Assembly: GCA_036874045.1 (NCBI GenBank) | Contig: CM072343.1 | Location: forward strand, 5,228,001-5,292,000 | DNA from: Cymodocea nodosa | Taxonomy: Eukaryota; Streptophyta; Magnoliopsida; Alismatales; Cymodoceaceae | DNA length: 64,000 nt | Direction of reading: 5' to 3' | Shown: positions 1 to 64,000 of the stretch, in pieces | Layout of the letters: every line of letters starts with the position of its first letter | Numbering within the stretch: position 1 is the first letter of the stretch | Notes under the pieces: generated by a model | Databases searched by the model: none | The model's input: the letters and a program-made list of their open reading frames with translations, nothing else | Told to the model about the DNA's origin: nothing | Position numbers and translations under genes: made by a program

Positions 1-653
1 TTTGTATTGTGATTGAAGTTATTATTGTTAGTATTGTGAATGTTTTGTGTTTGTTTGATTCAGAAAATAGAAAATAGTATTATAGTTACTGAAATTGATT
101 GTTCCGGATACTTAAAGATTTTAATGGTTACTGTTTGAAATATTTGAATGTTAGTGTTGCTTAATGATAAATCTAATATTCACTAGCATTAAAGAGTTCA
201 ATTGATGTTATTTACAATCTATGGAACCGCCCAATGGTTGGCCGAATTCCTCTGTAAATAGCAGTATTAAACTTAAAAGATAGGCTTGTGGAGTTAACTT
301 AAGTTCACGAGATTAGTCTGTTGTGTTAACTATAACTCAACGGAGTGATTACTGAACACATTAAGTATAATAAAAAATAGAATAGTATACAATTCTCAAT
401 CATTTCTCTGTGGGATCGACCTATACTTACACACAAATACAATATACACTATGCACTTGTAGTTAAAATACAAATTGGAATTATTATCTAATTTGTGTGA
501 AAGGTTGTTTGTTTACTTCTAAAAAGGAATTATTGATAAGCATAAAGACAAATTAACTAAGTTAAAAATAGAAGTTAACAAATACAAGTTATTTAGTATT
601 GTTGCTTGGGAACCAATACAAGTTCTCTAGTGCCACCTAAAGCAACCTGAACA
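1..653 (+). repeat. 5' LTR of G1, final 653 bases only
   Basis: Bases 1-653 align with 18404-19060 almost without gaps. The end, ...CAACCTGAACA, is the same in both copies and is followed here by the primer-binding site. The LTR start lies upstream of the window. The stretch contains a dyad block (about 297-345) with the AACTCAACGGAG motif. Confidence 0.92.
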
Positions 654-660
654 AGTTTTC

Positions 661-678
661 TGGTGTCGTTGCTGGGGA
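661..678 (+). other. Primer-binding site of G1, tRNA-Asp type
   Basis: TGGTGTCGTTGCTGGGGA starts eight bases after the LTR end. It resembles the complement of the 3' end of plant tRNA-Asp (TGGCGCCGTTGCCGGGG), the primer typical of Athila/Tat elements. Position and similarity both support the call. Confidence 0.85.
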
Positions 679-746
679 AATTGAGAAACTAAGCAACTAT
701 ATGTGTTGTTTTGTTTTAATAGCAAAAGTGTTGTGTGTTTACTTCT

Positions 747-1626
747 ATGGAGAATATGGCATATGCTTATGTTCAAAGATTTCTGAAACCTGTAGTTAGC
801 ATATGTGAATTCTGTAATTTGGAAGGTCAGGACATTTCTGATTGTTTGAAACTAAAACGATTGTAGATGGTTAGATCACATGAACAACAAATGAATTATC
901 TTCACTGTAATAGATCTGAGTATGAGAATTCTATGGTTTACCCAACTAATGGTCAGCTTAGAATGTGTAATATGTTGATAGACAAAGAAGTTTGGGATAG
1001 GTATGACAGACTAGAGCATAGTATAGAGCAAAATATGGACAAACTGGAACAATTTATGTGTCAACAACAAGAAGTCAACCAATTAAACTATAAGGAAGCA
1101 TATTCAGAACCCAAAATTGATAACATTTATGAAACTGAAAAAACCATAATGAAAATTGATCAAAAATTGAATGCAATGAGATTAGATGATCTAGAAAGAA
1201 AACTAAAAGCATTGGACGAATATACAATGAAATTACAAGGTATGCAACAGGACAACACAAATGAAAATTCTAATGTTATAGATTTGCATAATTTGCAAGA
1301 CATACAAACAAAAGAAAATACCAATGCAAGAGAATTTAAAGAGTGTAATTTAAGACTAAAAACAGTTGAAGATCATAATCACGAAAATCATATACAAGAA
1401 CTTCAAGAAAGTAACGAAAATCTGGAAGGATGTATGTATAACATTAAGATCTAGAACTGATATACCATCAAGAATTCAAAACGAAAATAATATGAAGGTG
1501 GATAAGAACAAAAACCAAAATGATAATGAAAATGTAATATCTGAAAATATAGAAATCAATGAAGAAAAATCTGATTCTACAAATGAGACTAAAAATGATC
1601 AAACAAATCAAATGAAAGAAAAATAA
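747..1626 (+). pseudogene. G1 ORF1: short zinc-knuckle and coiled-coil gag-like region
   Basis: The ATG at 747 opens a short segment with a zinc-knuckle-like motif (CEFCNLEGQDISDC). A long Lys/Glu/Asn-rich, coiled-coil-like stretch follows to about 1626. G3 has the same layout at 37471-38225, with a clearer double zinc knuckle. No capsid-type gag domain is visible here, although this is its usual position; that domain lies downstream of pol in this family (see 12697-13871). Broken by several interruptions. Calling it the nucleocapsid end of Gag is an inference from the zinc knuckle and from its place before protease. Confidence 0.6.
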
Positions 1627-1699
1627 TCTTTTAAATGACAATTATTAGCACCCTATCCTAAAAGATTACAACAAACATTTCCTGAAAAACAAGAAAAAG

Positions 1700-2562
1700 T
1701 TAGAGAAATTTTTGAAAAAGTAGTTAACATTCCTTTGTTAGATTTATTGTAGAAAATGCCACCTTGTGCTAAATTTCTTGAGGATTGGTGTACTAAGAAA
1801 AGAGAGTGAAAAGTTTTAAGGAAAGTCTTTTTAGCTAAGCAAAGTAGTTCCCTATTTCTGCCACAAATTCCTAAAAAGTTATCTAATCCTGGAATCCCTA
1901 TTATATCATGCACCATAAGAAATATCATTCTAGAAAGAACCATAATAGACTTAGGTATAGGTATAAATGTTATGCCAAGTGATATATTTGCATCCTTAGG
2001 ATTAGAAGTCTTAATCCCTACTAGGACTGTTATTCAATTAGCTAATAGAAGTATAAGATACCCTAGAGGAAAAATAGAGGATGTCTTAATTAAAATCAAA
2101 AACTTCATATATCCTATTGATATTGTAATTTTGGATTTCTAACAAATTAAGCATAAAAATAGTGATATATCTTTAATTTTGGGAAGACCATTTTTAGCAA
2201 CATCAGGGGTTGTTATTAATTGTAAAACTGGAGTAATGAAGTTAGCATATGGTAATGAGGATACTCAATTAAATATTTTCAAACCAGAAAAGTTTGAGAA
2301 GTTAGAAATATTTTTACATACTATAGACTTTTTAGAGGATGAATGAGATATGCTAGATGATGTGATTCAAGAAGAGTTAAATAGGCAACTAAATTCTAAA
2401 ACTTTAGAGGAAAGTGAAAGCATAAATATAGAAGGAGATCAGGAAGAAAATAATTTAGAAAATGATGATGTTCAATTAGGAGCTCTAGCTTCTGATGGGC
2501 AGCAATTAGAATTAAAACCTTTACCTCCTGAATTAACCTATATATTTCTGGAAGAAAAATGA
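1700..2562 (+). pseudogene. G1 pol: aspartic protease region
   Basis: The region resembles the Athila-type retropepsin. It begins with a LLDL..MPPCAKFL-like segment, then a DLG.GINVMPSDIFASLG active-site block near 1951-2000. YPRGKIEDVLI and LGRPFLAT blocks (about 2058-2200) follow. An acidic linker to about 2562 joins it to RT. The same blocks appear at the matching place in G3 (38277-38900), which supports the assignment. The retropepsin would mature Gag-Pol inside virus-like particles. Broken. Confidence 0.75.
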
Positions 2563-2574
2563 ACTTATCCAATT

Positions 2575-4050
2575 ATTATTACTTCAGATTTAAAAGAGGA
2601 TCAAATTGCTAAATTAAAAGATGTAGTCAAAACTTATAAAGAAGCAATAGGATGGACTATGACTAATATAAAAGGATTAAGTGCAACTTTATGCTGTCAC
2701 CACATATATTTAGAAGAGAATGCTAAACCTATTAGAATTCTTGAGAGAAGATTAAATTCAAACCTTAAAGAAGTAGTCAGGAAGGAAATAGTTAAATGGT
2801 TAGATAATGACATAATTTATCCAATTTCTGATAGCTCATGGGTTAGCCCCATCCATGTAATTCCCAAGAAATCAAGATTAACAGTTATTAGGAATGAAAG
2901 TCAAGACTTGATACCTACTAGAATTTAATCAGGCTAGAGAGTGTGTATAGATTATAGAAAGCTGAATGCAATGACTAGGAAAGATCATTTTCCCTTACCT
3001 TTCATAGATCAAATGCTAGAAAAATTAGTAGGGCAAGAATATTTTTGTTTCCTAGACGGGTATTCAAGATATAACCAAGTCCTAGTAGCATTAGAGGATC
3101 AAGAGAAAACAACTTTCACCTGTTCTAATGGAACTTATGCTTTTAAGAGAATGCCATTTGGACTATGCAATGCATCAGCCACCTTTCAAAGGTATATGCA
3201 AGGCATATTCACTAGAATGACTGAAGATTTTTTAGAAATATTTATGGATGATTTTACTATTTATGGAACTTCATATGAAGTGTGTTTAAACAATTTAGAC
3301 CAAGTATTAAAATGCTGTGTGGAAAAAAATCTAGTTCTGAATTGGGAAAAATGTAACTTCATGGTTAAACAAGAAATAGTCTTAGGACATGTTTCAAAGA
3401 AAGGGTTGGAAGTAGATAAAGCTAAAATAGAAATAATTTTTAATCTACCAGAACCTAAATTAGTAAAAGATATTAGATCATTTCTAGGACATGCTAGACT
3501 TTATAGAAGATTTATTAAAGATTTTAGCAAAATAGCTAGACCTTTAACCAATCTATTAAAAGATGTCTCATTCAATTTTGATAAAATTGCAAAGAAGCAT
3601 TTTTCAAGCTTAAAACTAGCTTAATTTCAACACCTATGATTCAAGCACTTGATTGGAGCCATCCATTTGAATTAATGTGTGATGCATCTGATTTTGGTGT
3701 AGGAGCAGTGTTGGGACAGAAGATAGAAAATTCTCCTAGAGTGATTCATTATGCAAGCAAAACCTTAAATGATGCTCAAGTTAATTATACAACTACTGAA
3801 AAAGAACTATTAGCTGTTGTGTTTGCCTTAGAAAAGTTTAGATCATATCTGATTGGAGTTAAAGTGATAGTATACACGGATCATTCAGCTTTAAAATACC
3901 TAATAGCAAAAAAAGAGACCAAACTGAGATTGATCCGGTGGATATTATTATTACAAGAATTTGATCTAGAAATTAAAGATAAAAAAGGTTGTGAGAATGT
4001 AGTACCAGATCATTTATCAAGATTACAAATAGAAAAATCAAATATTGAAA
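2575..4050 (+). pseudogene. G1 pol: reverse transcriptase and RNase H
   Basis: RT blocks in order are YPISDSSWVSPIHVIPKKS (about 2818), CIDYRKLNAMTRKDHFPLPF (about 2944), MPFGLCNASATFQR (about 3152) and the catalytic box FMDDF (about 3241). RNase H starts near 3640 with [15 protein letters not shown]. It continues with [20 protein letters not shown] and the [10 protein letters not shown] block, and ends in DHLSRLQ near 4030. The signature is Athila/Tat, not chromovirus. Broken by a few interruptions but easily readable. Confidence 0.88.
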
Positions 4051-4074
4051 TTAAGGATAATTTTCCTGATGAAC

Positions 4075-4553
4075 AATTAATGACCATCAACACAATGCCT
4101 TGGTATGCAAACATAGTTAATTACTTAGTTACTGGTTTAACACCTAAAGATTGGAATAGACAAGATAAGAAATTGTTCTTTTTAAGAGTAAAATATTACT
4201 ATTGGGAAGACCCATACTTATTTAAGAAATGTCTTGATCTAGTTTTAAGGAGGTGTGTTCCAAAAACTGAATATCAGAGCATATTATCTTTCTACCATGA
4301 CCAAGCATGTGGAGGACATTTTGGTTCAGGGAAAACTACTACTAAAATTCTGCAATGTGGATTTTATTGGCCATCACTATTCAAAGATGCTCATAAATAT
4401 TGCTTAAGCTGTATAAAATGTCAACAAATAGGAAGAATATCAAAAAGGAATATGCTGCCTCTTAATCCTATTGTTGAGGTTGAAATCTTTGATATGTGGG
4501 AAATAGATTTTATAGGTCCATTTCCTACATCTAATCAATTTAATTATATATAG
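4075..4553 (+). pseudogene. G1 integrase, part before the Ca insertion
   Basis: The zinc-binding HHCC module is visible around 4290-4425 ([19 protein letters not shown] ... CLSCIKCQQ). It is followed by the start of the catalytic core ([10 protein letters not shown], about 4498). The copia-derived insert Ca follows at 4554, and integrase sequence resumes near 8095. The matching part of G2 is at 48400-48811 on the minus strand. Confidence 0.82.
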
Positions 4554-4580
4554 ATTTTAAGGGCATCTGAGAAACGAGCA

Positions 4581-6172
4581 TTGCATATGACCCTACATTT
4601 ACAAGATACTTTAGTTAAGAGGAGAAATCAAGCATTATTGCATAAACTCAGTGAGCAACCTGGAATTAAGATTCTAGAGCCTATAGAGCTTGCTTATCTT
4701 CATGATTTTTCTGATATGGCAGAGAAGAAGAAATCAGTGGCTAAACCTGAATTCTTTTTGCCTCAGAAAGGAATTGATTTCAAGCATGTGGCTAGTCGTT
4801 CATATCCTCCAATTCCTGAGTTATGTATTGGAATTCTACACCAAATTGCTCCTGGTTCTTCTCATTTGATCTCCTCAGCTAGTCCAATTTTGCCTACAGT
4901 TGTCTCCTCTCCCCTTTCATCCGAGTTTTGCCCAATCTCTACTTGTACATAGAGAAGAATTCACACCTCCTCCTCCTTCATCTGATGTAGAATCTCATCC
5001 AATTCCTTCTCCTCACACTCAAATGGTGATACAAGGATTGTATGAAGATTCAGGTTTTGTCTCTGCTCCTCAATCTCCTCCTCCTTCTGCAAACCCTCTA
5101 GCAAATGAAGATCTAGAGGTTGAAGTTAATTTTTCCTCAGACATCCCTACAGATGTATATTATTTCAAATTCTTTGCAGCTAGGGATCTCTTTTTTAATA
5201 AATATCAAGGCATGAAGATCATTTACAGCAAAATTGTAAATTTTAAAGGAATGGATTCTATTCATAGTCTACTTATTCATCAAGGGCTTTTAGGTCTTAT
5301 TTCTTCCCCCTCAAGGTTATCTATTTTTGAAGACCTAATTCCTCTTTTCTACTCAAACCTTGAGATATTTCCTCATTTTTGTCTCCTGCACCTACAAAAT
5401 CAAACAATAAGGATTGATGGAGAATTTTTGGAGAATCTTTTTGGAATACCATCTACTGGTATAAATATTGCTTTTTCTCCATCAGAACTTGGATGGCAGG
5501 AATCAAAGATGAATAAATTGATTGGAAAAACTCCTGATAGAAAATTCAAGTTAGTTAATACTACAGATCTTAATGGTTTGGCCCAAATGATTGCCACCAT
5601 CCTGTCTTCCTCTATATTTCAAAAAATAGGTCATGCAGATGAATTGGAAAGGAAAGTCTACCAAGCCACTTATGTTGTGATGGCTGGTATCAAGGTTAAC
5701 TGGGCAAAAGTTATTATTGCTCAGATTACTCATCTGTAAAGTTTTCTGTACTATGGAGATTTTATTTATCATCTGATGGCTAGATACATTGATTTATTGG
5801 GCAAACCTTTGAAATCCATTAAAAGAAGAGTACTACAGCTTAAGGATCTTTAGAGAATGTCCTCCTTTGATCTAGTTGAGTTGCCCCCTCCTTTTCAACC
5901 ATCTGCAACTCAGAATTCAGCACCTTAGTCTACAGCAGCTTCACCTCCTATCGCACCTCTTTTTGCAGAAACTCCACCTCCTACAGCACCTCCTCCAGCT
6001 CTAGTAGCTTCATTTATAGCAGTTGATAGTTCTAAGACCCTCCTAAACTAGAATGAGCTTCTACTTCAGCATAATCAGATGCTTTTGGATCAAGTGGCTC
6101 ATTTAGAACAACTTTTGAGGGAGAGGGATAACTTAATTCAAGATTTATTATAGAAAAAGTCAACTGCACCTT
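4581..6172 (+). pseudogene. Ca: PF20167-type accessory ORF
   Basis: A degraded ORF has a Pro/Ser-rich N-terminal half (about 4850-5110) and then a domain at about 5150-5770 matching the plant family annotated as 'putative plant transposon protein' (PF20167). Visible family blocks are IPLFYSNL, an LFGIPSTG-like segment, a LNGLAQMIATIL...GHADEL segment and a VNWAKVIIAQ block. A second Pro/Ala-rich stretch follows. The end is a short leucine-rich coiled coil (LLLQHNQMLLDQVAHLEQLL). The molecular function of the family is unknown; despite its name no transposase catalytic motif is visible. The ORF sits where env-like ORFs lie in SIRE-type copia elements, but no signal peptide or membrane segment was seen. 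Broken. Confidence 0.7.
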
Positions 6173-6363
6173 AGATTTCTTGTTTTTCCTTTGATGTAAT
6201 TTTCATTTTTTTATGTATCCCTATTGTTCTTACTCTTCAATCAATAAAATTACATTTTATTTATCTCTGAGTATTCTTCAATTAATTGTCTCCACTTTTT
6301 AATTTTGACAAAGGGGGAGAATATATCTATTTACAGTTTTGTCATCATCAAAAAGGGGGAGAT
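6173..6363 (+). other. Ca: 3' non-coding tail with doubled polypurine tracts
   Basis: Two purine tracts, AAAGGGGGAGAA (about 6310) and AAAAAGGGGGAGA (about 6350-6361), precede the LTR. The second abuts the LTR start and would prime plus-strand synthesis. Doubled tracts of this form also occur in Cb, Cc and Cd and are typical of SIRE/Maximus-like copia. Confidence 0.8.
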
Positions 6364-8094
6364 TGTTAGTTCATTTATTTATCAGTTAATTTTGATGATG
6401 AAAAACGTGTGGTTTAATTATTTTTGCCATATGTTAGATGTCCTTTTACTCAAATGAATTTTGGCTAACTGCTATGTACTTAAAGTCTTTTAAATTAGAT
6501 TTTGACAAGTTATTTTGTCTACAATGCATTGATCGGAGAGTTATTTTATAAGTCACCGAACAAAACAGGACAAATCGGATGGTTATGTCTCTCTCTCCTG
6601 GCTTTTCGGACAGTTATATCAGTAACTATCCGAAAAGTATTTATCTTCGGTGAGTTAAGTCTTTTTATGTTCGGATATGATTTTTTATGGTAAGTCTTCG
6701 AAATCCCATTGATTTCGGATAGTTAAGGTTGTTATTCTAGAGAGTTAACTATTTCTCTGATTTAATATATTTTCGGTTACTTTCTTCTAAAGGACACGTG
6801 TCAGTCTCTCATCGCTTAACTTAAGTGACTTTTTGGAAGGTTACGATGTAACTATCCAAAAACTCTTAAGAATCAGAGAGTTATCTTTTGTAAGTATCCG
6901 AAAACTGTTTTAAGCTTCAGATGGTTGAGTTTTCTATTATTTTCTGACTTAAGTGACTTTTCGGAAGGTTACTTGTGTAACTATCCGAAATGACTTAAGG
7001 ATCAAAGAGTTATCTTTATAAGTATCCGAAACATGTCCACTCTATCGGATAGTTTATTTTTTAATATTTAATAACGCAATTTCAGAAGGACACGTGTTTC
7101 AATTTTAATACATGACTTAAGTAGTCTTTCGGAATGTTAGTTCTATCTATCCAAAATGTTTTTGAGTTTCGACAGGTTATCTTTCTAAGTCTCCAATTTT
7201 CTGAATGCCTCCGAAGATTTTATTTTTACAAAAACTACAACTATTATTAATTGACTAATCTTTGTGGCAAGATATCTTTTGATTGCAGATCTCAACTTTA
7301 TTATGATTGAAGGTTGCTGGAAATGAATTCTTGCATAAGGCATCTAACCATTTCAGAATTCTTTCCACTTATGCAAATCTCGAAGGAAAAATAAAAAGGA
7401 TTTTGCAGAAAATTGATATACACATAGAATTTTTCAACACTCGAAAGGAGAAATTGTCTGCTTAGTAATTCTAAAAACACTTTGAAGATTCGTCTGCAAC
7501 AAAGTCTAGAAGATCAACAACTACAGATCAATCAAGAATTCTCCTTAGAGCTTCTGTGTCAACTCTTCATTGGAGTTGATCTAGTCTTGTGTGTCATTTT
7601 CATTTTGAGTCTGTGACTCTTGATTTTAAACTACTGTCTCTTTTGTGTTAAAACCTTAACTCAAAAGAGTGTTGTGAGTATACCTTCACAAGGTTGGGGC
7701 CTTGGTGAAGAGAGTGAAGTGTGATACTTCACTTGCTCAAGATTGGGGTCTTGAGTACATAAAGTTGGTGCTTTGTGTGAGGTTTTTGTTTAGCCTTTAA
7801 AAACATCTGTAAGGTTGTTGCTTAGCCTGCAAAAGCAACTTGTTTAAGGTTTGTGCTTAGCCTTAAAAGCACTTAGTGGAATTCTCGAGGTTGTGGCCTT
7901 GAGGAGTGGACTACCTAGTTTGGGGAACCACTATAAATCTCTTTGTGTTCTTTACTTTTTGCATTACTAGTTTTAATTCTAAAATCAATTAATCAGGGTT
8001 CATTAGTGTCAACAACTTCTGAATTTTTAAAAGCAACATAAACTTTATTAGGACACTATTCACCCCCCCTCTAGTGTGCCATTCGATCCTTTCA
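6364..8094 (+). repeat. 3' LTR of Ca (1731 bp)
   Basis: It begins TGTTAGTTC directly after the polypurine tract and ends ...GATCCTTTCA. The U3 (about 6500-7230) carries repeated pairs of the type CGGAAGGTTAC / GTAACTATCCGAAA, CTTAAGT boxes and the G-box sequence GACACGTGT (6793-6801 and 7089-7097). The second half (about 7640-7960) is a run of short imperfect repeats built on AAGGTTGTTGCTTAGCCT-like units. Confidence 0.82.
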
Positions 8095-8613
8095 GGGCTT
8101 ACAGAACTGCTTATAAGACAAGCTTAGGTATGTCACCCTTTAGGCTAGTATATGGAAAAAGTTGTCATTTACTAGCAGAAATTGAATATAAAGCTTATTG
8201 GGCATTAAAAACTCTCAACACTAATTTAAATCAAGCTACTGAAAATAGGAAAATCCAATTGATTGAATTAAAAGAATTTAGGAATGAAGCTTATTTAAAA
8301 ATTGTAAGAGAAAAGAGAAAATGAAGTTCTAGCATGATAGGAAAATTATTCCAAAAACCTTTGAAATAGGACAAGAAGTATATCTTTACATGACTAGACT
8401 CCATAACCATCTAGGAAAATTAAGATCTAAATGGGCAGGACCTTACATAGTTCAAAATATTTATCCTTATGGAGTTATTGAAATTGAAAATCCTAAGAAT
8501 TAGAATATATTTAAAGTAAATGGACAAAGACTTAGGCCTATTTTGAAAATACCAAAAAGTTCCTTTGGAATTATAGAAGAAGTAAAAGTAGAGGATTACT
8601 CGAGCTTCACTTA
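8095..8613 (+). pseudogene. G1 integrase, part after the Ca insertion
   Basis: Integrase resumes with [20 protein letters not shown], continues through CHLLAEIEYKAYWALK and ends with the C-terminal block (LRSKWAGPYIV-like, about 8425; [10 protein letters not shown], about 8510). The same blocks lie in G3 at 41461-41920 and on the minus strand in G2 at 47655-48150. Broken. Confidence 0.82.
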
Positions 8614-9330
8614 GTAAGAAATTTTCTAAGTATAAAAAAAAACTTATTTAAATATAATCACGGTTAAACCAAAAGGAATTATTGGTTTTACCAAAATATA
8701 TTTTTTTAAAAAAAGAGAGAAAAATTATTGCGGTTTAACCGACAGGATCCATCAGTTTGACCAAAATACAAAAATATAAAAAAAGGATATTTATATTATA
8801 TTTAGTTTAATGTCGGTGTTACCGAAGTACAGTATTGGTTCAACCAACAGAATATATATATATATGTAATTTAGGTTTAATCGAGGAATATAACAGTTTG
8901 ACCGAAAAGTTTTAAAGTGTAGAAAAAGTAAGATTGGCTAGACTGAAAATTCTTCAGTCTTAACTGAAGTAAAAAGTATTATTATATGCATTTTTTTATT
9001 AGATATAACTTTATGAGAAATCCGTTAAGTTACACATAACTCAACGAACTTACTCCGTTGAGTTTAGGATAAGTTAACGAATTTACCTTGTTGAGTTAAC
9101 TCTAACTCAACGGAGTATTGTAGTTAAGTCTACGGACTAAGTCTGTGGAGTTAACCGTAATTCCACGGATGAGAGAGCGAGAGTTTTGCGTGGGAAGTGA
9201 CCCGATTAGCCACCTAAATTTAGGGCTTCTTTATACTAAACTTAGGGTTTGAGGGGCATTATCCACAGAATCATTTAGAACTTAGAATAGTAAAGATCAG
9301 AGCAATTCCGTTCCGTTGTGTAACTCCACG
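8614..9330 (+). promoter_or_regulatory. G1 dyad-rich spacer before the PF20167-type ORF
   Basis: No coding signal. The first half (8650-8960) holds paired motifs such as GGTTTTACCAAA, CGGTTTAACCGA and GTTTGACCGAA. The second half (9019-9175) holds a cluster of AACTCAACGAAC / CCGTTGAGTT and related half-sites. G2 has both motif classes at the matching place on the minus strand (about 47140-47650), so the layout is a conserved feature of the family. An internal promoter or enhancer for the following ORF is an inference. Confidence 0.55.
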
Positions 9331-11571
9331 ATGAGGAAGATGACACCTGAGTTCTAGGAAAATGCAGTAGACACGTCAGAATTTCTTAAAGATATAGAGG
9401 AATGACACATAAGGCAGAAAATCAGGAATATGACGAGGGAAAAAGAGCTACAAAAGGTAGAACCTGACCTTTTCTATTGGAGGAAAGAGTTAGTAGATTT
9501 GAGTATACAAATCCCTCAGATAATGGAAACTAGAATCAAAGTTGCTACGGAAATTGCTGTAAGCAGAGAAAGAAAAATCAGGCCAAATAACGAAGTTGCC
9601 CTAGAACTAATCCAACGTAAGTCCCGACTATGGTTCAAAAGGAACATTGTTGGTTGTGCAAGGGGAGAAATTAGATAGGAGCAATAAAGGAAGGCAACTA
9701 CAGAACAAGAGGAACCGATTGCTGAAAAACTTGTTCCTGAGGAACAACAGCCAAGACCTTTAATTCCACCACCAAGGTCGTTGGAACAAGCAGTAATTTT
9801 GGGGCCTTCTACTAAAGAAGAAAGAAGAGAATTTCAAAAACTAGTTCAAATAGGAAAAGACCAAGGAGAACCAGAAGAATTGTTAGTAGCTATAGCACAT
9901 CTAGTGTTTGATGCATGGTGCAAAAAGAGGGTTGTAGAAAAGTTGAAAGCCTAATATAAAATCAAAGTTGAATAGCATCGTGAAGCTACTACCAGACCTG
10001 CTGCAAAAGGAGATGAAGTTGGTCCTTCAAGACCAGTAATTATGGGAAGAGTTAAACAGGAAGAGCTAGTACCTATGGCTCAAAGGCTTGCAGAGCCCAT
10101 TTTTGTAGATTTAATCTCAGATGAAGAAGAGGAAGACCGAGCACAATTAATCAGAAGAAGGAAAGGAAAAGAGATAGTACTTGAATATCAAGAGGAGATT
10201 AAATTTGAAATATCAAGTTCAGTAGTGCCTGTAGAGCTGATTTTTGTAAACCTGCTATCCGATTCTAAAGAGGAGCAAGAGCAGCAGTAGCAGCAAGAGC
10301 AAAAAGAAGAAGAAAATCAGGCTGAGACTAGTCTGTAGCCTGTACAAGAAGAAGAAACAGAAATTAGGGCAGAAGGTGATTTTCCCGTAACTCCATCCCA
10401 ATTTGCCACAGAATCAGAAAGAACAATGACATTGCAGATTGGTAGTCAGGAGGAAGAAGAAAAAGAAGAAAATGAACAAGAAGCTAAACAATTACATATG
10501 GAAAGAGATGACTCAACAGATTCCACTAAAGAGCAAAGAACTCTTCAGCAAATTTTGGACAGTATTCAAGATAGAGTGGAGAGTTCTGCCAGCTCACCAC
10601 CACAGACAAAAGCAGAAGCAAAAATGCCAAAATTTGTGGAGCATTTTCAGCAAGTTCAAGTTCAGCTTATGGAAGAGGAAGTTCAAGAACAAACCCCTTT
10701 GGAGCATCAAATTCACATTCTTGACCCGACTAAAACAATAGTTTTAAATGAAGTACACTTTTGGAGTCAAGAAGCTTATAATAAATACCAAGAGATAAGA
10801 GGTTGTGATATCATTTATAGTAGACTAGTAAATTGGGACGGAATGCAAGAAATCAAAGATTTATTTGAGTTCCAAGGTCTACTACAGTTTATTTCTCAAG
10901 AAAGAGGACATGCAATATATGAAAATCGTGTGCCCTACTTTTATGCAAACTTAAGGGAAGGAGAAAGTAGATTAATTTCCAACGTGGAGCAAGCTGATGT
11001 ACAGATAACACCAAAGCTTCTCCACAACATTTTAGGATTGAAGAATGAAAGACTGAAAATTTTGGAAAGCACAATTGCAGTCGAGTGGACAGAACAGACC
11101 ATAAAGGATTGTTTAGCTATCAATCTTGGTGTGCCATTATTAAATAGACTAAAGCAGCTAAATGGTAAAGCACACATGATAGCTAACATTTTGATTAAGA
11201 ATGTCTACCAACGACAAGGCCATTACATAGAACTGAGTCAATTTGTCAAATGGGCCACATATGCAGTTGTGAACAGAATTCAAATAAATTGGTCTGTAGT
11301 TTTTATCTCCAAGCTGAGAACAGTGAAGAAGAAATTATTTTATGGAGATTTCATTTCACTGTTGATGGTGGACTGTATCGATTTCATTAAATGGACATCC
11401 AAAAGGATAAAATCTAGAACCATTTCAATGAAAGAGTATAGAAATTATGTGGCTGCAGAGATAGCTGAACCTTTTGGAGGAGTTGTAGGAGCTGTAGAAA
11501 GGATTAATCAATTAGAGCAACAAGTAGAAAGACTCCAGAAGGAAGTAGATGAACTTAGGAGAAAGGATTAA
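9331..11571 (+). pseudogene. G1: PF20167-type accessory ORF (about 745 codons)
   Basis: The ATG at 9331 follows the dyad spacer. The N-terminal half is charged and Glu/Gln/Lys-rich, with repeated acidic runs and a basic RRRKGKE patch near 10153. The PF20167-type domain covers about 10740-11390: a YNKYQEIRG block, VPYFYANLREG, ITPKLLHNILGLKNE, LNGKAHMIANILIKNVYQRQ and WATYAVVNRIQINW. A short coiled coil closes it (LEQQVERLQKEVDELRRK). G2 carries a clear homologue (26077-27846 and 46466-46960, minus), and the copia pieces Ca, Cb and Cd carry more distant ones. Role unknown; not envelope-like, since no membrane segment is seen. Its second half is open over about 380 codons; broken upstream of that. 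Confidence 0.75.
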
Positions 11572-12696
11572 ACTATATTGTTTGTCTACTTGTACTTGTA
11601 TATAATTGTATGAAAAATATCTAATTGATTGTAATGAAAATTATTCATATAAATGAATGTATGTTTTTCAGATGTTTTTGTATTAATATTGGAGAATGAA
11701 GTAATAGATGAATTATCTTGAATATTATATAACTGTTTGAATAATGTGCAAAACTATTTAAAAAATTTAAAAATTTTATAAATAACAGGATTAAATGCAA
11801 GATAACTGGTTAATGCTAAAAATATCTGTATGTTGTAGAGTAAAATATAAATTTCGCATAATATGAAATGAACTGTAAGTTAAATATTTATATAATGATT
11901 AGATTCAAATGAGTTTAATGACATGTATTTAACTTGATTTAAGTTAATAGAATATAGGAGAGAAGAAAAATATAGAAGTTAATACGAGGAGTAAACTTAG
12001 AAGTTGTTAAGTGTTAACTCAACGAAGTAAGTTCATTGAGTAAACCTTAACTCCATGAGGTCAATAATATAATATAAGGTAACTCTATTGAGTTATCTAT
12101 AACTCAACGAAGTTAGTTCGTAGAGTTAGCAATAGTAACTAAAGTTTGTCTATTGAGCTAACTATAACTCAACGAGGTTAGTTCATAGATTAAGCTAAAC
12201 GGTTATTCTTTTAGCCACGAACAAAACTTCGTAGATCTAGCGGTTATTAAAATTTAAAATAAGAACTGACACATGTACCCATAAAAATAGGAACCACACT
12301 ACACATTACAAGACACGTTCTTGCAACGAGATTCATTTGCTTTATGGACATGCATTATAAATATAGAATAGAATGTTATTCACGAGTTACCAACACTTTT
12401 GAAAGAAAAGGAACTTCGTTGGGGAACTGGAAGGAGAAGTAGCTGATTCAACTTTGTTCATCAACAATTATTTACTAAGTATAAAGCTTTAGACTAGTAT
12501 GTAATTAATCTTCTATTATTTTACTTTATGTTAAGAGTTTATGAGCACATAGATTTGTTCTCCTAGCACTAAAAGATTAGTAAGAACACCTACATAGGAT
12601 TCTTCAACACAGAGATGAACTGAAATATTTTCTAAATTAGACTTTAACGAAATCCTAAGGGGTGTAGCTAACCTTTCTTTAAAAGAGAATGAAGAG
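11572..12696 (+). promoter_or_regulatory. G1 spacer with dyads and a TATA-like box before the displaced gag
   Basis: An AT-rich 1.1-kb stretch without an ORF. Bases 12005-12200 hold at least five copies of the AACTCAACGA / TCGTTGAGTT-type dyad with variants (GTTCATTGAG, GTTCGTAGAG). A TATA-like box TATAAATATA lies at 12356-12365, about 340 bases before the gag ATG. Together they look like a promoter for the downstream gag ORF; promoter activity itself is inferred. Confidence 0.5.
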
Positions 12697-13871
12697 ATGA
12701 CTGCTCTAGTAGAGAAACCATTAGGGGAAATTCTATATACTGAATTAGTTGATGAACCTTCATGTATTCGATTACCAAACTTTGACGGAGATAGGTTTGA
12801 ACTTAAATCTAATTATATTAGTCAATTGCCATATTTTCATTGATTAGAAAGAGAGGATGCCTATTATTTCCTTAGAGAATTTAACGAAGTTTGTCGAATG
12901 ATGAAAATACCAAACATGAGTATTGATGCTATTAAAATTAGATATATCCCTTTTTCTTTAAAAGACACAGCTAAGAAATGGTTATATACTTTATCGCCTG
13001 ATTCAATTTCTGCATGGACTAAATTTTGCTCTATTTTTCTGGAAAAATATTATCCAACACATCAAATGATTAAAAAGAAGAAAGAAATATTAATGTATAG
13101 ATCAAAACAAGGAGAATCATTCTGGAAATATTTTGAAAGATTTAAAGATTTACTAACTTAATGTCCACATCATGCAATGAGTAAAGCATAATTAATAGGT
13201 ATAATTTATGAAAGCATAGATGTTTCAATGAAATCTTTATTAGAATCTACTTGTCAGAATGAATTTTTAAAATTGTGTAGTGAAGAAGCATGGGCATATT
13301 TAGAAAACTTTGCAAAAGAACTACACAGTGGGAAAACTCAGCTAAAGCTATTACAGATAAAAGAATATTGCCAAGGGGAATGCATGAAATAGATTCAAGC
13401 ACTATGCTTGAAGTTAAATTAACTAAGAAAATAGAAGAGTTATCATTAAATCAAAAGCTAGCAGAAAAGAATGCAAACGTTAATGATTTAGATATTATTT
13501 ATGCTAGAAACCAAAAAGATAACTTTAGAAATTCATATAACCCTAATTGGAGAAATCATCCGAATTTATCTTGAAGAAACAACAATTTTTAGGGAGGAGA
13601 AAATATAAATGACAAAAATATGAGTTATGAAGCTTTAATTGAACAAGGATCTAGAATAGAAAAATTAGAAAAGATAATCCAACAATTAAACAATCGTCTA
13701 GATCTTGTATTTGGAAATGTTGCAATTCAAAATAAAAATTTAAATAGAAATATACCCCTAGACAGAAAGAATCAATGGAAATTAGACCTAATGGAGGATT
13801 GCCAATGCAAGCAATACCTAATCCTATCAACAGAACTGTTAATAAAATTGATGCCTCCTCTAGGAGGGTAG
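12697..13871 (+). pseudogene. G1: capsid-type gag domain, placed downstream of pol
   Basis: The segment reads as an Athila-type retrotransposon gag. Blocks are IRLPNFDGDRFELK (about 12768), EDAYYFLREFNEVCRMMKIP (about 12855), IKIRYIPFSLKDTAKKWLYT (about 12928), FLEKYYPTHQ (about 13037) and the FWKYFERFKDLL core (about 13120), followed by CPHH. The rest (to about 13871) is Asn/Lys-rich with a coiled coil and no zinc knuckle. Gag normally precedes protease, so finding this domain after pol and the PF20167-type ORF is unusual. G2 shows the same order on the minus strand (25268-25700, then 20060-20603), so a chance insertion in one copy does not explain it. Broken. Confidence 0.82.
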
Positions 13872-14094
13872 CTGAATTAAACAGTATAACTAAAGTAATT
13901 ATATATATTATAGTAAGTAGAAAAACATAAGAATATAAAAAGAAAAAAAATGTAAGTTTAATTATAGTTAGTAGTATCGTAGAGTTATTACTTAACTCAA
14001 CGAACTTAGTCAGTTGAGTTATGACCTAACTCCATGAGGGTGTGAAGTAGCTATGTTAATTTTATCTCTGTTAATTTTTGTTTATGTTATATAG
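13872..14094 (+). promoter_or_regulatory. G1 spacer between gag and F-box-like gene: dyad and splice-like signals
   Basis: The spacer holds one dyad (AACTCAACGAACTTAG...GTTGAGTTA, about 13990-14020), a donor-like GTAAGT at 13913-13918 and a pyrimidine-rich stretch ending in an acceptor-like AG at 14093-14094. The G2 copy keeps the dyad (about 19905-19970), the TAGTAAGTAG sequence and a TATACAG acceptor-like end at the matching places on the minus strand. A spliced 5' leader for the next gene is possible but unproven. Confidence 0.4.
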
Positions 14095-15238
14095 AATCAC
14101 AACAGATGGAATTGATGAAATTACAACTGGATGCACTAAAGGAAGTACTGAGTAACCTGTTAGTTAAAATCTATGCAGATTGTGTTGTGTATCAAAGGAA
14201 ATCAAAGACTGTGTCAGAGAAAAATATTTTCATGGACTACATGCTGCAAAAATGACTAAGATTAGAGATGAATTTTTATGGAAGTCATTTAATCGTAGTT
14301 CAATCTACTATGAATATTTGAATATAGAAGAAACTGCTTGAATTCCACCCAATGCATTAAAAGGAATAGATCATATTATGGGGATGGATGAAGGATTAAT
14401 TATATACAGAACCAAACCAAGGTATGCAATTCTGTTACCTAACATTTTAATTAGAAATCCTATCACAAGAGAAGAATGGAATATAGGAAGACCTAATAAA
14501 TATGAAGTACCAACTAAAAATTATGGGTCAGCTTTAACATTTTCTGATAAAAATTTGACCATTTTTGAAAAATTATATTATTGGAGACCAATTGGAAATT
14601 GGGATGAAGATTTATGCTTAAGTGTGTATAATTTTCTGAATAGATCTTAGACTGAAAATACGATGAGATATCTAGGACAGAAATCATTAATTAACAGCAT
14701 GCATGTCATACTTGATGGATATATATATCTAGTCACAAATATATCAGTTGCATTTAGATCTGATTTATACATAGTAAGCATAGACAGTTATGATGGTTTT
14801 ATAGAAATATTACCTATATTGAGTGATATAGCTAAACCATTGACTTCAGAATATGATCAAATTCAATTGGGAATGTGGTATAATGAATATGATGATGCTA
14901 CTTTATGTCTGATAAGATGGTGGGATGAATTGAAAAAATTTCAAATATGGATTATGAAAGACCTAAATGAATGGAAGTCGGAAGAAGAATATATTGAAAT
15001 AGACATAGAAATAGAAACAGCTACATTATCTTGGAACATAAGAGGATCCCCTTCTACATTTCAATTCATTAATGATAATACACTTATATTTAGTATTGAT
15101 AACATACTACAAGTTTACAAGCTAAAAAGGAAAGTAAATTGCATTAACACAGAATTAATAACAAGAATTATGCTTAAAAAGTTTGCATGGACTAACGCAT
15201 TTATTCCATTTGTTACTACTTTTCAATCATGTTTTTAA
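14095..15238 (+). pseudogene. G1: captured F-box/FBA-like plant gene
   Basis: The first ~40 codons resemble an F-box: LDALKEVLSNLLVK here, and in the G2 copy the clearer LLAKDLCKLCCVSRQIK. An F-box-associated (FBA-type) region follows, with DEGLIIY, ILIRNPITREEWNIG (about 14436), YIYLVTNISVAFRSDLYI (about 14724), LGMWYNEYDDATLCLIRW (about 14869) and FQIWIMKDLNEW (about 14938). F-box proteins are substrate adaptors of SCF ubiquitin ligases; FBA regions bind the target. This is not a normal retroelement gene and was most likely taken from a host F-box gene. The G2 copy (19061-19870, minus) shows it was present in the family ancestor. Broken in both copies. The fold call rests on motif pattern only. 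Confidence 0.68.
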
Positions 15239-16982
15239 ACTATGATTCTGTGCTTTTAAATTTTGTGTGTATTCTGCATTTTTCTTAATTTTAGTTTTAT
15301 TCTAAAAAAAAAAAAAACAACAACAAAAAAATCAATCTAGTTTGTTGGTATCTATACTTGGAAACCAACTAGCTTGCTTGTGAGCCACCAAAGGCGTAAG
15401 AGCCTGGGTTCCACACAAGACACTGATTTAACAAGTTAAATTGTTATGTTGTTACTTTGCTTTTATGTGAATGAAAAGTTTTTCAGAATCAAAAATCGGA
15501 AGATACTGAAGGAGATACAAAAGGACAAGGTATGTAATTGATTACTTATCTTGAATTTACATTTCAACTAAGTTTGTTGAGTTAGATGCTAAGTTAATGA
15601 AACAATATGCATGCTTGCTATAATTACTGTATTTATTGTAAAATCTTTTACATTGAGGACAATGCAAAATGTAGGTATGGGGGGGAGGTAATTAAAGTAA
15701 CAGCCATGTAATTTTGTTAATTAGAGGAATTAGAATGGTACTACAAAAGTTCTGTGGAAATTGAAAATTTTTTTTTATGAATTTGCTGTAACTATCTGAT
15801 ATTTGAAATTGTAAAATTTTTAAGAACTGTGACTGCTTGAATGTTATATTTATAATCTTATATAAGATGCTACAAATTTTATTATTCATACAAATCTAGA
15901 TATAGTATCTTATGTTGTTGCTGAATTTTATGAGTTTAACAATTTCATGATTTTAAAATGAAATCAGAATGCTTAATTGAAACTCAGTAATTATCTAAAA
16001 TCCTGAAAGAGCTAAAATGTTGAGTTTTGAATTAAATAAAATACATATGATCAAGGATACATTTAATTTGATTGATTAAACTTGTAAAATGATTTATGTG
16101 TAGAGCTTATTAAACTATAGAAAAAGTATGAGCTTATTGACATGGATTCATATTTTCAGTAAATAATAGAAGTAGAACTATATGAGATTTGTGTTTTATT
16201 GCATCTGTATTAATGAAATACATAAATATATTGTTTTTTTTTAAAAAAAAAAACTTTGAGAGTTTATTGACTTGTTTGATCATGAGCCTTTTGTACTTGA
16301 GCAGATAGGTATGTAAGGATTGTTGACCTGAAAAAGAACTCTTTAAATCTGGCAACCTAAGATCATGATCAGATCTGGGATTGTTGATTGAAAGCTCGAT
16401 ACATGGGTACACTAGAAAGCTCTTGTATGATTCAAGCTTGTCAAATTAACTTTTAAAGTACAAATATGAATATACTATTTTGAAAAGATACAAGTGTTTT
16501 GTGAAATACAGATATCTTTTGAATCGAGTATACGTTCTGTTATCTAAAATTGCTGAAGTATGAATCTAGAATAGACTTTTGAAGTTGTTTATTTGAGATA
16601 CAATTCTTTATTCTACTTGTCTTAATTATATTGAATTGGATTGTGTTTTGATTTGTATGTACTTGAAATTTATTCTAGAAATCATATTGGAAAATTCAAG
16701 ATGACAAATGCTAAAAAGAAGAGCAAACGATAATATAATTAACACCTATGTGATGTTGATATATTTTGTATGTAATTTACATATATTCTAAGTATATTTG
16801 CAAGTTGAAAAGGAGAAACAAAGTTAAAACAGATTACTGAAACATACAGAAAAGCTATATAGTAATCTAATTTATTATTTTGAAGAAGAACTAGGTGAAG
16901 AATTAATTCTAGCACTTTAGAATGACCAACTAATTAGATCTTAGTTTGCTAAGGGACTAGCAAAATTTAAGTATGGGGGAAG
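15239..16982 (+). other. G1 3' non-coding region: A-rich tract, conserved purine motif and PPT
   Basis: No gene seen. A run of 14 A lies at 15304-15317, about 65 bases after the F-box-like stop. The motif CATTGAGGACAATG followed by TATGGGGGGGAGG (about 15652-15688) recurs in G3 at about 42793-42832 and is a typical landmark of the Athila 3' region. The tract AAGTATGGGGGAAG (16969-16982) abuts the 3' LTR and is the likely plus-strand primer. The remaining 1.2 kb is AT-rich without recognisable structure. Confidence 0.7.
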
Positions 16983-19060
16983 TGTTTAGAATGAAAAAGT
17001 GCATAATATTAACGGTTAAATGATGGTTAATTGCATAATATTTAGCTTATCATATGAGAATTAAACCATTATGTTATAATTGCACTATTATATGCTTTAA
17101 TGAAAGAATCTGCATAATTTCAGGGAATTAAAGTTAATTTAGTACATTTCTGAACTATCGGTAAGTTGCTGGTTTTTAATTCTTTAGTATTCGAATTTTC
17201 TGTTATTTTAGAGAGTTATATTGTATGTACCAGACAGTTATGTTTTAAATGCTAAAAGAATATTTAAGTGATCAGTATCAACTAGTTGAGTTAGTGTTCT
17301 TTTTGTTAAAAGATCACGTGCCAACTCGTTGAGTTACAAGTTTAAAGGTATAAAAAGATCACGTGAGAACTCGTTGAGTTAGCGAGCGAAAATCGTAAGT
17401 TATATATTTGAACTCGTTAAGTTAGAATGATGCATGTGTTGAATTTAAAATACTTTATTATGTCGCGTGAGATGCACATGTTTAACTCGTTAAGTTAGCA
17501 TAATTGAACATGTTGAGTTACATGAATACATACTAAGGTAATGCATTATGTTAGCAGCTTATTTCTTTATTGCACGTGTTTTATAGTTAAATCAACGAAG
17601 TAAGTCTGTTGAGTTATTTGTAACTCCACGGACCATTTATTTTCTAATATGCCATTGTAGCAGTTACAGAAACAGGACATTCGAAGGAAAGCCACGATTG
17701 AACGTATCACGTAGGAATTCACTCATGGAAGAGAGAAGAAATCACCATCGTTGATCTAAATGAAGGAAATCCAACCGATCATTTAGAGTAGAAGCAGTTA
17801 CTACTGAAGAAATATAAAAGAAGAAGAGAAAAAACGAAGAAGGTGTGGTTGGCGGTGTGTGGCAATGTGTGTAAAGGTGGAGGATCACACTAACTACAGG
17901 TAGCGTCGAAAGTTCACTGAATCATCCACATCATCACCAACAATTCACCAACATCACCAACATTACCATAATCACCAACCATCGGAGGTCTGTGAGGATA
18001 GTTTCCTGATGTCGGGTCGATTCCGAGCTAAACATGGTGCTTGACAACCACTGTGAGGAGTAATCACTTCGCGGGAAGGGATGCCATTTTCACCAAGCAC
18101 CGACTCATATCTCAAGAGATCGTAAAGCTTCTAGCCTTGGTTTCGAGTTGATGCCAGTATGCTGAAGAGGAGATTATCTTACAATTTTGGACTCGCGATT
18201 CTATAAGGAGAGGAGGCAAAATTGTAAGTGATTAAGTTTTAAGTGGTGTAATCACGTAGCATGTAGTGACGGAAGTATTTACTATCGATAGAGATTTTTA
18301 CATTTCACCTTTCGCCCATTTTCTTGAACATCTCAAAACAAAAATACCAAAAACAACAACTTATCTGAGTTTATATTTAGTATTTAAGTGTTGTATTGTT
18401 TGTTTTGTATTGTGATTAAAGTTATTATTGTTAGTATTGTGAATGTTTTGTGTTTGTTTGATTCAGAAAATAGAGAATAGTATTACAGTTATTGAAATCG
18501 ATTGTTCCGAATACTTAAAGATTTTAATGGTTACTGTTTGAAATATTTTAATGTTAGTGTTGCTTAATGATAAATCTAATATTCACTAGCATTAAAGAGT
18601 TCAATTGATGTTATTTACAATCTATGGAACCACCCAATGGTTGGCTGAATTCCTCTGTAAATAGCAGTATTAAACCGAAAAGATAGGCTCATGGAGTTAA
18701 CTTAAGTCCACGAGATTAGTCCGTTGTGTTAACTGTAACTCAACGGAGGGATTACTGAACACATTAAGTATATTATAAAAAAAACGGAATAGTACACAAT
18801 TCTTACTTAATTTCTCTATGGAATCGACCTGTACTTGCACACAAATATAATACTCTATGCACTTGCAGTTAAAATACAAATTGGAATTAATATCTAATTT
18901 TTGTGAAAGGTTGTTTGTTTACTTCTAAAAAGGAATTACTGATAAGCATAAAGACAAATTAACTAAGTTAAAAACAGAAGTTAACAAATACAAGTTAGTT
19001 AGTGTTGTTGCTTAGGAACTAATACAAGTTCTCTAGTGCCACCTAAAGCAACCTGAACAC
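16983..19060 (+). repeat. 3' LTR of G1 (2078 bp)
   Basis: It runs from TGTTTAGAATG after the polypurine tract to ...CAACCTGAACA; its last ~657 bases match bases 1-653. The U3 (17270-17640) carries repeated AACTCGTTGAGTTA-type dyads mixed with ACGTG boxes, including TCACGTGAGAACTCGTT near 17362. A TATA-like box TATAAAAG lies at 17813-17820, placing the transcription start near 17845. A second dyad block lies near the end (18685-18745). Part of the U3 matches the copia-type LTR of Cb. Bases 19061-19065 (CATTC) should be one arm of the target-site duplication. Confidence 0.9.
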
Positions 19061-19870
19061 ATTCCTAATTGAATTTTATCATGTTCTACAAATGGTGGTT
19101 CAACTATATCATTAGATATAGGTAATATTTCTATAAAGTCATCATCATAACTATCTATGCTTAGTATGTATAAATCAGATCTAAATGTAACTGATATATC
19201 TGTGACTAGATATATATATCCATCAAGTATGACATGTATATTGTTAACTAATGCTTTCTCTCCTAGATATATCATAGTGTTTTCATTCTAAGATCTATTC
19301 AGAAAATTATATACACTTAAACATAGATCCTCATCCTAATTTCCAATTGGTCTCCAATAATACAATTTTTCAGGAATGGTCGAATTTTTATTAGAAAATG
19401 TTAAAGCTGACCCACAATTCTCAATTGGTACTTCAAATCTATTAGGTCATCCTATATTCCATTCTTCTCTAGTAATAGGATTTCTAATCAAAATATTGGG
19501 TAACAGAATTGCATACCTTGGTTTGGTTTTGTAAATAATCAATCCTTCATCTATCTCCATAATATGATCTATTCCTTCTAATGTATTGGGTGGAATTCTA
19601 GTAGTTTCTTCTATGTTCAGATATTCATAACTGATTGAACTACGATTAAATGACTTCCAAAAAAATCCATCTCTAATATTAGTCATCTTTGCAGCTTATA
19701 GTCCATGAAAATATTTTTCTTTAACACATTCTTTAATTTGTCTTGACACACAACACAATTTGCATAGATCTTTAGCTAGTAAGTTACTCAATACTTCCCT
19801 CAATGCATCCAATAGTAATTTCATCAATTCCATATGTTGTGATTCTGTATAACATAAACAAAATTTAGTA
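19061..19870 (-). pseudogene. G2: F-box/FBA-like gene, second copy
   Basis: The minus-strand reading opens with MELMKLLLDALREVLSNLLA followed by KDLCKLCCVSRQIKECV. This is a better F-box match than the G1 copy: hydrophobic heptad, then a C.VS..W-like end. The FBA-like part keeps ILIRNPITREEWNIG, DEGLIIYKTKP and YIYLVTDISVTFRSDLYI. The sequence stops at 19061, where the G1 LTR begins. Its presence in two independently decayed copies shows the capture predates both. Confidence 0.68.
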
Positions 19871-20059
19871 GGGATGAAATTAACATAGCTACTTACATAT
19901 ACCTCTATAGAGTTAGGTCATAACTTAACGGACTAAGTTCATTGAGTTAAGTAATAACTCTATAGTATTATTAACTATAATTAAACTTTCATTTTTTTTT
20001 CTTTTTATATTTTTCTACTTACTATATATTTACTATATTATACATAGTTGCTAATAATT
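19871..20059 (-). promoter_or_regulatory. G2 spacer with dyad between gag and F-box-like gene
   Basis: The dyad (GAGTTAGGTCATAACTTAA...GTTCATTGAGTTAAG, about 19908-19960) and the flanking splice-like TACTTAC and CTGTATA signals are at the same relative places as in G1 13872-14094. Conservation between the two copies argues that the spacer has a role. Confidence 0.42.
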
Positions 20060-20603
20060 GTGCTTTACTCATTCAGCTTCCCTCCCATAGGAGGTATCAA
20101 TTTCATTAACAATTCTATTGATAGGGTTAGGCATTACTTGCATTGGCAGTCCTCTAGTAGGTCTAACTTCTATTGATTCCTTCTATCTAAGGGATATATT
20201 TCTATTCATATTTTGATTCTAAATGGCAATATTTCCAAATACATGATCTAGACGACTGTTTAATTGTTGAATTATTTTTTCTAATTTCTCTATTATAGAT
20301 CCTTGTTTAATTAATGTTTCATAACTTATATTTTCATCATTTATATTTTCTCCTCCCTGAAAATTATTATTTCTCTAAGATAGATTTGGGTGATTTCTCC
20401 AATTGGGGTTATAAAAATTTCCAAAGTTATCTTTCTAGTTTCTAGCATAAATAATATCTAAGTCATTAATATTTGCATTCTTTTCTACTAGTTTTTGATT
20501 TAATGATAACTCCTCAATTTTCTTTGTTAACTCAGTTAATTTAACTTCAAGCATAGTGCTCGAATCTATTTCATGCATTCCCCATGGTAATATTCTTTTA
20601 TCT
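20060..20603 (-). pseudogene. G2: C-terminal part of the displaced gag
   Basis: The minus-strand reading matches G1 13364-13871: RILPWGMHEIDSSTMLEVKL, a KKIEELSLNQKLVEKNAN coiled coil, DIIYARN, then an Asn-rich tail. The copia fragment Cb starts at about 20604 and separates this part from the gag core at 25268-25700. Broken. Confidence 0.75.
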
Positions 20604-22219
20604 AGTAGGGTCGTATGGCAACACAAGAGGGGGGTGAATTGTGTTTTTCAACATTTTCGATTATAATTGAAACTTTAAAACTCAAAAACAAGTCGAGACT
20701 GTTTTCATAAAATCATTTTTATTCAAGGTTTCAATTACAATATACAATTCAATTCTCCTCAGAAATTGTAGATGCAATTATATATCGATACCATGTTTCA
20801 ATTAGATATCGATACCATGTTTCATCTATACAATTTCATAACTACAAATAGAGAAAACTAATTTGCGAAATTTAAAACATTTCTCCCTGTTTGAGATCTT
20901 TCTTCTTTAGCAATTCTTTAGTGACTAATATCTAATCTTTCTCTGCTTCACCGAATTTACTTTCTTCTGATACTTTAAATCTTCAGTGACATAAATCTGA
21001 CCTTTTCTGCTTCACTAAATTTTCTTCCATCTGATACTTCAAATCTTCAATGACATATATCTTACCTTTTTATGCTTCATTGAATTTTCTTCCACCTGAG
21101 AGCTTTTCCCCGAAGAGGTGTTTTTGATCCCTGAAAAGATTTTTCTTTTGGTGTGCAGGGATAACTGATCAATGAGAATTCTATGCCTTTTATATTGTAT
21201 CTTCATTTCATGCATATCCTCCACGTTTAATCACTACTAGTTTTCCACTTCTTCACGTCTTTTCTTTTTCCTTCATCGAAATACACACGTTCTGACCCAC
21301 GTTTACATTTTGAATTTTCTTTAATCATCAATCCTGGATCTCTGAAAAATTTCTTGCAAAATAAACTTTCTTGTCCAAAATTTTTTATCAAGTATAATAA
21401 GAAGTCGTTACTTTAATGTTAACTAAATGAGTAACACAAGTAGATATATAACTTAACATTTCTAACTTAACGAGTTCCTCATGTGCCAACTCATGTGACA
21501 AGTACTGTAATTAACTCAACGAACTAAGTCTGTGGTGTTACGCTAACTCAATGAACCATCTCCATTGTGTTATAGATAACTCAATGAACCAGTAATAAAC
21601 AAATGCTTTTATAATAAGAATTTTACCACGTGCAAAAATAACAACTTAAGTTTTATAACGCTAACCTAATGTGTTGCCTTAGTGTTCAATATAGCAACTC
21701 AACACGTTTAGTTATGTTAACTTAACAAGTTAAACATGTGCACCTCACATGATACAATATAACATTCGTAACTTATAATTTCACCACGTGTATAATACTA
21801 ACTTAACGAGTTTGTCTCTTCTTTTACTCACTAACTTAACGAGTTCTCACGTGACCTATTTTAACCTTTAAGCCTTTAACTTAACGAGTTCTCACGTGAC
21901 CTCTATACGAACACAACTCTAACTTAACAAGTTGTCAAAATGTGTACTGTTCATGATATAGAGGATATAACTTTAAAACATATCATGCTTTTCAATAAAA
22001 ACACACGTTAACTTAACGTTTAGTTAAATGAGAAATTAATACAATAAAATGACTAGTTATTAACTTAGTATAATTTCAGATCCAATACAGACACGTATTT
22101 ATATCAGTAAGCTTTTTCTATATTAATTGATGTACTTAATTTCCTTTCACAAGTAATAGTAATTGAGCAAATATGATTATTTTCATTCAGCACACATCAT
22201 CAAAACAAAATACAAAACA
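20604..22219 (-). repeat. LTR of Cb, minus strand
   Basis: On the minus strand it begins TGTTTTGTATTTTG after the polypurine tract and ends near the block ATTCACCCCCCTCTTGTG shared with copia LTRs here. U3 carries AACTCGTTAAGTTA-type dyads and ACGTG boxes. Stretches such as TCACGTGAGAACTCGTT (about 21885) and TGCACATGTTTAACT (about 21735) are identical to parts of the gypsy LTR of G1. So the termini are copia-like while part of U3 is shared with a gypsy family. Confidence 0.78.
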
Positions 22220-22762
22220 ATCTCCCCCTTTTTGATGATGACAAAACCATATTAAATCAATTATGAAATATATTTAATTCAACAAAGCACATTCATTGGG
22301 TTAACTTTTAATTCAACAAAGTTTGTTGACTTAAGTTCACTTAAGCTTATTTCTATTGTTTATGTAAATTTCACCTCTTAGAAATAAAACTTCCAGATGA
22401 CAATAATTACATAAGTATCATTTCTCCCCCTTTCATTATATAATTTAATAACCATATAATTTTCTTTCAGATTACATTATCATCTATCAGATTACAATAA
22501 CCATATAAGTATCATCTCCCTTTAAAATATATGCAATTAAAATCATAATCATCTTCTTTTATAACATTTCTCCCCCTTTTTGTCATTAATCAAAAAGATG
22601 ATTACACAGTGTATATATATATAGTAAGAGACATATTTACAACAACGCTTTCTATAAACAATAACAAGAATTGTAAACATTTACAGAAAAATGTATTGTT
22701 CAATGAATCAAACAATGAATACAAACATTACATTTTGTATTCAGATACAAGCAAACAAACAG
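22220..22762 (-). other. Cb: 3' non-coding tail with doubled polypurine tracts
   Basis: On the plus strand TCTCCCCCTTTTTGATGATG begins at 22221, next to the LTR, and TTTCTCCCCCTTTTTGTCAT lies near 22567. These are the complements of the two polypurine tracts. A third, shorter CTCCCCCTTTC lies near 22423. No gene in between. Confidence 0.78.
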
Positions 22763-25011
22763 TTATCTATTCCTCCTAAGTATATCACTTATAGCATTAC
22801 ATATTTTATCTCCTAGATGCCTAATATCATTTCTGATGTCGTTAAGCACATCATCTAGGTCAAGAGGTATCTAGGGTTGCTGTTCTGCTTGAACTGAATA
22901 ACTTGGCTGTTGTGGTCGAATTTGTTCTATACAATCTATTGGTTGTTGTTGTTGTTGTTGAGGTTGATGCAATGCTTGAAATTTTTGCAAATCTTTTACA
23001 CTAAAAGCTCTCATGCCATTAGTTTTAGAGGGCCAATCGGATAAATTCATTTGGCTTGCAAAGAGTCTACATACAGCATCACCAAAAAATAACTTTGAAC
23101 TCATATGCTATAGTTGAGAAGTAAAAACATCAAACCAATTTATTTGAATTCTATTCAGCAGACCATAAGTAGCATATAAACAGCTTCTGCTGACTTCCAT
23201 ATTGTGTCCAACTCTCTGAAATAAATTGGCATGCAATATATTTACAATAAATCTTGCATCTACATTCAGATTTTCCATTAATCTCATTTTAGTATATACA
23301 TTTGAAATTTTTGATAAAGACTGAATGTTCCATTCCAATTGTCTAATCATATCAAATCTGTTTGTAACAACAACACCTTCATTCTTTAATCCCAAAACTT
23401 CAAAAATTAATTCAGGAGACAATATTAACTCCTGTTTATTTATTTGAGTTTTCAGTATATTTTCATTTTTTGACCAGATTGCTATAAAAAGTTGCAATAA
23501 GCTCTTTGTACTGCTTCCATTTCGTTCCAACTGGAAAAAATTGAATGAGGCCTTGATACTCAAATAGATCTCTCATATTAATCAAATTTATTAGTCGAGC
23601 ATGCAGAATCTGACATGTAATCAGATTATTGTATTTCTGCATTGCTTCCTCAAATCTAAAATGAATTTGTAATACTATATACAAAGAAGGTGAAACCTGA
23701 AGACTTGATTTTGAGTTTAATTCATCTTCAAGAACCTCTTCTTCAAAATGAATGTCATGTTGTTCCTCTGTGAAAATATTTTCTTGAAGTTGCATATGTT
23801 CACTTGATTCTTCAGCTTCAACAATGTAAGGAACATCTTCATTATGCTCAACATTCATCTATTCAGTCTCTATAGAATGATCAGAGATCAATTTTTCCAC
23901 AAATTCTATAGCTAGTGTATCTGTCTGTATTTGTTCATTTTGTTCAACAGATATCTCCATTGATACATATTGTGAATTCTCAGACTCTGCTTCTATAGAT
24001 TCTGAAGAAGGCTGATTAACATTTAGCTCTTCTAGAGTCCTAACTTTTTCAATATCCACTACTCTAGACAATTCAGCCTTTGAACTAGTTACTACCTCAA
24101 CATTGTCAATTATATCTGCAATAAACTTGTTCAATGTTAGGTGCCTGATGCTCTAATTTTTCAATTTCTACATCATCAAAACTTGAACTAATAGAAAAAC
24201 TTGAGCTCATATTTGACTTGGAATTCTTCTCAAGTTTTCTAGCAAGGGAAAATAAAGTCTCATTATCTTCATCAGTTTCAGTATGCTCGGAACTAATGAG
24301 TTTATCAGATGCACTATAAGGTACAATGTCTAGACATACATTGTCCTTTGGAAATAAATGCTCATCCGATTTTCCTTTTTCAGGAGACTTTGTTTCCTTA
24401 ATTATAATTTTTCTAATTTTTCTTCTTCCATAACACTTTTGTTTCTCCTCTTCAAGTATTGTTGTTTTCTTTTCAAATTGTTCCATAAAAGTTTTATGCT
24501 TTAATTCTTCTAAGGCACTTTCTATTGCAACTACCTTTCGAAGACCTTCAACTTTTCTTTTATCTATAGCAATATTTGATTCTACTTCTTTTGAATATAG
24601 AGGAGTAGGTATAGCAGATTCATGTTCTTCCTCAAATGCATGTAGTCGTGTACCACTCAAAGGAGTTTGAGGAATTCTATTTGATGAACCTACACCTTTT
24701 TCCATATATTTTGCATACTATTCGAGAAATGCAATCTCAACACATTTCATTCTGTATTCTCTATCGTATTTACTTCAAATACCCATGTATGTAATATTTG
24801 CATCAGTATTTTGAAGCTCTTGTCTAACTTCATCTAGTATACCTTCAAGAAAGAAGTATTCACTGTAAATTTGTGCTAACCTTTTTTCCACTCAAAGTAT
24901 TTTCTTAAACCAAGTGTGTGGAACTTTATCAATATCTATTTCTTTTGCTTTTGCATCTCCTCTGCTTTTGCCTTTTCCTCTACCACGACCCTTGTAGAAC
25001 TTGGAGACCAT
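22763..25011 (-). pseudogene. Cb: PF20167-type accessory ORF, nearly full length
   Basis: The minus-strand ATG ends at 25011. The N-terminus is strongly basic (MVSKFYKGRGRGKGKSRG), followed by about 330 residues rich in Glu, Ser and Lys. The PF20167-type domain lies at about 23070-23680: a RDLFEYQGLIQFF block, IATFYSNLVKK, LSPELIFEVLGLKNEG, LNVDARFIVNILHANLFQRV and YATYGLLNRIQINWFDVF. KLFFGDAVCRLFASQ and a poly-Gln tract (about 22940) follow, and the tail ends DILRRNR. The basic tail suggests nucleic-acid or nuclear association (inference). Broken by a handful of interruptions. Confidence 0.75.
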
Positions 25012-25267
25012 TGTCGCAGGTTGTAACAACAACAAGCGGGAAAGATTTTTTGACAAAGTTTACGAATAACCTAAGTGCCCCTGTAATAAGTGTTTAAATA
25101 GGGTTTTAGGTGAATAACTCAATGTGTATAGAAGGTGGGTTTGGATTTTAAATGAATATTGAATAAAGTTTATTCAATCAAGGTACTCGAAATATTCAAG
25201 TATAACTCGTTGAGTTAACTAACCTAACGAGTAAAATGCTATCTTTTAAATATTGAATATTGAACTC
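25012..25267 (-). promoter_or_regulatory. Cb: leader upstream of the PF20167-type ORF
   Basis: About 250 bases hold dyads of the AACTCGTTGAGTTAACTAACC type (about 25205-25230) and a second half-site near 25265. The layout matches the dyad spacers before the homologous ORFs in G1 and Cd. The 5' truncation of Cb falls just beyond it. Confidence 0.45.
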
Positions 25268-25700
25268 GTTGCATGATGTGGACATTGAGTTAGTAAATAT
25301 TTAAATCATTCAAAATATTTCTAGAATGATTCTCCCTATTTTTGGCTACACATTAATATTTCCTTTTTCTTTTTAATTGTTTGATGTGTTGGATAATATT
25401 TTTCTAGTAAAATAGAGCAAAATTTAGTCCATGTAGAAATTGAATCAGGTGACAGAGAATATAACTATCTCTTAGCTATGTCTTTTAAAGCAAAAGGAAT
25501 ATATCTAAGTTTAATAGCATCAATACTCATGTTCGGCATTTTCATCATTTGACAAACTTCATTAAATTCTCTAAGGAAATAATAGGCATCTTCTCTTTCT
25601 AATCCATGAAAGTGTGGCAATTGACCAATATAATTAGATTTTAATACAAACTTATCTCTCTCAAAGTTTGGCAATTGAATACATGAGGGTTCCATCAACT
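25268..25700 (-). pseudogene. G2: capsid-type gag core, minus strand
   Basis: The minus-strand reading matches G1 12750-13180: PSCIQLPNFERDKFVLKSNY, FHGLEREDAYYFLREFNEVC, KMPNMSIDAIKLRYIPFALK, then the YYPTHQ..KKKKGN block and the CPHHA-like end near 25280. It follows the PF20167-type ORF, as in G1. Broken. Confidence 0.78.
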
Positions 25701-26076
25701 AAAGTTAAATACATTACATTAATGTAGTGTTCACATTTAAACTCAATTAAATTCAAACATTATATGCATCTTTAACTTACAGTTGATTTCTTGTTATGCA
25801 GAAATTACATTTTACTTTTTAGTATGCAAATATTTATTATCAATTCATTGTACATGTATCCACATCATTTATAAAATTGTAAAATTTTTTAAAATAGTCT
25901 TACAAAGCTTTAAATAGATAGATATACAATATTCATCTTCAATAAAGTTCTAAATTAAATCATTCATTCACAATCGCACAAATTTAGAAACATATTGATG
26001 TTCAAACATTAATATATATATATCATTTACAATTACATTCAATTTGATATTTAGTACAAGTAGATGAGTAATACAA
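25701..26076. other. G2 spacer between gag and PF20167-type ORF
   Basis: AT-rich, equivalent to part of G1 11572-12696 but shorter. Apart from an AT-dinucleotide run near 26010 I see no motif. The dyad cluster and TATA-like box of the G1 spacer are not obvious here. Confidence 0.5.
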
Positions 26077-27846
26077 TTAATCTCTATTCCTTAATTCATC
26101 TACTTCCTTCTGAAGCTTTTTTAATTGTTGCTCTAATTGATTAATCCATTCTACAACTCTTGTAAAGTCTCTAGAAGGTACAGTTATCTCAACAACAATA
26201 GCAGCATAATTTCTATATTCCTTCACTAAAATGGCTCTAGATCTCATCCTTTTAGATGTTCATTTTGTGAAATATATTCCTTCCCTTCCACCATCAGTAG
26301 TGGAATTAAATCTCCATAAAATAATTTTTTCTTTACTACTTTGAGCTTGGAGATAAATACTTTGTACCAATTAACTTGAATTTTGTTCACAACTGCATAT
26401 GTGGCCCACTTAACAAATTGACTAAGTTCAATGTCATGACCTTGTCTTTGATAAACAGTTTTTATCAATATAGTTGCTACCATGTGTGCCTTTCCATTTA
26501 AGTATTTCATTTTGTTAAATAGTGGCACACGAGAGTCATTGGCTATGCACTATTTAATTTCTTGTTTAGTCCATTCTATTGTGGTTGTTTCCTCTAGAAT
26601 TTCAATTCCTTCAATTTTTTAATCCAAAAATGTTGTGGAGAAGCTCAGGTGTTATCTAAATATTAACTTCTTCCATATTTGCAATTAAATTTCCTTCTTC
26701 CTCTCTTAAATTTGCATAAAAATAAGGCACTAAATTTTCATAAACTGCATGCCCTTTAGTGTTTGGAATAATTTCTAGTAGGCCTTGGAATTCAAATAGT
26801 TCTCTAATATCCTCCATTTCAGTCTAGTCTATTGGCCTATTGTAAATGATATCATACCCCTTTATTTCTTGATACTTATCATAAACTTCCTAACTCCAAA
26901 AATGAATTTCATTTAGAATAGTTGCCTTTGTTGGGTTAGGAATTTGGATTTGTTGCTCTAGAGGGGTTTGTTCTTGAACTTCTTCTTTAATTTGCTAAGC
27001 TTGTTATTGTATTTATTGCTAAGAATGATTCAAAGATTCCTGCCTTTCTACTCTTAATTGTGGTGGAGAGCCTATAGAACTTTCCACACTTTTCTCTTGT
27101 AATTTCTCCATTAATTTCTAAAGAGTTTCATTTTCTTTAAAGGAATCTATCAAATTCTTTTCTTTCTATTTAGCTTCCAACTCAGCTTCTTTACTTTCTT
27201 CTTCCTCTCACTACCAATCTACATTGTTACTATTCTTTCTAATTCATTGGCAAAATGGGATGGAGTCTCAAGGACAACATATTTTGTCCTTACTTGAGTT
27301 TCTAATTCTTTAGGCTATAGCTCTTCATCAGCCCATTTTTCTTCTCCTCTTTGGTCCTACTCTTGCTCTTCTTCTTCTTCTGACAATAAATATACAAAAA
27401 TGGGCTCTTAATGCCCTACTATTGGTGCTATAGGTTCAACTTTAATTCCTTCCCCTACAGTCTCAAGCACTATTTCTTTTCCTTTTCTTCTTCTAAATAG
27501 TTGTGTCTGATCTTCTTCTTCTTCTTTTGACACTAAGTCAACAAAAATGAGCTCTTTAGGCCCTCGAGCCACAAGCACTAGCTCTTCTTGTTTTACTTCT
27601 TGTATATCTACTAGTCTTAAATGTCCAACCTCATATTCTTTTATAATAGGTATGGCAATAGCTTCTTAATGTTTTTCAACTTTAGCTTTGTATTGGGCCT
27701 TCAACTTTTCTATAGCCCTTCTTTTGTGAAGTGCATCAAACACCAAATGTGCTTTAGCTACTACCATATCTTCTGATTCTCCTTGGCTTTTCCCTACTCA
27801 AACTAGTTCTTCAAACTCTCTCAACTCTTCTTCAATAGATGGACTT
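26077..27846 (-). pseudogene. G2: PF20167-type ORF, C-terminal part
   Basis: The minus-strand reading ends in a coiled coil like that of G1. The domain blocks include YLNGKAHMVATILIKTVYQR, VKWATYAVVNKIQVNWYKVF and KKLFYGDLIPLLMVEGKEYI (26244-26528). Acidic and Glu-rich segments follow toward 27846. The copia Cc interrupts the ORF here; the N-terminal part is at 46466-46960. Broken. Confidence 0.75.
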
Positions 27847-27851
27847 GTAAC
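27847..27851. repeat. Target-site duplication of Cc, left arm (GTAAC)
   Basis: GTAAC directly precedes the 5' LTR and is repeated at 46461-46465 directly after the 3' LTR. Five bases is the usual size for copia integration, and the duplication proves the outer boundaries of Cc. Confidence 0.9.
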
Positions 27852-29697
27852 TATTAGAACCCGAGTATTTTGATAATGTAAAACCTATGTGAGGAAACAT
27901 ATTGTATTTCATAGTTAAGTCAGTGTAGCTTTAGATTAGAAGGCAGATAGAACAAATTCCAAGCAAGATGAACAGATGGAGAAAGTTCTAGAAGATACTG
28001 CATTAAAGCTATAGGAAAATCGGACAGTTATAGGTCCAAGTATTCGAAGAGTAAAATAGCAGCAAGTCCATCGGACAGTTAGAAGGATAACTATTCGATT
28101 TTACAAAGCCTTTAGAGAGTTATTTAATTAGACAGTTAAGTTGGTTGAATGATCGGAGAGTTATGGAGTTAACTATCCGAAAAAAAAAGGAAAATCGAAA
28201 AGTTAGAAAGGCTAACTACCTGAAACTTAAGTCATTCAATTAACCACGTGCAAAAATACAAAACAGAATCTTAAAGGACTTTTCGGAGAGTTAGATAACT
28301 ATCCGAGTTTTCTTTCGGAGAGTTAGATAACTATTCCAGTTTTTCAGAGAGTTACAGGTATAACTTTCCGGAACTTAAGTCATCTTATTACGCACGTGTA
28401 GAATGGAGAAGTTGGCAGTTGAAAGCTTAAAAGGGAAAATCAGAGAGTTAGATAACTATCCGAAATTTCAAGAGAGTTTCGGTAAGTTACAGTTTAACTA
28501 TCCAAAACTTAAGTTATTGAAATTTCCATGTGTAGAATTCCAGACAGAAGCTCATATAAGTTTTCGGAGAGTTATAAAGATAACTATCCGAAATTTCAAG
28601 AGAGTTTCGGTGAGTTACAATTTAACCATCCAAAACTTAAGTCAGTGAATTTCCCACGTGTAGAAATCTAGATAGATGCTCAAATGATTTTTCGGAGAGT
28701 TAGAAAGATAACTATTCGAAAAATAGGAAGGTTTCGGTGAGTTACATTATTAACTATCCGAAACTTAAGTTATGCTTTTATGCACGTGTAGATTAGAAGG
28801 GACAACTATCGGAGAATTAAAAGAAATGTCGAAGAGTTACAGTAGTTAACTATCCGAAAGTCAGGAGCTCTTTTCGGTAAGTTAAATACAAGACTCCGAA
28901 CTCTTGACATTACATGTGAGCAACTTAAAATCTCACGTGACTAAGATAATAGGATGAGTAATGAATCGGTAAGTTATGGATGCATTTCGGCAAGTTATTT
29001 TTATAACCATCTGGAAGCCTGAGATTATCGGAAGGTTACTTTCTGAACATCAGACAGAACGGTAACTTACCATATTTAGGTCTTATTATTTACCAAGTAC
29101 AGCAGAATACATCCGTTGAAAGAAAAAATATGATCGTTATACTTTTGGTATAAATATGAGGAGTTTAAGAGAGGAAAATACAGAGATAACGTATATACCA
29201 CATACAGTGAGCTACACTCCAATTCCAATTACACTCAAGTCTGCAAACAGTGAAGCATATTCTAAAGATCTACTGCAGAAAAAGCTTTGTGCGTCAAAAC
29301 TCTGATTGAAAGACTCAAGTTGTTGGTTCGTGGCTTCAACCCGAAAGCTACATTTAGTTGTTGGTTTGAGTTTCAACTTGAAAACTCTAGAGGTTGGTTT
29401 ACAGAAGTTTATACCTGAAAACTTCTTTGTTGTTGGTTCTTACTTTGACCTGAAAGCAAGTGTGTAAGTGTTGAAACACTTAGTGAAGCCCAAGTGAATC
29501 TTGGGGTTGGACTAGCCAAGTTGGTGAACCACCTAAAACTTGTTGTGTGTTATCTCTCTTTACTGCTTTGCATTCATTTAGTTTCATCTCATTTCATTTC
29601 TGTTGAATCAGTTGATTCAACAATCAAAAGATTATAAACAAAAACTTACACACATTCACCGTTCACCCTCCCTCTAGTGAGTCTACCGATCCTAACA
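27852..29697 (+). repeat. 5' LTR of Cc (1846 bp)
   Basis: It runs from TATTAGAACCCGAG to ...GATCCTAACA and is matched by the split 3' LTR. Five modules, about 130-150 bases apart, fill U3 from about 28130 to 28870. Each has a TTTCGGAGAGTTA / TAACTATCCGAAA dyad, a CTTAAGT box and a G-box (28245, 28393, 28527 as CATGTG, 28655, 28783). A TATA-like box TATAAATAT lies at 29149-29157. Short repeats of a GTTGGTT..GACCTGAAA-like unit fill 29315-29460. The LTR ends with the TTCACCCTCCCTCTAGTGAG block. Confidence 0.9.
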
Positions 29698-29699
29698 AT

Positions 29700-29714
29700 T
29701 GGTATCAAAGTAGG
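29700..29714 (+). other. Primer-binding site of Cc, initiator tRNA-Met type
   Basis: TGGTATCAAAGTAGG lies two bases after the LTR end. TGGTATCAGAGC-type sites complementary to initiator tRNA-Met are standard for plant copia elements. Confidence 0.85.
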
Positions 29715-29747
29715 TTAATCAACTATAAGATTTAACCATCTAGATTT

Positions 29748-31121
29748 ATGGCTCAATTTGCTGAGGGACAAAACATCCATAGACCTCTACTATTCGATGG
29801 TTCCAATTATAACTATTGGAAGAATAGAATGGAGTGTTTCCTTAGGAGTTTTGATGTAAAACTCTAGAAGATTATTGTTTTTGGAACTACACTTCCAACC
29901 AGTGATGCTATGAACTGGTCTGAGGAGGATGAGAGAATCATCCAATTGGATGCTAGAGGGCTGAATGTCATATATTGTGCACTAACTAATGAACAATATA
30001 ATAAAGTATCTGCATGTAAGTCTGCTCATGAGGCTTGGAAAATCCTTCAAGTTACTCACGAAAGTACAAGCCAAGTAAAAGATACAAAAATCAGTATTCT
30101 ACTGAGAAAATTTGAACTGTTTAAAATGAATGACAATGAAAACATAACTAAAATGTTTTCAAGGTTTACTAAGATTATTAACAATCTAAAAGGCTTGGGA
30201 AAGGAATTTTCTTCTCGTGAACAAGTATAGAAGATCTTGAGGAGTTTAACTGTTGAGTGGAAACAGAAGTCCACATCTATTAAAGATTCCAAGGATCTCA
30301 ACAATTATACAGTTGAAGAACTGTTGGGCAATCTTCTGGCCCACAAAGTACAAATGAAGGACTGGAAGGAGCAGGAAGGAGCTATTGAAAAGAAAGCTGA
30401 GAGGAAAAAGGAAATAGCATTTCCTTCAATAGAAGAAGCTCCAAACTCAGATGATGATGAGATCATGTTGTTGGCAAGGAACTTCAGAAAGTTTATAAAG
30501 AAAAAGAATAAGACCAGCTCCTCTAAAAGAACTGTTCCTACATGTTTTAAATGTAAAAGGCAAGGGCACATACAAACCTTCTGTCCATTTCAGATAGAAG
30601 AGGATCACGGAGATAAGAAGAAGAGATGGAAAGACAAAAAGAATATGGCTTTGAAAGCTACGTGGGATGACAGTAGCTCATTAAGCAGTTCATCTGATTC
30701 TAAAGATGAAGTTGCAGCCAACGTGTGTTTTGCAGCACAAGAGGTATGTTCTTCTTCCTCTAGTTCAAAAAATGAGCATGATGAATTAGATATTAACAGT
30801 CTTTTATCTACTGTAGATAATTTATATGTTAAATGTAGAGAATTTAAGAAAGAAATTAAAAGGTTAAATCATTGCTTAGAAGATTCTTTTGTTGAATTAG
30901 AATCATCTGTAGTTGAAAATAGAAATCTGAAATCCAACTTGGATAAGTATAGTTGTGTTAACTGTGAATTAAAAGTAGAAAATAAAAACTTATTAACTAC
31001 AATATCTGATTTGAAAGATACCATATGTAAATTTACTCAAGGTCAAAAAGGATTAAATAAAATAATAGGATCTCAACGATCAAATGGGAATAAATATGGC
31101 CTAGGATATGCTACACCATAG
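29748..31121 (+). pseudogene. Cc: gag
   Basis: The ATG at 29748 opens a copia Gag (MAQFAEGQNIHRPLLFDGSN, then NYWKNRMECFLRS). A UBN2-type capsid region to about 30330 has AHEAWKILQVTHE and MFSRFTKIINNLKGLGKEF. One zinc knuckle CFKCKRQGHIQTFC (about 30541) and a Ser/Asp-rich, coiled-coil tail follow. It forms the particle shell and binds RNA in living relatives. Broken by a few interruptions. Confidence 0.85.
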
Positions 31122-32901
31122 GAAATACCTTATTGTGGTGGAGTGATTCGATCTTATAGAGATGGCACCACTGTGTTTTCCATCAAACGAAGATCAGGTC
31201 ATATGTGGCTGCCAAGAGGCAATAGATTTAATGCTTTAAGGACTAACTCTATTGGACCCAAGAAGATTTGGGTACCAAAAGCTTTAATTTCAATATGAAT
31301 TGTAGGGTGACAAGGAGTTTCAAGCACGTTCAACTAAATGGATTGTAGACAGTGGATGCTCAAAGCACATGACAAGTAAGAAAAGTTTTCTTGACTCTGT
31401 TAAAAACTTAAGTTCAGGATCTGTTAAGTTTGGAAATAATGAAAAGCGTAAAATAACTGCAATAGGAAATATTACATCTGAAAATGGTATAATTGAGAAT
31501 GTCTTACATGTAAATGGATTAAAACAAAATTTGATAAGTGTAGGACAATTATGTGATAAAGGTTATACTGTTTCTATTAATGCTGAACATTGTTACATTA
31601 TTGATCCAGCCACAAATGATACAAAATTTACTGGTTTTAGAAATTACTCAATATATACATTAAACTTTCTATGTGAAAATTCTGCAAGCAATTCCTTTTT
31701 GGTAGCAAATGGTGAAGATGATTGGGTGTGGCATAGAAGACTTGGCCACATCAGTATGAAAAATATCAGAAAGCTATCCACGGGTGATCTTGTCAGGGGT
31801 CTGCCTAAACTAACTTTTAAGAAAGATAGAGTGTGTAGTGAGTGTATGCTAGGGAAGCAGAAGAGAACTACTCTTCACAATAAAAATGTTTTTACCACCA
31901 AAAGGCCATTGGAACTGCTACATCTAGATTTGTTTGGTCATTCTCAAGTATCAAGTCTTGGGGGTCAAAAATATACCTTTGTTATTGTTGATGATTTCTC
32001 CAAATTAACTTGGGTAATATTTTTGACACATAAAAATGAAACTTGCAATGAGTTCAGGAATTTTTGCATAAGAGTTCAGAATCAGAAAGAACTAACAGTG
32101 AAGAAAATCAGAAGTGATCATGGAGGAGAATTTGAAAACTATGATTTTGAAAATCTTTGCAATTCATTCAGAATTCTGCATGAATTCTCCTATCCTAGAA
32201 CTCTTGCTCAAAATGGAGTTGTGGAAAGGAAAAATAGGACACTACAAGAAATGGCTAGAACTATGTTAAATGCCACAGATCTTCCTAAATTTCTCTGCGT
32301 AGAAGCTGTAGGAACAACTTGTCACATTTCCAATAGAACTCACATTAGATCTATGTTGAATAAGACATCATTTGAAATTTGGTTTAATAAGACTCCAAAT
32401 GTTGGCTATTTTAAGACATTTGGATGCAAATGTTTTATTTTAAATACAGGAAATGCTAAAGACAAGTTTGATGCAAAGTCTGAACCTGCCATACTTGTTG
32501 GTTACTCCTCTAGAAGCAAAGCTTACAGGGTATATTTTGCTAAAGATAGAAGAGTAGAGGAGAGTATAAATGTTCAGTTTGATGAAGATATGATCCAGAA
32601 TTTCAAAAATTTGGAGATTAAAAATGATAGTGAAAATGAATACTTTAAAGATGATAACTACAAGCAGAAACTCATTTCACAAGTGTTAGATCAGAATCTC
32701 AGCAATAGGTTTCAAAATCATAACAGTTGGAAGTTCAGATCTGATCATCCCGAGGAACAAATAATTGGAAATATATCTAAAGGGGTACAAACTCGAAGCA
32801 AAGCACAAGATATCTGCAATTTTTGTGCATTTGTGTCAGAAATAGAGCCAAAATCAGTAAATGAAGCATGTAAGGATACCTACTGGACAATGGCTATGTA
32901 G
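31122..32901 (+). pseudogene. Cc: protease and integrase
   Basis: The protease active-site block WIVDSGCSKHMT is near 31341. The integrase zinc module (WHRRLGHISMKNIRKLS ... CSECMLGK) is at about 31727-31860. The catalytic core runs from HLDLFGHSQVSSLGG (about 31920) through IRSDHGGEFEN (about 32107) to NGVVERKNRTLQEMART (about 32212). The C-terminal GYSSRSKAYRVYF block is near 32500. Order protease-integrase-RT identifies Ty1/copia. A long stretch (31369-32901) reads open. Confidence 0.88.
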
Positions 32902-34377
32902 GAAGAATTAAATCAATTACAGAAAAACAATGTTTGGGAACTAGTAGAAAAACCTGCAGGAAAATCCATCATTGGAACTAAATGGATTTTCAAAAACAAA
33001 TTAGATGAAGAAGGTAACATTCTTAGAAATAAAGCTCGATTAGTTGCACAAGGCTACAATCAGTAGGAAGGTATTGACTATGAAGAAACTTTTGCTCCTG
33101 TACCTAGGATTGAAGCTATCAGAATGTTGCTTGCCTTTGCAAGTAGTATAAAGATAAGATTGTTTTAGATGGATGTGAAAAGTGCCTTCTTAAATGGAGA
33201 AATTCAGGAAGAAGTGTTTGTTAAACAACCTCTTGGATTTGAAGATGAATTCAAGCCGGATCATGTCTACAAGCTAAGAAAGGCTTTATATGGTTTGAAA
33301 TAGGCACCTAGAGCTTGGTATGAGAAATTGAAAAAGTTTTTAACTGAAAACAATTTTTCTATAGACAAAGTGGACAACACTTTGTTTATCAAAACTTTTG
33401 ATGTGCATATTTTGATTGTATAGATATATGTTGATGATATAGTCTTTGGAGCCACCTTAGAAGATCTCTGTCATCAATTTCAAAATTTGATGAAAAATAA
33501 ATTCGAAATGAGCATGATGGGAGAATTGAAGTTTTTCTTGGGATTACAGATTCATCAAGTGCATAATGGCATTTTTGTCAACCAAGAAAAATACCGCAAA
33601 GAGATGTTGAAGAAATTTGGTTATGAAAACATCAAACCTGTAAATACTTCAATGAGTTCAAGCATTAAACTAGAAATGGATGATTCAAGTGTTGTAGTGG
33701 ATCTAAAGCAATATAGAGGTATGATTGGATCCCTGTTATACCTTTCAGCTAGCAGGCCAGATATTATGTTTAGTGTATGCTTGTGTGCTAAATTTCAAGA
33801 ATCACCAAAGGAATCACATTTGAAATCAGTCAAAAGGATTTTTAGATATCTGCAAGGAACAAAAGATTTCGGACTATTCCACTCAACTGACAGTAATTTG
33901 ATTTTAATAGGCTTTAGTGATGCAGATTATGCAGGCAGTAGATTTGACAAAAAAAGCACTAGTGGTACTTGTCAATTACTTGGAAATTCTTTAATCTCCT
34001 AGTTCAGTAGGAAACAAAATTATATAGCTTTATCTACTACTGAAGCCAAGTATATTGCAGTAGGATTGTGTTGTGCTCAAATCCTTTGGATGCAGCAAAC
34101 TCTAGCAGATTACAGACTGAAAATTCAAAATTCAATCATTTTTTGTGATAACAGCAGTGAAATCAGTTTATCTAAGAATACAGTACTTCATTCTAGAGCC
34201 AAGCATATCGAGATCAGACATCACTTTCTAAGAGATCATGTGGAAAAAGGGAACATCTCACTTAAGTATGTGCCAACAGAAAATCAACTTGCAGATATTT
34301 TCACCAAACCTTTAAATGAATCAACTTTTAATCATATTAGAAGAAATCTAGGCATATGTTCTTTACTAGACCTTTAA
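32902..34377 (+). pseudogene. Cc: reverse transcriptase and RNase H
   Basis: RT blocks are GTKWIFKNKLDEEGN (about 32977), DYEETFAPVPRIEAIRM (about 33078), [16 protein letters not shown] (about 33170) and the catalytic YVDDIVFG (about 33427). RNase H follows with GFSDADYAGSRFDKKSTSG (about 33910), a ..KHIEIRHHFLRDHVEKG block (about 34200) and QLADIFTKPLNEST (about 34287). It ends at 34377. Broken by several interruptions. Confidence 0.88.
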
Positions 34378-34771
34378 ATATTTTTTCTTCATCAAGCTCA
34401 CCATATGGGAGCTTGTTTTCTGCTAACTTACTCGTGTAAGATATATTCAATATCAATTTTACAGTCCTCACCTTTTTATATAATGACAAAAAGGGGGAGA
34501 AGCATTTGGAAATTAGTGAAGTATATGGTCACTTACAGTATTTCCAGCAAGAACTGAAAGAGAATTATTAAAAGGTGAAGAAAAACTCAACACACAGATA
34601 GGGGGAGAAGACAGCACAAAGTCAGGGGGAGGAATCCCTCCACGTCAGTATAGTCTTGATAAATTCCTGTTCTATTTAGTTCCCTGTGTGACTGAATGTA
34701 TAGAAGTACACGGAGTGAAATACATGTAAATAAATGTAAAAGTTTTTTGTCATTATCAAAAAGGGGGAGAT
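34378..34771 (+). other. Cc: 3' non-coding tail with repeated polypurine tracts
   Basis: AAAAAGGGGGAGAAG (about 34487), ATAGGGGGAGAAG (about 34599), CAGGGGGAGG (about 34623) and AAAAAGGGGGAGA (34758-34770, next to the LTR) are visible. The last is the functional-type PPT. No ORF, and no PF20167-type gene, lies in this interval. Confidence 0.8.
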
Positions 34772-35728
34772 TGTTAGAACCCGAGTATTTTGATAATGCA
34801 AAACCTATGTGAGAAAACATATTGTATTTCACAATTAAGTTAGTGCAGCTTTAGATCAGAAGGTAGATAGAACAAATTCCAAGCAACACAAATAGATGGA
34901 GAAAGTTCCAGAAGATACTACTTTAAAACTACAGGAAAATTGGACAGTTACAGGTCTAAGTATCCGAAGAGTAAAACAGCAACAAGTCCATCAGACAGTT
35001 AGAAGGATAACTATTCGATTTTACAAAGCCTTCGGAGAGTTATTTAATTAGACAGTTAAGTTGGTTGAATGATCGGAGAGTTATGGAGTTAACAATCTGA
35101 AAGAAAAAGGAAAATCAGAAAGTTAGAAAGACTAACTATCTGAAACTTAAGTCATTCAATTAACCACGTGCAGAAATACAAAACAGAATCTTAAAGGACT
35201 TTTCAAAGAGTTAGATAACTATTCGAGTTTTTCGAAGAGTTACAGGTATAACTTTTCGGAACTTAAGTCATCTTATTACGCATGTGCAGAATAGAGAAGC
35301 TAGCAGTTGAAAGCTTAAAAGGGAAAATCGGAGAGTTAGATAACTATCCGAAATTTCAAGAGAGTTTTGGTAAGTTACAATTTAACTATCCGAAACTTAA
35401 GTTATTGAAATTGCCACGTGTAGAATTCCAGACAGAAGCTCATATAAGTTTTCGGAGAGTTAGAAAGATAACTATCCGAAATTTCAAAAGAGTTTTGGTG
35501 AGTTACAGTTTAACCATCTGAAACTTAAGTTAGTGAATTTCCCACGTGTAGAAATCCAAACAGATGCTCAAATGGTTTTTCGGAGAGTTAGAAAGATAAC
35601 TATCCGAAAGATAGGAAGGTTTCAGTGAGTTACATTATTAAGTATTCGAAACTTAAGTTATGCTTTTATGCACGTGCAGATTAGAAAGGACACCTATCAG
35701 AGAATTAAAAGAAATGTCAGAGAGTTAC
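34772..35728 (+). repeat. 3' LTR of Cc, part before G3
   Basis: It begins TGTTAGAACCCGAG. It matches 27852 to about 28840, including the dyad/G-box modules (G-boxes at about 35165, 35416, 35542, 35671). It has one fewer short dyad unit than the 5' LTR near 28290-28350. The last five bases (35724-35728, GTTAC) are one arm of the G3 target-site duplication. Confidence 0.9.
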
Positions 35729-37357
35729 TGTTTGGATTAAAATGTTGCATATTTTTATAGGATCTTATTGGTTAAATATATTTACATGAGATTTATTAAA
35801 GTCATATTATGCATTTATTTCATTATTTAACCAATAAGAACCAATCCCCATTTTATACAGTTAAAAGTAGGAAATTATTTCAAACATGCATCATTTATGA
35901 ATTTTATGGATGACTTGATATTTTGATGTATTTATTGTTGTGAAAAGTTTATAATTCAATTGAAGATTATAGAAATTGAAGATTGGAGAAACAAAATCAA
36001 GTGGGATTTAATCCCAATCGTTGAATCAAAGATGGATCTCCAAACTTGGAAACTCTCTCTATAAAAGAGAGTGATGCACGTCTAGGTCTTCTCTCTTGGA
36101 GTTTTTGTTTTCCACCTCCAACACCACCAGCCGTCACCCCCTCTTGGAGCTCCACGTCTTGAAGCAAGGAAGGAGAACGCTGGTCATTCCACCACATCTC
36201 TTCAACTCGGATCTCATCATCTTCATTCCACAAGTCATCTCCAACGTGAAAGCCTTCATCCCACATCTTGGAGGAGGGACGTCCACCACTACAAGGGTTC
36301 TCTTCTTCATTTGTGAGGTTCCACAAATCGTTTCTCCCCTTTCCCCTCTTCCTTGGCTTTAGATGTATCACTTTTTATCATGTTTCATGTAGGTAGTTAT
36401 TTATGTTCTTAGTTTTCATTGTAATAGGGTAAAAGTAGAAAACGGATTCGTTGTTGTTTGCTTGTTCCTTTTTGAATCTGTGAATCTTTGTTCTTTTCAT
36501 CTGAAAATCATAAAAACAGGTGCTATTATTGATATATATTCATATATTGTTGTTTATTGATGTTGAAATCCGGATATTACATTCTGTTATACATGAAACA
36601 ACATAGAATTCGTTGAAGGTTGTGCATGTTGTTTGCAGATTTGTAGTTTTGTTGCTCTGTTATTATTCCGAGAGTTCATATGCATTCTGGAGCGATTCTG
36701 TTTAATTGAAAATTCTGAAAAAAAATCTTAATCGTGATATTATAAGTCTTCTGTGATTCTGTAAAATTTCATAGCAATCCGAGAAGATTTGTTTCCATTT
36801 TGAAGCTATAACTCTATCGAGCACAGAATTCGGTCTGAGACTCTTTTGTCGTAATTGTAACGTGTTTTTCTCACAACTCAGATGGCATAAAAATTCTAAT
36901 AAATATTTCATTAATATCTATATTCTATCTATTTTGCAACGCATCTGATTTTGTAATTTTTGGTTGAGTAATTCTGGATTTATAAGGTTTTTAAGATACT
37001 ATTGTTAACGCGCAGAAGTTTCCAATTTTATGCATCATTTTGAATCCCCGAATTTTCAGTCATACCATTCGTGCGTTTTTAAGTGTGAAAATTTTCATCT
37101 GAAGTCCACATTAAAAGATCTGATTGAGATTAAATTTTCAGTCTAATCTGTTGATTGGTCGATAAATTAAAAATCTGTGGACTTACCTTTCTTGTAGTCT
37201 AATCTATTTTTGGAAAGTATTTGCTTACCATATTATTGTAATTAGAATCCTAGATTATCCCCATTTCTCTATGGTTCAACCCATACTTGTCGACGTACTT
37301 CATTAGATGCCGTGCACTTGCAGTTTATAAATTTAAAACTTCTAAAATATCCAAACA
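35729..37357 (+). repeat. 5' LTR of G3 (1629 bp)
   Basis: It runs from TGTTTGGATTAAAATG to ...AAAATATCCAAACA. A TATA-like box TATAAAAG lies at 36060-36067. It is followed by a more GC-rich stretch (36090-36360) that probably is the R/early transcribed region. None of the dyad arrays seen in the other LTRs is present. Confidence 0.92.
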
Positions 37358-37363
37358 AATTTT

Positions 37364-37380
37364 TGGCACCGTTACCGAGG
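37364..37380 (+). other. Primer-binding site of G3, tRNA-Asp type
   Basis: TGGCACCGTTACCGAGG lies six bases after the LTR end and resembles the tRNA-Asp 3' complement TGGCGCCGTTGCCGGGG, as in G1. Confidence 0.87.
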
Positions 37381-37470
37381 AATTGGCACGGTATAATCTA
37401 GGTTTTAATTTTTTAGATTAGACTTGAGCCTTTTAGGTGTTTTGGTTGTGCATCTTCAAAGGAGATAATT

Positions 37471-38225
37471 ATGGAAAATAATTTCTATGCCTTTGGAGAT
37501 GAATGTTCTCTATATTGTGACTTATGTCATGTAGAGGGGCATACCACAACCAATTGCATTTTTTATTATTATCCACCTCAACCATCAGAAAATGTTAAAC
37601 AATGTAATAAATGTTTAATGTTAGGACATAATGAAGAAGAATGTTTACAAAACCCTGAAGATGAAATAGCAAAAGCCATTAATTCAATTAATTACTATCA
37701 CGAAGAAAATGAATGTCAAAATTATTATACTCAACCAACTATTTATGAACAACCAATTGAGGAAAAAGAATTTAAAATTATGAGTGAGGTGCAAGCCTTA
37801 GGTAAACAAATTGAAGATCTAGCTAGGATGGTAGAAGAATGAGGTTATGAGATAAATCCATCTATAGGATTAGAGGAGTCTTCAACCCAACCTAGTGAAG
37901 AGGTAGAGCACCAATTTCAAATTAATATAGAAAGAGAACGAGAGGATAATTCAAAAAAATTTGTAACAATTGAAGAAAATAATGAAAATAGTGGGAAAAA
38001 TTTAAGTGAAGAAAGTGACTTAGTAGATGCTTATGTAACACTTAGATCAGGTAATGTCACTCATAAGACCCCACCCATAAGAGAAGAAAATGAAATAATT
38101 AGACAAGAAGAAGAAAATAAGGAAAATGAAAATATTGAAGATCAACATAGTAACTTAGATGGAGAGGGAGTAGACTTAGAACCTAAAGAAAATCATTTAG
38201 AACCTACTCAATCATTGATAGGTTA
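37471..38225 (+). pseudogene. G3 ORF1: double zinc-knuckle gag-like protein
   Basis: The ATG at 37471 starts a protein with two zinc knuckles, CDLCHVEGHTTTNC and CNKCLMLGHNEEEC, within the first 60 residues. An acidic, coiled-coil-like and Glu/Asn-rich tail follows to about 38225. The capsid-type gag domain that should precede the zinc knuckles is absent, as in ORF1 of G1. This supports ORF1 as a short, capsid-free nucleocapsid-like protein in this lineage. Confidence 0.65.
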
Positions 38226-38276
38226 AAATCAAATGAAAATATAAAAAATGAAGACATTGAAAGAATTTTTAAACAG

Positions 38277-40718
38277 GTGCAAGTTAATATACCTCTCCTT
38301 GATTTATTAAAACAAATGCCTAACTGTGCTAAATTTCTTAAGGGGTGGTGCACTAAGAAGAGAACCAGGAAAGTCATTAAGAGAGCCTTTCTGGCTCAAA
38401 AAGCTGGTTCTCCTTTTAAGTTAGATGATCCAGGTACTCCTTTGATTTCTTGTATTATTGGGGATAAAACATTAGATAAAGCTCTCATAGATTTGGGAGC
38501 TGGAATTAATGTCATGCCTAGTAGTGTTTTTGAATCCCTAGGATTAGAGGGCCTGGTGAAAACCAAAACCATTGTACAATTAGCTGATAGGTCTTTAAGA
38601 TACCCTCGAGGGAAGATCGAGGATGTCTTAATTAGGATTAGAGATTGTATTTACCCTATAGATTTTTTAGTTTTAGAAACCTGTAATTCTCTACATAAGT
38701 CTGATTTTATTCCTCTTATTTTGGGTAGACCATTTTTGGCCACTGCTGAGGCAGTGATTAATTGTAAGTCAGGTGTCATGAGGTTGACTTATGGAGATAA
38801 GAGAATTGAGTTGAATGTTTTCCATCCTAAAGGAGGAACAAGTGAGGAGCATAAAGATGATGAAGTGAGTGCACATATGCTCCAATTTTTTGAAGATGAA
38901 GAGGATGGAATGGATGAACTTGTGCAGGTAAAGATGATGAATGTTTTAAATGAATCAAACTCAGGAATGAGATATAAAGATGATGAAGTTGAGATCATTG
39001 GAGGAGAGGATGAGGAGAGCCAAGTTTGGGAACTCCCCACCAATAGTCCACATGAACTCCCAACTTTAGAAGCTCCTTCATTAGAGTTGAAACATTTACC
39101 TGATAACTTGAAATATGGATTTTTAGGAGAACATGAAACTTTTCCAGTGATTATTGCAAATGACTTGTCTAGAGAACAAGAGCTGAGTTTGTTAGATTTG
39201 CTGAGGGAATTTAAAGAAGTCATTGGTTGGACTATGGTAGATATCAAAGGTATAAGTCCTGCTATCTATCAACATAGAATTTATTTGGAAGATAATTTTG
39301 TGCCCTCTCGTGAGTTTCAAAGGAGATTAAACCCTAACATACGAGAGGTAGTTAAAAAAGAAATAATTAAATTTTTGGATAATGATATCATCTACCCAAT
39401 CTCTGATAGTACTTGGGTCAGTCCTATTCAGGTTGTCCCTAAGAAATCTAGAGTGACGGTAGAAGCAAATGATAAGAACGAGCTCATCCCTGTGAGTAAG
39501 CAAACTGGTTGGCGTGTGTGCATTGATTATAGGAAGCTCAATGCTGCCACCAGGAAGGATCATTTCCCATTGCCCTTTATTGATCAAATGTTAGAAAGAT
39601 TAGCAGGGCAAAAATATTATTGCTTTCTTGATGGATACTCGGGTTATAATCAAATTGCTGTGGCACCTGAAGACCAAGAGAAGACAACCTTCACATGCCC
39701 TTTTGGAATGTTTGCATATAGGCGAATGCCTTTTGGACTTTGTAATGCACCAGCAACTTTCCAAAGGTGCATGATGGGCATTTTTAATGAAATGACTGAG
39801 AGTTGTCTTGAGATTTTCATGGATGATTTTTCTGTTTTTGGATCTTCATATGATGAATGTTTGAAAAATTTAAGAACAGTGCTAGAAAGATGCAAATTGA
39901 AGAAGTTGGTCTTAAATTGGGAAAAGTGTCATTTCATGGTCCAAAGTGGAATTGTGTTGGGACACGTGGTCTCTAAGAAAGGATTGGAAGTAGATAAGGA
40001 AAAAGTGGAATTAATTGCCAATTTACCTGAGCCCAAAATAGTTAAAAATATAAGATCTTTTCTAGGCCATGCTAGATTTTACAAGAGGTTCATTAAGGAT
40101 TTTAGCAAGATAGCTAGACCCTTAACGAACTTGTTAAAAGATGTCCCATTTTTGTTCAACCAAGAGTGCAAGGAAGCATTTTATAAGATTAAGAATCAAC
40201 TTGTATCATCCCCTATTGTCCAATCTTCTAATTGGGCATATCCTTTTGAGGTTATGTGTGATGCTTCTGATTTTGTAGTAGGGGCTATTTTGGGACAAAA
40301 GATTGATAAGCTTCCATATGTAATTTGTTATGCCAGCAAAACCCTCAATGATGCTCAGCTCAATTATGCAATCATTGAGAAAGAACTTTTGGCTGTTGTA
40401 TTTGCTTTGGAGAAATTTAGGTCATATCTGATTGGAGCCAAAGTAATTCTGTATACAGATCATGCAGCATTAAAGTATTTGTTGGCAAAGAAGGATGCCA
40501 AATCATGTTTGATGAGATGGATTTTATTACTGCAAGAATTTGATATTGAAATCAAAGACAAGAAAGGATGTGAAAATGTTGTAGCTGATCATTTATCCAG
40601 ACTACAGTTATCACCCTCAAATTCAGAAGTTGGAGAGTCATTTCCTGATGAGCAAGTTTTAATGGTTAATGTCGTCCCATGGTTTGCAGATATTGTTAAT
40701 TATTTAGTCATGGAATAG
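38277..40718 (+). pseudogene. G3 pol: protease, reverse transcriptase, RNase H
   Basis: An uninterrupted stretch of 813 codons. Protease block LIDLGAGINVMPSSVFESLG is near residue 70-90 and LGRPFLATAEAVINC near residue 150-165. RT covers about residues 335-610, with VCIDYRKLNAATRKDHFPLP, MPFGLCNAPATFQRCM and the catalytic FMDDFSVFGSSYDECL. RNase H covers about residues 650-780, with [32 protein letters not shown] and YTDHAALKYLLAKKD. The signature is Athila-type. It continues into integrase downstream. Confidence 0.92.
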
Positions 40719-41978
40719 ATGCCACATGATTGGACAAGGCAGGATAGGAAGATCTTCTTGTCTCGAGTCAAGTATTTTTACTGGGATGATCCTTATTTGT
40801 TTAAGCAATGCCTAGACTTGATCTTGAGACGTTGCATCCCTAACAATGAGGTTAGGAGTGTTCTTTCCTTTTGCCATGACCAAACATGTGAGGGACATTT
40901 CGGCTCTGGGAAGACTGTTGCCAAGGTGTTGCAGTGTGGATTTTACTGGCCAACTTTATTCAAGGATGCACATCAATATTGTATAAGTTGTGCCAGATGT
41001 CAATAACTGGGAAAAATTTCAAAGAGGAACATGATGCCTCTCAACCCCATTATTATAGTTGAAGTATTTGATGTTTGGGGGATTGACTTCATGGGCCCAT
41101 TTCCCATTTCAGTAGGATATCTTTATGTGTTGTTGGCAGTTACTTATGTTTCCAAGTGGATTGAAGCTATCCCTATCAGAACTAATGATAACAAGGTAGT
41201 TGTGAAATTTGTAAGAAATAATATTATATCAAGGTTTGGTATGCCTCGAGCCATTATAAGTGATAGGGGCACACATTTCTGCAACAAAAGTTTTGTGGCT
41301 TTAATGAGAAAATATGGAATTGTGCATAAAATTGCTACCCCTTATCACCCCTAAACGTGTGGTCAATTTGAGAGTGCTAATAAACAAATTAAGACAATTT
41401 TGGAAAAGATGGTTAACCACACAAGAAGGGATTGGGCAGATAAGTTAGTGGATGCACTATGGGCATACCGAACTGCTTACAAGACTACCCTTGGAATGAC
41501 CCCCTATAGAATGGTATATGGGAAAGCTTGTCACTTGCCGGCAGAATTGGAGCATAAAGCTTTTTGGGCTATAAAGAAACTCAATTTGGATTTAGAAGTA
41601 GCTAGCCCACTTAGGAAGTTTCAATTGGTAGAATTAGAGGAGATAAGGGATGAAGCTTATGTAACAACTATCTCAGGGAAAGAGAAAATGAAAGCTATTC
41701 ATGATAAAAAGATAAGTAAGAAATCATTTGTCCCTAGACAAGATGTTTGGTTGTATATGTCTTGGCTTCATACTCATCCTGGTAAGTTAAGATCTCGTTG
41801 GGCTGGGCCTTTTGTGGTGCATAAGGTATATCCTTATGGTTCCGTAGATATCAAGAATCCTAAAGACCACACCATTTTCAAAGTTAATGGACAAAGGCTC
41901 AAACCTATTCTGAAGACACCTGCTGGTATTGATTTCAAAGCTAGAGAGGAGAATTTGCAAGAACCTCAATATGAATAA
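40719..41978 (+). pseudogene. G3 pol: integrase
   Basis: The zinc module spans about 40868-41005 ([19 protein letters not shown] ... CISCARCQ). The catalytic core starts at [13 protein letters not shown] (about 41063) and includes [15 protein letters not shown] and [19 protein letters not shown]. The C-terminal half (41400-41978) has [20 protein letters not shown] and the [20 protein letters not shown] block. Continuous with RT-RNase H, with a small number of interruptions. Confidence 0.88.
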
Positions 41979-43965
41979 ATGGAATAGTAGATTTTGTTTT
42001 TCTTTTCCTTTTATCTTTGTTTTGTGTGTCTTCTTTTAGTTTGTTTCATTATCTTAGTTTAGTTTAGTAGTTAGAAGTTTTATTTTATTCTACTCTTTTG
42101 TTGTCTATTTTTCTTATCTATGGTATTGTGGAGTGTGATCTTATTTTATGGAGATTATCTGATGTGCATTATTGTTATAATTGTTGTTTCATTACTGAAG
42201 TTCATGTTTATTATTTCATGTGCTAAAATACTTATTATTGTTTTATCATAACTGTTGCTTATCCACATGTAGCTCTTGTAGAAGTTTTTCACATGTTTAA
42301 CACATGGAGACTACAAAAGCTAGGAAGAACCGTCAATCAAAAGGGAAAACAAAGCAACAAGCACAACCAGCAAAAGTAACATGGGTAGAAAAAGGAAAAG
42401 CTCCTATCACCGCAACACAACCATCTACAAGTGCAAGAAATTCCAATGGCAAACAAAGATGAAGAGCCAAAGATGACGAATGCGAAACCACGAAAGAAGA
42501 TGGATGCGGAAATTCAACGCTTTATTGATCAAATTGATCAGGGTTTTTCTTTCTTTGCTTAGCATATAATTTAATGATGCATGAATAAGACAACATGTAG
42601 TAGGCTGAAACAATTATTTCATTATAGATTATGTTGCATTATCTTCAACTTATAACCTTTAGTACATGCCTTATATGTAATTTTCAAGATATTTTTCTAA
42701 CAAGAATTCCATGCAGGCATCACAGGTATGGAATAGGGTTTGACTTTAAGTGACTTCAATCAGGTATGATATCTATATCTCCTCTTTTATATTACATTGA
42801 GGACAATGTCAGATTTAAGTATGGGGGGAAGGTGAATTTCATTTCATTACAATTGCTTTGATAGGCTCATATTTTAAAATTTTAGATGCATGATTTTATT
42901 GTATTTTTACTTGAAAAACACACTTGATGAGATTGTCTATTCAGTTGTCACTATTAGATTTTATGGGACAACCCCATTTCCTTTTGAGTGGTGAGACTCC
43001 AGGACCAAAAACCATAGGACTTAATAGTGATGTTCTCCAAAAAAGATGAGTTTAAGCTATTTGTGTTTTGAGTTGAGTCTTCCTGGTCACTTGAACTTAT
43101 GCCTTGTTATTTTTATACATCTTTTCTAAGTGATCCTTAAGTCGAGTACCACCATAATCAGGTTATTCATTACATGACCTTTGGTGAGATATTTAGGACC
43201 ATCCCAAACTTCTACGAGATTTTGAAGGATGTGTTTAGGAAAACACCTAAGTTATCACATTTGGCGTGCTAAGGAGTTTCTTAGGGTAGGTTAGGCTTAA
43301 TGGTGAAATAAGGTGTTTGATACCATTGGAAAATTATATTGTTGAAAAAAAAAAAAAAAAGGAAGAAGAAAAAAAATAGGCCAAAGTGGCCCCAAAAAAA
43401 AAAAAAAAAAAAAAGAATTTTAAATGAAAAGAAAAAAAGAAAAGTAAAAAAAAAAGGAAAAAGAGATTTCAATGTAGAAAGGGGGCTTGGAGACATATGG
43501 GATGTGAGGAAGTAGTGGGCTTTCTCAAGAGTCTAGCTTCTTTTATTTTCTTGAGAGTGGGTTGATTAGAGCACGCTATGATGTGATACTTTGGTTGTTC
43601 ATTCTAAGCATTTTCTGACTTATCTCATTTGAAGGGAAGGAGTTAATCACTACCATATATTTCTTTCATTTGATTCATTATCATATTGTTATACAATGAA
43701 ATTTTTCTTGAGTAGTGAGGGTGTGAATACTTTTTGTTCAAGGCAAAATAGTTCTTGTGGACAGGTGACTTCTCATTCCAATAGTGTAAACTTGTTGAAA
43801 CTGGAGGACATTGTGAGAGATTGTGATATTAGTTTAAGCCACCACCATGCCCAACGAGTTCAATAGTGACAAGTGAACAGAATAATTTTTCGTGTGATTT
43901 CAAGTTCTTGATTTTTAGTTGTTTTTATTACTCGGGACGAGTAAAAGTTTAAGCATGGGGGAGTT
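41979..43965 (+). other. G3 3' region: short ORF remnant, A-rich tract and polypurine tract
   Basis: A basic ORF remnant (METTKARKNRQSKGKTKQQA) begins at 42305 and runs for roughly 50-80 codons. The Athila landmark CATTGAGGACAATG with TATGGGGGGAAGG is at about 42793-42832. An A/purine-rich low-complexity stretch covers 43343-43465. The tract AAGCATGGGGGAG (43951-43963) abuts the 3' LTR. The accessory genes of G1 are absent. Confidence 0.75.
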
Positions 43966-45593
43966 TGTTTGGATTAAAATGTTGTATATTTTTATAGGAT
44001 CTTATTGGTTAAATATATTTACATCAGATTTATTAAAGTCATATTATGCATTTATTTCATTATTTAACCAATAAGAACCAATCCCCATTTTATATAGTTA
44101 AAAGTAGGAAATTATTTCAAACATGCATCATTTATGAATTTTATGGATGACTTGATATTTTGATGTATTTATTGTTGTGAAAAGTTTATAATTCAATTGA
44201 AGATCATAGAAATTGAAGATTGGAGAAAGAAAATCAAGTGGGATTTAATCCCAATCGTTGAATCAAAGATGGATCTCCAAACTTGGAAACTCTCTCTATA
44301 AAAGAGAGTGATGCACGTCTAGGTCTTCTCTCTTGGAGTTTTTGTTTTCCACCTCTAACACCATCAGCCGTCACCCCCTCTTGGAGCTCCACGTCTTGAA
44401 GCAAGGAAGGAGAACACCGGTCATTCCACCACATCTCTTCAACTCGGATCTCATCATCTTCATTCCACAAGTCATCTCCAATGTGAAAGCCTTCATCCCA
44501 CATCTTGGAGGAGGGACGTCCACCACTACAAGGGTTCTCTTCTTCATTTGTGAGGTTCCACAAATCATTTCTCCCCTTTCCCCTCTTCCTTGGCTTCAGA
44601 TGTATCACTTTTTATCATGTTTCACGTAGGTAGTTATTTATGTTCTTAGTTTTCATTGTAATAGGGTAAAAGTAGAAAACAGATTTGTTGTTGTTTGTTT
44701 GTTCCTTTTTGAATCCGTGAATCTTTATTCTTTTCATATGAAAATCATAAAAATAGGTGCTATTATTGATATATATTCATATATTGTTGTTTATTGATGT
44801 TGAAATCTAGATATTACATTCTGTTATGCATGAAACAACATAGAATTCGTTGAAGGTTGGGCATGTTGTTTGCAGATTTGCAGTTTTGTTGCTCTATTAT
44901 TATTCTAAGAGTTCATATGCATTCTGGAGCGATTCTGTTTAACTGAAAATTCTGAAAAAAAATCTTAATCGTGCTATTATAAGTCTTCTGTGATTCTGTA
45001 AAATTTCATAGCAATCCGAGAAGATTTGTTTCCATTTTGAAGCTATAACTCTATCGAGCACAGAATTCGGTCTGAGACTCTTTTGTCGTGATTGTAACGT
45101 GTTTTTCTCACAACTCACATGACATAAAAATTCTAATAAATATTTCATTAATATCTACATTCTGTTTATTTTGCAACGCATCTGATTTTTAATTTTTGGT
45201 TGAGTAATTTGGGATTTATAAGGTTTTTAAGATACTATTGTTAACGCGTAGAAGTTTCCAATTTTATGCATCATTTTGAATCCCCGAATTTTCAGTCATA
45301 CCATTCGTGCGTTTTTAAGTGTGAAAATTTTTATCTGAAGTTCACATTAACAGATCTGATTGAGATTAAATTTTCAGTCTAATCTATTCATTGGTCTATA
45401 AATTAAAAATCTGTAGACTTACCTTTCTTATAGTCTAATCTATTTTTGGAAAGTATTTGCTTACCATATTCTTGTAATTAGAATCCTAGAATATCCCCAT
45501 TTCTCTATGGTTCGACCCGTACTTGCCGACGTACTTCATTGGACGCCATGCACTTGCGATTTATAAATTTAAAACTTCTAAAATATCCAAACA
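43966..45593 (+). repeat. 3' LTR of G3 (1628 bp)
   Basis: Matches 35729-37357 end to end, with TATA-like TATAAAAG at 44297-44304. It is followed by GTTAC (45594-45598), the right arm of the target-site duplication. Confidence 0.92.
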
Positions 45594-45598
45594 GTTAC

Positions 45599-46460
45599 AG
45601 TAGTTAACTATCTGAAAGTTAGGAGCTCTTTTTAGTAAGTTAAATATAAGACTCCGAACTCTTGACATTACACGTGAGCAACTTAAAATCTCACTTGACT
45701 TAGATAACATGATATGAGTAATGAATCGATAAGTTATGGATGCATTTCGGCAAGTTATTTTTATAACCATCCGAAAACCTGAGATTATTGGAAGGTTACT
45801 TTCTGAACATCAGATAGAACGGTAACTTACCATATTTAGGTCTAATTATTTACCAAGTACAGCAGAATACATCTGTTGAAAGAAAAAATATGATCATTAT
45901 ACCTTTGGTATAAATATGAGGAGTTTAAGAGAGGAAAATATAGAGATAACATATATACCACATATAGTGAGCTACACTCCAATTCCAATTACACTCAAGT
46001 CTGTAAATAGTGAAGCATATTCTAAAGATCTACTACAGAAAAAGCTATGTGCGCCAAAACTCTAATTGAAAGACTCAAGTTGTTGGTTCGTGGCTTCAAC
46101 CTGAAAGCTACATTCAGTTGTTGGTTTGAGTTTCGACCTGAAAACTCTAGAGGTTGGTTTATTGAAGTTTATACCTGAAAACTTCTGTGTTGTTGGTTCT
46201 TGCTTTGACCTGAAAGCAAGTGTGTAAGTGTTGAAACACTTAGTGAAGCCCAAGTGAATCTTGGGGGTGGACTAGCCAAGTTGGTGAACCACCTAAAACT
46301 TGCTGTGTGTTATCTCTCTTTACTGCTTTGCATTCGTTTAGTTTCATCTCATTTCATTTCTATTGAATCAGTTGATTCAACAATCAAAAGATTATAAAAA
46401 AAAAATATTGCACACATTCACCATTCACCCCCACCTCTGGTGAGTCTACCGATCCTAACA
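45599..46460 (+). repeat. 3' LTR of Cc, part after G3
   Basis: Continues the Cc LTR exactly where it broke off at 35728, matching about 28841-29697. It has a TATA-like TATAAATAT at 45909-45917 and the end ...GATCCTAACA. GTAAC (46461-46465), the right arm of the Cc duplication, follows. Confidence 0.92.
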
Positions 46461-46465
46461 GTAAC

Positions 46466-46960
46466 TACCACCCTTTCTAATGGTCTAGGTGGTCGAATTG
46501 AAGGTCCTACTTGTTCTACTATTGCTATCGATATTTCAACTTCTTCTCTTAGTTGTTGTTGATGTGAAGGTTCTAACTACTACTCTTGTTCTTTAGACAT
46601 TTTCAGCTTGTTCTTTTTCTTGTTGAACAGCCACTTTTGCAGCTATCTTTCTTATAAACCATAGTCGTGATTTCCTTCTTATAAGTTCTAGGGCAACTTC
46701 ATTATGGCGTCTGATTTTTCTTTCTCTATTTACAGTAGTTTCAGTTGCAACTCGTATTCTTGTTTCCATAATTGTAGGTATTCTAACATTTAAATCTACG
46801 AGCCTTCTTCTAAAAAGGAAGAGATCATCCTCTACCTTTCAAGTTGCTTCTCTATAGTGGTGTTTCTAATCTTCTACCTTGAATGTCATTCCTCTAGTTG
46901 TTTGAGGAATTCTATAGTGTTGATTGAGTCTTAGAAGTCTGGTGTCATCTTGACCTTCGT
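46466..46960 (-). pseudogene. G2: PF20167-type ORF, N-terminal part
   Basis: The minus-strand reading matches G1 9331-9800: a MTPDF-like start, then TRIRVATETTVNRERKIRRH-type and ALELIRRKSRLWF-like segments. It continues the ORF part at 26077-27846 on the other side of Cc. Broken. Confidence 0.7.
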
Positions 46961-47654
46961 AGCATTATGGAATGGAACAGAATCGCTCTGATCTTTACTA
47001 TTCTAAGTTCTAAATGATTTCTACAAATAATGCCTCCAAATCCTAAGTTTTAGTCTAAATAAACCCTAAGTTTTTGGCAAGTAATCGAGTCATTTCCTGC
47101 ATAAACTATCGGTACTAACACGTACTACTCTATGGACTTATAGTTAACTCAATAGAGTAAGTTTGTAGACTTACCTTAAGTACTCCGTTGAATTACAATT
47201 AACTCAATGGAGTAAGTTCGTTGAGTTAAGCTTAACTCAACGGACCTCCAATACAGTTATAACTAATAATAATAATAATAACAATAATAATAATTTTTAA
47301 TTCGGTCAAGACCAAAGAATCTCTAGTCTAACAGACTCTTAATTTTACAATTTCCTTAACTTCGGTCAAACCATTGCTTTTCCTCGATCGAACTGAAATT
47401 GCAGAATATATATTTTTCTAACACTTGGTTGAACCAATACTTTATTTTGGTCAAATCGACACTCTACTTAATATAAAATTTTTCTTTTTACTTTTTTTTT
47501 TAGTAATCAGTTAGGCCAATGGATCCTTTTGGTATGACCATTATAATATTTTCTTTTAATTTTTCTTCTTTAGTAGGACAGATGATTTCTTTCGATTAAA
47601 CTAGTTCTACATTAATAATAATAATAATTTTATATATATATATTACTTAATAGA
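46961..47654 (-). promoter_or_regulatory. G2 dyad-rich spacer before the PF20167-type ORF
   Basis: Dyads of the AACTCAATGGAG...GTTCGTTGAGTTAAG type cluster at 47140-47250, with GGTCAAACC / GGTTGAACCAA-type pairs at 47305-47560. The arrangement is the mirror of G1 8614-9330. An ATT-repeat microsatellite (about 47265-47295) and an AT run (about 47610-47645) interrupt it. Confidence 0.55.
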
Positions 47655-48811
47655 ACTCGAGTAATCCTTTACTATTACTTCTATAATTCTGAAGGAACAT
47701 TTTGGAAACTTCAAAATAGGTCTAAGTCTTTGTCCATTTACTTTAAATATATTCTGATTTTTAGGATTTTCAATTTCTATAGCTACATAGGAATAAATAT
47801 TTCAAATTATGTAAGGTCCTACCCATCTAGATCTTAATTTTTCTAGATGGTTATGAAGTCTAGTCATGTCAAGATATACTTCCTGTCTTATTTCAAAAGT
47901 TTTTGGAATAATTTTCTTGTCATGCCAACACTTCATTTTCTCTTTTTTTTTACAGTTTTCAAATAAGCTTCATTCCTAAATTCTTCTAACTCAATTAATT
48001 GCATTTTTCTATTTTCAATAGTTTGATTGAAATTAGTGTTTAGAGTTTTTAATGCCCAATAAGCTTTATGTTCAATTTCAACTAGTAAATGACAACTTTT
48101 TCCATATCCTATCCTAAAAGGTGACATACCTAAGCTTGTCTTATAAACAGTTCTATAGGTTCAAAGTGCATCTATTAATCTATTAGCCCAATCTTTTCTA
48201 GTAGGATTTACTACTTTTTTTAAGATTAACTTAATTTGTTTGTTTACACTTTCTATTTGTCCACTTATTTGCAGATGATATGATGCAGCTATTTTGTGAT
48301 TTACTCTATATTTCTTCATTAAGGCTTCAAAACTTCTATTACAGAAATGAGTTCCTCTATCACTAATAATAGCTTTAGGTATTCCAAATCTAGCAATTAT
48401 ATTAGTTCTTATAAAATGTATTACCACTTTGTTATCATTACTTTTTGTAGGAATAGCTTCTATCCATTTAGATACATAATCCACCCCCAACAATATATAA
48501 TTAAATTGATTAGACATAGGAAATGGACCATAAAATCTATTCTCCACACATCAAAGATTTCAACCTCAACAATAGGATTCAAAGGCATCATATTCCTCTT
48601 TGATATCTTTCCTATTTGTTGACATCTTAAACAACTTAAGAATTATTTATGAGCATCTTTGAATAATGTTGGCTAATAGAATCACATTGCAGAATTTTAG
48701 CAGTAGTTTTCCTTGAACCAAAACGTCCTCCACATGTTTGGTCATGGTAGAAAGACAATATGCTCTGATATTCAATTTCTGGAACACACCTCCTTAAAAC
48801 TAGATTAGGAC
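47655..48811 (-). pseudogene. G2: integrase, minus strand
   Basis: The minus-strand reading holds part of the zinc module near 48700 and the catalytic core from GPFPMSNQFNYILLGVDYVS (about 48530). [19 protein letters not shown] (about 48350) and the C-terminal [20 protein letters not shown] block (about 48110) follow, down to 47655. It covers the integrase section that Ca interrupts in G1. Broken. Confidence 0.82.
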
Positions 48812-49007
48812 ATTTGTTAGGGTTTTGTTAACTTCTGTTTTTTAAACTTGTTTAATTTGTCTTTATGCTTATATCAATAATTACTTTTAGAAGTAAACTA
48901 ACAACCTTTCATACAAATTAGATATTAATTCCAATTTGTATTTTAACTGCAAGTGCACAATGTATATTGTATTTGTGTGCAAGTACAGGTCGATCCCATA
49001 GAGATTG
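48812..49007 (-). repeat. LTR remnant of the G1/G2 family, minus strand
   Basis: The reverse complement closely matches the last third of the G1 LTR (18815-18990): GGGATCGACCTGTACTTGCA, then CAAATTGGAATTAATATCTA and GAAAGGTTGTT. It joins G2 integrase directly at about 48811. The LTR of Cd starts at 49008, so the copia Cd lies in this LTR. Whether it is the 5' LTR of G2 or part of another copy cannot be told. Confidence 0.75.
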
Positions 49008-50206
49008 TGTAGGATCATCTGTATCACAAGAGGGGGGTGAATTGTGTCTTTAGTAATTAAATACTAGCAGATAAAACAAGAGCACAAAACACTCGTAAAT
49101 AAAATTTTATTCTTTATTTAAAAATAGAATTTACAATATCTTTTCAGCTCAATTCCCTTCTTGAAGGTTTTGATACAGTAATGTTTGATATACAATTCAA
49201 ATAAAAAAGCAAAGCTCTTATTCAAAACTAATTTTGAATTGTATAAAACCTGATCTTTATGTACACAGCTTCTTTCTTTCTCTTTGCTTAGCTTCTATAT
49301 CTCTTCTTCTTTAGTTGTCGAATTTCCAGACTTCTTGCGTTTGCAACTCATTTTCTGAAATTGCTTGGAATTTCAAACTTCTTCTGATGTTGGAGAATTT
49401 TTCAGAATATGAATATTCAAACTTAACTTTTCAATTAGGGATCCAGATTGAATATTCAGACTTGGTTTTTGAGATTGGGATCCTCTGTTGTAATGTAGCT
49501 TGTACTCTCTATTAGTAGTCGAACTCTATTGTCTTTCACGTTCAGCGTGTTCATCCACTTAATCCACAATCCATAATCCACGTACTAATTTTTTCTTTAA
49601 TCCAAATTACTATCTTTTTGAGTTTCCACTTTCTCCACAATCATTTTGAATTTCCACGATCTCCACTCGTAGATACATCGAGACTTTTATCTTCCTGGAG
49701 TCTTGTAGAATATCTTCTAAGTCTTCGATTTAGTTGAACACTTATCCTTTAAGTCTTGTAAAAACTCGAACACTTATCTGTAACTCTTCGAGTTTTAGCA
49801 CCTGCAAAACACGTGACTAAACATAACAAACTTATCTATTCGTTAGTCATTTTATAAAACTCGAACAGTTATCTATCCATGCGTATAAAAACTCGAATAG
49901 TTATCTAACTATTCGATTTTCATTACTGAATGCACATGGAAAACATGTGACAAGTTAAAACATTAAAAACACACGTGCAAATAACTTAACTATACGAGTT
50001 TTTAACATAAACTATTCGACAAAAATGAAACGTTAAGTATCCGAAAGTTTAACTATCGAAAATCTAACTCTTCGGAAATGTTTAACTTATCCGACATAAA
50101 GATGAAACTTTCCGATAATCTATTATCTATTATACTTAGAGAATATTATTTACACTTATTTAAAAATGTTAATAAAGCATATATCATCAAAACAAAATTC
50201 CTAACA
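49008..50206 (-). repeat. 3' LTR of Cd (1199 bp), minus strand
   Basis: On the minus strand it runs TGTTAGGAATTTTG to ...CAGATGATCCTACA, with the copia block TTCACCCCCCTCTTGTGA at its end. U3 holds dyads of the AACTCGAATAGTTA / TAACTATTCGAGTTTT type (about 49725-50080), with CACGTG-type boxes at 49811, 49945 (variant) and 49974. Confidence 0.85.
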
Positions 50207-50500
50207 ATCTCCCCCTTTTTGATGATGCCAAAACTTAATAAGTCAAAAATAATCTATCTCTTCTCCCCCTTTTTGGCATTATAAAAAAGTAAATAAAATG
50301 TAAGGAAGAAAAAAAGATTCTAAGTACATATCGTTCAAAATGATTTTAAACATGCATAACTGTCATGGATTAAGCATAAACTGTTTAAATATAAATTGTG
50401 AAAAATAATCACATGAGTATTAAATTGTAGTAAACAATTTACATAATATTTTTGGTAATAAATTACAATACATAAATCATGTAATACATAATTTGTATAA
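50207..50500 (-). other. Cd: 3' non-coding tail with doubled polypurine tracts
   Basis: The plus strand shows TCTCCCCCTTTTTGATGATG at 50208 and TTCTCCCCCTTTTTGGCATT near 50261. These are complements of the two polypurine tracts, as in Ca and Cb. Otherwise AT-rich and empty. Confidence 0.8.
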
Positions 50501-52898
50501 TCATAAGCCTCTTTGTCTTCGAAAAATACTAATCAGAGTGTCTAAAATTTGCTTTGCAATTTTTGTACTTACTCTGTTTATCTGATCAATTACTACTTCA
50601 TCTAAATTATTTTGTGAAACTTGTGATGGTTGCTGTAAAAATTCAGTATAGATGTCTATATGTATACCTATATTTGTATTTGTTTGTGTACTTGTATCTA
50701 TATCTGTATGTATACTGGTATTGATATCTGTATGTTGCTGTTATTCTGAAAATTGTGTTGATTATTGTTGTTGCTGTTGGGACTGAGTTTGCCTATCTTG
50801 TTGTTGTTGGACTACAGGTGTATCTGTTGCCTGGTATTTTTGGAGTTCCTTTGTAGAGAAAGATCTTAATTTTAATCTTTTCTATGGCCAAGGTGTAATA
50901 TCTATTTGACTTGCCACAATTCTCAAAATCGTATCACCATAAAATAATTTACTCTGTAAATGTAAGATATGAGAAATAAAAATATCATACCAATTCACTT
51001 GTATATGGTTAATTAATGCATATGTAGCATAAAGACAACATCTACCAACTTCTGCACCATGACCAAACCTCTGAAACAATGAAGCATGTAGTATTTTTGC
51101 AATAAAATGTGCTTGGCCATTTAAGTCATTTAGTAACCTCAATGGTTTGTTGGCAATTGGATCTTTGGCTAAAGTTTGATTGTCTCATCGCAAATGATAA
51201 ACCTGTTTTCTTTCTGATATAAAACTTAACTAGTCTTGAATATAAAACTGTAAAAGTTTTGTATGTTTGAAATTTGTCATAACAGGAACTATTTTTGAAC
51301 CATAATAATGTATTTTCATCTAAACTCTGTTCAGGATTAGGTATTTTCCTGTCATGATGTTCTGATCTGGGACTTGTTTCAATATTATCAGTAGCATCTA
51401 TATTTTCAGATCTTTCAGAACTGGTGGAATTTCCATCAAAACTAGTATAAATGTCTGAAATATCTGTTATTGTCGTATCAATAATCTGCTGAAATTCTTC
51501 TATTTGTTCTTCTGGAAACATTTCAGTAGCAACAGTATCTATATCAATCTGCCTATCAGCAACATGAATGCCTATAATTGATCTATACAACAATTATCTC
51601 TGTATGAAAGAATGTTCTATATCTGTCTGTATAATAGAATCATCATGTATTTCTGAAATTTCTATTCTTGAGACATAGGCAGTGTGATATTCAATCTGTA
51701 ACTATGTATGTTGTTGATTATATACATTTATCAACAAGTATATTATATACTGTAATAGACATAACCATATGTATAAACTGTAGTATAAGCAACTATACCA
51801 AAAATCAAAATTTTCTATCTGTGATATAGTTAGAGGAAGAATATCTATATATTCCTCTTCAAATGAAATATCTTCTATATTCATAGACTCAGTGTCTATA
51901 TCATCAAAAATATCATCAAAATTGATATCATCTGTATATGTATCATCAAAATTTCCTACATGTTCTCTTTCCGTAGGAAAAGAATGTGTGCTTGTAGTAT
52001 GATGTGAAAAACTATCCATTGTATTAAAAGATACATTATGCACTAATGTGACACAATACCTTAGAGTGTATGCTTGTAATCCAATATTGTTCACATCTAC
52101 TGGGATTCCTGACACAAATGTCTATCCAGCTTCTGCAATGGAACATAGTTTTCCATTTTTCAATGATTCTTCTTTTTGCTGCATTATTCCTTCTACACTT
52201 GCAGTTAGTCCAAAATATTCTAATGTATTTTTCTTTTTCCGACTATATGTCTGTAGTGTTTCTTGTTGTTCAGGAGGTTCTAAAATTTTCTTAATTTCTC
52301 CTATTAAAGGCACCTAGGGTCTTGATGGTCCTTCACCATGATGCCTAGGCGGTAATAATGGAATATAGAGTTTTAAGCTCTCCACCTCTGCCATTTTAAG
52401 TTGATAAACTCTTTGTCCTTCACTTCGAAGGCCTATTTTGCTAATGGCAGTTTTCTATTCATTTATGTACTGTTGAATGTCATCTAAAACAGTTGGGGGA
52501 AAATAATGTTGGGAATACAATGTTTCTAATTCCCTATTTGCATTTTCTATCATTGGTCCCCATTTCTTTCCATAATAAGTGATAGACTATACCGATTTTT
52601 CAGGTATCTGTCTAGAACTTGTAACAACCGCAAGGTTAGGTTGTAAAGTTCGTTTCCATAGTTGTAATGCGGAAAGTTCAGTCTGTTTTAGTCTAAATTG
52701 TGTTTCAACATAATTGCGAATAAACTTCCAATAGAAATTTTTCTCATCTTGAACAGCTTTTCTAATTTCATGCAGTATTTCATTTGTAAAAGTGTACTTT
52801 GAATAGATGTCGTTGATTTCATTCTGCATTTTCTGAAGTTCCAGCTCTCTTTTCTACACTTTTGTAATTCTACCACGTCCTCTTCTACGTCCTGACAT
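50501..52898 (-). pseudogene. Cd: PF20167-type accessory ORF (about 800 codons)
   Basis: The minus-strand ATG ends at 52898 and starts a basic N-terminus (MSGRRRGRGRITKV), as in Cb. About 450 residues rich in Asp, Glu, Ser and Thr follow. The domain at about 50870-51300 keeps LNDLNGQAHFIAKILHASLF, RFGHGAEVGRCCLYATYALI, NHIQVNWYDIFISHILHL and SKLFYGDTILRIVASQ. A Gln-rich run (about 50755-50810) and a TDTSTQTNTNIG-like Thr/Ile/Asp stretch precede the C-terminal FRRQRGL. The architecture (basic head, acidic middle, domain, poly-Gln, short basic tail) is the same as in Cb. Function unknown. Broken by a few interruptions. Confidence 0.75.
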
Positions 52899-54842
52899 TG
52901 TCGATTAAGCTTCGTTGTGCACTGTAGAACTTAGTGGAAGTGAAGATTACGAAACTAGGGTTTTACCAAGGTAGAAACACGAAAGGTTGTTAGTAAAACA
53001 TTTATAACTCTTCGAGTTTATAAACGAATTCAATCATTGAAATCATAAATATAAGATCCATTACTGATAAATAACTCAAGTGCTTACAATAACTATACGA
53101 GTTTTACAACCGACAAAAGCAGAATACTTAGCGTAACTGTTCGTGCAAAGAAAATAACTTCTGGCTAAGTGAAAAGTGAGAAAACTCGAAGACTTATGAT
53201 AACTATTCGAGTTTTGTGAATAGTAAAGCACATAACTATACGACAAACATGAATAGTTATTGTCAGAGATTAAGTCTTTCAAAAAATATAATAATATTAA
53301 GTTAACTGTTCGAGTTTCTCGAATGGATAGGTGTGAAAGTCGAAGAGTTAAACATAACTGTTTGAGTTTCAACCGAGACATTATAAAGCAATGAAATTCA
53401 ACACGTGCATAATTCTAACTTAAGGTGTTCAGATATTTTCGGATACTTATAAACCTAACTATCTGATGCTCAGATGCATTTCGGAGACTTACCAGATAAC
53501 TTACTGAACATTCACTTAAGATATGCATTTAGGCTTTAACACGTGTACTTCAGGAAATAATAAAATATTCTATTGATCATTTAAAACATAACTATCCGAT
53601 ATATATATAATAGTCTTCCAAAATCATAGAAAATTCGGACACTTAAGAATTAAAAAGCATGTATTTTACCGATAGTTCAGAAATGTACTAAATTAATGTT
53701 AATTTCCTGAAATTATGCAAATTCTTTAATGAAAACATATAATAGTTCATAAGAGTAGTCTAAAGAATCTATGGCATACTTAAACTAGGTTGCCAAGCCC
53801 TAAATAGATTTGGCTTTAAAAGGTCAAATTGCTTACTTAAAAAGGATGCTAAGCCTTAAATACATTTGAGTCTCTCTAAATTTTTTTTTTTTATTAAAAA
53901 ATATGAATTAAATACAGAAAGAAGTAGTAGATTTAACAATTTAGACTTTCTGGCTTTTATCTTATTTAGTTTACAAAAGATAATTCATAAAGATATACCT
54001 TCAAGAACTTAAAAGAATTCAATAATGAGTACACAAACTTAAGACAATAAATATCGTACATTATGTGTAAAGAGTAGATAATAACAAGAAAAAAATAAAG
54101 ATTATATGCACAGATTATGGCAGGATTGTTATAACACCTTGAAAGATAAATTAAGCTTGAGTACATTGCCCTTTTCCTCCTTTTTTTTTGTTTATATTCA
54201 TATATATATTTTATGTATTACCTCCCACAATATCATCTCTTTACGTAATCACAATCCCTTGATTAGGGGAAAGATAACTAGTTACTTAATGACAAGTGAG
54301 AACAGGTAATATATATATATATATTTTAATTTTTAATTGTAATCTGAATTACTTGCAAAATGAGTTTTCAATCAGCACATCCCAAACCAGTTGGTTTAAG
54401 TGACTAGGGTTTAAGATCCCCCAATGGACTTAATTACTCAAGTAATTGCAGACAAAAACAAACAAAAAATAAAACAAGACAATAAATTAAATTAGAGGCA
54501 ACCGCAAGACTTAATTTTTCTAACAGAATGTTAATAACTTTCCTTTAATAAAAAGTACATACTTTCAATGTATTTTCTTGTTAAAATCTCTGTAATAGCA
54601 TATACATATGTAACAAAAATATAGTTGGCACTCACATTGAATCAATTTAACTTTCCTTAACTAATCTTTTCTGAATTTTTCTTAAATAAATTGACTTCAA
54701 TAAAAATCAGAATTTCATAAATTCTTAACTACCAGAAAATTGTAATTCGAAAATAGATATATATATATTTTTTTTTAATAATAAAGACATTAAATTCTAA
54801 AACTACCTTTATAACAAACCAAAAAGCAATAAACAGGACCAT
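52899..54842 (-). promoter_or_regulatory. Cd: spacer between pol and PF20167-type ORF, with dyads and a gypsy-LTR-like stretch
   Basis: Next to the ORF (52980-53370) lie dyads of the Cd type (AACTATTCGAGTTTT). Farther up (53400-53640) are CGGATAGTTA / AACTATCCGA-type motifs with ACGTG boxes. Bases about 53660-53760 match, in reverse, the start of the gypsy G1 LTR (17088-17200), including TTAGTACATTTCTGAACTAT. A TTTAAGTATG sequence just beyond resembles the end of the G1 polypurine region. The remaining 54000-54840 is AT-rich with no gene. A gypsy-derived promoter for the ORF is one reading; a separate inserted gypsy piece is the other. Confidence 0.5.
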
Positions 54843-56340
54843 TTAAATATCAAATGACCTATAGATACCAAGTTCTAATCGTAATTTTGAAAAAGTATTT
54901 TCATCTAAGGGTTTTGTAAATAGATCTGCTAATTGTTCTATGGTAGGAACAAAATTTAATACTATTTTTCCTTTTATAACATTATTCCTTAGAAAATGAT
55001 GTTGAACTTCTATATGTTTTGCTCGTGAATGTAAGACAGGATTTTTAGATAAACTTATTGCAGAACTACTATCACAAAAAATCTTAGTTGGTTCATAGTC
55101 TAAATTAAAATCTTTTAAAGTTTGTCTGATCTACAGGATTTGAGCACAGCAAAGTGCGGCAGCTATATATTCAGCTTCAGTTGTAGATAATGCTACACAA
55201 TTTTGCTTTTTGCTAAACCATGACACTAAAGAATTTCCTAATAATTGACAAGTGCCATTGGTGCTTTTTCTTTCAGACTTACATCCTACGAAATCAGCAT
55301 CACTATAACCTACTAAGTTTAAAGAACTGTGTTTAAAGTAAAACAATCCAAAATTGATGGTTCCTAATAGATATTTAAAAATTCGTTTAACAGCAAGTAG
55401 GTGTGATTCCTTAGGATTAGATTGATATCTAGCATAAGTACACACACTAAATATAATATCTGGTCAGCTAGCTATTAAATAAAGTAATGAACCAATCATA
55501 CTTCTATATTGTTTTACATCTATAGTTTTTCCAAAGTGATCTTTATCCAACTTGGTGATAGTACTCATTGGTGCATTCTTTGTTTTAGTGTTGTCTAAAC
55601 CAAGCCTCTTTAATAAATCTTGAATATATTTTTCTTGTGAAATAAAAGTACCCTGATCTAATTGCTTAATTTGTAAGCCTAGAAGAAATGATAGTTCACC
55701 CATCATACTCATTTCAAATTGATTAGTCATGCCTTTCGAAAAGGACTCAACTAATTTATCATTTGTTGCTCCAAATATGATGTCATCTACATAGATTTGA
55801 ACTACTAATATATCTTTTTCGATCTTCTTGATAAAAAGAGTGTGATTTACCTTTCCCATAGAATACCCTTTTTCCATAAGGAATTTAGATAATCTTCTTC
55901 TTGATACCATCATACCAGGATCTAGGAGCTTGTTTAAGGCCATATAGTGCCTTCTTAAGCTTATAAACATAGTCAGGATGTTTTGAATCTTCAAAACCTG
56001 GAGGTTGTTTTACATACACTTCTTCTTTTATTTATCCATTTAAAAAAGCAATCTTAACATCCATTTGATATAATTTGAAATCCATATAATAAGCATAAGC
56101 TAACAAAATTCGTATGATTCTAGTCTAGCAACAAGAGTAAATGTTTCATCATAGTCAATTCCTTCCTCTTGCTTGTAACCTTGAGCAACTAATCTAGCTT
56201 TATTTTTAACTATATGTCCATCATCTACTTTGTTTCTAAATACCCACCTTGTTCCAATTATGGACTGATTTTCAGGTGGTGGAACTAGATCCCATACCTC
56301 ATTTCTTATAAATTGATTTAGCTCATCATGCATAGCTAAA
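54843..56340 (-). pseudogene. Cd: reverse transcriptase and RNase H, minus strand
   Basis: RT blocks on the minus strand are [16 protein letters not shown] (about 56255), [14 protein letters not shown], and a catalytic YVDDIIFGA (about 55790) followed by MSMMGELSFLLGLQIKQ. RNase H has GYSDADFVGCKSERKSTNGT (about 55290), ALSTTEAEYIAAALCCAQIL (about 55135) and an RAKHIEVQHHFLR block, ending in ADLFTKPLDEN and LGI near 54870. Copia type, clearly a different family from Cc/Ce. Broken. Confidence 0.87.
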
Positions 56341-57960
56341 TACCAAAATTCATCTTATAAGGAATCTTCAATTTTCTTAGGTTCTAATAAAGAAACAAAT
56401 GAATAAGCACTACAAATGTTGACTACTAATGACCTAGTCCTAACTCCTTGATTAGGATCGCCTATTATCTGATCGATAGGATGAGATGAAGTATAACGCC
56501 AATTTCTATGTTGTTCCATATTTTCTATAGGTATGACATTATTGTCTTCTAAATTTTCATCATTTAAGTTTATATTTCTTATTCCGTCAGATAATCTCTC
56601 AATTTCTTTGTCAACATCATTTGATACCATTTCTGGGAGAATTTTTGAATCAAAGTTTTCAGCATGTCTAACATCTAAATGAGAATTTTCATGAAATTTT
56701 ATTTATAGGGTTTCCTCAATGGTTTTTGTTGATTTATTATAAACTCTATATGCTTTACTTCTAATGGAATAACCAACAAAAATACCTTCATCTGATTTGG
56801 CTTTAAATTTGTCTCTTCGTTCCTTAGTGTTTAAAATAAAACACTTATAGCCAAAGGGTTTTAAATAACTTATTTTCGGAACCCTATTATACCATATCTC
56901 ATAAGGAGTTTTATCTAAAATTGGTCTTAGATGTACTCTATTTATAACATAGCATGCTGTATGAACTACTTCTGCCTAGAGAAATAGGGGTAACTTATTC
57001 TCATTTAACATGGTTCTAGACATTTCCTGAAGTGATCTGTTTTTACGTTCTACTATCCCATTTTGTGAAGGAGCTCTTGGAAATGAGTACCTATGATCTA
57101 TGCCTAATTCTTCACAAAAGGTGTCCATTTGATCATTATCAAATTCAGTACCATGATCACTCCTAAGTTTTTGAATTCTAACATTTTGCTCATTCTAAAC
57201 TTTATTACAGAATATTTTAAATATTTCAAAAACTTCAGTTTTATTAGCTAAAAAATAGACCCATGTAAATCTAGAATAGTCATCAACTAGTACAAAAGCA
57301 TAATGTTTACCTCCTAGACTGGTTGTCCTAGTAGGTCCAAATAAATCCATATGCACTAGTTCTAATACTCTTTTGCTTGTTATTTCATTTAAACTTTTAA
57401 AGGATGTTTTATGTAATTTACCTAGTTGACATGCATCACACATAAACTCTTTCGAGTACTTAATACTAGGTAAACCTCTAACTAGATTCTTTTTAGACAG
57501 CTTTTGTAATAATTTTAAATTTGAGTGTCCTAGCCTTCTATGCCATAAAATAACTTCATCTATTTTTGCAATTAAGCAAGCATTGTCTTTAATAATATCA
57601 GAAGGCAAATTCAAAATACAAACAGATCCTTTCTTGTATGTAGTGAATAAAATTTCGTTTGTAGACATGTCCATAATTTTACAGGAATCTTTTTCAAAAA
57701 TTATTCTATAAAACTTCATTAAAATAGGAACACTCAATAAATTAAAACCTAAGTTTTCCACTAATAAGACATCATTTATAAAGCATTTCTAAGTTACCTG
57801 AACCTTGCCAGACCCAAGGATATTTATTTTGCTTTTATTTCCAAAAGTAACTTGTCTGTTCTTGGTCTTTGTTATTTCTGTAAGTAATCGTATATCTCCA
57901 GTCATGTGGCTGGGTGCTCCACTGTCCATTATCCATTTTGATTTGTGTACCTACAAAACA
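56341..57960 (-). pseudogene. Cd: protease and integrase, minus strand
   Basis: The protease block WIMDSGAPSHMTG is near 57900-57940. The integrase zinc module LWHRRLGHSNLKLLQKLS ... CDACQLGKLHKTSFK covers about 57400-57550. The core starts HMDLFGPTRTTSLGGKHYAF (about 57310) and reaches the ERKNRSLQEM-like block near 57010. A linker with the WRYTSSHPIDQIIGDPNQGV block (about 56440-56500) leads to RT. Broken. Confidence 0.85.
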
Positions 57961-57961
57961 G

Positions 57962-59612
57962 TCAAAAAGAGATTTTATCTCTTGGAACCCATTTTTGAGT
58001 GGGTCCAAGAATTTTAGAGAGAGTCATATCAAAATAATCCGTATTTTTAGACTTCAACTTACCTATTTTCTGATAATTATTTTTTCGTTTCTTTCTCTTA
58101 GTGTTATAATTATCAAAACATTTATCTCTATGTAAACTAGAGTTGAAATTTTCATTTCTAACATTATTTGATTTCCAATATCCGATATTCTTTAAATATG
58201 AAGAAAATTGATCAAGAATATTAAGATTCTCAAATGACTTAGCTTGATTTTTCTGAAAATTTCTTTTGACATTCTTGCATCGTGTGTTATCATTTATATG
58301 CTGCATTTTATCAACTTGCACATATTTTTCTCCATTTTTAATTACACACGGAATAGTTTTTCTCTTACTATTCTTAGTACTGGAAATAAAGACATTATTT
58401 TTAGCAGTACGAACATGCAATATATAATTTTTAGAAGATGCATCGTGTAAACCAATACCATGTTTTTCTATATTTGATATTTTACTACTAAGTTCATTTG
58501 TTACAGTTTGACTATTATTCCATTTTCTTAATATAGCATTTTGATCGCAGATCTTAATCTTTAGGATATCAATTTTTGAATTTAAATCAGTAATAGTTAG
58601 TTCCAGTTTTTCAATTACACAGATCATTTTCTTCTTATCAGCAATTAAATTTTCACAATGAGCATGCAATTTTCTTTCTATTGTAGTAAACTTTAAAATT
58701 TCCTGTGCATGCCTTTGATTTTCTTCCTTAAATTTATTCAATGTAGAGTTCAGAAAATCAATCTCATTTTCAGATTCATCTAGCATTTTTCTAGTGTTCT
58801 TTCCTTCTATTTTTACTTTCTTATATTTTCTGGCTAGTCTATTGTATTCAACAAGTAATCCATCAAAACTATCAAAGTTAGCATTTTGATCAGAGGATAC
58901 CTCACTGGATTTTGCCATGAAGCATACATTTGCCAGATTTTCTTCTGAATCTGATGTTGATGAGGATTCATTGTCTGATGTTGAATCCTTTGTTTCTTCA
59001 CTTTGTGAAGCTGAAGAGTCATCCCATGTCACTTTAAGTGCCATTCTCTTTCTGAATTTCTTACTCCTAAAATTCTTCCTCGAATTCTTCTTATCTTTGT
59101 TGAGCAGACAATCAGTTTGAAAGTGACCCGATCTATTGCACTTGTAGCATATGATTTTGTCTTTCGTGAATGACTTCTTCTCCATATCTCTAGATGTCTT
59201 TGCTGACCTGAAGTTCTTGCGTTTCTTCAACAGATTTCTAAATTTTCTAGTCAATAACAGTAAATCATCGTTAGAATCATTAGTGACTTCTGAGACTTTA
59301 TCAATCTCAAAAGCGAGATCCCTTCTAGGATTTTTCCCTTTTGGATCTAAATGTTGTACTTCATAGGATGTCAGATTTCCTATGAGATCATCGAGAATAT
59401 ATGTATTTAAATCTTTGGACTCTTCAATAGATGTTGTCTTTTGAGCCCAAATTTTAGTTAAAGATCTAAGGATCTTTCTTACCAAGTCTTTTTCCTCGAA
59501 TTTCTTGCCTAAAGATTTTAATGAATTTATAATCTCAAGAAAACGGGAAAACATGTCAGAGATACATTCATTTTCGTGCATTTTAAAAAGCTCATATTTA
59601 TGTACTAACATA
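57962..59612 (-). pseudogene. Cd: gag, N-terminal end missing, minus strand
   Basis: A stretch of about 550 codons reads open on the minus strand. It begins within the capsid-type domain (LVHKYELFKMHENECISDMF) and contains one zinc knuckle CYKCNRSGHFQTDC (about 59130). A Ser/Asp/Glu-rich segment and a long coiled-coil-rich tail end in KWVPRDK near the protease. The start of gag is absent; at about 59612 the sequence turns into the oppositely oriented gag of Ce. Confidence 0.85.
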
Positions 59613-60990
59613 TCCAACCAGTGATATTTCGAACTGGTCTGAGGAGGATGAGAAAATCATCCAGTTGGATGCTAGAGGGCTGAATGCCATTTATTGTGTA
59701 CTAACTGCTGATCAATATAATAAGGTATCTGCATGTAAGTTTGCTCATAAGGCTTGGAAAATCCTTCAAGTTACTCATGAAGGTACAAGCCAAGTTAAGG
59801 ATACAAAAATTAGTATTCTTCTGAGAAAACTAGAACTATTTAGAATGAATGATAATGAAAACATAACTGAAATGTTTTCTAGATTTACTAAAATCATTAA
59901 CAGTCTGAAAGGCTTGGGAAAGGAGTTCTCTTCACGTGAACAGGTACAGAAGATCCTAAGGAGTTTAACTATTGAGTGGAAACAGAAGTCCACATCTATT
60001 CAAGATTCCAAGGATCTCAACAATTACACAGTTGAAGAACTGTTGGGCAATCTTTTGGCCCACGAAGCTTAGATGAAGGACTGGAAAGAGTAAGAATGAG
60101 CTGTTGAAAAGAAATAGGAATTGGCATTTCCATCTACAGAGGAAGCTCTAAGCTCAAACGATGATGAGATCATGCTGTTGGCAAGGAACTTCAGAAAGTT
60201 TATGAAGAAAAAGAATAAGTCCAGCTCTTCTAAAAGAATAGTCCCTACATGTTTCAAATGTAAAAGGCAAGGGCACATACAGACCTTCTGTCCATTTCGG
60301 ATAGAAGAAGATCAAGGAGATAAGAAGAAGAGATTGAAGGACAAAAAGAAGATGGCTCTCAAAGCTACGTGGGATGACAGTAGCTCTTCAAGCTGTTCAT
60401 CAGATTCTGAAGAAGAAGAAGCAACAAATGTTTGCTTTGCTACACAAGAGGTATGCTCTACTTCCTCTAGTTCAGAAAATGAGCATAATGAGTTAGACAT
60501 AAACAGTCTTCTATCTACTGTAGATAATTTATATGTAAAGTGTAGAGTTTTTAAGAAAGAAATTAAAAGATTAAATCATTGTTTAGAAAATTCATTTGCT
60601 GAATTAGAATCAACTATAGTTGAAAATAGAAATCTAAAATCAAACTTAGATAAGTATAGTTGTGATAACTGTGAATTAAAAAATGAAAATAAAAATCTAT
60701 TAACTACTATATCAGATTTGAAAGATACTATATGTAAATTTACTTAAGGACAAAAAGGATTAAATAAAATAATAGGATCTCAACGATCAAATGGGAATAA
60801 ATATGGCCTAGGGTATGCTACACCACAGGAAACACCTTATTGTGGTGGAGTGATTCAATCTTATAGAGATGGCACCACTGTGTTTGCCATCAAACGAAGA
60901 TCAGATCATATGTGGGTGCCAAGAGGCAATAGATTTAATGTTTTAAGGACTAACTCTACTGGACCCAAGAAGATTTGGATACCAAAAGCT
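59613..60990 (+). pseudogene. Ce: gag, first part missing
   Basis: Matches the Cc gag: IQLDARGLNAIYCVLTADQY, AHKAWKILQVTHEGTSQVKD, MFSRFTKIINSLKGLGKEFS, then zinc knuckle CFKCKRQGHIQTFC (about 60250) and the Ser-rich SSSSCSSDSEEEEATN segment. Broken by a few interruptions. Confidence 0.85.
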
Positions 60991-62740
60991 TTAATTTCAG
61001 TATGATTTGCAAGGAGACAAGGAGTTTCAAGCACGTTCAACTAAATGGATTGTGGACAGTGGATGCTCAAAGCACATGACAGGTAAGAAAACCTTTCTTG
61101 ATTTAGATAAACACTTAAGTTCAGGATCTGTTAAGTTTGGAAATAATGAAAAGTGTAAAATAATTGCAATAGGAAATATTATATCTGAAAGTGGTATAAT
61201 TGAGAATGTCTTGCATGTAAATAGTTTAAAACAAAATTTGTTAAGTGTAGGACAATTATGTGACAAAGGCTATACTGTTTCTTTTAATGCTAAAAACTGC
61301 TACATTATTGATCCTGCCACAAATGAAACAAAATTTACTAGTATTAGAAATTGCTCAATATATACATTAAATTTTCCATGTGAAAATTCTGCAAGCAACT
61401 CCTATTTGGTAGCAACTGGTGAAGACGATTGGGTGTAGCATAGAAGACTTGGTCACATCAGTATGAAGAATATCAGAAAGCTATCCACGGGTGATCTTGT
61501 TAGGGGACTGCCTAAACTCACTTTTAAGAAGGATAGAGTGTGCAGTGAGTGTATGCTAGGGAAGTAGAAGAGAACTGCTCTTCACAGCAAAAATGTTGTG
61601 TCCACCAAAAGGCCATTAGAACTTCTACATCTAGATTTGTTAGGTCCTTCTCAAGTATCAAGTTTTGAGGGTCGAAAATATACCTTTGTTATTGTTGATG
61701 ATTTCTCTAGATTAACTTGGGTAATATTTTTGACACATAAAAATGAAACTTGCATTGAATTCAGAAATTTCTGCATTAGAGTTCAAAATCAGAAGGAACT
61801 AACAGTGAAGAAAATTAGAAGTGATCATGGAGGAAAATTTGAAAACTATGAATTTGAAAACCTCTGCAATTCTTTTGGAACTCTACAAGAATTTTCTTGT
61901 CCTAGAACTCCTGCTCAAAATGGAGTTGTGGAAAGGAAAAATAGGACACTACAAGAAATGGCTAGAACTATGCTAAATGCCACAAATCTTCCTAAATTTC
62001 TCTAGGCAGAAACTGTAGGAACAGCTTGTCACATTTCCAACAGAACTCACATTAGATCCACATTGAATAAGACACCCTTTGAAATTTGGTTCAATAAAAC
62101 TCCAAGTGTTGGCTATTTTAAGACATTTGGATGCAAATGTTTTGTTTTAAATACACGAAATGCTAAAGACAAGTTTGATGTGAAGTCTGAACCTTCCATA
62201 CTTGTTGGTTACTCCTCGAGAAGCAAAGCTTATAGAGTATACTTTGCTAAAGATAGAAGAGTGGAGGAAAGTATAAATAAAACTCCAAGTGTTGGCTATT
62301 TTAAGACATTTGGATGCAAATGTTTTGTTTTAAATATAGGAAATGCTAAAGACAAGTTTGATGCAAAGTCTGAACCTACCATACTTGTTGGTTACTCCTC
62401 AAGAAGCAAAGCTTATAGAGTATACTTTGCTAAAGATAGAAGAGTGGAGGAAAGTATAAATGTTCAGTTTGATGAAGATCTGTTTCAGAATTTCAAAAAG
62501 TTGAAGATTAATAATGATAGTGAAAATGAATACTTTGAAGATGATAACTGCAAGCAGAATACCATTTCACAAGTATCAGACCAGAATCTCAACCATAGAC
62601 ATCAGAACTATAATAATTGGAAGTTTAGATCTGATCATCCCGAGGAACAAATTATTGGAAATATATCTAAAGGGTTACAAACTAGAAGCAAAGCACAAGA
62701 TATCTGCAATTTTTATGCATTTGTGTCAGAAATAGAGCCA
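60991..62740 (+). pseudogene. Ce: protease and integrase
   Basis: Protease block KWIVDSGCSKHMTGKKTF is near 61047. Integrase zinc-module sequence (RLGHISMKNIRKLS, CSECMLGK) lies about 61445-61570. The core runs from LLHLDLLGPSQVSSFEG (about 61612) through IRSDHGGKFENYEF to RTPAQNGVVERKNRTLQEMA (about 61900-61965). The GYSSRSKAYRVYFAKDRRVE block appears twice because of the tandem duplication at 62093-62458. Broken. Confidence 0.85.
62093..62458 (+). repeat. 183-base tandem duplication in the Ce integrase region
   Basis: Unit 1 is 62093-62275 and unit 2 is 62276-62458. Both begin AATAAAACTCCAAGTGTTGG and end with AGTGGAGGAAAGTAT. The period is 183 bases, a multiple of three. The units differ at only a few bases, so the duplication is recent relative to the element. 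Cc has a single unit at the same place. Confidence 0.9.
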
Positions 62741-64000
62741 AAATCAGTAGATGAAGCTTGTAAGGATATCTACAGGACAATGGCTATGCAGGAAGAATTA
62801 AATCAATTTCAAGAAAACAATGTGTGGGAACTAATAGAAAAACCTGCTGGAAAATCCATCATTGGAACTAAATGGATTTTTAAGAACAAATTCGATGAAG
62901 AACGTAACATTCTCAGGAATAAAGCTCGATTAGTTACTCAATGCTATAATCAACAGGAAGGTATTGACTATGAAGAAACTTTTGCTCCAACAGCCAGGAT
63001 TGAAGCTACCAGAATGTTGCTTGCCTTTGCAAGTAGTATGAAGATAAGATTGTTTCAAATGGATGTGAAAAGTGCCTTCTCAAATGGAGAAATTCAGGAA
63101 GAAGTGTTTGTTAAACAACCTTCTGTATTTGAAGATGAACTCAAGCTGGATCATGTCTACAAATTGAGAAAGGCTCTATATGGTTTGAAACAGGCACCTA
63201 GAGCTTGGTATGAGAAATTGAAAAAAATTTTAACTGAAAACAATTTTTCTATAGGCAAAGTGGACAGCACTTTGTTTATCAAAACTTTTGGTGTACACAT
63301 GTTGATTGTTCAGATATATGTTGATGATATAGTCTTTGGAGCCACCTCAGAAGATCTTTGTCATGAATTTCAGAATTTGATGAAAAATAAATTTGAAATG
63401 AGCATGATGGGAGAATTGAAGTTCTTCTTGGGATTACAGATTCATCAAATGCATAATGGTATATTTGTCAACCAAGAAAAATACTGCAAAGAGATGTTAA
63501 AGAAATTTGGTTATGAAAACATCAAATCTGCAAATACTCCAATGAGTTCAAACATTAAAATAGAAATGAATGATTCAAGTGTAGCAGTGGATCAAAGGCA
63601 ATATAGAGGTATGATTGGATCCCTGTTATACCTTTCAACTAGCAGACCAGATATTATGTTCAGTGTATGCTTGTGTGCTAGATTTCAAGCATCACCAAAG
63701 GAATCACATTTGAAATCAGTCAAAAGGATTTTCAGATATCTACAAGGAACAAAAGATTTCGGATTATTCTACTCAGCTGATAGTAGCTTGATTTTAACAG
63801 GCTATAGTGATGCAGATTATGCAGGCAGCAGATCTGATAGAAAAAGCACTAGTGGTACTTGTCAACTACTTGGATGTTCTTTAATCTCATGGTTCAGTAG
63901 GAAACAAAATTGTATAGCATTATCTACTACTGAAGCCGAGTATATTGCAACTGGATTGTGCTGTGCACAAATCCTTTGGATGCAGCAAACTCTAGCAGAT
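62741..64000 (+). pseudogene. Ce: reverse transcriptase and start of RNase H, cut by window end
   Basis: RT blocks are GTKWIFKNKFDEERN (about 62865), [20 protein letters not shown] (about 63060), [20 protein letters not shown] (about 63167) and catalytic QIYVDDIVFGATSEDL (about 63310), then MSMMGELKFFLGLQIHQ. RNase H begins GYSDADYAGSRSDRKSTSGT (about 63800) and reaches LSTTEAEYIATGLCCAQIL at the window end. More readable than the matching part of Cc. Confidence 0.88.

What the first reader, a model, noticed from the sequence alone, without database searches (positions are those of the whole stretch)
12697..13871. Gypsy family with the capsid-type gag domain downstream of pol
In G1 the Athila-type gag domain (FSLKDTAKKWL, FERFKDLL blocks) lies after integrase and after the PF20167-type ORF. 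The normal gag position holds only a small zinc-knuckle/coiled-coil ORF. G2, an independently decayed minus-strand copy, has the same order (integrase 47655-48811, PF20167-type ORF, gag 25268-25700 and 20060-20603). So the order belongs to the family and is not a local accident. LTR elements almost always place gag before pol; moving it downstream implies a separate transcript or splicing for Gag. A TATA-like box and dyads precede it. I know of no described plant family with this order, but I could not search.
Basis: partly seen in the sequence, partly recalled or inferred. Interest (0 to 1): 0.88.

Follow-up and report, generated by a model that had tools for sequence, protein, structure and literature searches.

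The report
Plant retrotransposon with relocated capsid gene
An abundant plant jumping gene keeps its capsid gene behind its enzymes instead of in front of them, beside an F-box gene of the cellular kind, an arrangement that a limited literature search did not find described.

Summary
A Retrotrans_gag domain (PF03732, E 1.3e-11) lies behind integrase and an env-like ORF; before protease stands only a zinc-knuckle/coiled-coil ORF. In the window's own genome (375 Mb, unnamed plant), 6 of 10 gag copies read show LTR-knuckle-PR-RT-RH-IN-env-gag-LTR in one unit. The 3 copies whose ends were read have target-site duplications (two 5/5, one 4/5). Of 20 copies chosen by integrase alone, 11 have gag at the expected downstream place; no clean gag-less junction was seen in the stretches read. 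None of 10 protease hits in 264 kb has a capsid domain within 2 kb before it. Gag looks selected (dN/dS between subfamilies 0.34, pol 0.28); 23 of 128 scored copies are stop-free over 308 aa. A TATA-like box stands at one place before gag in 10 of 10 aligned copies. A related young family (G3) spreads with no capsid gene found. Best reading: an Athila-like element with split Gag, the nucleocapsid part kept with pol and the capsid made from its own downstream cistron. Expression was not tested.

The parts
1..653 (+). G1 5' LTR, right part (left part lies outside the window)
   Evidence: 93% direct repeat with 18404-19059
661..680 (+). G1 primer-binding site (TGGTGTCGTTGCTGGGGAA)
   Evidence: matches of the same pattern in copies 7, 8, 9
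723..1451 (+). 5' ORF remnant: CCHC-type knuckle (one changed residue in G1) + coiled coil; no capsid domain
1693..2349 (+). protease region
   Evidence: tblastn
2600..4551 (+). RT, RNase H, first part of integrase (broken)
4552..8095 (+). insertion in G1's integrase, not seen at this place in the 10 copies read, with an env-like ORF (4870-5736)
8100..8590 (+). integrase C-terminal part
9023..9169 (+). dyad/hairpin module before env
10339..11571 (+). env-like ORF, 410 aa open from stop to stop, PF20167-related through relatives
12016..12174 (+). dyad/hairpin module before gag
12356..12367 (+). TATA-like box, same place in 10 of 10 rows aligned (TATAAATATAGA in 4, TATATATAT[AG]AA in 6)
12619..13871 (+). 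capsid-type gag ORF (broken in G1), downstream of pol and env; in-frame ATG at 12697
14100..15238 (+). F-box gene (broken in G1)
15646..15690 (+). CATTGAGGACAATG landmark and internal PPT-like tract, shared with G3
16970..16982 (+). polypurine tract
16983..19059 (+). G1 3' LTR, TGTTTAG...CTGAACA
46645..49004 (-). G2 LTR fragment and pol/integrase
26080..27350 (-). G2 env-like ORF (broken)
25264..25702 (-). G2 gag, capsid half
20075..20603 (-). G2 gag, second half (a repeated element separates the halves)
19060..19598 (-). G2 F-box gene, cut off by G1
35729..45593 (+). G3, related element with LTRs, TSD GTTAC, knuckle ORF and PR-RT-RH-IN, no capsid gene found

Best explanation
G1 and G2 are decayed copies of an abundant Athila-like Ty3/gypsy family with the order 5'LTR - PBS - [zinc knuckle + coiled coil + PR-RT-RH-IN] - env-like ORF - [capsid-type gag] - [F-box gene] - PPT - 3'LTR. 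Gag is split: the nucleocapsid part stays in front of protease, and the capsid part stands in a cistron of its own behind env, moved there probably by template switching or recombination between element RNAs (inferred). The downstream gag travels with the element at transposition and is kept in both subfamilies with signs of purifying selection like those of pol (shown). It is most likely expressed from its own RNA, started at the TATA-like box and dyad region 330-700 nt before the ATG (inferred; about 55% likely), and assembles with the separately made NC-Pol polyprotein (inferred). The F-box protein probably acts as an SCF adaptor against a host factor (inferred, weak).
For: Order: 6 of 10 gag-selected copies complete, copy 1 in order from RT to LTR; TSDs CTTAT/CTTAT, CTCCA/CTCCA, CCACT/CCACC on 3 of 3 copies tested, units of 16.8, 16.5 and 17.3 kb. 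Integrase-selected: gag in 11 of 20, gag start then interrupted in 1 (L058), gag tail in 1 (L052), 7 leaving the family sequence before gag at 7 different points. First-look candidates for integrase and gag are alike, 3887 and 3651 (loose counts). No capsid domain within 2 kb before any of 10 protease hits. Selection: subfamily A x B dN/dS gag 0.34, RT-RH-IN 0.28, env 0.36, F-box 0.50; fixed A/B differences at codon positions 1/2/3: gag 3/4/11, pol 3/3/19; G1-G2 gag differences 34/22/50, p 0.004. 23 of 128 scored gag copies without stop over 308 aa, the query copy included; 32 of 106 F-box copies without stop over about 389 aa, the query copy included. TATA-like box at one place in 10 of 10 rows. 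In-frame ATG at the place of 12697 in 9 of 11 rows.
Against: No RNA or protein data. No single copy was shown intact in all genes. G1 and G2 share an integrase frameshift and one gag stop, so some source copies were already defective. The capsid half alone gives no significant codon-position bias between G1 and G2 (15/11/19, p 0.34). The ATG at 12697 is absent in 2 of 11 rows (copies 2 and 6) and an earlier in-frame one occurs in 2 of 11 (copies 3 and 5), so the start is not settled. The strict TATAAA[TA]A form stands there in only 4 of 10 rows, and AT-rich DNA gives such words easily. G3 spreads without a capsid gene, so supply in trans exists and the downstream gag need not serve its own element.
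Confidence: 0.75

Rival explanations
1. The lineage lost its capsid gene early and lives on capsid made in trans by other elements; the downstream gag of G1/G2 is captured cargo carried along without use.
For: G3, 97 first-look candidates with the 40 scored at 96% identity or more, has no gag between integrase and 3' LTR in 4 of the 5 copies read there, the fifth being interrupted, and made a complete insertion with TSD; G1 and G2 share an integrase frameshift.
Against: Gag shows selection close to that of pol; 23 of 128 scored copies stop-free; leader and TATA-like box kept; no gag-first element seen in 264 kb.
Confidence: 0.15
2. The arrangement is real and used, but gag is translated from a spliced or internally initiated (IRES-like) genomic RNA and not from an internal promoter.
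For: The pre-env and pre-gag modules fold strongly as RNA (z -7.0 and -8.1), the LTR ones weakly (z -1.9 and -3.0); similar modules lie in the LTR. The unsettled start codon would fit a spliced 5' exon.
Against: A TATA-like box is kept at one place in 10 of 10 rows, downstream of the dyads. Dyads also lie in the LTR upstream of a TATA-like site near 17811, read by eye.
Confidence: 0.3
3. Artefact: nested insertions or misassembly place an unrelated gag behind pol.
For: The window is full of nested elements.
Against: Same order on many contigs; TSDs around whole units; gag-to-F-box spacing 1445-1465 nt in 8 pairs that I found by eye in both score lists.
Confidence: 0.02

Closest known systems
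Athila / OTA lineage of plant Ty3/gypsy elements (PMC6317226, PMC1142308, PMC7264820; passages)
   Same: PR-RT-RH-IN order, long internal region, env-like/PF20167-related ORF in sense between pol and 3' LTR, capsid domain of PF03732 type, PBS of the TGGCGCCGTTGCCGGGGA form (its link to Athila recalled)
   Different: Capsid gene behind pol and env instead of first; only the zinc-knuckle part left in front of protease; F-box gene behind gag
Gag-less plant elements: GAG-less Retand clusters (PMC11963269, passages) and BARE-2 (its title in that paper's reference list)
   Same: No capsid domain before protease; G3 resembles these
   Different: G1/G2 carry the capsid gene downstream instead of lacking it
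Foamy viruses (PMC7828637, search listing only; separate Pol RNA and internal promoter recalled)
   Same: Gag and Pol made from separate RNAs, use of an internal promoter: works-like analogy only
   Different: There Gag stays 5' and Pol is separate; here the capsid part is the separate, downstream one
Elements with captured ORFs: bdelloid rotifer LTR elements (PMC5408684, passages), orchid Gypsy with a demethylase domain (PMC9289625, listing only)
   Same: Extra gene carried by the element
   Different: The term F-box does not occur in PMC5408684 or PMC7264820; PMC9289625 was not opened

Membership tests
Ty3/gypsy LTR retrotransposon | LTRs with TG...CA ends, PBS, PPT, 5-bp TSD | tested here: met
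Ty3/gypsy LTR retrotransposon | domain order GAG-PROT-RT-RH-INT (as in PMC6317226) | tested here: not met
   PROT-RT-RH-INT met; GAG capsid stands behind INT and env in 6 of 6 complete copies
Athila lineage | pol nearest to Athila-type polyproteins | tested here: inconclusive
   best full-coverage pol relatives are plant polyproteins; RT 62-71% identical to those compared; no named Athila reference was placed in a tree
Athila lineage | PF20167/PF03078-type env-like ORF in sense behind pol | tested here: inconclusive
   below the Pfam cut-off and through relatives only
Athila lineage | tRNA-Asp-type PBS | not tested
   sequence seen; tRNA identity recalled
F-box protein | F-box domain PF00646 above cut-off | tested here: met
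   28.3 bits against 20.5, E 1.5e-6, open ORF of copy 8
F-box protein | F-box-associated domain | tested here: inconclusive
   TIGR01640 E 1.4e-6 but 27.8 bits against 37.9; FBA_1 E 0.014, below cut-off
F-box protein | binds SKP1 / works in an SCF ligase | not testable with these tools
   needs the bench

The most novel reading that the evidence does not exclude
A split-Gag retroelement system: capsid from its own downstream promoter and cistron, nucleocapsid fused to Pol, an F-box effector encoded beside capsid that turns the host's SCF machinery against silencing, and capsid-less relatives such as G3 using that capsid in trans. It is probably present in thousands of copies here and may be missed elsewhere because surveys discard elements with unexpected domain order.
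Probability: 0.3. Interest if true: 0.92.

Novelty: new variant of a known kind. Interest (0 to 1): 0.86.

Why it matters
A review describes LTR retrotransposons as LTR-gag-pol-LTR (PMC7264820, abstract), and the reference survey of plant elements removed every element with domains in unexpected order as 'likely incorrectly predicted' (PMC6317226, section 6). An abundant family with the capsid gene behind pol shows that this filter can hide real biology. It breaks the usual coupling of Gag and Gag-Pol made from one RNA and asks how capsid and enzyme amounts are balanced. It offers a natural test of capsid supply in trans (G3). The F-box gene carried by the family is a concrete candidate for how a plant retrotransposon could act on its host.

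Tried and rejected
F-box identity from G1 pieces alone: nothing in Pfam, PDB or the protein collection; settled only with open ORFs from other copies. AlphaFold of the 195-aa F-box piece: pLDDT 39, not used. Viral and bacterial collections: no useful relative (one weak 45% match). Nested LTR as the source of gag: the PBS-like pattern has no match between env and gag; not pursued further. Complementary loss of the zinc knuckle as a special feature: weakened, since two gag-first plant polyproteins, P0105 and P0113, show no knuckle in the gag stretch printed. Gag and RT identity to G1 across 10 gag-bearing polyproteins are not correlated (rho -0.37, p 0.29), so the origin of the gag stays open.

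Limits. The 10 gag copies are hits 2-11 of 40 scored, thus among the best matching; the 20 integrase copies are hits 2-21 of 40. First-look counts (3651, 3887, 7065, 7089, 97) are loose. Subfamilies A and B were set by eye; copy 3 and G2 were in neither group, and rows lacking a region dropped out (F-box: copies 3, 6; env: copies 2, 3, 4; pol: copies 2, 3, 4, with G1 not given). Shuffles keep base content only, in blocks of 500. Of the five other G3 copies only the integrase-to-LTR stretch was read. Plant species unknown. Not found in print: searches, open-licence papers only; the founding Athila4/Calypso paper is not held.

Full report
What is there. Self-comparison of the window resolves three related elements. 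G1 (+) runs from before base 1 to 19059; its LTR is 16983-19059, TGTTTAG...CTGAACA, and the parts of both LTRs that lie in the window are 93% identical. G2 (-) is older: its sequence is cut off by G1 at 19059, and another element interrupts it between about 27850 and 46460. G3 (+) is 35729-45593, with LTRs 96.3% alike, a 5-bp TSD GTTAC, and the uninterrupted site visible in the other LTR of the element it sits in.

The capsid-type gag. PF03732 matches 12844-13161 with E 1.3e-11. The reading frame opens near 12619, with an ATG in frame at 12697, and related sequence runs to 13871. It lies behind integrase (8100-8590) and the env-like ORF 10339-11571. G2 has the same order. Stops in the capsid half are private to each copy (G1 2, G2 4, shared 0), although one stop further on is shared. 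In front of protease both G1 and G3 have only a short ORF with CCHC-type knuckles and a coiled coil. Six other copies have the same N-terminal stretch with one knuckle, each with at most one changed residue; a TLRS stretch behind it was seen in 4 of these 6 (copies 0, 6, 8, 9; the print-out does not reach it for 5 and 7). In the window plus 200 kb of flanks, 0 of 10 protease hits have a capsid domain within 2 kb before them.

Genome-wide test. The search tool holds the genome of the window (374.6 Mb, 28 contigs, unnamed). Gag DNA gave 3651 first-look candidates with 40 scored; integrase DNA gave 3887 with 40 scored. Ten gag copies with 10 kb on each side were read. Six (0, 5, 6, 7, 8, 9) show 5' LTR, knuckle ORF, PR, RT, RH, IN, env, gag and at least the start of the 3' LTR in this order; copy 0 has lost part of RT, and copies 5, 7 and 9 have a broken 3' LTR. 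Copy 1 shows RT to LTR in order, with an insertion in integrase. Copies 2, 3 and 4 are broken upstream. The F-box gene follows gag in 8 of the 10; copy 6 keeps only its end and copy 3 has none. For copies 0, 6 and 8 both ends were read and have TSDs (two 5/5, one 4/5); the units are 16.8, 16.5 and 17.3 kb, and their LTRs are 92.1, 92.8 and 94.5% alike, that is about 2-3 million years at an assumed 1.3e-8 per site and year.

Copies chosen by integrase alone. Of hits 2-21, 11 of 20 have gag in the 1.2 kb read at the expected place, 1 has only the gag tail (L052), and 8 have none there. Reading back from those 8: one has the gag start and is then interrupted (L058); the other 7 leave the family sequence at 7 different points before gag. 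In the stretches read, up to 5.4 kb behind the integrase start, none shows env joined to what follows gag, so the 'clean empty site' that would refute the claim was not seen; what lies farther on in these 7 was not read.

Was the downstream gag useful to the element? Between subfamilies A (copies 2, 5, 6, G1) and B (0, 1, 4, 7, 8, 9), mean dN/dS is 0.34 for gag, 0.28 for RT-RH-IN, 0.36 for env and 0.50 for the F-box gene. Within subfamilies, where decay after insertion weighs more, it is 0.55 and 0.55 for gag, 0.72 and 0.66 for F-box, 0.42 and 0.61 for pol, and 0.47 and 0.35 for env, the last no higher than between subfamilies. Fixed differences by codon position are 3/4/11 for gag, 3/3/19 for pol, 26/17/34 for F-box and 12/13/24 for env; the contrast of fixed and variable changes is significant for gag (p 0.029), F-box (0.0015) and pol (2.9e-5), not for env (0.64). 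G1 against G2: 34/22/50 over gag, p 0.004, carried mainly by the second half; the capsid half alone is 15/11/19, p 0.34; the two F-box pieces show no bias (p 0.38 and 0.67); the spacer control is 21/29/24, p 0.52. Among scored matches, 23 of 128 gag copies have no stop over the 308-aa query and 32 of 106 F-box copies none over about 389 aa, the query copy counted in each.

How it may be expressed. A dyad motif (AACTC[AC]ACG and its complement, up to one mismatch) occurs 72 times in the window against 15.8 expected by shuffling (highest of 20 shuffles 27), in clusters in the LTR, before env (9023-9322) and before gag (12016-12174). All 15 pairs of the six modules compared align better than the best of 60 shuffles, one of them only just (35 against 34), and the two internal G1 modules fold strongly as RNA. 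Downstream of the dyads a TATA-like box stands at one place in 10 of 10 rows: TATAAATATAGA in the 4 A rows, TATATATATAAA in 4 and TATATATATGAA in 2 of the B rows, 327-341 nt before the ATG at the place of 12697. That ATG is in frame in 9 of 11 rows (not in copies 2 and 6); copies 3 and 5 have a further in-frame ATG 156 nt earlier, and the peptide before the first ATG is alike in both subfamilies, so translation may begin farther upstream. All this leans to an internal promoter but is no proof.

The F-box gene. The 389-aa ORF of copy 8 matches F-box PF00646 with 28.3 bits (cut-off 20.5) and TIGR01640 with E 1.4e-6, below its cut-off; copy 1 gives FBA_1 with E 0.014. No PDB relative by sequence at E<=0.1. 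A silencing-related role is a guess by analogy with viral F-box proteins (recalled).

G3, the capsid-less relative. Its pol differs from that of G1 with dN/dS 0.13 and saturated dS, so both lines kept pol working for long. Both begin right behind the PBS with a knuckle ORF, which suggests that loss of the 5' capsid part predates their split; the sequence match of the two N-termini is modest (score 44, best of 1000 shuffles 41). The search with its 5' region gave 97 first-look candidates, the 40 scored being 96-100% identical. Of five of these read from integrase to LTR, 4 have the same stretch as G3 without gag and the fifth is interrupted there. It must get capsid in trans, perhaps from the G1 family.

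Origin. G1 and G2 are about 86-90% alike in the LTR piece, pol pieces, gag and F-box gene but about 70% in the stretch from just behind integrase to just before gag. So the env cassette was probably exchanged by recombination in one of them, which makes template switching a plausible way for gag to have arrived. The closest gag fragments in the protein collection (P0002, P0003, P0005, P0006, 58-69% identical, without context) form one clade with G1 and G2; P0001 and P0004 join next to them.

Literature seen. PMC6317226: passages and section 6. PMC1142308, PMC11963269, PMC11728184, PMC7264820 and PMC5408684: passages only. PMC7828637 and PMC9289625: listing only. None of what I read describes a gag behind pol or an F-box gene in an LTR element; no paper was read whole.

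Noticed in passing
14100-15238; L027:7534-8700:-: An F-box gene (PF00646) is part of the family; 32 of 106 scored copies have no stop over about 389 aa.
   Followed up: partly
35729-45593: G3: young, low-copy related family with zinc-knuckle ORF and pol but no capsid gene found; no gag between integrase and LTR in 4 of 5 other copies read there, the fifth interrupted.
   Followed up: partly
8600-12745 versus 47660-25700: G1 and G2 are about 86-90% alike on both sides but about 70% in this stretch: the env cassette was probably exchanged by recombination.
   Followed up: partly
4552-8095: Insertion with an env-like (PF20167-related) ORF replaces about 336 nt of G1's integrase; not seen at this place in the 10 copies read.
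   Followed up: partly
20604-25263: The piece between the two gag halves of G2 is a repeated element of its own (long matches of 78-87% in stretches around copies 1, 2, 3, 4, 7, 8), with an env-like ORF and a part similar to G1's LTR.
   Followed up: partly
50885-51593: A further env-like ORF on the minus strand, outside G1-G3.
   Followed up: no
about 8312-8357 and 47900-47945: G1 and G2 share a frameshift near the integrase C-terminus, so the common source may have been defective there.
   Followed up: no
29894-34110 and 59613-64000: Two copies of another repeat, 90-92% alike; in the second copy 183 nt stand twice (62093-62461).
   Followed up: no
15646-15690 and 42795-42830: G1 and G3 share an internal CATTGAGGACAATG...GGGGGG tract, like a second polypurine tract, more than 1 kb before the 3' LTR.
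   Followed up: no
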